Source: Agarophyton chilense
Taxonomy: Eukaryota; Rhodophyta; Florideophyceae; Gracilariales; Gracilariaceae
Assembly: GCA_030374765.1 (NCBI GenBank)
Contig: JARGXX010000051.1
Span: forward strand, 1 to 46,846
Length of the DNA stretch: 46,846 nucleotides
Reading direction: 5' to 3'
The notes beneath the pieces were generated by a model. The model made no database searches and was not told the DNA's origin. It saw nothing but the letters and a program-made list of their open reading frames with translations. The translations under genes were made by a program, and so were the position numbers. Shown here piece by piece: positions 1 through 46,846 of this stretch (the first letter of the stretch is position 1; each line of letters starts with the position of its first letter).

Positions 1-870
1 AGAGGCAAGATAGTGTCTAACTTCTTCAGTGACTTCGAAACTTTTGTTTCGAGAGAATTTCAACCTGCGACCGTGTAACTCTTCCTTATGACCGTCATGT
101 GAAGACTCGAAAAGGATGATATACTCGTTTCGACATTCGAGTACGCAATATGGTCCAACCCACTTGAGTGATTGTTTTTTAGTCCGCTCACGCTGCAGTA
201 CACCCCGAAGAATGGAGTAACCCTTGGTAAATATGATTCCGTCCAAGGCGAATTGCAGCTGTCTAATGCGGTATAGTTGAGCCTTTTTTAATGTCTTTGA
301 GTTCAAGAACTCCCACTTTCTCACCAACTTTCCGGTGAATAGCAGTAAGCGGCGAGTCCTGGTTATGATCAGTAAACACCGTCAAAGACAACGGTTATCG
401 AGTCGGTAAATATCGGATTGTTCAAAGCATATTGTACAACTGGCAAAATACTGGGGCAACAGCTTTTCGGGAGCTGGTTACTCAGAAAGAAGAGCACGAG
501 ATACGCTTAGGAGCTCTGGGCAGACTACTTCAACACTTCCATTTGACCAAGTGCAACACGCCCAACGTGGAATGATGAGATGGCTTGGTCCTTTTCTTCA
601 GAACACGAACGACTTCGTTCTTGAAACGAGAGCCGCGTTTACAGACCCCCTGGTTAGGACAGACCAAACGCTGCAAAACTGTTTATCAAAAAATTTTGCT
701 GCGACTTCAGCTGTGATTTCGGTCGTGGTTGTGAGCCAAAACTAACCGCTGTGATCATTTTTGACTACCAGAACATACAAAAAAGCCATCCTCTCCACGT
801 GACATGTAGCAAAAGTCGAAGTAAAACAATTCATTAGGTTGTAGACATGCAGTTTGTGAAATTAAAGCTA
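1..870 (-). pseudogene. Ty3/gypsy integrase fragment (core and C-terminal part)
   Basis: Reading the minus strand from about 870 toward 1 gives broken integrase-like frames. An FDF-type first catalytic Asp region lies near 820, a V-K-N-D-H-S-G segment and a TTTTEITAEVA stretch near 690-760, and an integrase C-terminal segment (KWVGPYxVLE, then GRRLKFSR) in 1-200. The order and wording match the better preserved integrase of the neighbouring gypsy at 3135-4418, but the sequence is diverged and has several stops and shifts. It is therefore a second, older gypsy remnant on the same strand. Positions from 558 onward also exist at 39943; positions 1-557 have no partner in this window. The missing upstream part would lie beyond the unrecognised DNA at 871-2540. 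Confidence 0.65.
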
Positions 871-2540
871 CAAACTGGGAAAAGTGATTGATTCGAATCC
901 ACATTAAATACGGTTTTCTACATGTGCATTACGAAAATGCCGAGAAGTTTTTTTAAATGCTCACCGCATGAAATCTAGGCTTAACTAGAATTCCGAAAAC
1001 ACGGAAACATTGTTCAGCAGGGCATTGCATTCCCTCATATGAAACTATCCGGGTTTAGTAGAGAAACACAACCGTTTCTCAGCTGCCTCAACTCTGAGCA
1101 CATTCGGAAGCAGCATATTCTAAGCTGTAATCGGGTGCGAGTCTTCTTTCTCTCTCACCATTTGTGGATTGCACTTGTACCCAGAAGTTCAAATATGTAC
1201 TTTGAACTTTGTCTTATGCACGGGGCCCTCTCTTTCTGTAGCTTTCGAAAGAACATATCATCTTTAACCGCTGCACCTTTTGAACAGTCGAGATTGAAAT
1301 TCTGGCAACAAAAAACCTGTTTCGCTTGGTGATACTTGTTTTCCTTTCTTAGCAAACCCCAACATCCTTTTTATCGGTACTCTCAACGCATATTCGAAGG
1401 CTAGCGTGAAGACAAAGAAGCGGAGGAGGCGAATCATGTCTCAGAGCCAAGATCTTTCGAAAGCTCAATACGTGATCGAAGTGAAGTTCCATGCCTATTC
1501 TTTCCGTTTCAATCTACGCACCTGATGACCTGCTACCCCGTACAGAGAGGCTATTAGTTGTTCAGAAAAGTCCAACATATAGACATCTTTTGTTTTAGTG
1601 GAAAGGATGGAATGTCGTGGGTATCAAATACGTAATTCAGTATGGCGTACTCTTTTCCGTGCACCCGCCATCAGCATTACACAGAACGTGACATAGAAAA
1701 TCGATCCATCACTACGAATTCACGCCATTTGGTTGAATCACTGGACTATGGAATGATACTTTCTAGAGATTCCCATTTCGGAACAAAACTCTGCGGCACG
1801 AATTCATTGGAATTCCATACCACAGGAAAAAAAGTTGCAACTAAAATTGGAGACGAGAGCAATCAAAGACTGCACTATCAGCCTACAGGAACAAACGACC
1901 CGGAACAATTCACGACACCAAAGCCCCGTAGAACAGCAGAATTAACATCTCAGATAAGTTCCAGACACTCTGAGAAGGCCAGTGAACTTTAATCTGGCGC
2001 GAAGTAGTTCGAAATAGAGTAAATCAACAAGTTCGACACTTTCTTGAAGTCATCAATGATGAGATGGTATTAATTTTGACATGTGACTTTGTCTATTTCG
2101 AAACTTCTTGCATACTCCTTAAAAATGTCTATCTGTTTCATGACAGCAGGTGATAATTAATTCGCTTTCTTGATGAATCGTGTCTATGTTTAAATTAATG
2201 AAAATCCGTAGGAAATGTAATATTAAACTTCCCAAACGGAGCTGAAAGGACACCATGGTACAAAACAGTTGCTGCTACGCCCACGCTTTGTACTACTCGT
2301 CGGTAAACCTCAGACTTGCGCCTGCAAAACTGTCAACGTCTGTCAGAATGAAGTGGGCTTTGGGAGTTGATGACAACAGAGCTCTAAACAGTAGAAGTCA
2401 TAATATCAGAACTCAAATGCTAGGTCTTCTCCTTCCGAACAGGAGTTCAAACTGCTCTTCAATCAAAGTTTTCCTACTTTGAGTTGGGGCGCTTTCGAGC
2501 ACTTCATATATGTCTATCAAGCACTAGATTCCGTCTTCCG
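871..2540. other. No recognised gene; duplicated spacer
   Basis: I see no transposon domain here. The sequence recurs at about 40240-41960 with substitutions spread evenly. A plus-strand frame at 1642-1992 (116 codons) is open in both copies (41003-41312 in B). Its amino-acid differences between copies are frequent, so I see no sign of protein constraint. It may be an insertion that split the gypsy whose integrase lies at 1-870. Confidence 0.4.
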
Positions 2541-2550
2541 CCCACTCGGT

Positions 2551-2820
2551 TCAATGCAGGAAGCGCAATTCCATTTTGGACATATACGACTTCAGCTTGT
2601 TCAACAATTTCTGTCTCGTGTGAAAGATCGTCAGGACAGTGATCAATAACTTCGTTGGCGATGAAATGGCTATAAAATTGCGTATGAGATCTTGAGGCAT
2701 GCTATGAAGAACTTTGGTGTTGTTGACATGTCGCGATTCGCGCTCGTCGCACCTGACGCAAAAGTATGGGCACCAAGAGAGGTTCCACGCTGTGTCTGAT
2801 GCCCCCAGACTCTTTGACAA
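2551..2820 (-). other. Open frame conserved in both duplication copies, unknown
   Basis: An 89-codon minus-strand frame has a recognisable counterpart at 42031-42297. Shared wording includes SKSLGASDTA, a CPxFCVxCDE cluster and SRHVNNTKVLHS. The C-x3-C-x2-C cluster resembles the zinc-binding region that precedes a gypsy integrase core, but the normal HHCC spacing is not clear. It could be the N-terminal integrase part belonging to the fragment at 1-870. I cannot confirm this. Confidence 0.3.
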
Positions 2821-3134
2821 ATTCTGGTATTCTTTACTATATAGTAGTCTCTGGTGCTCTAAGACCAGCTCGTAGGTTGCGTTTCTAGATTTTCTATGAT
2901 GCGTGCGCTGCGTAGGTTTCGCTGTCGTCCAGCAGCTGTCTACTTCGAGGTCCTATGCAGTCCAAGCGCCCGCATCTCACTCCCGACTGCAGTCCACTCT
3001 GGGCTGAAGTTGCGCTATTTCATCCCAGTTTCGCAGCACTCTGCTTTGGGGTGCACCTACGCATCCCAGATGTGCTCGTGGGTGGTCAACAGTCCCCCTA
3101 TGACCAATTTTTCGAAAGGAATATGGAAGATTGG

Positions 3135-3677
3135 TCATAAAAAGTTGACCGGTCTCTTTTGTCGTGTTGTACCGTCCTTCCTTACTTGTTCCAGATATTC
3201 TTCTACCAAGTCTGGTACATCGCGCTGTAGCCTTTCCAATGGGACCCAGTATGTTTCGCTGTCTTCCAAGCCTTTCCATTTGACCAAGATGTCCAATATG
3301 CCGTCTTCCTTTATGATATTCTGGAAATCTTCGAACACTAGTAGCTCGTTTTCTTGATAATAGAGGTGATTTAGAAGTTCTTTGGTGATTTGAAAATTCT
3401 TGTTCCGGTAAAACTTTAACCACCGGCCGTGCACTAGTTCCTTCTTTCCTGAAAGCAACTGTTCAACTTCGAATATGTATTCAACATTGCAGCTTGTCAC
3501 TCGATATGGACCTGTCCAGTGTAGCGAGAGTTTCCTTTTAACTTTCTTCTGTAGCAATTCTTTCAACACAAAGTCGCTCTCAGAAAATTTCACGTTCCGT
3601 ACTCCCGTTTTCCTCTTGGGTGATTCTACCGCTGCTTTTCGTTTCCCGTTAGAATCTGTGGCGACTTCCCGGTGCAT
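3135..3677 (-). pseudogene. Integrase C-terminus with chromodomain (gypsy-1A)
   Basis: This is the 180-codon tail of the gypsy-1A polyprotein. Residues about 55-95 form the integrase C-terminal fold (LHWTGPYRV, then LVHGRWLKFYRN). Residues about 130-168 form a chromodomain (ILVKWKGLEDSETYWVPLERL followed by VEEYLE). It keeps the aromatic W and YW positions expected for methyl-lysine recognition. Chromodomains of this kind are thought to guide integration to marked chromatin. The rest of the integrase lies upstream on the same strand in other frames, so it is a remnant. Copy B preserves a shorter version near 42645. Confidence 0.8.
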
Positions 3678-3707
3678 GAGCTTTATTGCTTCTCTACGCC
3701 GGTTGAA

Positions 3708-4418
3708 TTATCGCAATTGCCTAATCTGTGCCTCGGTGATGGACAAAATTTCCGACTCTCTTTTGCCTTCAGTGAGTCCGGCGAACGGGCTGTCCTGCTT
3801 CAGCCCGGTAAATACTTCGAGTGGATATCGATTCTTCAATCGCTTCAACGGGGAGTTATTCAGTGCTGACTGCACCAGTGACACCACACTGGGCCATGAG
3901 GCGAATGGAAGCTGAAACTCTGACAGTAGTTCTTTTGCCGCTCTTGCTAGCTCTCTGCACACTACCTCAACTATGCCGTTGCTTCACGATGCGTAGGACA
4001 GGGTGTAGTATGCTGAATGTGCAAATGATCCTTGAGACTACGTGTCACTGTGTTCTTAAAATGACTGGCTTGATAGGAGACCCATATCCTCGAAGTTCCG
4101 AAGGCGGCCAACCATTTTATAAGAAGTTCAGCGGTTACTTCAGCCGTTGCTTCGGTTGTAGGTACGAGCCATAGATAGCCAGAGAAGTCGTTTTTGATCA
4201 CCAGAACGTAGATGTGATGTTTTTCTCCTTTTCCAATGTAGCAGTAGTCGAAATGGATTACTTCGTTGGGTTTCGTAGAGTGAATTGCAAACCATACAGG
4301 CCTTGGCACGGTAAATCTTGGTCGAATAGCGAGGCAGTGGATACAGGATGCCACGGAGTCGTTCACATCTTTGTCCATACAGTCCCACCAGAAGTGTGTC
4401 TCGATGTCTGCCTTTCAC
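3708..4418 (-). pseudogene. Integrase zinc-binding region and catalytic core, broken (gypsy-1A)
   Basis: The frame 3971-4378 starts with the zinc-binding CIHC motif and continues through VIHFDYCYIG (first catalytic Asp) and VIKNDFSGYLW. It then reads IWVSYQASHFKN, where the second catalytic Asp of the usual VSDQxSHF is replaced by Tyr. A frame change follows, with the Glu region (NGIVEV) near 3965 preceded by a TGA where Trp is expected. Frame 3708-3962 continues with the helical part (FASWPSVVSLVQSALN). Copy B has a Trp codon at the TGA position, so the two copies decayed separately after duplication. Confidence 0.8.
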
Positions 4419-4513
4419 ACTTCCTTTGCTCGGTGTCCTGTGGATCCGGTGTGTGCTGCGATTAAAACTATTAGCTTAAAAAGTGTGCCTAACTTCCGAA
4501 CCCATATAAGCCC

Positions 4514-4831
4514 TCAACTGTTTCGCCAAATGCCTTGATTCTGCTTTAAACTGCCGGGTGGCTTCTCTGGACTGCTACGTTGTGTGTTCTCCAGGTCTTT
4601 GAGTTTTGGCCAGTCGAGTTTCGGTTTCAGTTCGGGGCTTATTGGCGCCATGAGAACAGTCTCGCATGCCCTCAGAGTGGCTACTTTGACTTTGTCAGGA
4701 CTTTTTGAGGCCCAACGTGTCATAATATCACCCCAAACATTCCGTTTCTCCGGTAGATGCTGTATGATATACCTGAAACGTTTGAGCTTCATTGCCCATC
4801 TCATTAGCTTGCTAGCCGTGTGGCGTGATGT
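4514..4831 (-). pseudogene. RNase H C-terminal tail (gypsy-1A)
   Basis: The frame reads KLMRWAMKLKRFRYIIQHLP, the well-known end of gypsy RNase H that is normally followed by N-x-x-A-D-x-x-SR. Here it follows the protease frame directly, with a frame change at about 4815-4831. Everything between protease and this point (RT palm, fingers, thumb and the RNase H catalytic residues) is absent. The rest of the frame, to 4514, is the spacer leading to integrase. Confidence 0.75.
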
Positions 4832-5229
4832 GCCGGGGGTGCAATTGTGTCTTCTTTTGTGTCTCTGTAGGATACACCACTGCAGTTACCCTTCTCAGTA
4901 GGTACACTGAGGCGGCTGATACGCATACCATTGATCGCCGGGCCGACCTTCTCGAGGTGGTCGTCTAAGTTGAATTCTATTTCATTGAGTAGGGGGCGTC
5001 CAAGAATCACCCCTTTCATACTCTGATCCGTAATGAAGAACTCTACTCCATGCGGAAGTATAAGTATCTTGGTCCTGAGCAGGGTTATAAATAGGGGCAC
5101 CGCCACCCTTTGCTTTGATGTGAACACCATGAGGGCTTCTTCATTGCTCTCAAAAGCAGTCTCGAGTTCGATGGACTCAGGGAGATTGATGACTTCCAAG
5201 TTGCTTCCTGCAATGACTTGCTTCATCAA
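4804..5229 (-). pseudogene. Retropepsin-like protease region (gypsy-1A)
   Basis: A 141-codon frame lies between the gag knuckle and the RNase H tail. It contains a second-half retropepsin signature (FFITDQSMKGVILGRPLLNE) like the ILGRPFL loop of gypsy proteases. The catalytic D-S/T-G should lie just upstream, near 5250-5270, where the frame is broken. In copy B, sequence near 44630 reads like an A-D-S-G stretch, which suggests it was present before decay. The frame ends where the RT deletion joint starts. Confidence 0.65.
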
Positions 5230-5307
5230 GTCTTTTGAGATAGCACTGTAGTCGGCAAAAGAGTCTCTAATTGTGACTGCAGCGCCTCTTTCGTCGATTA
5301 AAATGTT

Positions 5308-5860
5308 TTACCTTTCATTGCTGCTCGGATGGCTTGACAAACGGGCGACTTTGATGCTTCTCTTCCCCTGCTTCTCTGCGAATAAATCGTCCAGGAGCTG
5401 CTTCCGTTCATCAGCAAAGGTAATACTACAGTCTTGGATACGGTGCTTTTTGTCGCAGTTCCTGTTCAGGCAAGGCCTCGTCCACACAGTACCGTCTGCG
5501 GCGGTTTTCTGTGCTCCTGAGTTCGAAGAATCTCGTTTCGAACGTTTTCGACTGCGCTCTATATCTTCGGGTTCACTCTTCTTCGAAACGTTTCCTCCGT
5601 CGCGCTCGTGTCTCCGCTTTATCTGCACTCGTGCAGTTTCGCCGTTATGCACTTCGACGAAAAGAGCGCTGGCGCGTTTCATAAAATAGGATATGCTTTC
5701 CTTCTTGTAATGCAATGACATGTGGGTCAGCGTACGGGTCTCGACTGGTGGTAGCGTGGTAGACCGGGTCCTAAGGTTCGAATTCTTGATGGCGGCACTC
5801 CCAGAGTACTTGGTGCAATGGGCTGGCGTTTACTGCTTATTGCTACAAGTTGGAGCAACA
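5308..5860 (-). pseudogene. Gag C-terminus with zinc knuckle (gypsy-1A)
   Basis: A 137-codon frame (5308-5721), with coding-like sequence extending to about 5850. It is rich in Arg and Lys and contains C-x4-C-x3-H-x4-C (CLNRNCDKKHRIQDC), a nucleic-acid-binding knuckle typical of the nucleocapsid part of gag. No capsid domain is visible upstream, so gag is truncated or too diverged to read. Copy B at 44680-45100 keeps the arginine-rich stretch but is broken. Confidence 0.65.
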
Positions 5861-6095
5861 ATAACGATGGCTTGAAGACTAATTAATAGAACTAATATAC
5901 CAAAGGGGGTTCTTTAGTATCCTAACTGTGCCCACCTTCATCTAAGGGAGAAGTGTCGCTCGAGCCAAGAGAATAGTACTGGCGAGGCGCTGGGATCTCC
6001 CTGGCACTGTAATGATAATGTATGACACTAATTAAAATAAAATAATAATCTGCCTGAGTCCAGCTGAGGTCGGCCAGTCGACGTGGCGTCTGTAA
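5861..6095. other. No gene seen; junction between gypsy-1A and ORF-X
   Basis: This should hold the 5' end of gypsy-1A on the minus strand. I see no LTR pair: nothing here matches the 558-3100 end. The stretch is duplicated at 45230-45460. Confidence 0.4.
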
Positions 6096-7180
6096 GATCC
6101 CTCAGGGCCCGGCAGCTTACAGGGCTCAACCGTTATCGTCGCTTCTTCACATATCTCCCTCCTTAGGATTCGGCCATTACGGCGAAGTCAAGATGGCCTC
6201 ATCATTGACCGAGGGGACGCGATCTCTTTGTCGCTCCCAGTACCATTGGGCGCGACGGGACGTCGCGTGGTCATCGCATGCGGGGATGCGACGAAGCGTG
6301 AGCTGACCATTGGCGCCGAAGGAAAATTAATTTGCTTAAGGACTGAAACTCCCGCGCGCCGTAGACACTGGCCATAGGTACATCGCCGGCGTATTCCTCG
6401 TGGTGCGGTATCCCGGTCGTCCCTTGGCTTATTCTCCCCTGACCGTCATTGGGGCCTTCCTTAGTCTTTGCTCTTCCTTTGGCGACCCAATGCGCTTCGT
6501 CTACTGTGGTTTACGCCTGTCAGTACTTTCAGGTCAATTCCATTCGTCTTCTCATCGCGGTAATTTTTCATTAGTCGCGCGCGATGCCAAACTCGCCTTA
6601 TAAGCCCGTCAGATACGCTATTCTCCCTCCGGAATATGTCGCTTCCGTCGGCTCTCCTATCCATTTCCCGGCTGACCAGCCTGTGGGGAGCGGCATTATA
6701 GCTTCGAAAAACCAAACGGGGAGCTTCTCGGGATACCAAGTGGCTTACGAACGTCACGGGGACTGCTACGACCATACAGTCGGACGGAATCCGCAAGTAA
6801 TGCGTCATATCATTCTTCCGTACTCAGTAGAAGAATCCTAAAGGTTCGGTCATATGTATCTCGGTGCCCGAAGGTTTTCCAAAATACCCGATTTTTGGAA
6901 GGGCAGCATGAATGCGCCCAGCGTCTCGTAATATAACCGATGGTTTCATTGTCCTGTAGATCTACGTTCGGCGACGCTATATTGCACCTTAATCCAAGCG
7001 GACATGCCGTACGTCCGCTGCGAGGAGGAAGCCCAATACCAGTTCAGGGTGACCAAACTCCTTTCGGACCTATACAAGGAGTTCATCCCGCCTCATGTGC
7101 GATTTCCTCCGGCGGGTCACAACCTTTTGGCGCTTATATGCTTCCGGCCGCTGTATGACCGCCTGTTTTTGGATGTCTAA
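6096..7180 (+). pseudogene. ORF-X copy A: unknown coding region, three frames
   Basis: There are three consecutive plus-strand open stretches. Frame 3 is open 6096-6374 with a conserved TAG at 6375. Frame 1 is 6379-6603. Frame 2 runs from ATG 6584 to TAA 7178. The last starts MPNSPYKPVRYAILPPEYV and would be about 198 codons, but has TAA at 6839 and 6929 where copy B has CAA and TTG. Copy B instead has a stop at 46380 where copy A has TAC. The complementary lesions show that the frame was once longer than either copy shows. The protein is rich in Pro, Tyr, Arg and Phe and I recognise no domain. It runs opposite to gypsy-1A and to copia-1. It may be a captured gene, part of an unknown element, or a host exon set. 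Confidence 0.5.
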
Positions 7181-7207
7181 TAGGGTCTATCGGAACGAGA
7201 TAAACGA

Positions 7208-7212
7208 GCCCG
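7208..7212. repeat. Target-site duplication of E2, left (gcccg)
   Basis: The 5-bp gcccg flanks E2 on both sides (again at 16324). The unoccupied site in copy B reads gttcg at 46578-46582. Confidence 0.9.
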
Positions 7213-7794
7213 TGTCGTACAATCACCTCTGGGGTCTGCTACTGTCTTGTCTCAGGAGCATGTTGACGCTCAACCTCAGAAGGTAGACATGATAAAGCTT
7301 GATGGTAACAGGTCACCGTGAAAACCCGCAGGGGCAAACGGCGGGGCAACTAGCCTACACCGTGTAGGTGAACGATGGTAGGCGTCGACGCGCGGTAAAA
7401 CCTATGTGTTAGTTGAGAAACAATGAACCAAAAGATATAGTTGTGACCCAAGTGGGGTCTGTCTTTATCAGACTAGGGTGGAGGAGGTGCAGTTCCCTAT
7501 ATGCAGTGGACTGCACCCTCCAGATCACCCGGAAGGTGCCAGCAAGGCACGGTCTCTGACCTAGTTTCAGAGACCTGGCCAGCACTGGCTACAGTGCCAG
7601 GTGGCCACTCCACTACTGAATTACTAACAATCACTCAACCAGAAGGTACATGTCAACACTACACGTGGCTAACAACACCTAGATGGTAACTCGCCCGGAG
7701 CTGCGTGGCCGATGATCCCTCGCATCCATCACCTACAAGGTCAGTGTAGTATATCGACAACCTCAAAGGTCAAACCTTCTGCCACTATACGACA
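7213..7794 (-). repeat. E2 3' LTR (left)
   Basis: A 582-bp copy of the LTR, TGTCGTA at one end and TACGACA at the other, so the termini are inverted repeats. It aligns with 15950-16323 except for about 215 bp (roughly 7404-7620) that is absent from the right LTR. That extra part is a cluster of inverted repeats. Confidence 0.9.
7445..7602. repeat. Cluster of four perfect inverted repeats inside the left LTR of E2
   Basis: Arms seen: gaccc/gggtc (7445-7459), ggtgcagt/actgcacc (7486-7493 and 7510-7517), ggtctctg/cagagacc (7551-7558 and 7568-7575) and acctggc/gccaggt (7573-7579 and 7596-7602). All lie in the part missing from the other LTR. Each arm pair is exact. Confidence 0.8.
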
Positions 7795-7809
7795 GACCCC
7801 CTTCCTACC
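7795..7809 (-). promoter_or_regulatory. E2 polypurine tract
   Basis: On the minus strand GGTAGGAAGGGGGTC directly precedes the 3' LTR. This is the expected place and composition for the plus-strand DNA primer of an LTR retrotransposon. Confidence 0.7.
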
Positions 7810-8541
7810 CGTGAGACACGCCCCGTGTCTCCTTCCACCAAACCATAAAGGTATAGAGAGCGACAGCAGCCCGGGCATCGGAGTGGTATCCGCCAGCGGT
7901 TGCTCACGGTGCGCGACGCGCGATCCCTTGTGGTTCAAAAATCGGTGCCAGTGTCGGTTGGGGAGTGCGAGTGATGACGGCGGCGGACGAATTGAGCGAC
8001 AACCATCCAGGTAGGGACTGTCATGAGGACGATGCAGTGTCAATAGCGCGCTCGCGGACACCTTTTCGGCTGTTGGACCCTGCGTTCTTGCAATTCTGCT
8101 TCTGCATAGCCCATCGTTCAACCAAGTTGGTATCGCACCTTTTTCGGTTGCTCAAACTTAATATTCCTCCTAGGTACCTGCGCGTGCCGTGCCCTCTGGG
8201 TGTTCCCACGGCTTGGCAACCCTTCAGGTATTGCTGTCCTTAATTGGCGGCATCGCGACCTTAACCGTGCTGTGCAGCTTTCCTTGAAGGTTCACTGGCT
8301 TCTCGACCTTTAAGGTTTCGTGTACCTTTTAAGGATTGATTCTTGGCGCCTGTTGGGCCTGAGCCTGCGTCGATACAACCATTGAGGTATTGACCTGGGT
8401 CCGTGGCGGAAGCTTCCGGTTGTGAGACCTTATTGGTGTTGAGCGCCCCCGTTGGTAATCGCGCGACCTTTCTCGGGTTTTTCATTCCGGTTTACCTTTA
8501 AGTCTATCACAGGATCGCGACGCCTCCACGCTCGCGTTTGA
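7810..8541. other. E2 non-coding stretch between 3' LTR and antisense ORF
   Basis: No convincing frame on either strand. It has one of the highest densities of ACC-N5-GGT and near matches, for example around 8002, 8121, 8306, 8379 and 8428. It could be the leader of the antisense frame that follows. Confidence 0.45.
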
Positions 8542-9768
8542 ACCCATTCGGTGCCACGGCGACGCACCTTGCGCCGCATCGTGGATTCGCTACCGAAAAC
8601 TCGAAGGGGTGGGTCGTCCCCATACGCAGCACCAGCGCTCGAGAGACGTGAGGTGCCGGTTACCATTGAGGTTGAAGAATTAGGCGATTCCGAGGGGATT
8701 GATACCCCTGAAGTTATGCCTTTAAGGTCGGATTGGTCGCGCTCCACGATACCTCAAAGATCAGGAACCCCTCGCGCCCGTACGATGGCAACTGTTGCAC
8801 CTGAAAGATCGATGTCGGGACTACCGGAAAGGTTGGATACGTTTGCCGTCTCTTCGGAACGTACTGAGGAGGCCTCACCTCAGAAGGGTAAATACCCGCT
8901 GGAGGATACTCGCCGATTTGGTTACAAGAACATCGTTCAGGGGACCGATTATACCGTGAAGGATTTGGACTCGTATCTCGAGCAGAGCGAGAATTACCAT
9001 TGGGATTCCCATCAAGGTTGGGAGGTTTTCGATCGTGCGACTTGGACACGACTAGACACCTGTTGGTCGATATGCTGATCCCTTCCCGTCCGAGCCGTTA
9101 CCTCAAGGTCGTAAGTCGCCTCTAAGGGTATGACTCCTACTCAACCGAGCTCCTCGCGGGTTGCTGGTCCAGTTCGACCTCTTTTGGAGGGTATTGCTAA
9201 TCCTCCGCCCCACCCTATGATGGATTCTCCGGCCGTGGTTGGTTTGTTAGCTCGAATTCGCCAGGCTTGCGTCACCAACTTTCAAAGGGCTGGGCGTACC
9301 TCCGTGGTTGCTGCATTAACACTCCTTGAAGGTTTGCCGCCGTGCCATACGAAATACATGAAGACGCTGAACCAACTTGGTGAGTTACGGAATCAGTTTC
9401 AGTTGGACATGTACCAATTGGCCACCAGTCAGGTTGCCATTCTGGCCAGCGTCTCTGCTGCTGCGCCATCTGATCCTTTGACGGATCCCCTTCTAGGTGA
9501 TAACTTGAACCCTGCGGTTTTGCAACCCGCTCTGGCGGGTCCTTCCGTTCAACCTATGTTGGTTTCAACTCCTCTCCCCAGTAGCGGGGCTACCGCTCCT
9601 TCGCTACCTTCTATGTCGATGGCTCCTAGCATTCCTGCCAGTTCTCCTTCGCGGGTAGCCAATAAAACGGGTCCTCCGAGGTTCGATCGCGTAGAGCTAC
9701 AGCTCTGGGCTTTCGGGCTGAGGTGCCTACCTCGATGCGATGTTGACCCGTTTCAGGTGCTACCGTAA
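8542..9768 (+). pseudogene. E2 antisense 3' reading frame (aORF), unknown protein
   Basis: One plus-strand frame is open from 8542 to the stop at 9768 apart from TGA at 9076 and TAA at 9112. The first half has a basic start (PRRRTLRRIV) and many Glu, Ser and Pro. The second half has a helical stretch (AVVGLLARIRQACVTNF) followed by Pro- and Ser-rich sequence. Its end overlaps the integrase end on the other strand. It lies between pol and the 3' LTR and is opposite to pol, the position of the antisense ORFs described in plant Tat-lineage gypsy elements. No ATG starts the frame; the first in-frame ATG choices are internal. I recognise no domain. It may encode a factor acting on the element, or be a decayed captured gene. 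Confidence 0.5.
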
Positions 9769-10384
9769 TACGGTCAATTGACATCGTATTCGGTATTCCA
9801 TCTTGTTCAACGGTAACGGTGTGGTCTGATGCCTTCAATACCTTATAAGGTCCCACTGATTTGGGTAGAAGCTTCGAATTGATATCTCTATCAATAGCTT
9901 CATCGCCCGCTTCATCACCCGGTCGTGGTCTTTTACCTGAAGGTGGGTTTTCTATATAGACATATTGTCCCGAAGATGCAGAGACCTCTTTGGTTACCCT
10001 ACGGTCGTAGTCGGCCTTACACCGCTTCTGGGCTGCAGTGAGGCGGCTCTCTGCATTTTTGAGAGCCCTCCTCAACCTCACAAGGGTATTTCGCTTGACC
10101 TGGGCAGGGGTCAGTGCGCCAGCTGCAGTGCTGGTGGTATGATCTCCCTGCACTACAATACCTGGGTGGTGTCGCGAAAGAACTAAACCAAATGGAGTGG
10201 TCTGCGTTGACCGGTGTACCTGAAGATTATAAAAGTAGGTGAGCGGTTGCACCAGCTCATCCCAACCAGTTTGGTGCTCTTCCGTATAGTGTCGTAGCCT
10301 TGATACCAATATGTGGTTAAAGCGCTCGACCTGTCCGTTCGTCTGCGGGTGGTAGGCAGTAGTGAAATAGTGCTTGATACCCAA
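9626..10384 (-). pseudogene. E2 integrase, second half
   Basis: This 252-codon frame starts with GIKHYFTTAYHPQTNGQVER, which carries the catalytic Glu of the integrase core. It continues through a typical helical part (GWDELVQPLTYFYN) and the GPYKVL C-terminal fold. It is joined to the 741-codon pol frame by a single frame change at about 10385. No chromodomain is visible at the end, unlike gypsy-1. The 3' end overlaps the antisense frame by about 140 bp. Confidence 0.88.
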
Positions 10385-12408
10385 GTAACCAAGAGGTTAC
10401 AGACTGCTTCGAAGAACTTTAATGCCAGGTTTGAACCATTATCGGTAAGGAAGTACAGTTTTGCACCATACGGGTAGACCCAATTGTTGAGGAACGCGAT
10501 CGCCGGCGTTGTTAACTTCGTATCCTTTAAAGTAATCGCTCCCGTGAGCTTCGAGATCCTGTCGGTGATCACTAGAATGTGCTGATACCCATTCTTGGTC
10601 TTGGGAAGTGGTCCTAGAAGGCCTTTCGCAACAAACTCCAGCCGACCCGCTGCTGGAAACAGCTTGAGGTATTTTCGATGCTTTTGAATACCACCGCGGG
10701 TACGAACATAGGATTCGCATTGACCTACAAAGGTATAGATATCATGGGCCATATGAGGCCAGTAGAACTGTTGCCTCAAGGTGTAATATATACTGGTGGC
10801 ACCGGGGTGTCCCGATAGTCGCAGGGAGTGCGCGAGATACAAGACTTTCGGGCGAAGCGCTTTCGGAACCACATTTTGAAGGCCACCATCCAAGGTTGAC
10901 CTTCTCACGATGTACCCATTGTGGTCCGCATCGAATTGTGATCCTTTGAAACCAATTTGGTCATCCATTTTTCTGCAGTACGCATCCTGGACCTGTTCTC
11001 GTAGGAATTCCTCGCGGGTTACGGGCATGAAGTTCGTTTCCTCTAGGGTCGGTATCTTAGTTGCGATGTCGTTGTTCCGCAAAGCACCACTTTCAGGTAA
11101 GTACCAACATCCTTCTAGGTGTTCGCCGGTACCATTTTGGTTTGATGATACCCAAAAGCAAGGGATATCATCGTCCACAGGTTCTGTCTCTAACCCTGAG
11201 GAGTTTAAGCGTGACATAGCATCAGCTATGTTGTGCTTGATACCTGGACGGTATTGTCCGTCGTATTCAAACTCCGTCAGTCTCAACCTCCAACGGGCAA
11301 GTCTACCAGAGGCCTCTGCGAGTCCGAGGATCCACCTTAAGGCGTTGTGGTCCGTGTGCAACGTAAAGCGCTCACCATACAGGTATGGACGGAGCATCAA
11401 CATGCTCCACACTACTGCGAGACATTTCTTCTCGGTTACCGTGTAGTTCTGCTCCGCCTCATTAATAGCGTTGCTGCAGTCCCCTATAAGTAATTTGTCT
11501 CCGTTGTGCTGCTCCTGCATGAGACAACATCCAATTTGGGCATGGGATGCATCCGTATCCAGCGTGTACGGTAGACCTGTTTTCGGTAACGCTAAGATTG
11601 GCGGGGACAAAGGCGCTCGTTTCAATTCCTCAAAGGTATCCATTTCGTTGTTCGATAGATTCTCAAACCGTTCAGGTTCACCTTTCTGGAGCTTCTTGTT
11701 GAGGGGAACCGCTATTTTCGCGAATCCCTTCACGAAGCGACGATAGACGTTGCATAAACCTATAATGGATCGTACGTCTGTCTGGTATCGTGGCACTTTG
11801 ACCTTCTGTACGGCTCTAGTATTACTCGGCGCAATCTCTAGGGTACCAGGGCTTATGATGTGGCCCAGGTATTCAACCGTTCTGGTAAAGAAGACGCATT
11901 TTTGTAGCTTCAGCGTCACCCCCGCCTCAGCTAGGAGGTTTAGTACGGTGCGCACGTGAGCAAAATGCTCTTCTACCGATCTGGAGTAGATGATTACATC
12001 ATCGATGTATACCAAGGCGGTTGTCCACTTACCCTTCGAAAGGATGATGTCCAGCGCCCTTTGAAAGGTGGCTGGAGCATTGCGCAACCCGAATGGCATC
12101 CGCGTGAAGCGAAACAAACCTGAATGCCACATGAAGGTCGTTTTTTCTCGATCTGTTTCACCTACAGGTACCTGCCAATAACCACAATTGGCATCCAACA
12201 TGGTAAATATCTGCACATCTCCCATGGATTCGATGCACTCATCCATTCTAGGTATCTGGTACGAATCCCTGACGGTCACGCTATTGAGCCCCCTGTAGTC
12301 CACACAGAACCTCATACTGTTATCCCCTTTCTTCTGAACCAGAACCACGGGACTAGCCCAATCTGCGTTGGCTAGTTCAATTACACCTTCTTGGAGCATT
12401 CGCTCCAT
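10183..12408 (-). pseudogene. E2 pol: reverse transcriptase, RNase H and integrase first half
   Basis: 741 codons. RT: ASPVVLVQKKG, FTMLDANCGYWQ (first Asp) and YIDDVIIYS (the YxDD active site), residues about 20-170. RNase H: TLDTDASHAQIGC at about 290, then TDHNALRWILG and the IADAMSRL end. Integrase: H-x3-H present (LSGHPGATS) but the C-x2-C is CESY, so one zinc ligand is Tyr. The first catalytic Asp of the core is lost: LEFVAKGLLGPLPKT stands where MDLLGPL is expected. The second Asp (LTDNGSN) is present. The protein then changes frame near 10385. RT looks intact, but the integrase is dead. Confidence 0.93.
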
Positions 12409-13042
12409 TTCTTTGAGTTCTACTTCTCTCGCCTTCGGACCTGCGCGGTATGGTTGCTGATAAATAGGCTTCGAGTCCGGGAGGAGCTCGATGCGATGCT
12501 GTGTGGCCTTTATTTGGCCCAGATGGCCTGACCACGTCGTTTTGAACTCCTCCAGAAGGTCGATAATACGGCCCCGCAGTTCGCCGTTTTCTTCACCGAT
12601 CTGGATTGCATCTTCCCATTGCTGCTCAGGGTCAGGTTCATCTTACTTGTCTACCGATTCCTTATCGGTTAGCTCTGGGTTAAAGTTGGTGTTTATCGAT
12701 ACCTTTGCAGTTGTGGACGCATTTGCGCACCCCCCCTTCCTTATCGAAGGCGACCTCGCCGAGATCAGTGTGAGCTACGGTGAAGTCCCCTTGTGATGCC
12801 GGTAGTGCGATGCCAACATTGGTATTCTTCGGCAACTTCACGTTGTGACTGCTGAAGTTGCTGAGACACACCTTAAAGGGTTGATTTGGGATGCTGTAGA
12901 CAATCCCGTTGGCCATCAAGGTGAGGTATCGATGTGCTAACCTCGGATGGTTTTCTAGTATGACCAGCCCTGGGGTCGCACACGACACCGGTACCAATAT
13001 TTGGTGCAATGGCGGGATAACAACCTGTTTGGTAAGGCGCAC
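12409..13042 (-). pseudogene. E2 protease-RT linker
   Basis: Frame 12680-13042 (KQVVIPPLHQILVPV, then GIVYSIPNQPFKV) is the beta-rich connector that follows the protease in many gypsy elements. A short broken stretch leads to the RT start (12408), with recognisable YRAGPKAREVE-type sequence at about 12420-12460. Several shifts separate it from pol. Confidence 0.65.
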
Positions 13043-13105
13043 TTTGTTGGAGACCGTTTCGGTGGATATCGTCTTCTTCGGTTTAAAGAACCATCCCCGT
13101 TTGGT

Positions 13106-13593
13106 TTACGTATTACCTACAATGGCAATTCGTCCCCCGTGACGTAGGGTGACGGTACGGGAACCAGGAAGAATTGCTTTGACATGTCTGTCAATGAAGT
13201 TCGTACCTAGTAGGCAGTCTGTTGGTAAACGGTAGACAAAAAAGAATTGCAGTCTTACCTTGAGGTGTCCGAGCTGCACCAAGTGGTGAGCATACCTCGA
13301 AGGTTTAATGGGCACTCATTTGCATCCACCAGCGGGTTTTTGTCGGAAGGTCAGCTCAAGTTCCGAAGTACCGCCTCAGGTATGACGCGGGAGTTCAGGA
13401 CGTTTGGGCCGGCCACAGTATTCCACACGCAGGTGACCGGGACCGCAAGGCGATCGGATAAACACATTGAAGCACGTACTTTATAGTTGTTGTACTTCAT
13501 AAGACAAACCGGAACTGGTTGTGACGTGTTGTCTTCCACCTTCAAGGTTCTGGGTATCGATTGGCCTTCCAATTGAAGGTTGCGTTCGGCCAT
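13106..13593 (-). pseudogene. E2 protease, active site lost
   Basis: Frame 13351-13593 ends in a retropepsin-like segment: VTCVWNTVAGPNVLNS. The catalytic D-T-G is replaced by N-T-V. Frame 13106-13315 supplies the second half (DCLLGTNFIDRHV, matching the usual LLGxDFL-type loop). The two pieces are in different frames. With both Asp and Gly changed, this copy could not process its polyprotein. Confidence 0.75.
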
Positions 13594-15101
13594 TACGCCA
13601 ACCGTTCGGTGTTTTCCTCCTGTACGGGAGGGGTTGAGTCCAAGTTTGGTGTTTCCTCGATGGTATTGACCTGTACCGGTGTACGGGGTTGGAACCTATT
13701 TGGTGCTTGCGTTGAAGACTTATAGAGGCGTTGGTGATTCTGCATGCGAGTCTGAGTCAACTGGTCACTCATCGCTGGGGGTAAATTAGCGCAATTGCTT
13801 GCCAAAGGGTCTGTCGCAATACAGAACTAGCAAACGAGGCCTCCAGTTTGGGGGTCTCGCGTTACCATTGAGGGGGGCTTCGAAACCTGGTTGGTAGGAG
13901 AAGTGGCGTAGGATGTGGGTGGCGAGTTATGGGAGCTTGTTCCCTGCATCCTCTGCCAGCTCATTGCACTTGGCGGCGATTGTACCGAGTTTGGTGTACG
14001 CGTTGACGACCAATTCCCTACCGTCGAAAGTTTCGAGAACCGCCCCTGGGTCGCTACCAAGTGGATAGCGGTCCCTGTAGGTACTTCGATGTGCCAGCTG
14101 CACTCTGAGGTTGTGGTCTCTTCAATTTCCAAGAAGGACCTTTTCGATTTTTCCTTCGAGGTTTGAGGAATGGCTGGTCTCTTTCCCAGCCGAAGAGTAT
14201 CTCCAAGGCCCTGGGAGTATCGAGCCAGCCCATTGTATTCTACCTTTCGGTTAATGGCCAAGTAGTTGCGTACCTGGCAACGGATCGCTTTGTCGACATT
14301 GTCAGCCAATAGCGACCTTAACCTAGAGGTAGTGAACACATTACCACAGCGGGTTGCCAGATTCCACAGCGCGAGCGAAAACTTCGATTCGGTTTTCCCA
14401 GACCTTTGATGGTAAGCGAGGACTTCCGAATAAGTCTCTTGGATAACCTCATCGGTGGCGTATGTTTCCAAAAGGAAATTGACCACCTCTGGGTATGACT
14501 CCAACATCTCTGTGCCATCCTAATCCATCGCTAAGGTATTGCCGCGGAGCCTTCCCTGCAGCAAGTAGTATGCTTGTCATTTCAGGTAAAACTGAAATAG
14601 TCACATAGCAGCGCCCTCGGAAAAACCATTTTGGTCACATGCAAGCTTGAACTTCTGTAGAAACTCAATCACCGCAATAGGATCCGTAATTGTGAAGGTT
14701 GTGTCACCCATTTGGAAGCTGAGCTTCTTGTGGTGCTTAGTAATCTTCTGAGCAACCTCTTGGGTGTATTCAGACGACTTGTTGATCAACCGATAGTTCC
14801 TGTAGTCAACCGCTTTGGTGAACATATCGTTCAAGGGTTGGTGCACCTCCAGGTCTATTTCGGTGTCCGACTCAGAGTCGGACGACTCATTGTATCGCTT
14901 CTTACCTTTTCGGTTCTTTTTCGACGACTTCTTCGTCGACCTGTTCGGTTTCTTCTTCTTCTTACCTTTACGGTCATCATCCGACGATGAACTCGTATCG
15001 GAACTGGAGTCCGACGAGTCCGGGTCTGAATCATCCCCTCGATTATTTCCCGTCTTCGTCCTCCGCTTCTTACCCTTTCGGTTTCTTCGTCGCTCATCCA
15101 A
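13593..15101 (-). pseudogene. E2 gag: charged region and capsid
   Basis: One frame from ATG 15101 to 13593, interrupted by stops at 14601, in 14520-14600 and at 13827. Residues 1-75 are a Lys/Arg block alternating with Ser/Asp runs (RRRNRKGKKRRTK, then DSSDSSSDTSSSSDDD). The capsid part follows (PIAVIEFLQKFKLACDQNG, MLESYPEVVNFLLETYA, KFSLALWNLATRCG). No zinc knuckle is visible. The basic-acidic repeat could bind RNA or nuclear factors. Confidence 0.7.
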
Positions 15102-15280
15102 CGAGTCAGACGAATCTTCCTTGGGATCACCTCCGTGGGTATCGTTAGAACGAAACCAGTAATTGGTGGCAGATAAATGTCTTGAGGATCTACATTCCCC
15201 GGGACCTCTTGACTCTGCTTCGGACCTTGTAGGTACTCACTTTCAGTCGGTAAGTGTTTGGAATGGGTGTAATGATCCAT

Positions 15281-15901
15281 TTAGAACCCTTGTTGTATGC
15301 GCTTTGCAATGTTCACCTGTGTAGGTCGGGATTCTGCGAATCCCTCGGAAACCCCAAGGTCTTGCACCGCGCGGTAAACATGCTCCCTAGCATCTGTAAA
15401 GAGGTACTGTTTCACCATTTCTGGTATCCTGTCCGATAGCTCTTGAGCTGCTCGGTCAACCACAATACGGGTAAATGCATCGGCGTCCATTGAGGTTGGA
15501 ACCATCCGGGTATCCGACTTCTCCTTTAAGGTTAATGCATCCTCGACCGCGAGGGTGACGAGCGCTTTCGCTTGCTCTTCGAGCTAAGGCCATAGCTCCT
15601 CGGCTGCAACCTAAATTGGTAATTCCCTTTGAGGTTCTGTTGCCATAGGCGGCGGACCATGTACCTTTACGGTTTTGTCCCGAGTGTGCTGGAGCAGCTC
15701 CTCGGGGTTCTCTAGAATCGGGTGAGCCGATGGGGCTCCTTTAATAGCTTTTTGGCTTGGCGGGGCGCTCGCACCACGCGTATTCCGTTTAGGTTGTTCC
15801 ATTTTTGACCAATAGTGGTATCCTGTATTGCTTTGCTGGATTTCCTGAAACCAAATAGGTGTACAAGCGTCCAATCCTTCTCGGAATCTCGTTTGAACCA
15901 T
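15281..15901 (-). pseudogene. E2 gag N-terminal part
   Basis: The frame starts with ATG at 15901, about 30 nt after the primer-binding site, and reads MVQTRFREGLDACTPIWF. In the same frame after a stop it continues at 15505 (MDADAFTRIVVDRAAQELS). It is in another frame than the downstream gag at 15101, so a shift lies between 15281 and 15101. Its position directly behind the 5' LTR supports it as the natural start of gag. Confidence 0.6.
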
Positions 15902-15932
15902 GAAGATACGACGAAACCTAAAAAAACTTTCT

Positions 15933-15949
15933 AAATCGGGAGACCAAAA
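15933..15949 (-). promoter_or_regulatory. E2 primer-binding site
   Basis: On the minus strand, 3 nt after the 5' LTR, the sequence is TGGTCTCCCGATTT. It starts with TGG as expected for pairing with the CCA end of a tRNA. The tRNA cannot be named from this window. Confidence 0.6.
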
Positions 15950-16323
15950 TGTCGTACAATCACCTCTGGGGTTTGCTACTGTCTTGTCTCGGGAGCGTGT
16001 TGACGCTCAACCTTAAAAGTTAGACGTGATAAACCTCGATGGTAACAGGGCACCGTGAAAACCCGCAGGGACAAACGGCGGGGCAACTAGCCTACACCGT
16101 GTAGGTGAACGATGATAGGCGTTGACGCGCGGTACAACCTAAATTACAATTACTAACAATCACTCAACCAAAAGGTACATGTCAACACTACACGTGGCTG
16201 ACAACACCTAGATGGTAACTCGCCCGGAGCTGCGTGGCCGATGATCCCTCGCATTCATCACCGACAAGGTCAGTGTAGTATATCGACAACCTCAAAGGTC
16301 AAACCTTTTGCCACTATAAGACA
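15950..16323 (-). repeat. E2 5' LTR (right)
   Basis: A 374-bp LTR starting TGTCGTAC and ending TAAGACA. It lacks the 215-bp inverted-repeat segment of the left LTR. Differences from the left copy are mostly transitions. Confidence 0.9.
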
Positions 16324-16328
16324 GCCCG
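16324..16328. repeat. Target-site duplication of E2, right (gcccg)
   Basis: Matches 7208-7212. Confidence 0.9.
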
Positions 16329-16363
16329 ATGATCGTTTGCGTCAATCCCTGGGGTTCTTCTTT

Positions 16364-16542
16364 TGTTGGCATCAGGTGGAGCTTCACTAACACACAAATA
16401 CAACATGTAAGCGTACGAAATACATTTCAAAAACTTTTGCCACGACATAATGTCAACGATTCATGGTACAGCCACTAAAAATACAAATACAAAAACATTG
16501 GGCATTTGCAACAAGAGAAGGTGAATCGCATCAACAAGAACA
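16364..16542 (-). repeat. Copia-1 3' LTR (left), approximate ends
   Basis: It starts TGTTGGCATC and ends ...CAAGAACA on the plus strand. It shares an acacaaatacaac...gttgccacg core with 21213-21366 and 46636-46795. The last pol codons lie about 20 bp to the right. The boundaries come from TG/CA and where similarity ends. Confidence 0.6.
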
Positions 16543-16565
16543 TTCTAATACTCTTGCGTCTTCAA

Positions 16566-17640
16566 CCAAAATGTTTCTCGGATCTTTTAGTTTCCGAAAT
16601 ATCCTGAGGGTTGAAGTTGAGTTTGTCAGTAAATAGCGTAAGCTGAAGAGCGTCTATCTTCTTTGTGAGTAGATCTGCAAGGTTGGAGTTTCCAGGAACC
16701 CAAGATATTTTGTCCACTGCACCAGTCTGAAATTCATATTGGACGCAGCTAACTTCTCCGCGAATAGACTTGGCGATAGAGTTTTTCTACGTCAAGAGTG
16801 ATGTGATTGAATCTTTGGATTCAACTGCAATTCTCAGTTTGACCTCCATATCTAACAGCTCCGGGTATGCCTTAGAGATAGTCCTGCCTTCATCAATGCC
16901 TTCAGAAACAGCAAAAATCTCGGCTGCTGGAACGCTTTTAACTGGGCGCTCTGCCTTGTGAAAGAGCCACGAGATGGTATAATCAATAGAACTGCTTTTC
17001 ATTTCACCTACAAGTAGACCAGTTAGAACTCCAAGTTGACCACAAGCATCAGTACGTGATGCATCAACAAATACTAAGACGCTGATCTCATGCTGTTTGC
17101 TATCTGTCTGCCTAGGGTGTGCGATTGTTTTCCCAAGCTTTTTAAGCTTTGCAAAAAAAAATAACTGGTTGAACAAAATGGCAGACCTTAAGATCGGGTG
17201 CTTTTTGCTGTAGATAGCTCGCATAGAATGAGCAAAAAGGCGATGCAGCAGTTCCGATCCATCCAAGGGAACTGTTGGTTGAGGCAAATAATGACTTCTC
17301 AATCTGGTTGAGTGGTTCGTCAGAATGCTTGCGACGTTGTCTGGAGAAGGGATACTCAGTAACAGCTTCCATTTTGTCGTCGGCGTCAGTCTCAATGGTA
17401 AGGTCACCATTTTGAATAGTGTTAATCTCAAAGAAACGTAGCTTTCCTGGTCCATGCATCACATCACCAAACTTGAATCGTTTGTCAAATTCCATCATTC
17501 CACGTTTCACCCCGTTGGCATCACATGCAACGATCAAGTCATCTACAATTTTTGCGACAATTAGTCCCAACCTTCCGTTTTCTTTTTGAAAGAAGAGCTG
17601 GGGCACGTGAGCTGACTGAGTGAGTCCAATTTCAAACATA
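16566..17640 (-). pseudogene. Copia-1 RT palm and RNase H
   Basis: Frame 17142-17639 holds FFQKENGRLG and KIVDDLIVACD, the RT active site with Ile in place of the usual Tyr of YVDD. Frame 16787-17455 holds RNase H: ISVLVFVDASRTDACGQLG, SIDYTISWLFHKAERPVKS, VPAAEIFAVSEGIDEG (the Glu) and AVESKDSITSLLT. After another shift the typical end NLADLLTKKIDALQLTLF runs to a stop near 16566. At least two frame changes make this non-functional. Confidence 0.85.
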
Positions 17641-17657
17641 ATACTGTCGGACTGGTT

Positions 17658-18374
17658 CTACCATTTATCATTGGCATTTGCAAGCCCGTATGCAGCTGTC
17701 AACAACAACCATAGATTAGTAGATTTCATTCGGCTTTCTTTGGGAGGGCGCACATAGACATTTCTCTGCGCCTCACCGGTCTGCAAAAATGCAGAGTTTA
17801 CATCAGCCCTGCAAATGTTCCATCGGAATAAAGATGCTATGGACTCGAGAATCCAAAGACCTGTAGGTGGACACGTTATACAGTCTTTGCTTAGGACGAT
17901 CCTTAAGTCATCTTCGCTACCATGAGGTGCTATTCGTGCTTTTAGCTTCAAAGAGCCATCGTCATTACTCTTCATTTTGTAAAGTGTGTGACTATTGATT
18001 ATATTTGAGTTCGGAAGAACTTCGTCGTGTGTGACAGGGCGCACAGTCTTGATGAAGGTTTCCTCTTCTAACTTGTATGCATTGAATAGAGGGTATTGGT
18101 GGAACCCTTGTGCGTGGTGCTTGAGGAATGGCTTATTCCCAAAATGCTTTACCATTGACGACTGAACAGCTTTCTCAGTGCTAGTGACTTGTAAATCAGG
18201 CAGTGTTGGACTAGAGCTAGAGCTAGCTGTAAGTGCATTGTTGTAGTTCCAAACTTCCTTTATCATATCTAGGAGTTCTTTGTCGCCGTCCTCATAATAG
18301 GTGTTTAGACGACCATCTTCGTCTGCTGAATGCACAGTTCCTGGATAAAAATGCGCAGCCATGGGCCAGAGCAC
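17658..18374 (-). pseudogene. Copia-1 RT N-terminal half
   Basis: A 238-codon frame. A connector region with T-, S- and P-rich sequence leads into RT: LYKMKSNDDGSLKLKARIAP, then GLWILESIASLFRW and ICRADVNSAFLQTGEAQRNV, which carries the first catalytic Asp (DVNSAFLQ). The YGLANAND end meets the next frame at a stop or shift near 17655. Confidence 0.85.
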
Positions 18375-18480
18375 TGAAAAAATGTGTCCAACTGTCGGTT
18401 TATCATACGGACAGTCCGTCGATAGTACATCATCAGCAGCTGCATTCTCATGATACGATGTAGCCTGGGAGTCAAAACAT

Positions 18481-19341
18481 CTACTTGGTACTATAGTCCG
18501 GACTTGCTTCGGCAGTCGTTACAGGCAACGTGCCTGCAGAACTACGCTGTTCAATAGAGAGTTCATCTACCGAGCCCATTCCTTCCTGTACTAGTTGGGC
18601 GAAGCTCTCTTTAGAAAGTGCTGGCCAGGTATCTTCAAAGGCGGCAATAATTTCCCGACCCTTGCGTCCTGGAACGGTCACTGAGCGAGCAGCTCTGTTG
18701 ACTAAGAGGATCGGTTTGGGATCCGTCCACTTTCCTCTCTTTTCATAGTCTTTCTTTTGGTTGACTTCAACAAAGTCACCAACTGCGATTGGTGGTTCAG
18801 TCACAGAATTTGAGCGAAGAATTAGCGCTAGTTTGCGGCGTTCTTGTAGCTGGTCACGAGCAATGCGAACATCGTCAGGTATAGCAGTTTTGTTAGGCTC
18901 GGCGGCAATAGGATTTGAGAAGCCTTTCGCTAGTTCAAATGCAGACAAGGTGTTGTTACCGTAAAGATCGTTAGAAATACACAGAGGCTTGTATGCAGCT
19001 ACTTTGGGGTCAAACTCGGAACCAGCATCCTCTTTTAGGTTAATAAAGATGCTGCGAAAGATGTTATGCTTAGACACTATCGCATTTTTCGAGTGCCTGC
19101 CAGGAGGCACTCGATGAATCGGTATTCCAAGCTTCTTGGCGTAGCGCTTGAACGATCCGACTTGGAAGGCTTTGTCTGCACGAATAGAGTCAGGGTACCA
19201 GAACTGGGATAACCAGGAGGCTTCAAAGGCAAAAATAGCCTCTGTAAGACTTGTTGAAGTTACTACAAGAGCACTTGAATATCTTGTAATTAGATCCATC
19301 AAGTGCATTTGCAGCATCTCATCAAAAAAAAAGATCGACAC
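18481..19341 (-). pseudogene. Copia-1 integrase core
   Basis: A 286-codon frame. The first catalytic Asp lies just before it (CVDLFFFDE, near 19345). The second is in SIRADKAFQVGSFKRYA. The Glu expected ahead of the KH motif (here NAIVSKHNIFRSIF) is not seen. The C-terminal part has an SH3-like GDFVEVNQKKDYEKRGKW. The Glu loss and upstream break suggest an inactive integrase. Confidence 0.8.
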
Positions 19342-19399
19342 ATAAAACCTCGTTGTAGTTCTTAGAAAGGGAACTAATGGAGACCTTGAGACTGGGCTG

Positions 19400-19672
19400 C
19401 GGCACCGCTGCGGAGCGACAAGCAGTGCAGCGATTGATCATTTCCGTGAGCTACGACTTTACGGTCTCAATCCAGATTCCATTCCTCTCTAGCAAGAGCT
19501 TGTAGTCACTATAGCTTGCATGGCCACATACGTGTTTGTAGGCCTTGTCTATAATCTTCTTTACATCACACCATGGTGTGGTGTCAAGAGTTACTGCAGA
19601 GGCTCGAAAGAGTAGAGCCGTCATTGCAGTGAGATGTAAAGATTCCCAATGCCGAGTAGCTAAGGAAGCCAT
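19400..19672 (-). pseudogene. Copia-1 GAG-pre-integrase and zinc-binding region
   Basis: The frame 19451-19672 includes KHVCGHASYSDYKLLLERNG, the H-x-C-G-H-x-S-Y-x-D pattern that opens the copia integrase. Beyond its stop a C-T-A-C-R-S pair is visible near 19420. Together these are the HHCC-type region. Confidence 0.7.
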
Positions 19673-19751
19673 TATTGATTATGGAAAGGTGGTCTCGGTG
19701 TCCGTGAGAGACGAACATAAGTGCATTTCTGCCTATGTGCTCGGTATTAGC

Positions 19752-20060
19752 TTATCGAGTCACGTTTCTTCCAATGACCCACTGGGGTGATCCGTCTAGA
19801 ACAAGGTGCTTGATCCGAACTGAATTACCGTGGTCAGATGTCGCAGTGAGGGCAATTGATCCTAGTATGTGACGTGCTGAACTGGTGTGCCGGCCAGTTC
19901 CGTACTGCCAGTGCGTGTGTCCGTTGAGTGCCAGGGGTATGGCATCTAGCTTCGGGTTAGCTGGCAATCCGATGTGATCGGCTAGTAAGTTCAGTTCTAT
20001 TTATCCAATTGCGGAGAACGATGCTTCGTCGTCAAGCAGTGGTCCGAGTTCGACCAGAGA
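19752..20060 (-). pseudogene. Copia-1 protease region
   Basis: The catalytic segment reads GPLLDDEASFSAIG at the end of the gag frame (about 20005-20045). The copia-2 relative reads LLDDGAPYSASG, so the Gly of D-x-G has become Glu here. Frame 19752-19967 gives the second half (LVLDGSPQWVIGRNVTR), then NALMFVSHGH near 19715. Confidence 0.7.
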
Positions 20061-21051
20061 TGTATCGGTACTGGCGGATGAGCTAGTCAGAGTTGCCATA
20101 TTAAATGAGACAGTCTTCCTCTTAGACTTGTCTCTGCTGTGCTGATCATGGTAAGGTGTGTTTCCAGTGCAATTAGAGTGACGACCGTTTTCTTTTGACC
20201 CAGATGGGGCATCAAATGACTTCATATGCGATGGGAATGAGCTGTCGGGATAGTGGTTGCGCCTCCAGTGTCCATATTTTCTGCATTCATCACAGGGATA
20301 CTTTAAAATGGAAGATTGTCCCTTGTAACGGCTTCTGTGACTGCGAAGATGTTCTCGAGTATGGCTTGTTCTAGCAGAGCTGGCAACAAGCGATCCAATT
20401 TCGCTGTTTGGGGAGGTCTTATCGCAGTGCTTAATGACCGAGGCTACTGATTGATCCGTTATAGAGTTGATAAACTCTTCATTCGACGACTGCAAAATGA
20501 GGTTCTCATCAGATGATTCGCCTGCTGCCATAACGGAAACCCGTTTGGAGTCATCAATGGCGGAATTAGATAGTAGCATTAAAGCAGTAATGCACTCGGG
20601 TAGCCTGATAGTAGAAGATATGGAGTTGAACTTTGGAACTTGTGTCGAGAATCGAGACTCGAAGTTCTTCATGGTCTCGGTGCTGCAACGGCGAGTATTC
20701 CATAGCATATTGAGCGCGGGAAGCTTCACTTACTATAGAGAGGGCATCCTTCTGATATATATTGCCCACGAAGAAGTCTACTTCCCAATCTTCAATCAGC
20801 TCAGTCTGTGACATTCCAGTGCGAAGATCTTTTGCACGGCCATAAAATTGAGATTTGATACAAACAGCCTGCATTGCTGTCGGCATCTTGCTGCTATTAG
20901 AGTCTGGGAGAGTTTTGTGAAACGTCTGCCAGAGCTTGACTGCATCTTGATATTCTTCCTGGTCACCCCTCCCATCAGTCCATGGAGGGGATCTCACATC
21001 CCAGGAGAACTTGGTCCTAGACGAAAAGTTGGCTTAGAATGCTGGGCCCAT
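20001..21051 (-). pseudogene. Copia-1 gag with CCHH knuckle
   Basis: Frames 20566-20997 and 20001-20729 overlap across a shift. The first has KTLPDSNSSKMPTAMQAVCI and KSQFYGRAKDL. The second has ESFSTQVPKFNS-like and LPECITALMLLSNSAID stretches, then a knuckle C-x2-C-x4-H-x4-H (CDECRKYGHWRRNH), with His instead of the usual last Cys. An ATGGGCCCAGC start at 21051 matches the copia-2 start at 24195 but soon meets a stop. The frames are aligned by comparison with copia-2. Confidence 0.75.
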
Positions 21052-21198
21052 CACTAAAAAAAATTAGACTGCGCCTTCGTGCTTGGTCGAGCTAGTCGAC
21101 TGAGAACGACAAATTCAAGTGCTTTCTGTCAGTGTAAAACAAATTCCACATTGAGAGAGAGGTCTCTACCTCTTCCCGCTGGTTTACCAACTACAAAC

Positions 21199-21366
21199 AT
21201 GGTGATTTGTAAGGACACACAATTACAACATATAAGCGTGCGCAATACATTACAAAAACTGTTGCCACGAAATAATATCAACGAGTCACGGTACAGCCAT
21301 GAAGAATACAAATACGAAAAGATGGGGCGGTTGCATCAAGAGAAGGTCAGTTTCATCAACCTACCA
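21199..21366 (-). repeat. Copia-1 5' LTR (right), approximate ends
   Basis: Similarity to the left LTR is clear from 21213 to about 21366. On the minus strand a TGGTAAACCAGC stretch near 21190 could be the primer-binding site. Identity to the left LTR is low. Confidence 0.5.
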
Positions 21367-21374
21367 TTCTAATA

Positions 21375-22260
21375 GAAGCATTCACGTTAGTCGGTTATCA
21401 CAGTTTTTATGAATATAATCCGTTCATTGTAACAATTCCTATCATTGTCGATGACAGTACACATTCATCTTTAGTGCTCAGTCTGCTTTTTCCCTTAATA
21501 AGATTTCTACACCAATCGTGCATTTGACTAACTTTACTTCTTCAATCAACACTTTTCTTTGAAAAACAAAGTATTGAGAGTGCTACCAAATAAAAGAAGA
21601 AGCTTATTTATCTTCGTAATCATCTTCGAGAACTCATACAAGTGCGTACGTTAAGTTTTTTTCAAACTCTTTGTAAGATTTTAAGTTGTGGTCGAGATCT
21701 GTTTGGCTACGTTTCCCCTTTCCAAAACAGTTTTAACACTACAGTCAAAGAACGTGGTATTTCTTTGTCATCGCAGATATTTCGAAATATTTACAGTGCT
21801 TCCTTCCAGTTATCAGTAGTTGTTTCGTTATGAATATTTAAAGGAGCCTGCCAATTTGGGCAAACTGTATATCAGATGAGACGTTCAGTCTAACCAGAGC
21901 TAGGGCTGCCCGCACATGGGAAGAGAGGCGGCCTGAGCCGGAAGCAGCCACTAGTATTGCGTGCTTTTTCTCAGCCGTTCCACTGGCTTTGGCTCAGCCG
22001 TGCCATCGTCTCATAACTCGCTTCGGCACGAGAACTCTCAGTAAAAATAATAGAGAAAGCTGGCCGCTGCTTCCAACTGCGAACAGATCCAGCACTGTTT
22101 GTGCAGCCAATGAGAAAGGAGCCACTGACGTCTTTTCATTGGCTGCCCGCCGTAGTAGGAACGGTCAGGTGGTCGCCGGCGCCTCCACTTAATGAGCCCG
22201 AGAATCGCGACGCTCCCGTACTTAATCCCGGACTCTGTTCACATCCTCGTATGGTGCGAC
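21375..22260. other. No recognised gene
   Basis: AT-rich flank of copia-1 followed by a GC-richer stretch from 21890. Short frames only. I see no domain or repeat. Confidence 0.4.
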
Positions 22261-22267
22261 TCACACA

Positions 22268-22327
22268 TCTTCAGTCGTAGCTTCAGTCTCAGCTTCACTC
22301 ACAGCTTCAGCCGCAGCTTCAACAGCA
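22268..22327 (+). repeat. 12-bp tandem repeat (gcttcagtcnca)
   Basis: Five consecutive 12-mers (22268, 22280, 22292, 22304, 22316), each starting with t/gcttca. Degenerate copies continue to about 22425. Confidence 0.75.
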
Positions 22328-22749
22328 CCTCGAGCAAATAGCTTCAGCGGGTTTTTGCAGTGTTCCCAAGCGCGACTCAAACAACTATCTCAGTCGCAGC
22401 TTTAACAGCAGCTTCAGCTCCAGTGTCAGATTCTTCAGCCAAGGAAATGTTTGAGCTTTTGCCTTCGTATCGTCTTTCGGACGAAATACCCATGAAAGCA
22501 CCCAGAGACCAATAGCCCATTTTACAAGCCGAGGGGATGCTTCGGCTATGAGATGCTCGCTTGAGCTTTACCATCTTGTGAATCTCAGAACTGCCCTCGG
22601 TTGTAATCGGATATGTACATTTCTACGGAGCGCTACAACTATCTACTGCACCAAACTCACCTTCAGACCTCCATGTCGTCCCCATCGGCACCTTGCGACT
22701 CATTACCATCTTCCGCATCTCCTGAATCGGTCTCTGTACTGCTCAAAAC

Positions 22750-23673
22750 TCAACTTGATCTTCCGATGACTTCTTGCACCTCCCGCCGCACCGCGGTACA
22801 TCTTGCGTCGGCAACCGGCCCGTCGAAACTCAGTGGTCGATACCGTCTTCTCTCCCGGCTTCTGTGACTCACTGCAACATTTCCGATAGGACTTTCCCCA
22901 AAGGCGAATGGTGACCGAGTACCCGGTGTCATTGAACCCAGATCGTTGCCTGGACTTCTCCGCACGCTGTGCTGTCAACTCAGAGCCATATTCCTCGTGG
23001 ACGGTGACATGGGAGAAACAAAAATCGATCCGATTTGTTTTGGGGATCTTTGTGTCTTCATGATGCGCATAGCACTCTGCAATAATTTACGATCAATATC
23101 CTCAAACATTTTCTTTTGTTCCCTTCCCTGACGGCGGCTTGCCCGTCTGGAAAGGTCATTCAAACCTTCTGAAGCTTGGTCGTCTGCCTTACTCGCTCGC
23201 AATGCTTCCGCTAATCTCTTTGCATCTCGGCCTCCATTATCTTCGCCCGTCAGTACGATGAAGTTGCTCATGAAAGGCACAAACACTTCGTTATAGAAGC
23301 GAATGATATCGCCTGTCTCTTCAGCCGTCGATTCCGGTCGTGGCCCACTATCATCGGCAGCATCTTCCGCCAACAAATGCCCGAAATCTCCGAGAAAAAT
23401 GTTACGGGACACTGGTGGAGAATTGCTCAGAAATGTGGAATCACTTGTGTGCTCCAATTGATTGTAGTGCCACACGATATGGCGGAACTGCAGTTGGATA
23501 TGTTGGATCTTGGCCACGCCATCTACCACAAACAGGATGATCAAGTCAATATGTCTGTTGACTGTCAAATTCCATCTGCACCACAGAGCATACTGCACGC
23601 TTTTCCACACTGCCGAACGAAGGTTGGTTTGGGTGTCCAAATCAGGGGATCGCAGGCAAGAGAGAGAGAGCAT
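22750..23673 (-). pseudogene. Retinoblastoma-family protein, pocket B and C-terminal part
   Basis: The minus strand from about 23613 reads VWKSVQYALWCRWNLTVNRH, DGVAKIQHIQLQFRHIVWHY, GDIIRFYNEVFVPFM and IGSIFVSPMSP, then MTPGTRSPFAFGESPIG and PLSFDG. These align in order with Rb pocket B (IWTLFQ..., ICKVKNIDLKFK..., IIVFYNSVF...), the IYISPL motif, MTPRS...IGES and the KLRFD end. Rb proteins bind E2F/DP and LxCxE partners to hold cells before S phase. A single in-frame TGA at 22975-22977 splits the two conserved parts. A pyrimidine-rich tract and cggcag at about 23612-23660 look like a splice acceptor at the start of the homology. Pocket A is not visible upstream. Probably a truncated pseudogene; a coding last exon with readthrough is less likely. 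Confidence 0.85.
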
Positions 23674-24013
23674 TGCTAAGCAACGAGTGCGCGCGGTTGG
23701 CAGCGTGCCGGGGCATTATGCGGGCGTACTGCTCGTCGCGCAAGACCGTGAGAAGGGTTTCGAGTGCATGGTTGGGTTTGTTGAGCAAAGAGACGGCGTC
23801 CATGACGGCGCACATGAGCGTGGTGTGATGAGCGGTGAAATTGGGCTGATCGGATGCGCGCAGGGACGAGAGCAAGTCGAAAAGTAGGGTGGCGACTACT
23901 TCAAAGTGATTTTCGTGAAGGTGATGGAGCACGGCAAGAAGCGCGGAAAGGATGGCGTGCGTATGAATGTCGACAGCTAGTGACAGGATGCCATGTAATG
24001 CGCACGCGAGCAC
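23642..24013 (-). CDS. Hypothetical helical protein fragment
   Basis: A 123-codon frame, Leu-, Ala- and His-rich (ILSALLAVLHHLHENHF, VVATLLFDLLSSLRAS, HALETLLTVLRDEQYARI). It looks alpha-helical and HEAT-like. It is not Rb pocket A. It ends by TGA just inside the presumed intron or leader of the Rb fragment. It could be an exon of a gene cut by copia-2, or an upstream exon of the same transcript. I recognise no family. Confidence 0.35.
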   Translation of the reverse strand: MLACALHGILSLAVDIHTHAILSALLAVLHHLHENHFEVVATLLFDLLSSLRASDQPNFTAHHTTLMCAVMDAVSLLNKPNHALETLLTVLRDEQYARIMPRHAANRAHSLLSNALSLLPAIP

Positions 24014-24194
24014 TTACGTGCTCTGACGCCCGTTCCAACTTGCATTCGTAGTTAGTGCCTTTACATGAGCAATTACTATTGTCTACATAAACACAGCAAG
24101 ATGAATCTGCAGGTCATCTGACTACACGGACGCCGGGGCACCCAAGTTGTCTAAGAAACATAGCTACAGTTGTTACCCCGCTCAATACTTAGTT
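24014..24194. other. Leader of copia-2, no gene
   Basis: It holds no frame. It ends at the copia-2 gag start, so it may include the decayed 5' end of that element. No LTR matching copia-1 is visible. Confidence 0.35.
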
Positions 24195-24960
24195 ATGGGC
24201 CCAGCACCAGCCTCATCCTCCGGCACGCGCAGCCGTCCACGTTTTTCTTAGGACCTGAAAAACGTCCTGTGGACTGACGGCAAAGGCAACCAGGAAGATT
24301 ATGCAAAGTCAGTGGCACTATAAGACTTCATTTCACGAGAAATTGCCCGACTCAAAATCGAGCAAGATAGCGTTACCGCTTCGCAGAACAATTCTGAAGA
24401 GCCAGCTGTATGGAAGGTCTCGAGATCTGTGTTCTACGATCAGTGACGAAGATGTTGCTTCAGATGAAGAAGCCGACAAGATCGTCAAAACCATCTATAA
24501 GTGAGATTCGCTGTCTGTTGTCAGTGAGGTTTATGGGAACTTTATCACGCTTCTGAATATGAAGCGCTCCGGCAATTAAACGTTCCCCAATTTCGAACTT
24601 AGATTAGATGCTTCGGCGTCTAAGTTTCACGCTCAATCTGAATCCGCCAAGTTGCCAGAGTCGCTGACAGCCTTCATGCTTTTGAAAAACTCAGCTGTCG
24701 ACAATGGGCAGCGTGTCTCGGTGCTTGCGGCGACATCAACGAACAGCACTTTGACTGCTACTGCGACGACGACGGATTACCTCAACACTATGTCGTATGA
24801 GAAAATGGCGTCTGTCTTTCGCCAGTGTGATGAAGTCCCTCATGCACACTCTACCGGCTCCCCACAGCCGCTTTCAATCGCTGCCAATGCAGCACAGCTC
24901 CTGCCGCGCAACTAGAACCGCCCCGACAGTCGCAACAAGGGTAGACTCCTTTCCATGCGC
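24195..24960 (+). pseudogene. Copia-2 gag
   Basis: Shared wording with copia-1: KLPDSKSSKIALPLRRTILK followed by SQLYGRSRDL, DSLSVVSE, and LPESLTAFMLLKNSAVDNG with RVSVLAA. Stops at 24502 and 24577 interrupt it. The N-terminal part retains a Ser-rich start and a TDGKGNQEDY-type stretch equal to the copia-1 TDGRGDQEEY. Confidence 0.75.
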
Positions 24961-25641
24961 TATCCTTGTGACATTTTCAAGAAGTTTGGTCAACGGAAAA
25001 AGAACCACAACCCGGATGGTTCCTTACCCTCCCATGTGCGCTGCCTCGACTCCCCAGCTCCATCGCTGAACACGTCGCCGCCGAACAAGTATGGACAGCA
25101 GAATGATGCCCCGAAGAAGGTTGTTTCTTTTAACTGTGCCACCATGACCAGTTCAACGGCAGCTGTCTCCGCAAATCCCGCGCCTGCCCGTCTCGGTCCT
25201 CTCCTAGATGACGGCGCACCGTACAGTGCCAGCGGACAAGTCGAGCTGCATCTCCTGTCTATCGAACTCGGATTGGCTCCCGACACTCCACATGAAACGA
25301 TTCCTGCATCGCTCAACGGCCACACCAGGTAGCAATATGACGTGGGTGCTCATGCAAGCCTCCAGCGCAGCATTCTTGGCTAGATAGTCCTGCGCGCCAA
25401 GTCTGACCTCGGAAATGACATCAACATCACCCACTTAGTGCTCGAAGGATCATCGCAGTGGGTGATCGGGAGAAATGTCACCCCCAAGGCGAACATTGTT
25501 CATTTTGGTATGAACGCTCTGTGCTTCGATGCCAACGGCGCGAACGATCCTTTGAAAATCGTTGATGACGGCTTCCTATCCTATATCTCTGTAGAACGCT
25601 TCGCATCATCCAAAGGATACCTTGTATTTACTCTCTACTGA
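24955..25641 (+). pseudogene. Copia-2 knuckle remnant and protease
   Basis: The knuckle region reads YPCDIFKKFGQRKKNHNPDG: two of the metal ligands seen in copia-1 are lost. The protease keeps its active site (LGPLLDDGAPYSASG). After a stop at 25330 and a shift, it reads LEGSSQWVIGRNVTPKANIV and NALCFDANGANDPLKI. The active-site motif is better kept here than in copia-1. Confidence 0.75.
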
Positions 25642-25760
25642 TCACTCGTGTGTTCATAGCTACAAAAGATACTTTTCGAGCAACGTTAAAGTAGTATGTA
25701 TCGTTTTTGAATGGCAACGGAACAAGTGAGGGCATTCCAACATGTACCTCTACCCCACTA

Positions 25761-26478
25761 CAGGAGACAAGCCAGTGACCACCACAATCACTTACTGTCC
25801 AACTGTGTTGATATCTCGAATCACTTTGTTTCCTTCGACGACACCAACTGCGGCAACTGCACCCAGAGCAACGCCGAGCGCATTTCGTTCTGCTTGTTCG
25901 TGTCATCTGCACCAGCTTCTGATTTGCATACGCATGTGCGTCTCTTGGAACCCAACGAATGCTGTCGTATGACAGACACCGGCGCCTTGCCATGCGGTCG
26001 ACATCCATGCTGACATGCGCTTCCCTCTGTTTTGGAACGAATATCAACGGCTGTTCAGTCCGCGATTTTGTTGGAGAGCACAGCTCCTGAGTTCTTTCTG
26101 TTCTGGTTTATTGCGACAAAACTGGTCCAAGATGATTCACACCGCGTTCAAATTTTGGTTTTCACAGAGGATGGAAACCAGTGTGCTTTTCGGCTGCGAT
26201 GAGAGATGATGCTCCGTGACGAAAAACTTCGAGTACTTTCGGACACTAGATCGAATTGAAACAGATCACACTTTTCAGTACTTGGACGCTGGTGTCGCCG
26301 GCGAACACCGAGCTACCTTGCGTCTTTGCCATCAAAGTTGGTCGAGAAATATCGCCCTCTTTGTGTTGAAGCGTTTCCCTCACAGTTTGTTCTGTGAACT
26401 TTACACGCGTTTCAATCCTTGCGTCTTCTCTCGAAATAAGCAAGGCATCTCACACAACAAACAACCCAATCGTTTAAG
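25761..26478. other. No recognised gene; 5' flank of the zinc-finger gene
   Basis: Overlapping frames on both strands (25628-26047 minus, 25711-26013 plus), none with a recognisable domain. The final part is the presumed promoter and leader of the gene at 26479. I see no clear TATA box. Confidence 0.35.
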
Positions 26479-27756
26479 ATGGACAATGAACTTGTTGCAC
26501 ACCAGTTTTCGGGGTTTCTCAAGAGAAGGCGATTGCACTACACAAATCGCAGCAACCGAAACAGAAGAAGCTTAGATGAGTTCCCCCGCGCTCTCCGACT
26601 ACCGCCGCTTGGAAACCCTCAAGCAGGGAGTCTTCCAAGCTTCCAATCTCTATTCGGCCGCTCGGAAGATTCAAGACTTCCATCCGGCCATCGATTTATT
26701 TCTCAACGACTACCGCCGCTTGGAATATCTCAACCGGGAAGTCTTCCGGGTTTCGAATCTTCATTTGGCCGCCCAGGCGATTCCAGACTTCCATCTGGCC
26801 ATCAATTTAGATCTCTTCGACTACCGCCGCTTGGAAACCCGCAACCACAAAGTCTTTCGAGTTTCCAATCTCTATTCGGCCGCCCGGAAGATTCAAGACT
26901 TGGATTCGGTCATCAACCCACTTCTTGCGATGTCCGTCGGAGTGGAAGTGGAACCGCTCGTCCCGTGTCTCTCGAACGGTTTCAGGAAGCAAGGGGCACT
27001 CACCCCATTCCTGCACTCCAGTCCCACGGAAATGAACACTACACGGAAATCCCACACCAACACCGCCATGGGGAAACAGCGTGGCGAAGAAAAAGTGTTC
27101 TGAAACTACCTCAGGAGCGCAAGAGTCGGGATGAAGGCGCCCCAGAGATTGCACAGAGATTTTGTTCAGATAGCATTCGCCAATCTCCAGTTCATGTGCC
27201 TTATCCTGCCCCGGAAGCGTCGTGTCTCGTTCAAGAAGTTTCCCACCGGTCTCCTGAGCACAACCTCCGTGACGATTCGTTGTTGCCGATACGTACAGCT
27301 CCTGCTGGTTGCTCATCATTTCCAACCCATCAACCAGGACTCGAAAAACTTGGCATCACAGGCTCCCGTACCAAACGTCCCCAGATTTTCCAGTGTGAGT
27401 GGTGTACGAAGTCGTTTGGTCGCAAGCATCATAAGGTGCGACACATCCAAGCCATTCATCGAAAAGTGAGTTACTTCAGCTTTCACTGCGGATCTCAATC
27501 ACGTCGGTCTTTTCTAACATTTCTCTTTGCAATTGCTTTTGAAACCATCTTCTTTGACATATCCATATTGGATGGGGTAACTCAGGTGCGCCCCTTTGTC
27601 TGCCCCGTATGCTCGCATCGGTTTGACCAGAAACAGAACCTAGAAAGGCATTTGAGTACTGTTCACTGCGTTGAGGCGGGGTTCAAGTGCCAGATTTGCG
27701 GCATCCTGTTTTCGCAAAGAGCGATGGCCGAATCCCACATGAAAACTGCTCATTAA
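26479..27756 (+). CDS. C2H2 zinc-finger protein with one intron
   Basis: ATG in a good context (aagATGGac). The N-terminal half is low-complexity with three 37-residue repeats (LPPLGNPQ...SLPSFQSLFGR). The C-terminus has three C2H2 fingers: FQCEWCTKSFGRKHHKVRH with its second His, FVCPVCSHRFDQKQNLERH, and FKCQICGILFSQRAMAESH. A 120-bp GTGAGT...CAG stretch (27466-27585) is in frame and open, but removing it joins HRK to VRPFVC, a normal inter-finger linker. The spliced protein would have about 385 residues. Probably a nuclear nucleic-acid-binding protein; the target is unknown. A truncated inverted paralogue lies just downstream. Confidence 0.75.
   Translation: MDNELVAHQFSGFLKRRRLHYTNRSNRNRRSLDEFPRALRLPPLGNPQAGSLPSFQSLFGRSEDSRLPSGHRFISQRLPPLGISQPGSLPGFESSFGRPGDSRLPSGHQFRSLRLPPLGNPQPQSLSSFQSLFGRPEDSRLGFGHQPTSCDVRRSGSGTARPVSLERFQEARGTHPIPALQSHGNEHYTEIPHQHRHGETAWRRKSVLKLPQERKSRDEGAPEIAQRFCSDSIRQSPVHVPYPAPEASCLVQEVSHRSPEHNLRDDSLLPIRTAPAGCSSFPTHQPGLEKLGITGSRTKRPQIFQCEWCTKSFGRKHHKVRHIQAIHRKVSYFSFHCGSQSRRSFLTFLFAIAFETIFFDISILDGVTQVRPFVCPVCSHRFDQKQNLERHLSTVHCVEAGFKCQICGILFSQRAMAESHMKTAH
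26576..27103 (+). CDS. Alternative frame over the repeats, 175 codons
   Basis: It overlaps the zinc-finger gene in another frame. The three repeat units read DYRRLETLKQGVFQASNLYS..., regular and charged-hydrophobic. Because the unit is 111 bp (37 codons), both frames stay open across all repeats. In the inverted paralogue this frame is broken (pieces at 28143-28325 and 28446-28694), while the frame of the zinc-finger gene stays open. I therefore favour the main frame, but dual coding cannot be dismissed. Confidence 0.25.
   Translation: MSSPALSDYRRLETLKQGVFQASNLYSAARKIQDFHPAIDLFLNDYRRLEYLNREVFRVSNLHLAAQAIPDFHLAINLDLFDYRRLETRNHKVFRVSNLYSAARKIQDLDSVINPLLAMSVGVEVEPLVPCLSNGFRKQGALTPFLHSSPTEMNTTRKSHTNTAMGKQRGEEKVF
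26597..26930 (+). repeat. 111-bp tandem repeat, three units
   Basis: Units start at 26597, 26708 and 26819 with gactaccgccgcttgga. The spacing is exactly 111 bp. Two related units occur in the inverted paralogue (about 28490-28260, minus). Confidence 0.9.
27466..27585 (+). other. Phase-0 spliceosomal intron, 120 bp
   Basis: Donor gtgagt follows GAAAA, and acceptor aactcag precedes GTGCGCCCC. The length is a multiple of 3 with no stop, so the unspliced form is also translatable. The encoded 40 residues are hydrophobic and unlike a finger linker. Confidence 0.75.
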
Positions 27757-27927
27757 GCTTTCGAGCATTTGCAATTTAGGCTGTACAAGATCTACTTTAC
27801 GGAGATGGAGGATAATTTGAGCCATGTATGCGCAGAGCACCCCAATCGTCACAGTTTACCAACGGGTGTGAGGAAAGTATAGCTTGCGACTCTAGCCGTA
27901 ATGGAGTAAGTTATCTACAAGCTTCTA

Positions 27928-28731
27928 TCAGTGTTCTATCGCCTGAAGGTTATGCTCAGGAGAACTGCTTGGAAACTTCTTGCGTGGAATACAACGCTTG
28001 CGGGGCAGAACAAGGCACGGGAACTGCATATTGGTGAATGTTTTCTGAAGAAAACCCCTGTGAAATCTCTGGCGCTCCTTCTTCCAGACTATTATGTTCC
28101 TGAAGTACTTCCAGAACGTTGCCTTTTCGCCACACTTTTTCCTCATGGTGGCTGTTGTGTGGCATTTCCGTGGGACTGGAATGCAGTCTTGGTTGGGGTA
28201 AGCGCAACTTGCTTCCTGAGACAAATTGAGAGACACCGGACGGAAGGTCCCACTTCTACTCCGTTGGACATCACAAGAAATGGATTTATGGCCAAATCCA
28301 AGTCTTGAATCTTCCGGGCGGCCAAATGAAGATTCCAAACTTGGGAGAGTTCTCGGTTGAGATGTTCTAAGCGGGTGTTCTCGGAGAGAGCTGGTTTGAT
28401 ACACGGATGGAAGTCTTGAATCTTCCGGGCGGCCGGAGATGGATTCTAAGCGTGGAAGACTGCCCGTCTGAGGGTTTCCAAGCGGCGGTAGTTTAGTTGG
28501 AGAGCGGGGGGGAAACCCATCTGGGAGTCTTCTGTTTTCGTTGCTGCGATTTGGGTCGTGCAGCCCACATGCCGAAAGGCCTTGTGAGTAATTAGTATAC
28601 CTATCTTGATACCGCTGGCAATCGTAAACTGAGAGAAATTCTCTAGTACGCGAAATAACAAGACACGCATTATAAGCTGTCTTCTTTTCCACACTTTTCT
28701 CGCGTTCTATCAGGAAGCAAGACCGGATCAT
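27928..28731 (-). CDS. Truncated inverted paralogue of the zinc-finger gene, no fingers
   Basis: 267 codons. Residues about 65-260 match the N-terminal half of the 26479 gene: NRSNENRR, LPPLGNPQTGSLP, two repeat units, PEISQGF/SPEHNLQ wording. Similarity stops at about 27950, just before the region leading to the fingers. The first 60 residues are unrelated (MIRSCFLIEREKSVEKK). It converges on the full gene. It could be a pseudogene, or encode a protein that keeps only the N-terminal repeats. The frame has no internal stop. Confidence 0.5.
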   Translation of the reverse strand: MIRSCFLIEREKSVEKKTAYNACLVISRTREFLSVYDCQRYQDRYTNYSQGLSACGLHDPNRSNENRRLPDGFPPRSPTKLPPLGNPQTGSLPRLESISGRPEDSRLPSVYQTSSLREHPLRTSQPRTLPSLESSFGRPEDSRLGFGHKSISCDVQRSRSGTFRPVSLNLSQEASCAYPNQDCIPVPRKCHTTATMRKKCGEKATFWKYFRNIIVWKKERQRFHRGFLQKTFTNMQFPCLVLPRKRCIPRKKFPSSSPEHNLQAIEH

Positions 28732-28739
28732 GTCCTCAA

Positions 28740-31363
28740 AAGACGGAGAAAGAAACCTCGGTCACGAAATCACAGGAAAGGGTGATGTAGTCCACACCAC
28801 ACGATAACAAAGAAGAAGCGAGCTGTCCTAAACATAGTAGCGTTGCTATATTTTTGTTACGTTGTGAATGGCAATTATTTCTTGGAAAGATTTTGCTCCG
28901 AGTGGCGGACGCATGTTGAGTGGTTCGAAACTCTGTCAGAATGGCGGGAGTCCACGCCGGCAACAGAATTGTTCACCTTACCCACCCCACTTGAAGGTGA
29001 ACAATTGAAGCGGCAACCCCTGCATCTGCAGGCCGTTGTTGTTCGAATATTTTCTCTCTCAGGACACGGAATGACGCGCCCAGAGGGCACCAGAAATCCT
29101 TCAAATAAAAGGCCCATGTACCTCGCGCCCAGCTTGCAGTGGCATCATCTTCATCTAGCACGTGAATACCCCGGCCGAGCTTTGATGGTAACGGTCTCAA
29201 GAGCGACAAAAAAGCAATAGCTGTGGTCCAAATTCGTTTCGGAGCCGACATTCACATTCGACTTGACAAATCCTGTGCTCATGCCCAACGCTGTCTGCCT
29301 GTTGGAGCAGCCGCCGCATTCCTGTGCAAGCGCTCACGATGCAAGATAGTAGCCTAGCATCGCATTATCTGCCAACCACTACAATGTATTAGCATTTCAT
29401 CCAACCGTTTAGAACCAGCACCCAGCCCACTGGTGCTCACCCCGACGCAGTAACGCTACTGAAGCTATTCTCTTCTCTCCACTGCACTACAGAGTGCCCC
29501 GATCTGGTACGTTTTGAAGAATTGAGTTGAGTACCTGTACAATTTTAAACAATATCGCAATGCCCATGTCTATCTATGCCACAGGCACCAGCGATACGCT
29601 GTACCGCTGTGAAACACGTACAACATCCATCAGTGACGTACAGATTGACATAACCAGTACGTCACCTTAAGTGTCCGGAAGGTCGCATAGTATCCCTATA
29701 TAAATCCGGCACGTTATCCTCGGAGCTCTTCCGAGAGCTCCAGGCAGACCCTTTGTGCCGACTATTTCTTGTGTTGAGATCGCTCCCCACACTGCACACG
29801 TATGAACTTCAACAACATGTCCGAAGCTCAACTTACAACCGCATCCTTGCACAAAGGCCTTGTATCATTGTGTGATGCATGAAGACCAAGCCAAGTTCTA
29901 TCAGAGTGCAGTGAAAGAAACAGAAGACTTTTGAATACACCATGTCAATGATGATCGCGTAGAAACAGTCGGCCTTGGGTTGGGAAACAAAAGAGCACGG
30001 CGTTGAGCGTGCAAGAATGAAGCGACGAAACAAGAATCCGTGCTGGGCAAGTGCTACCGCGGGAGCCTCTCGGCATTTCAGAGCTTAAGATGTCTTATTA
30101 CACTGCATTTTGGTTGTTAGTCTTAATCTCGGGTCTATATTCAACCATTTATTGAAGCTTTCTTACAAGTACCTTTCAACAACGAACAACTCTTCTACTC
30201 TTAAAATTTCTGTTGCCACGAAAACTTAGTGCAAAATAAATATCTACTTATGATAAGCTGCTACGCAACCATAGCAGCTAATGCAGTTTGCAATTCATAT
30301 TAGTACAGAGATTCTGGGCACAATTCAGACTTTTTTGGGGCACAAGCTTCAGTATACAATCTGGCCCTTCATGCTGCGCGTGGGTGCTGCTGGAGCTTAC
30401 GGTGTCGCCACCGTGTGGAGAAAGGAACTTGTGCGCACTTGATGCAGAAGACGAAAGCCACAGTTTGAATAATAAGTCAATACTCAAACGGCGGCATTGG
30501 TGGTATTTTCATTCCCCAGAACTCTCACATCTGTATCAAGGGTCCCATCCGTATTGCACTCGGTTCACGTTTTGGAACGTAGAGCCGTCCCGAGCAGTCT
30601 ACTCCCAGTGAATCAGTCACGTTCTTTAACGCTGTGCAGACATTGTGCATCCTTCCAGCCAATCACTCAAAAAAAGTATGAAGTTTCTTGTATGGAAGAG
30701 TGCCTATTCCGAGAACATTGCTTCCTAGCGATAAGAGAATCGGCGGTGTGCGCGTACTGATTGTATTAAAAGCGGTGTGACGATGAATCGAAGATCTGAA
30801 TGAACTGGTCTGTCCGATCAATTTCAAAGACAACGTAAACATGACCGGTCGCGAAGAGTGATCAAGGAACATGAAAAAAATATCGTTGCATGTGTAACAA
30901 ATAGAGCCCTTGACGTCGAGCACGGTTTTCGCCCAGCTCCTGTCAGTCCTGTGTGCCATCAGACTGGACGGTGATCCGAATCCAAGCTGTCCGCTGTCGG
31001 CAGCGATGCTGTGTCGGAGCAACTGCGAAATATGCTGCAACGAACTGCAGTTTGTGCGAACCAAAGCACTCTTTAAGCAGCCACCGAGTCTGCTGCTCTC
31101 ATTTCTACGAGGTTGAGATAACTGGGCCTTTTCCCGCCACAATGACGGAATTCTGTCTACTGGCTTTTAGCGATTTGAAAATGGGGGGGAGGAAAACAAT
31201 TTCGTAGATGAAAAATGCGCCACACAGCTGTAACAAAATCTTGCGCACAATCGCAGGCCTTTCCTAGCGACATAAGTAGGAGATATTCTTGAGTTAGGCG
31301 CAAACGGCACTCATAAAGCGCTTCAGACTGACGGCTCATAGACCTCACGCAAAGCATGCCACA
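28740..31363. other. 2.6 kb without a recognised gene
   Basis: Short frames only. The longest are 30663-31142 (minus, 159 codons) and 28843-29220 (plus, 125 codons), with no domain that I recognise. A promoter-like segment lies at 29633-29741. Part may be host intergenic DNA that received E3. Confidence 0.4.
29633..29741 (+). promoter_or_regulatory. Promoter-like segment: paired palindrome, TATA box, hairpin
   Basis: A perfect 9-bp inverted pair gtgacgtac/gtacgtcac (29633-29641 and 29657-29665), containing TGACGTA cores as bZIP sites do, is followed by TATATAAAT at 29697-29705. About 17 bp further is a perfect hairpin, ggagctct-tccg-agagctcc (29722-29741). The next ATG, at 29802, opens only 26 codons. 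The gene served is not identified. Confidence 0.4.
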
Positions 31364-31368
31364 GTAAC
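31364..31368. repeat. Target-site duplication of E3, left (gtaac)
   Basis: Repeated at 38071-38075. Confidence 0.93.
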
Positions 31369-31548
31369 TGTCGGGCACGTGTAGCGCGCATGCGCCACAC
31401 GTGTCGACGTAGTGCATAACGAGCTCGCCGCCGCTCGCGCCCGATATTTTAGAGGCGCGAGAGCGGCGGCGGCTCTTAAGGAAAAAGGTAGGCAACAGTG
31501 GGAAGAAAAGAAAAGGATACGCTTGCCCCTACAGACAAGCGCTTTTCA
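31369..31548 (+). repeat. E3 5' LTR
   Basis: 180 bp, TG...CA. It contains a GC-rich gagctcgccgccgctcgcgcc segment in 31420-31440 and a mirrored gagagcggcggcggctc at 31460-31476, which can pair. Confidence 0.93.
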
Positions 31549-32100
31549 TGGTACCGCATCCAAGGTCTGACATCGAGAGAAAAATGGCAGTCCTCACAGG
31601 TACATGTTGTGTTCGATGGCGCGGCAACTTCAGATGTTGCGCGCTTTTTCTTTGCGTACGAAAACTTTGTCACCCTAGGCAAGTCCGACGAGGATCGGGC
31701 AGTGCAGCTGTTATGCCACCTCGAGGGTGACGCGTTTGACTTCTACAACCGCAATTTCGCTGTTGATGGCAGTCTCACTAGCGCAGCGAGCAATTACGGT
31801 TTTATAAAGGCTAGGATGAATACGGAGTTCAAACGGACTCCAAAGCCGGAAGATGAAGTTCATGAGGCCGTTTCCGGACGACTCGACCCTGCCGATATTC
31901 AGAGGTCGCTTTTGCAGTTAGAAGCTCTCTACAAAAGAGTTGGGTTCAACGAAACCGCGTCGTTTGGACTTTTTTGCAACGCAGTCGCCGCCGTTCCACA
32001 CATGGCGCAGTTCGTGATGTTCGGGCTCCGGATGACTATCAGTCGTTGAAAAAGGCTATAAAAGATTACGAAAGCGGCCGAAGGCATTTTTGTCTCCGCC
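31498..32100 (+). pseudogene. E3 gag capsid region, frameshifted
   Basis: Capsid-like sequence in frame 1: VHVVFDGAATSDVARFFFAY, DEDRAVQLLCHLEGDAFDFY, SLLQLEALYKRVGFN. The frame is open back through the primer-binding site into the LTR without an ATG. A good ATG (aaaATGG) sits at 31584 one frame away, so an indel probably follows the start. Near 32000 the reading moves to another frame (DDYQSLKKAIKDYESG) and by 32090 to the pol frame. Three shifts in total would block Gag synthesis. Confidence 0.8.
31549..31565 (+). promoter_or_regulatory. E3 primer-binding site
   Basis: TGGTACCGCATCC directly follows the LTR. It starts with TGG as expected for tRNA priming. Confidence 0.75.
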
Positions 32101-35100
32101 TGATCTTAGTGTCTCACCTCAGGTGCCAACGAGGAAGATACTCCGCCGTGCCGATGCTCCGTCCGGAACTGCACAGCAGTTGGAGAGCAAGGTGGACCAG
32201 TTGGCGGGAGAGTTCGAAGAGCTGACAATGCTCGTGAAGAAAAAGTTCGAGGGTCCATCGGGATTATCTGACAAGGACTGGACTTGCAGTTACTGCAACA
32301 AGCCCGGTCATGGAGCGAACCGCTGCCCATCTAACCCTCACTGTAATACGAGGTGTAGACGATGCGGCAAGTTTGGCCATCAGGAAGAGACCTGTTGGTC
32401 TAAATCGAAGCAGGAAGAGAAGCGAGCAGTTGGGTTCAGTGGAGTGAAGTCGGAATCCGCAGAAGGACTGAAGATCAAGAAGAATGAAGAAAAAGATCAT
32501 GTGGCCGTGGTACAGGAAGCTCCGGCCGTGAAAGATGTGGTCGCCGCAGCGAAGAGGAACGCAGACGGTGAGGCCCTACCGAAGCAGCCCCGGACTGGAA
32601 TCATGGGCATTGATGCCTTGGTTAACAAGAGCCGTGGAGCCTTTCGCAAGGTTGCTGCCCTGAAGGGCAAGAAGAAATCGAGGAAACCGAAGAAGGGCAA
32701 AGGGACAGCACAAGGCCTCCAGGACCAGGTGGGCAAGTATAATGTGATGGCCGAGTTGGCCTATGCCTCGTCTGGCCTAAGCTTTGGCCAGTTGTTGCGT
32801 GGGGATGCCGATGAGGCAAGGAAGCGGTTGAAGCACCTATTGTCGGGGAAAGTTCCGATAAGGCACGCTTCCGTCCTCCATGCCACTAGCCTACCACTTC
32901 GCCTGAAGGTAGTGGCCATCAAGCTGTACGGAACTGACGCCAATGCCCTCTTGGATTCGGGGGCAGTTCCGAACCTCCTGTCCTGGGAGATGTGTGACCA
33001 TTTGACCCTGACGCCCTCGCCGACGAGCAGGAGGGTGACGGTGGCCGATGGGAGTGCCGCAGACGTTCTGGGTTGCGTGAACGGAGTTTCAGTTTCATTT
33101 GGGAAGATGGGAGTCCCCTTGGACTTCTTGGTGGTGAACAATACGCCGTTCGATGTGATAATTGGATGCCCGACCCTCGAGGCCCTGCAAGCTCAGCTAG
33201 ACTTTAGCAGACGGCAGGTGAGCCTCATGATCGGGGCGGAACAAGTCCTGTTGCAGTTGTACAATGAGCCACCGGTGGTGGACGGAGCTCGCACCGATTG
33301 CGAGGACTTTGTGTCGCCGGACGACTCGGAACCGGATGTGTTTCCCGCTGAGTCTGGATCTTCCAGTTCCGGCTCAGCGGGCGAGTCAGAGAGCGAGTCG
33401 GAGTTGGTACTAGCAGTACTCGACAGGGAGCCTCATGAGCCTGACCTGGCGGGCGTCGATTCAGACGTCCCATCGTCAGGGGAAGACGAAGAGAGTGCAC
33501 GGTCGGCGTTGTTGTCCTCGAAGATGGCGCACCTGCGCCCAGACGTTCAGAAGCAGATGACGGACTCCCTGAAGGAGACCGACATTATTGCCTGGAGTAG
33601 TGGCGATCTCAGTCCAGCGGATGTGCCCGTTAAGCACAGTTTTGAGCTGACGGACGAGAAGCCGCTCTACTCAAAGGTGCGAAGGATGCCCCCGAGGCAC
33701 AACGCCGTGATCAGGAAAGAAGTGAATGAGCTATTGAAGACGGGAATCATTACCCCGTCCAGCTCTGCTTGGTCCTTTCCAGTGGTCATAGCGACCAAGA
33801 AGGATGGCAATCCGAGGTTCTGCGTTGATTACCGACAGCTGAACCGGGTGATGAAGCCAGACCGCTGGCCTCTCCCGAAGATTGAAGAGATCTTCGACGA
33901 CCTCGTTGGGTCGAAGGTCTTCACGACGTTAGACCTTTTCACAGGTTACTGGCAGGTCTGCATGTCGGAGGCCTGCAAAGAAAAGACGACGTTCGTCTGT
34001 CGTTACGGCACCTACAAGTTTGAGGTGATGCCGTTCGGGCTGATGAATGCCCCCTCTACATTTCAGAGAATGATGGATGAGGTGTTGCGGGACCTGCCCT
34101 TCGTTATGGTGTACGTTGACGACGTCGTCATCTTCTCCAAGACGATGGATGAGCACCTGGCCCATTGTCGGGAGGTGTTCCGCAGGATTGGTCTCGCTAG
34201 TTTGAAGGTGAAGGTGACGAAGTGTAGCTTCGCACAATCTGAGATCAAACTCCTTGGCCATGTGATTGATGGGAACGGCATCCGGGTGGACGTTGATAAG
34301 ATCGCCGACATTGTGGAGGCCCCCGTCCCGAGAAACAAGACAGAGCTCAGGAGCTTCCTTGGTCTGGCGGGGTACTATCGAAGATTCATCAGAGACTTCG
34401 CCAAGAGTTCGGCGGTGCTGCATGCCGCCACTTCGGCGAAGAAGAAGTTCGAGTGGAACCCCGAGATGCAGGTCGCGTTTGAGGATCTCAAAAAGAAAAT
34501 GACGACGCCGCCGGTGCTAACCTTTCCCGACTTCGACTCTCCTTTCATTGTCGAGACTGATGCTTCGGGTGTGGCATTGGGGGCTGTCCTCAGCCAAAAG
34601 AAAGAGGATGGGAAAGTGCACCCCATCCAGTACGCGTCTAGGTCTATGACGCCTGCGGAGAGGAACTATGCTACCTGTGAGAGGGAGGCATTGGCAGTTG
34701 TGTTCGCCCTGAAGAAGTTTCGGGTGTACCTGCTGTCGTCAGTCCCCTTCACGGTTCTTACCGATCACCAGGCCCTTCAGTATGCCTTCCGGAAGAAGGA
34801 TGTGCATGGAAGGTTGGCAAGGTGGCTGGACCTATTTGCGGAGTACGAGTTTGAAATCAAATACCGCCCGGGAGTCGCCAATGGGGCCCCCGATTACTTG
34901 TCGCGGATCCAGGCCGAGGAGAAGGGACCTGGACGTGATGAAACCGGACGAGAACAAGGGTTAGTCGCGACCATTACTTGGTCGGACCCGCGTTTGGACG
35001 GACTGGAAGAAGGGCTGCTAAACGTCGCGAGGTTTCTCTCCGGGGCCCTCGTGCACGAAGAAGATGCGGACGCAAGGAGAGCCGTCCGTAGAAGGGCGAA

Positions 35101-36274
35101 GTCGTTCATGTTGTGGAACAACACTTTGTTTCACAGGGAGGCCGGAGGTCTCCGCGCCGTCCCACCGATGGGGGAGCGTGGAAAAGTGATTCAGATGTTC
35201 CATGATGACATTGGTCACTGTGATGTCGCTGCGACACGGAGATTCATCCGGGAAAGGTTCTGGTGGCCGGGCGTCCTCAAGGACGTGACCTCGTACGTGC
35301 GTGGATGTTACCAGTGTCAGAGGGCGGCAAGGCTGCCCACCTATCGCACTAACCTCCGCACCCCTGTCAGCGGACTCTTCGAGACGGTCTCCCTGGACTT
35401 CGCAGGTCCGTTTCCAGCGTCAAAGGGGAAGAAGAAGTTCCTCATCATCGCGGTGGAGCACTTGACTGGGTGGCCCATAGCACGGGTCACCAAAACCTCG
35501 GTCGCAGACACGGTGGTCGAGTTTGTGAAGGAATAAATAGTTCGTCCATTTGGCCCTCCTCGCACGGTTGTCTCTGATAACGCGAATGCGTTCACGGCGG
35601 GTGTTGTCGAGGCGTTCAATAAGAAGCACGGGATATCTTGGAGGACAGTGCTCCCCTATGCCCCGATGGCAAACGGTAGGGCGGAGAGGATGGTCGGGAC
35701 GATCAAAGGCGCGGTGAAGAAGATCGTATTACAAGGAACGCTGGACTGGGAAAAGGCCCTGCCCAGCGTCTTGTACGGGTATCGTAGGAGAGACCGAAGG
35801 GTGGTGCCGTCTCCTTTCGAGCTATTGTACGGGGTTCGCCCCCGCATGATGGCGACGGATGCCGTGGCACTGTTGCCCTGCGCCACTCCGAGCCAAAGAG
35901 CACTGGAGGTCTTGAGCATGAGCGGAGAGCGGTCAATGATGGTTGCGAGATCCAGCAACCCCCAGCTGACGAAGGGGAAGATCGAGAAGTACGTGGTGGG
36001 AGAAGAAGTGCTGGTAGCGCACGGTCCGGCGTTCAACAAGGCCAAGGAGTGGCCCGCTTTCGACTCCTACTACTATGGCCGATGCAGGGTTGTGAAAGCT
36101 GCTCATCCGCGCTACGAGCTGCAGTCCTCGACCGGGCGGGTCACTCGCAGTGCCATACACGCGAGGAGGCTGAAGACGTACAGATGTCAGCCTCCGCACC
36201 TGCAGAGACCAGTGTCGCCCGTCTCGTGCTGCTGCAGCGCGAAGCACGGACCGGTTCACTGTGGAAGTCAGTAG
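32090..36274 (+). pseudogene. E3 nucleocapsid-protease-RT-RNaseH-integrase with one stop
   Basis: A single frame of about 1,395 codons with TAA at 35534-35536. In order: two C-x2-C-x4-H-x4-C knuckles (CSYCNKPGHGANRC, CRRCGKFGHQEETC); a Lys-rich linker; protease LLDSGAVPNLLSW; an acidic Ser/Glu region; RT with FTTLDLFTGYWQ and YVDDVVIFS; RNase H VETDASGVALGAVLSQ and DYLSRI; integrase H-x3-H and CYQCQR, SLDFAGPFP (Asp), VVSDNANAF (Asp), GRAERM (Glu). The nonsense codon lies between the two Asp residues. Without it every catalytic residue would be in place. The coding GC is higher than in neighbouring elements. Confidence 0.95.
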
Positions 36275-36315
36275 CACCGGTAGGAAGAGAAGTGGTCGAA
36301 GGTCTTTGTTCCGAA

Positions 36316-36657
36316 CCTAAGTGAAGGCGGACAAGCCACGAAGCGCGAAAGAAGAAGAAGCTTGGATCTGAACCTAAGTAATGATGGACAAGCCATAAAG
36401 CGCGGAAGAAGAAGAAGCTTGGATCCGAACCTAAGTGATGGTGGACAAGCCATAAAGCGCGGAAGAAGAAGAAGCTTGGATCCGAACCTAAGTGATGGTG
36501 GACAAGCCATAAAGCGCGGAAGAAGAAGAACCTGGAATCCGAACCTAAGTAAATGTGGACAAGCCATGAAGCGCAGGCGAAGATGACGCTTGGATCCGAA
36601 ACTCAGTGAAGGTGGACAAGCCCAGCGTGCAGCGAAGAAAAAAGCTCAAACCCGAGA
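36316..36657 (+). repeat. 57-bp tandem repeat after pol
   Basis: Units start at 36316, 36373, 36430, 36487, 36544 and 36601 with cctaagt (actcagt in the last), at exact 57-bp spacing. A diverged unit is near 36706. In the pol frame each unit reads NLSDGGQAIKRGRRRSLDP-like, a basic 19-residue repeat, open from 36293 to 36586. Confidence 0.9.
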
Positions 36658-36924
36658 GAACATTAACGAGCCGAAACAGCAGAAGAAGAAAGAAGTTGGG
36701 TCCGAACCTAAGTGAAGGTGGAAAAGCCATGGAACGTTAGAGAAGAAGAATCTTTAGGACGCATAAGGCTGAGCTAAAGCCGAAGAAAATTTGAGACTAG
36801 ATTCAAGCTGAAGAAAGGCGGACTAGTGATGACAGGGTGTGTAAAGTTCTCTTATCTCGGTCACGTAGGGATGCTCCCCTCCGCAGAGTCGAAAGAACTC
36901 CTTGCAGAGGCTAGAAGATACCGC
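36658..36924. other. E3 3' non-coding
   Basis: Purine-rich, decayed repeat-like sequence leading to the antisense ORF end. No gene. Confidence 0.5.
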
Positions 36925-37920
36925 TCAGTGCCGTAGAAGATTAAGCGGTTGACGGGTCGGAGAAGAAATAGACTCTGATATTTCTACAGGTGACGGAGGT
37001 GGCGGGTGGAGCTGCGTCATTGGAACTACAGGAAGAGAAGAGGTGTCGCAAGTACTGGCACGGACAGAGATTATGTTCAGGTGATGACTGGCCGTTGCCA
37101 CCCGTTTCACATTGGGCGAAGGGTAACCCCGCGTCGATGAGGCTGACGCACGAGAATTCTTTGCGCTCCGCGTTGGTCCAGCGGCCGTCATTTGGGCAGT
37201 AGTAAACCGCCGCTGCGCGGGTGAATGACCACTGTGGTCAGCATGCGGTTCTTCACGACCTTGTGCAGAGGAAGCTGAAGATCGAGCTGTCGGTTGGAAT
37301 GCTCGAGATTCAGAGAGTTGCGAGGTACCTTTGCACCTATGCCCTTCTCGAAGATGCTTTTGGTTGCAAGCACGCGGATGCTGATGCACGGTCAAAAAAA
37401 AGAGTTTGGTAGGCTGCGTGGAGGACGATGTAGTCCTCGGACTTACCGGATTGAAGGAAGGAGAGACAGGAGTCGAGGTGTCTTGCTCACTGCTCCTAGA
37501 CCTCTCTTCCTGGCGCGAGGCCTTGCGGCGCGCTCTGTAGGCAGCCCGCAGTCGACCCTTGTCGCCCTGCGCCACCCCGTTCGGAAGCTTAAGAGTTACC
37601 GGAGCTATCTCTGATTCCGGCGGCGCTGGGGCATGGGGACTACGGGCGTTCATCGCGCGTCGCGGCATCGTGGGGAGGAAGGAGTAAGGAAGCTGTGGGG
37701 GCCGCCGTAAAGGACGGGAGAAGGTGGAGCAGTCGTGGGTTGCGCGGTGGTTGAGCTTAGAGGAAAGTGGGGAGCGACGACGCGCGCAAGATATTAGTGC
37801 GCGGTTGCTCCAGCAGACAGTGCGGGCTGGAGGTTGGCGGTTCCTTCCACTTGTCCTGTGCCACGGTGGCGCAGGCTTTGGGGGGGACCGTGTCGGGCAC
37901 GTGTAGCGCGCATGCGCCAC
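36925..37920 (-). CDS. E3 antisense ORF, up to 331 codons, unknown
   Basis: Open on the minus strand from inside the 3' LTR (GTG at 37920) to 36925. The first ATG, at 37668, gives about 248 residues (MPRRAMNARSPHAPAP). The protein is rich in Ser, Arg, Pro and Thr, with a basic stretch (RLRAAYRARRKASRQEERSR) and a Pro-rich end. Another minus frame (37188-37373) has more ordinary protein composition, so a shift may be hidden. It sits between pol and the 3' LTR, opposite to pol, as in E2. I recognise no family. Antisense transcription from the LTR would be needed. Confidence 0.4.
   Translation of the reverse strand: MAHARYTCPTRSPPKPAPPWHRTSGRNRQPPARTVCWSNRALISCARRRSPLSSKLNHRATHDCSTFSRPLRRPPQLPYSFLPTMPRRAMNARSPHAPAPPESEIAPVTLKLPNGVAQGDKGRLRAAYRARRKASRQEERSRSSEQDTSTPVSPSFNPVSPRTTSSSTQPTKLFFLTVHQHPRACNQKHLREGHRCKGTSQLSESRAFQPTARSSASSAQGREEPHADHSGHSPAQRRFTTAQMTAAGPTRSAKNSRASASSTRGYPSPNVKRVATASHHLNIISVRASTCDTSSLPVVPMTQLHPPPPSPVEISESISSPTRQPLNLLRH
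37880..37890 (+). promoter_or_regulatory. E3 polypurine tract
   Basis: A ggggggg run followed by accg immediately before the 3' LTR. Confidence 0.65.
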
Positions 37921-38070
37921 ACGTGTCGACGTAGTGCATAACGAGCTCGCCGCCGCTCGCGCCCGATATTTTAGAGGCGTGAGAGCGGCGGCGGCTCTTA
38001 AGGAAAAAGGTAGGCAACAGTGGGAAGGAAAGAAAAGGGTACGCTTGCCCCTACAGACAAGCGCTTTTCA
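37891..38070 (+). repeat. E3 3' LTR
   Basis: 180 bp, with three transitions from the 5' LTR. Confidence 0.95.
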
Positions 38071-38075
38071 GTAAC
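38071..38075. repeat. Target-site duplication of E3, right (gtaac)
   Basis: Matches 31364-31368. Confidence 0.93.
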
Positions 38076-38180
38076 TATGAAAATTACGGTTTGCAAATGT
38101 TATGCAACCTTCATCGCTACGGTTAGGCTGGCGCCTTGCTGTAAATATATTCATATAGAAATAGCAGGGATTTACTAATG

Positions 38181-38399
38181 TGTCAGCCTAATGCGTTGTT
38201 GGAAATTGTATGTGACCAATCAGGTACACCTACATATACTTCCTGACTGTGACGGACAACGGTGGTCGTTCTCTTTACTCTTGGGTGCGACGCCGGTCGA
38301 GACTATGTCTAGTGCAGTGTTGCACGTGTGTCTCGTGTGTGTGCAGTCTAGCTGCGCTGAAAAACTGCCATCAGCGTGGGTTGTTTGTGCAGTCTAGCA
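38181..38399 (-). repeat. Copia-3 3' LTR (inferred)
   Basis: It starts TGTCAGCC and ends AGTCTAGCA on the plus strand, so it is TG...CA on the minus strand. It directly follows the RNase H end and a short purine run (gcagggaaa, minus). The 5' LTR is absent, so this rests on position and termini. Confidence 0.45.
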
Positions 38400-39942
38400 T
38401 TTCCCTGCACGATGATGGTAGTTTGGGGGTGGCGGCACGATGTTGAGGGCGTTTCGAAGTAGAGTGAACGTCTGTTTCTTGAGCGCTTTCGTCAGAATGT
38501 CTGCGAGCATGGATATGGTGGGGGTGTGCTGGATAAGGATGCGCTTGCTTTTGATGAGGTCATGGAGGTAATGTCTGCGGAGGTGGCAATACTTCCGGTG
38601 CTTGGTGGGGGCCGTTTGGTATGCTACCAAGATTGGGGCATTATTGTCCATGTGTAGTAGAGTCGCGGACTTCTGGGAGTAGCCGATGTAACACAGCAGT
38701 CGGGGCAGCCACATTGTTTGCTGAGAGGCCGCTGACGCCGCATGATACTCTGCTTCGCATATCGATAGAGCGATCGACTTCTGCTTTGTCGACTGCCACA
38801 TTACTGGGCTTTTTGTTAAGAGGTGTACTATCCCAGAGTATGACTTTCGATCTGACTCATTTGCGAAACCGCGTCTGCTTATGATACTAGAGTGGAAGGG
38901 GCGGCCTGCTTGTAGAGAATTACGTGGCTTATTGTGCCTTTGAGGTATTTCAGAGAGTAGCGGAGTTGTTCTCAATTCTTTTGTGTTGGAGCTTTCATGT
39001 TCGTAGCCAGGCGGCTTATAATGTGGGCTATGTCCGGTCTTGTGGAATCAGCTACATAGCGAAGCTCTCCAATTCTTTGGCGGTATGCGAATTCTTTCTC
39101 CGGTGGCAGTGCTGCAGATTGGTTGGGTGGATTTTTGGGGTTTGGTTCGATTTATGGGGTTGGTTTGGGACTACAGTGGAGAAGGTTGTGTTTTTCGAGG
39201 ATTGCAGGGATGGTATGAGGTTGGGAGATGTGGATGGCACGGTTTGGGAATCTTTCAATGCGCCAATTGAGAAAGAGTTTTGGTGGACCTAGTCGTCGTA
39301 TCTTGTATCTGGACCGGATAGTGTCGTAGAGATCATCTATCATGGACTTGAGTGGAGCAGCCGCTAAGAAGTCATCGATGGTCACGCTTATTATGATGGA
39401 GCCGTCCGATGTGATGCGGATGAAGAGGCAGGGATCGCTGTTAGTTTGAATGTAGCCTTTGCTTTTCAGGAATGATGCTAATGCCTCGGAGTATATGTGG
39501 GAGGCAGGAGGGATACCGCACAGGTTTCCTTTGAGTATCCCAGCTCGGCCCTTGTGTTTGTAGGAACCATCGAAGCGAGGGATTTTTCGCACGAATACAG
39601 GTGTGGAGTGTTCATATCGTTCGTGGGGGAATGCAGATGATATGTCAAACTGTTCTGGTTAAAGATGGAAAGCGGCAGCTAGACACATAATGGATCTGGT
39701 TGAGGTGCATTCAGCGGTGTAAGTTGTGACGCGGTCTGGATCAAAGTGTACATGTGGGAGCATGCGGTCGCCTCGCACGTTGCATCCTGCTTTGTGTCTT
39801 GTTGTAGAGCCATCATCCAATCGTTTGTAGCGGTAGGTCATTTTCAGTGGAATGGTCTTGGTTTGTGGTGGTAGTTCAGAGTTTGGAATCCATTCAATTG
39901 TTTCGTGTTTGTCTAGTGTTTCTAGTTCACCATCATGCCAAC
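38394..39942 (-). pseudogene. Copia-3: RT and RNase H of a second copia family, 5'-truncated
   Basis: The RT start (PLKMTYRYKRLDDGSTTRHK) lies near 39845. Frame 39841-39152 is broken once by TAA at 39659. It contains GILKGNLCGIPPASHIY, SDPCLFIRI and VTIDDFLAAAP, with Thr-Ile replacing the usual Tyr-Val of YVDD. After a shift come RIGELRYVADSTRPDIAHII and then RNase H (MWQSTKQKSIALSICEAEYH, MLADILTKAL) in 38394-38975. The style is the common plant/oomycete-type copia, unlike copia-1. Gag, protease and integrase are missing: the element is cut at 39943, where duplication copy B begins. Confidence 0.88.
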
Positions 39943-40240
39943 GTGGAATGATGAGATGGATTGGTCTTTTTCTTTAGAACATGAACGACTTCGTTCTTGA
40001 AACGAGAGCAGCGTTTACAGACCCACTGGTTAGACAGACCAAACGCTGCAAACCAGTTTATCAGAAACTTTTGCTGCTACTTCAGCTGTGATCTCGGTCG
40101 TGGTTGTGAGCCAAAACTAACCGCTGTGATCATCTTTGACTACCAGAACATACAAAAAGCCATCCCCGCCACGTGACATGTAGCAAAAGTCGAAGTGAAA
40201 CAATTCATTAGGTTGTAGACATGCAGTTTGTTAGATTAAA
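39943..40240 (-). pseudogene. Gypsy integrase fragment (copy B of 558-870)
   Basis: The same core segment as in copy A (KNDHSG and TTTTEITAEVA regions). The C-terminal half found at 1-557 in copy A is replaced by copia-3. Confidence 0.6.
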
Positions 40241-42030
40241 GCTACAAAATAAAAAAATTGAGTGATGCGAATCCACATTGAATACATTTTTCTAAATGTG
40301 CATTACAAAAATGCCGAGAAGTGTTTGAATGCTCACCGTATGAAATCTAGGCCTAAATAGAATTCTGAAAACACGGAAGCAGTGTTCAGCAGGGCATTAC
40401 ATTCCCTATTATGAAATATCCGGGTTTAGTAGAGAACCATAACCTTTTCTCAGCTGCCTCAACTCTAAGCACACTCGGAAGCAGCATATTCTAAGCTGTA
40501 ATAGCGTACGATTTTTCTTTCTTTCTCACCATTTATGGATTGCACTTGTACCCAGAAGGTCAAATATGTACTTTGAACTTTGTCTTGTGCACGGTGCCCT
40601 CTCTTTCTGTAGCTTTCGAAAGGACATATCATCTTTAGCCGCTGCACCTGTTGAACAGTCGAGATTGAAATTCTGGCAACAAAAAACCTGTTTCGCTTGG
40701 TGATACTTGTTTTCCTTTCCTAGCACACTCCAAAATCATTTCTATCGGTACTCTCAACGCATATTCGAAGGCTAGCGTGAAGACAAAGAAGCAGAGGAGG
40801 CGAATCATGTCTCAGAGCCAAGATCTTTCGAAAGCTCAATACGTGGTCCAAGTGAAATTCCATGCCTATTCTTACCGTTTCAATCTACGCACCTCATGAC
40901 CTGCTACCCCGTACCGAGAGGCTATTAGTTGTTCAGAAAAGTCCAACATATAGACATCTTTTGTTTTAGTAGAAAGGATGAAATGTCGTGCGTATCAAAT
41001 ACGCAATTCAGTACGGCGTACACTTTTCCGTACACCCGCCATCAGCATTACACAGAAGTTGACATAGCAAATCGCTCCATCACTACGACTTCACGCCATT
41101 TTGTTCGATCACTGGACTATGGAATAAGACTTTATAGAGATTCCCATTTCGGAACAAAAATCTGCGGCACGAAATCATTGGAATTCCATACCACAGGGAA
41201 AAAAGTTGCAACTAAAACTGGAGACGAGATTATTCAAGGACTGTACTATCAGCATACAGGAACAAATGAACCGGATCATTTCACGACATCAAAGCCCCAT
41301 GGAACAGAATAATTAACTTCTCAGATCAATTTCAGACACTCTGAGAAGGCCAGTGACCCTTAATCTGGCGGAGAGTAGTTCTAAATACAGTCAATCAACA
41401 ACTATGACACTTTCTCAAGGTCATCAATAATGGGATGGTATTAATTTTGACATGTGCTTTTATCTATTTGGAGACTTCTTGCATACTCCTTAAAATTGTC
41501 TCTCTGTTTCATGAGAGCAGGTGAAAATTAATTCGCTTTCTTGATTGATGAATCGCTTCTTTGTGTAAATTAATGAAAATCCGTAGGAAATGTAATATTA
41601 AACTTCCCAAACGGAGCTGAAAGAACCCCTTGATACAAAATAGTTGCTGCTACGCCCACACTTTGTACTAATCGTCGGTTAAACCTCAGACTTGCGCCTG
41701 CAAAACTGTCAACATCTGCCCGAGTTAAGTGGGCTTTGGGAATTGATGACAACAGGGCTCTAAAAATCACATTATCAGAACTCAAATGCTAGGGCTTCTC
41801 CTTCCGTACAGAAGTTCAAACTTTCCTTCAACCAAAGTTTTCCTACTTTGAGTTGGGGCGCTTTCGAGCACTTCCTATGCGTCTATCAGGCACTAGATTC
41901 CGTCTTCCGCCCACTCGGTTCAATGTAGGAAGCGCAATTCCATTTTGGACATTTACTACTTCAGCATGTTCAAGAATTTCTCTCTCGTGTATATGATCGT
42001 CAGGAAAGTGATCAATAACTTCGTTGGCAA
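40241..42030. other. Copy B of the unrecognised spacer
   Basis: Matches 871-2540. The plus frame 40929-41312 corresponds to 1642-1992. No domain seen. Confidence 0.4.
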
Positions 42031-42297
42031 TTAAATGGCTATAAAATTGCGTATTAGATCTTGAGGCACGCTATGAAGAACTTTGGTGTTGTTGACGTGT
42101 CGCGATTTGCGCTCATCGCACGTGACGCAAAAGGTTGGGCACCAAGAGGAGTTCCGCGCTGTGTCGGATGCCCCCAGACTCTTTGACGAAGTCTGGTATT
42201 CTTTACTATATAGTAGTCTCTGGTGCTCCAAGAACAGCTCGTGGGTTGCGCTTCTAGATTTTCTATGATGCGTGCGCTGCGTAGATGTCGCTGTCAT
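42031..42297 (-). other. Copy B of the unknown cysteine-containing frame
   Basis: 88 codons with CPTFCVTCDE, matching 2551-2880 in copy A. Confidence 0.3.
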
Positions 42298-42299
42298 CC

Positions 42300-45100
42300 A
42301 GCAGCTGTCTACTTCGAGGTCCTACGCAGTCCAAGCGCCTGCATCTCAATCCCGACTGCAGTCCACTCTGGGCTGCAGTTGCGCTATTTCATCCCAGTTT
42401 CGCAGCACTCCGATTTGTGGTGCACCTACGCATCCCAGATGTGCTCGTGGGTGGTCAACAGTCCCCTTATGACCAAAATTTCGAAAGGAATATGGAAGGT
42501 TGGTCATAAAAAGTTGACCGGTCTCTTTTGTCTTGTTGTACCGTCCTTTCTGACTTGTTCCGGATATTCTTCTACCAAGTCTGGTACATCGTGTTGTAGC
42601 CTTTCCAATAAGACCTAGTAAGTTTCGCTGCCTTCAAAGCCTTTCTATTTTACCAAGATGTCCAATACACCGTCTTCCTTTATGATATTCTGGAAATTTC
42701 CGAACACCAGTAGCTCGTTCTCTTGATAATAAAGGAGATTTAGAAGGTCTTCGGTTATTTGAAAATTCTTGTTTCGGGAAAACTTTAACCGACGGCCTTG
42801 CACTAGTTCCTTCTTTCCTGTAAGCAACTATTCTTTTTCGGAGATGTATTCACCATTGCAGCTTGTCACTCGATATGGACCTGTCCATTATAGCGAGAGT
42901 TTCCTTTTCATTTTCTTCTGTAGCAATTCTTTCAACACAAAGTCCCTCTCAGAAAATTTCACCTTGCGTACTCCCGTTTTCTTCTTGGGTGATTCTACCG
43001 CTGCTTTTCGTTTCCCGTTAGAAGCTGTGGCGAATTTCCGGTGCATGCGCTTCATTGCTTCTCTGCACCGGTCGAATTATCGCAATTTCCTAATCTGTGC
43101 CTCGGTGATGGACACAATTTCCAACTCTCCTTTGCGTTCAGTGAGTCCGGCGAACGGGCCATCCTGCTTCAGCCCGATAAATACTTCGAGTGGACATTGA
43201 TTCTTCAATCGCTTCAACGGGGAGTTCTTCAGTGCTGACTGCACCAGTGACATCGCCCTGGGCCATGAGGCGAATGGAAGCTGAAACTCTGACAGTAGTG
43301 CTATTGCCGCTCTTGCTAGCTCTCTGCACACTACCTCAAATATACCGTTGCTCCACGGTGCGTAGGCCAGGGTTTAATGATGCTGAGTGTGCAAATGATC
43401 CTTGAGACTACATGTCACTTTGTTCTTAGAATGACTGGCTTGATATGAGACCCATATCCTCGAAGTTCAGAAGGCGGCGAACCATTCTGTAAACAGTTCA
43501 GAGGTTACTTCAGCCGTTGCTTCGGTTGTAAGTTCGAGTTATAGATAGCCGAAGAAATCGTCTTTGATCACCAGAACGTAGATGTGATGTTTTTCTCCGT
43601 TTCAAATATAGCAGTAGTCGAAATGGATTACTTCGTCCGGTTACGTTGCGTAGATTGCAAACCCCAACAGGCCTGGGCACGATAAATCTTGGCCAAATAT
43701 GGAGGCAGTGAATACAGGATGCCACGAAGTCGTTCACATCTTTGTCCATACAGTCTCACCAAGAGTGTGTCTCGATGTTTGCCTTTTTCACTTCCTTTGC
43801 TCGGTGTCCTGTGGATCTGGTGTGTGCTGCGATTAAAACTCTTAGCTTACACAGTGTGTCTGACTTCGGTACCCATATAAGCCCTCAAATGTTTTGCAAA
43901 ATGCCTTTGTTCTGCTTGAAACTGCTGGGTGGCTTCTCGGGACTGCTACTTTGTGTGTTCTCCAGGTTTTTGAGTTTGGGCCAGTCAAGTTTCGGCTTCA
44001 GTTCGGGGCTTATTGGCGCCATGAGAACAGTCTTGCATGCCCTTAGAATGGCTACTTTGAAATTTTCAGGACTTTTTAAGGCCCAACGTGTCATAATATC
44101 CGCCTAAACATTCCGTTCCTCCGGTAGATGCTGTATGATATAACTGAAACGGTTGAGCTTCAATGCCCACCTCATCAGCTTGCTGGGCGGGTGGCGTGGT
44201 GTGCCGGTGGTTCAATTGGGTCGTCTTTCGTGTCTCTGTAGGATACACCACTGTAGTTACCCTTCTCAGTAGGTACACCGAGGCGGCTGATACGCATACC
44301 GTTAATCGCCGGACCGACCTTCTCGAGGTGGTCGTCTAGGTTGAATTCTATCGCATTGAGCAGGGGCCGTCCAAGAATCACCCGTTTCATACTCTGATCC
44401 GTAATGAAGAACTCTACTCCATGCGGAAGTATAGGTATCTTCTTCCTGGGCAGGGTTATTACCAGCGGCACCGTCACGCTTTACTTTGATGTGAACATCA
44501 TTAGGGCTTCTGCAGTGCCCCTCAAGAGCAGTCTCGAGTTCGATGGATTCAGGGATATCGATGACTTCCAAGTTGCTTCCCGCAATGATTTGCTTCATCA
44601 AGTCTTTTGATATAGCACTGTAGTCGGCGCCAGAGTCTCCAATCGCGTCTGCTGCAACTCGATCGTCGATTAAAATGCTTTACCTTTCATTGCTGCTCGG
44701 ATGGCTTGATAAACGGGCGACTTCGATGCTCCTCTTCCCCCGCTTTTCTGCGAAGAAATAGTCCAGGAGCTGCTTCCGTTCGTCAGCGGAGGTAATACTA
44801 CAGTATTGAATTCGGTGCTATTTTTCGCACTTCCTGTTCAGGCAAGGCCTCGTCCACACAGGACCGTCTGCGGCGGTTTTCTGTGCTCCTTAATTCGAAG
44901 AATCTCGTTTCGAACGTTTGAGACTGCGCTCTATATATTCGGGTTCACTCTTCTTCGAAACGTTTCCTCCGTCGCGCTCGTGTCTTCGCTTTATCTGCGC
45001 TCGTGCAGTTTCGCCGTTATTCACTTCGATGGGAAGAGAGCTGGCGCGTTTCATAAAATAGGATATGCTTGCCTTTTGTAACGCAATGACGCGTGGGTCA
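42300..45100 (-). mobile_element. Gypsy-1B: duplicate of the RT-less chromodomain gypsy
   Basis: Integrase C-terminus and decayed chromodomain (42600-43030), integrase middle (43077-43331), zinc-binding region and core (43510-43749), RNase H tail (43885-44190), protease (44175-44601) and gag remnant (44680-45100). Its protease-RNase H joint is the same as in copy A. It keeps a Trp codon and the Glu in the integrase YAPWSNGxxEVV region, where copy A has a TGA. Confidence 0.8.
44175..44640 (-). pseudogene. Protease region of gypsy-1B
   Basis: The frames 44302-44601 and 44175-44477 overlap across a shift. The VILGRPLLNAIEF loop is present. A D-S-G triplet is readable near 44630. Confidence 0.6.
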
Positions 45101-45459
45101 GCGTACGGGTCTCGACCGGTGGTAGCGTGGTAGAGCGAATCCTAAGGTCCGAATTCTTAACGGCGGCACTCCCAGAGCACTCGGTGCAATTTCTGGCGTT
45201 TACAGCGTAGTCCTACAGGTCGGTGCTACAGAAACCATGGCTTGAAGACCAAAGGGTGGAACTAATATAGCAAAGGGGGTTCTTTAGTATCCTAACTGTG
45301 CCTACCTTACTCTAAGGGAGAAGCATCGCTCGAGCCAAGAAGATAGTACTGGCGAGGGGCTGAGATCTCCCTGGCTCTGTAATGCTAATCTATGAAACAA
45401 ATTAAAATAAACAAATAATCTGCCTGAGTCCAGATGATATCGGCCAGTCCACGTGGCGT

Positions 45460-46560
45460 CTGTAAGATCCCTCAGGGCCCGGCGGCTTACAAGGCTCAAA
45501 CGTTATCGTCGCTTCTTCACATATCTCCCTCCTTAGGATTCGGCCGTTACGGAGAAATCAAGATGGACTCATGAATGACTCAGTGGACGCGAGCACTTCG
45601 TTGCTCCCGGTACCATTGGGTGTGACGGGACGTCGCGTGGTCATCGCCTACGGGGAGGCGTGGAATGGTGAGCTGACCATTGGTGCCGAAGGAAAATTAA
45701 TTTGCCTAAGGACTGAAACTCCCGCGCGCCGTAGACATTGGCCATAGATAGAACGCCGGCGTATTCCTCGTGGCGCGGTATCGCGGTGATCCCTTGGCTT
45801 ATTCTCCCCTGAAGGTCATTGGAGCCGTCCTTAGTCTCCGCTCTTACTTTGGCGACCATCCGGGCTTCATCCATCGTGGTTTACGCCTGTCAGTACGCTC
45901 AGGTCAATTCCATTCTTCTTCTCATAGTAGTAATTTTTCATTGGTCGCGCGCGATGCCGAACTCGCCTTTTAAGCCCGTTGGATACACCATTCTCCCTCC
46001 AGACTATGTCGCTTCCGTCGGCTCTCCTATCTATTTCCTGGCTGAGCAGCCTGTGGACAGCGGCACCATGGCTTCGAAAAACCAAACGGAGAGCTCCTCA
46101 AAATACCAAGTGGCTTACGAACGTCCCAGGGACCGCTGTGACCATACAATGGGACGGAATCAGCGGGTAGTGCATCATGCCATTCTTTCGTACTCTGTGA
46201 AAGAATACCAAAGGTTCTTTCATATGTATCTGGATGCCCGAAGGTTTGCCAAGATACCCGATTTCCGGAAGGGTTGCAAGAACGCGCCCAGCGTCTCGTT
46301 GTATAATAGATGGCTGTATTTTCCTGTGGATCCGCGTTCGCCGACGCGATGTCGAACTCTAATTCAAGCCGACATGCCGTAAGTTCGCAGCGGGAAAGAA
46401 GCCGAATACCAGTTCAAGGTGAACAAACTTCTTTTGGACCTATAAACGGAGTTCATATTGATTTATATGCGATTTTCTCCAGGGGGTCACGATCTTTTTG
46501 CGATTATATGCTTCCGGCAGCCGTATGACCGCCTGTTTTTGGGTTTCCAATATGGTGTAT
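45460..46560 (+). pseudogene. ORF-X copy B
   Basis: The same three-frame layout as copy A: a frame ending with the conserved TAG at 45745, a second at 45770-45973, and a third starting MPNSPFKPVGYTILPPDYV at 45954 that is open to TAA 46380. Copy A has TAC at that point and continues about 66 more codons. In the first stretch many differences from copy A are at third codon positions (for example CCA/CCG, GGC/GGT, CAC/CAT), consistent with past selection on a protein. I recognise no domain. Confidence 0.5.
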
Positions 46561-46616
46561 CGGAACGACATACACGAGTTCGATGGTCGTTCGCGTCAAT
46601 CCTTAGGGTTCTTCTT

Positions 46617-46846
46617 TGTTGGCATCAGGTGAAGTTTCACGAACACACAAATACAACATATAAACGTGCGCAATACATTCGAAAAACTGTTGCCACGCCA
46701 TAATGTCAACGAGTCATGGTACAGACACTAAGAATAAAGACACCAAAACGTTGGGCATTCGCATCAAGAGAAGATGGATTGCATCAACATGACCATTCTA
46801 ATACTCTTCCTTCTTCAACCAAAGTTTTGCTCGGATCTTTTTGTTT
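46617..46846 (-). mobile_element. 3' end of a copia-1 copy, cut by the window edge
   Basis: An LTR (about 46617-46795) starting TGTTGGCATC, then the last pol codons as in 16543-16600. Confidence 0.7.

Follow-up and report, generated by a model that had tools for sequence, protein, structure and literature searches.

The window, the whole 46,846-nucleotide stretch of Agarophyton chilense DNA analysed here (contig JARGXX010000051.1), contains an LTR retrotransposon whose boundaries are fixed by its LTR termini and the 5-bp target duplication GCCCG. Its features, in window coordinates, are:

7208..7212, no strand: target-site duplication GCCCG, left copy
7213..16323, coding strand minus: whole LTR retrotransposon of Ty3/gypsy type, with 56 ACC-N5-GGT and 112 ACC-N4..7-GGT sites
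7213..7794, minus strand: 3' LTR (left), 582 bp, 6 N5 sites
8443..8901, plus strand: antisense ORF remnant that matches the antisense protein, first piece, over residues 1-153 (78% at the amino-acid level)
8899..9678, plus strand: antisense ORF remnant corresponding to the antisense protein's C-terminal part (64% at the amino-acid level)
9626..10396, minus strand: integrase C-terminal open frame, 256 aa
10183..12642, minus strand: pol open frame encoding reverse transcriptase, RNase H and the zinc-binding domain of integrase, 819 aa with 10 N5 sites
13827..14519, minus strand: gag C-terminal open frame, 230 aa, 2 N5 sites
14601..15236, minus strand: gag N-terminal open frame, 211 aa, 8 N5 sites
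15950..16323, minus strand: 5' LTR (right), 374 bp, 6 N5 sites, without an internal stretch of the left LTR
16324..16328, no strand: target-site duplication GCCCG, right copy

The element has the two LTRs and short target-site duplication of Ty3/gypsy elements, and its pol carries their domain order (RVT_1, RT_RNaseH, Integrase_H2C2). The frame after pol has an rve_3 match at E 0.00067, weaker than that model's cut-off; for the chromodomain (PF00385) that marks the integrase C terminus of the chromovirus lineage, a sister family gives a match at E 0.063, also weaker than the cut-off, and the end frame of the window element gives none at E 0.001. A search of viral contigs for relatives gave no match.

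A first-pass annotation had counted about 51 exact ACC-N5-GGT (N5) in this element by hand. The exact count is 56, with starts from 7225 to 16289, compared with a mean of 2.93 (SD 1.78, maximum 9) in 300 dinucleotide-preserving shuffles; the remaining 37.7 kb of the window holds 7. The annotation's excess at N4 and N6 is also borne out (19 and 22 sites, with shuffle means of 2.64 and 2.75) and extends to N7 (15 vs 3.03), while N3 (1 vs 2.74) and N8 (4 vs 2.64) are at chance level. When all trimer pairs at spacers of 0-24 were scanned, ACC-N5-GGT was the top enriched gapped pair of the element (56 vs 6.5 expected from trimer frequencies); a pair of similar prominence is absent from gypsy-1, copia-1 and three more window stretches. 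The two adjoining elements are nearly free of the motif, as had been claimed, with 3 N5 sites in the 6.7 kb of gypsy-1 and 0 in the 5.06 kb of copia-1. Within each site the half-sites are fixed and the spacer sequence is free. An integration target was considered and rejected: the optimum N5 equals the length of the 5-bp target duplication, and the sites might be where the integrase of the element prefers to insert, with copies nesting in each other, but ACC lies just outside the 5-bp target in 0 of 7 distinct left insertion flanks, and we regard this idea as highly improbable.

The sites run through the entire element, in keeping with the annotation's statement that they cover LTRs, gag, pol, the antisense ORF and non-coding DNA: N5 density per kb is 10.2 and 15.9 in the LTRs, 7.1 in gag, 6.6 in the antisense-ORF region, 5.6 in the 5' region and 4.2 in pol. 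Start-to-start gaps between ACC-N4..7-GGT sites have a median of 63 bp and a maximum of 431 bp. In a test for helical phasing of the sites, the best period within 9-12 bp differed from stretch to stretch (10.1, 10.2 and 11.6), with resultants of 0.13-0.14. The abundance recurs in other copies of the family, since 17 fetched copy-bearing stretches, some with the element only in part, carry 25-58 N5 per 10 kb; genome-wide (79.8 Mb), the counts are 36,542 for N5, 24,914 for N4 and 17,882 for N8. The motif was also said to be kept inside codons. With protein and codon usage held constant (1000 synonymous-codon shuffles per frame), N5 exceeds its controls in pol (10 vs 2.73, maximum 8), the gag N part (8 vs 1.31, maximum 4) and the gag C part (2 vs 0.40, P 0.038), but not significantly in the integrase C part (3 vs 1.21, P 0.08).

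An inverted site of this kind can be read on duplex DNA or on RNA, where ACC-N4..7-GGU three-pair hairpins dispersed along the genomic RNA could be packaging signals recognised by Gag. Loops of 4-7 with free sequence fit a hairpin. Pairing also seems to matter: a fourth, outer complementary pair is avoided (34 of about 255 sites, 63-65 expected, with 0 of 5000 permutations as low), an avoidance not seen at other inverted trimers (378/1335 vs 332.8), and the first inner pair is favoured in the sister family (57 vs 41.8). Variant sites tell against the hairpin. With variants overlapping exact sites excluded, the top enriched single mismatches are the outer A to T variants ACC..GGA and TCC..GGT, which break the pair (43 vs 9.3), while re-paired double variants at N4-7 are hardly enriched (TCC..GGA 25 vs 20.4, AAC..GTT 25 vs 21.7, ATC..GAT 14 vs 13.4) next to ACC..GGT itself (254 vs 56.5). 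Further, variants compatible with G.U pairing (22 vs 9.8) are only slightly above their reverse complements (18 vs 11.9), and other stable inverted trimers are just mildly enriched (GCC..GGC, for example, 31 vs 16.8). The flank-pairing and re-paired-variant counts omit the right LTR of each element to avoid double counting. Because pair-breaking variants are enriched and re-paired doubles hardly so, this tolerance of mismatches favours a reading as half-sites on duplex DNA, and we consider RNA packaging hairpins unlikely. The outer-flank avoidance is not predicted by a plain dimer model, and a four-step spacer range (N4-N7) is unusual and counts against a rigid dimer. The enrichment of G.U-compatible variants likewise speaks against the duplex reading, though their reverse complements are enriched as well.

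Inside the first family, tests of short-term site conservation come out weak or negative. Set against the majority sequence of the copies, the window element has differences at 30/720 site columns, 47/708 columns of unpaired ACC/GGT (P 0.046) and 418/7088 other columns (P 0.064 vs site columns). In the antisense-ORF alignment, N5 columns have no deficit of shared variants (11/102 vs 25/228), although N4/6/7 columns do have fewer (3/126). A fixed-difference test (sites 2/300, unpaired ACC/GGT 33/727, other 404/6924) was discarded as biased because the sites had been chosen in the window copy, whose own late mutations then count as shared (pol codon positions were shared equally, 0.047, 0.055, 0.054); the fairer comparisons above give weak or mixed results. 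Separately, among segmental duplicates of one insertion, just three related copies, site columns differ less than others (10/1002 vs 60/2368), even though transposition-level selection is not expected there.

The annotation's attribution of the motif to one retrotransposon was too narrow, as at least two families bear it. A sister family, seen in 2 of at least 4 copies (44 of 5387 candidates scored), has 71 N5, 47 N4, 26 N6 and 14 N7 in 11.26 kb, with 8.4 N5 expected. Its pol is 58-60% identical in amino acids to that of the first family, and the LTRs of the two families give no significant alignment (6 N5 in 582 bp and 8 in 521 bp), yet N5 density is near-equal, at 6.1 per kb in the first family and 6.3 in the sister. 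Where the amino acid is conserved, third positions are identical at 37/46 positions in window-element sites and 40/50 in sister sites (about 80%), at 29/48 and 30/56 in unpaired ACC/GGT (54-60%) and at 219/504 in the rest (43%); in this test, based on one copy per family, sites differ from unpaired ACC/GGT at P 0.043 and 0.007 and from the rest at P below 2e-6. This contrast points to selection on the sites, and together with the codon shuffles it upholds the earlier proposal of a two-fold symmetric site under selection within codons and outside them. The aligned coding blocks hold 31 and 40 N4-7 sites in the two families, 17 of them at a shared place, which indicates that density is maintained while positions turn over, about half differing. 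A shared density at many differing places suggests selection for sites along the whole element.

A past burst or mutational process that deposited the motif, now decaying and without present function, would explain why the motif occurs in coding as well as non-coding DNA and why it is weakly conserved over the short term within the first family. We consider it very unlikely: it fits neither the synonymous identity nor the equal density just described, and the enriched one-step variants are outer A to T changes and not the copies' commonest C to T and G to A. Context around the sites is flat (a mean of 6.6 of 25 positions alike, about 6.25 expected), and no tandem array was found inside 7213-16323. 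Because the flanks share no context and there is no such array, duplication did not create the sites, and the unusual duplication process offered in the annotation is not supported.

The codon-position contrast in the antisense ORF, with 59, 56 and 106 shared variants at positions 1, 2 and 3 (singletons 503, 509, 514; P 4.6e-5; 24 of 25 rows, L043 being dropped as near-identical to L042), indicates a real conserved protein under purifying selection. This protein of about 840 residues, encoded opposite gag-pol, could bind the sites and remove silencing marks, in the manner of the anti-silencing VANC proteins. Besides the selection on it, its ORF is placed as an accessory gene would be, and it has no Pfam or solved-structure relative (the best structure match, E 0.27, was taken as chance). 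However, two sister-family copies keep the motif and have no detectable relative of the antisense protein between integrase and 3' LTR (best tblastn E 0.67), the window copy lacks its central part (about 377 residues), and the counts do not show a strong methylation footprint at CpG (C to T 4.6% vs 3.4-3.6% elsewhere; observed/expected 0.94). An anti-silencing role for the antisense protein is accordingly improbable in our judgement, although the protein may serve the sister family in trans.

Together, these comparisons document the excess, the spacing rule, the synonymous conservation across families and the turnover of positions at constant density. On balance, with confidence slightly better than even, we favour ACC-N4..7-GGT as a candidate half-site pair for a dimeric protein that would bind duplex DNA with an optimum at N5, two related LTR retrotransposon families being selected to carry sites over their full length, about one per 80 bp, so that every bound molecule would help the element. 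Protein binding, on DNA and not RNA, is what we infer from these patterns. As binder, a host factor or some conserved part of Gag-Pol is more likely than the antisense protein, because the two sister-family copies examined show no relative of that protein and because specificity is unchanged over 40% amino-acid divergence of pol. Since the sites span the full length and not a promoter or packaging region, we infer a purpose for the whole element, coating it against silencing or tethering it; most likely, provirus or cDNA would be held in a favourable state (open chromatin, nuclear position, protection). A more specific proposal, which we advance tentatively and hold with less than even confidence, is a DNA-level coat code. 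The lineage would place a dyad for protein binding throughout its sequence, including its genes, at a helical-scale density of about one per 80 bp, and a protein would thereby label the entire element as 'self', either to counter silencing or to tether it, without reliance on a single promoter or repeat.

If the sites are bound, protein binding would have shaped a mobile element's coding sequence over its full length, and if the coat code is true, synonymous codons throughout a retroelement genome would be under selection for DNA binding. Bound sites would also offer a directly testable system for red algae, on whose transposon control the literature surveyed holds little, and the motif can serve directly as bait to isolate a candidate factor.

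Among known systems, the string ACCNNNNNGGT occurs, in the portions of the literature searched, solely in one paper, as the sequence that a Type I half-subunit enzyme, bacterial and engineered, methylates (PMC6158711); the sequence is identical, but the enzyme is bacterial and engineered and has no link to the element. Papillomavirus E2 sites, ACC-N6-GGT bound by a dimeric beta-barrel domain, have nearly the same inverted half-sites (PMC8308518). Here, unlike there, the optimum is N5 (56, with N6 22, N4 19 and N7 15), with about 112 sites in 9.1 kb, and no E2-like domain was found in the proteins scanned. The element resembles chromovirus-like Ty3/gypsy elements in its LTRs, 5-bp target duplication and order of reverse transcriptase, RNase H and integrase, and differs in its saturation with one dyad and its conserved long antisense ORF, neither of which is signalled in the titles and opening abstract lines of the papers surveyed. 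The annotation's comparison with Arabidopsis VANDAL21, VANDAL6 and VANC holds as an idea, in that mobile elements are rich in one short motif for which a family-wide effect is proposed (PMC5735166, PMC10398659), but not in anatomy. VANDALs are Mutator-like DNA transposons (PMC6446971), whereas the seaweed element is an LTR retrotransposon with reverse transcriptase. For VANC21 the motif, YAGTATTAY, is found in tandem repeats of non-coding regions, coding probes were bound poorly, and VANC6 motifs differ from it (PMC5735166, PMC10398659); here, single dyads without tandem repeats occupy coding and non-coding DNA, and one motif is common to two diverged families. If bound, the sites would be a functional cousin of the VANC motif arrays, reached through point changes instead of tandem repeats and held in common by diverged families.

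The retrotransposon at 7213-16323 carries 56 exact copies of ACC-N5-GGT, against 7 in the remaining 37.7 kb of the window and a mean of 2.93 (maximum 9) in 300 dinucleotide shuffles of the element, which bears out the dense array noted in the first-pass annotation. In the same shuffles spacers of 4, 6 and 7 nucleotides (N4, N6, N7) are likewise far over chance, and N3 and N8 are not above it. ACC-N5-GGT ranks first among all gapped trimer pairs with spacers of 0-24 in the element; no pair of comparable excess occurs in the other elements of the window.

Features of the window element and of a related (sister) element on genome contig C1
7213-16323, minus coding strand: window element, Ty3/gypsy LTR retrotransposon
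7213-7794 and 15950-16323: its LTRs
Both flanks: 5-bp target duplication GCCCG
13827-14519 and 14601-15236, minus: gag frames
10183-12642, minus: pol frame
9626-10396, minus: integrase end
8443-9765, plus: antisense ORF (window copy), opposite to gag-pol
C1:118372-137880: sister element, split by an inserted transposon

Sites are densest in the LTRs and sparsest in pol, the pattern that a constraint from coding would be expected to produce. An excess beyond codon-preserving shuffles, as had been proposed, holds for pol (10 N5 sites; maximum 8 in 1000 synonymous-codon shuffles) and the N part of gag (8; maximum 4 in 1000), is marginal for the C part of gag (2 sites, P = 0.038) and is not significant at the integrase end (3 sites, P = 0.08). 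The best named match to pol comes from Agarophyton chilense (77%, covering 54% of the query) and the next from Chondrus crispus (52%), the remainder being mostly environmental proteins. With the antisense protein's matches, this makes a red alga close to Agarophyton the probable host.

The left insertion flank (7199-7212) is common to eight LTR loci on several contigs (genomic stretches L001-L008) and to L013 and L015, so the window is part of a segmental duplication present many times. Two stretches near the window's ends (562-6122 and 39938-45492, ~39.37 kb apart) are alike at 87-94%. It also holds a 57-bp tandem repeat (5.5 copies, 36310-36622) directly behind the gypsy-1 integrase frame, a C2H2 zinc-finger ORF (26440-27756, plus) containing a repeat of 111 bp (37 aa) and adjoined by an inverted relative (27928-28761, minus), and, at 22975-23715 (minus), an open frame that matches PF01857, the retinoblastoma B domain (E = 2e-18).

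Across the whole genome of 79,762,974 bases, N5, N4 and N8 number 36,542, 24,914 and 17,882, against 21,482, 25,683 and 21,826 for the backward-pattern controls. The 17 10-kb stretches with copies, some only partly element, hold 25-58 N5 sites, and 25 antisense-ORF stretches of ~2.6 kb hold 6-16 apiece; since the copy searches scored 40 of 919, 40 of 572 and 83 of 1263 candidates, family size is a lower bound.

The sister family (at least four copies among the matches listed) has a pol ~60% identical in protein to that of the first. Its element contains 71 N5, 47 N4, 26 N6 and 14 N7 sites in 11.26 kb, with ACC-N5-GGT once more the top gapped trimer pair. The LTRs of the two families do not align (best E = 0.44), and carry 8 N5 sites in 521 bp (sister) and 6 in 582 bp (first family). 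A transposon-like insert within the sister element at C1:122418-130247 (L010 2418-10000 plus L011 1-247), with a 957-aa minus-strand frame, is almost without the motif.

In aligned coding blocks there are 31 N4-7 sites in the first family and 40 in the sister, of which 17 coincide; for N5 only, 9 are common to 16 and 15. Where the amino acid is conserved, third positions are identical in 37/46 cases within window-element sites and 40/50 within sister sites, against 29/48 and 30/56 for ACC/GGT outside sites and 219/504 elsewhere (sites versus rest, P < 2e-6). DNA differences over all aligned columns are 22/227 in sites and 93/410 in unpaired ACC/GGT. With the remaining positions close to saturation, decay would be expected of sites under no constraint; between the families the sites have not decayed, though many positions moved. 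Conservation within the first family is weaker (30/720 pooled N4-7 columns differing versus 47/708, P = 0.046), and a stronger result there was withdrawn because the test was biased. The antisense-ORF alignment has no deficit of variants in N5 columns (11/102 versus 25/228) and a deficit in N4/6/7 columns (3/126). In three related same-insertion segmental duplicates, site differences fall below expectation (10/1002 versus 60/2368), a deficit that selection acting on transposition would leave unexplained.

Half-sites are fixed, and spacer and flanks are almost free save for A/T enrichment beside the half-sites. The best-tolerated single change, outer A to T (43 versus 9.3 expected), breaks a would-be hairpin pair; G.U-compatible changes number 22 versus 9.8, their reverse complements 18 versus 11.9, and re-paired double changes are little enriched. 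This variant pattern favours half-sites putatively read on duplex DNA. One observation resists that model: at N4-N7 sites of both families (7213-16323 and L009-L011), the bases just outside the dyad are complementary in 34/255 versus 65.1 expected (0/5000 permutations as low), and a plain dimer cannot sense complementarity. Such avoidance is absent at other ACC..GGT spacings (22/60 versus 15.0; 65/227 versus 56.6) and at other inverted trimers (378/1335 versus 332.8). The sister family shows a preference for complementarity at the first inner pair (57 versus 41.8). Either hairpins in RNA or cDNA may be costly at sites, or pairing may be involved.

The antisense ORF already noted in the element belongs to a protein of ~840 residues, conserved over dozens of copies and open in several (intact in stretches L029-L031 and L033); in the window copy the middle portion is gone. 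It is under purifying selection, with 59, 56 and 106 shared variants at codon positions 1, 2 and 3 (singletons 503, 509 and 514). Relatives were found in A. chilense only (protein search); Pfam gave no match even at a cut-off of E = 10, and solved structures no convincing relative. The earlier suggestion of an element-encoded or host binder can be narrowed: two sister copies examined carry sites with no detected relative of this ORF, and both families share the motif, so the likelier binder is a host protein or some conserved portion of Gag-Pol rather than the antisense protein. The CpG footprint of methylation is slight and lends no support here to a role against DNA methylation.

Judged from sequence comparison, the site array is a real, strong and selected feature with a putative binder. 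Among the papers searched for the motif string there was one match, an unrelated one on bacteria, and titles, abstract openings and cited passages disclosed no retrotransposon of this kind. The proposed parallel with VANC, the anti-silencing proteins of Arabidopsis VANDAL transposons, survives as likeness and not as membership: the two differ when compared for element class and for motif arrangement, but the window element's sites would work most like a VANC-type motif array.
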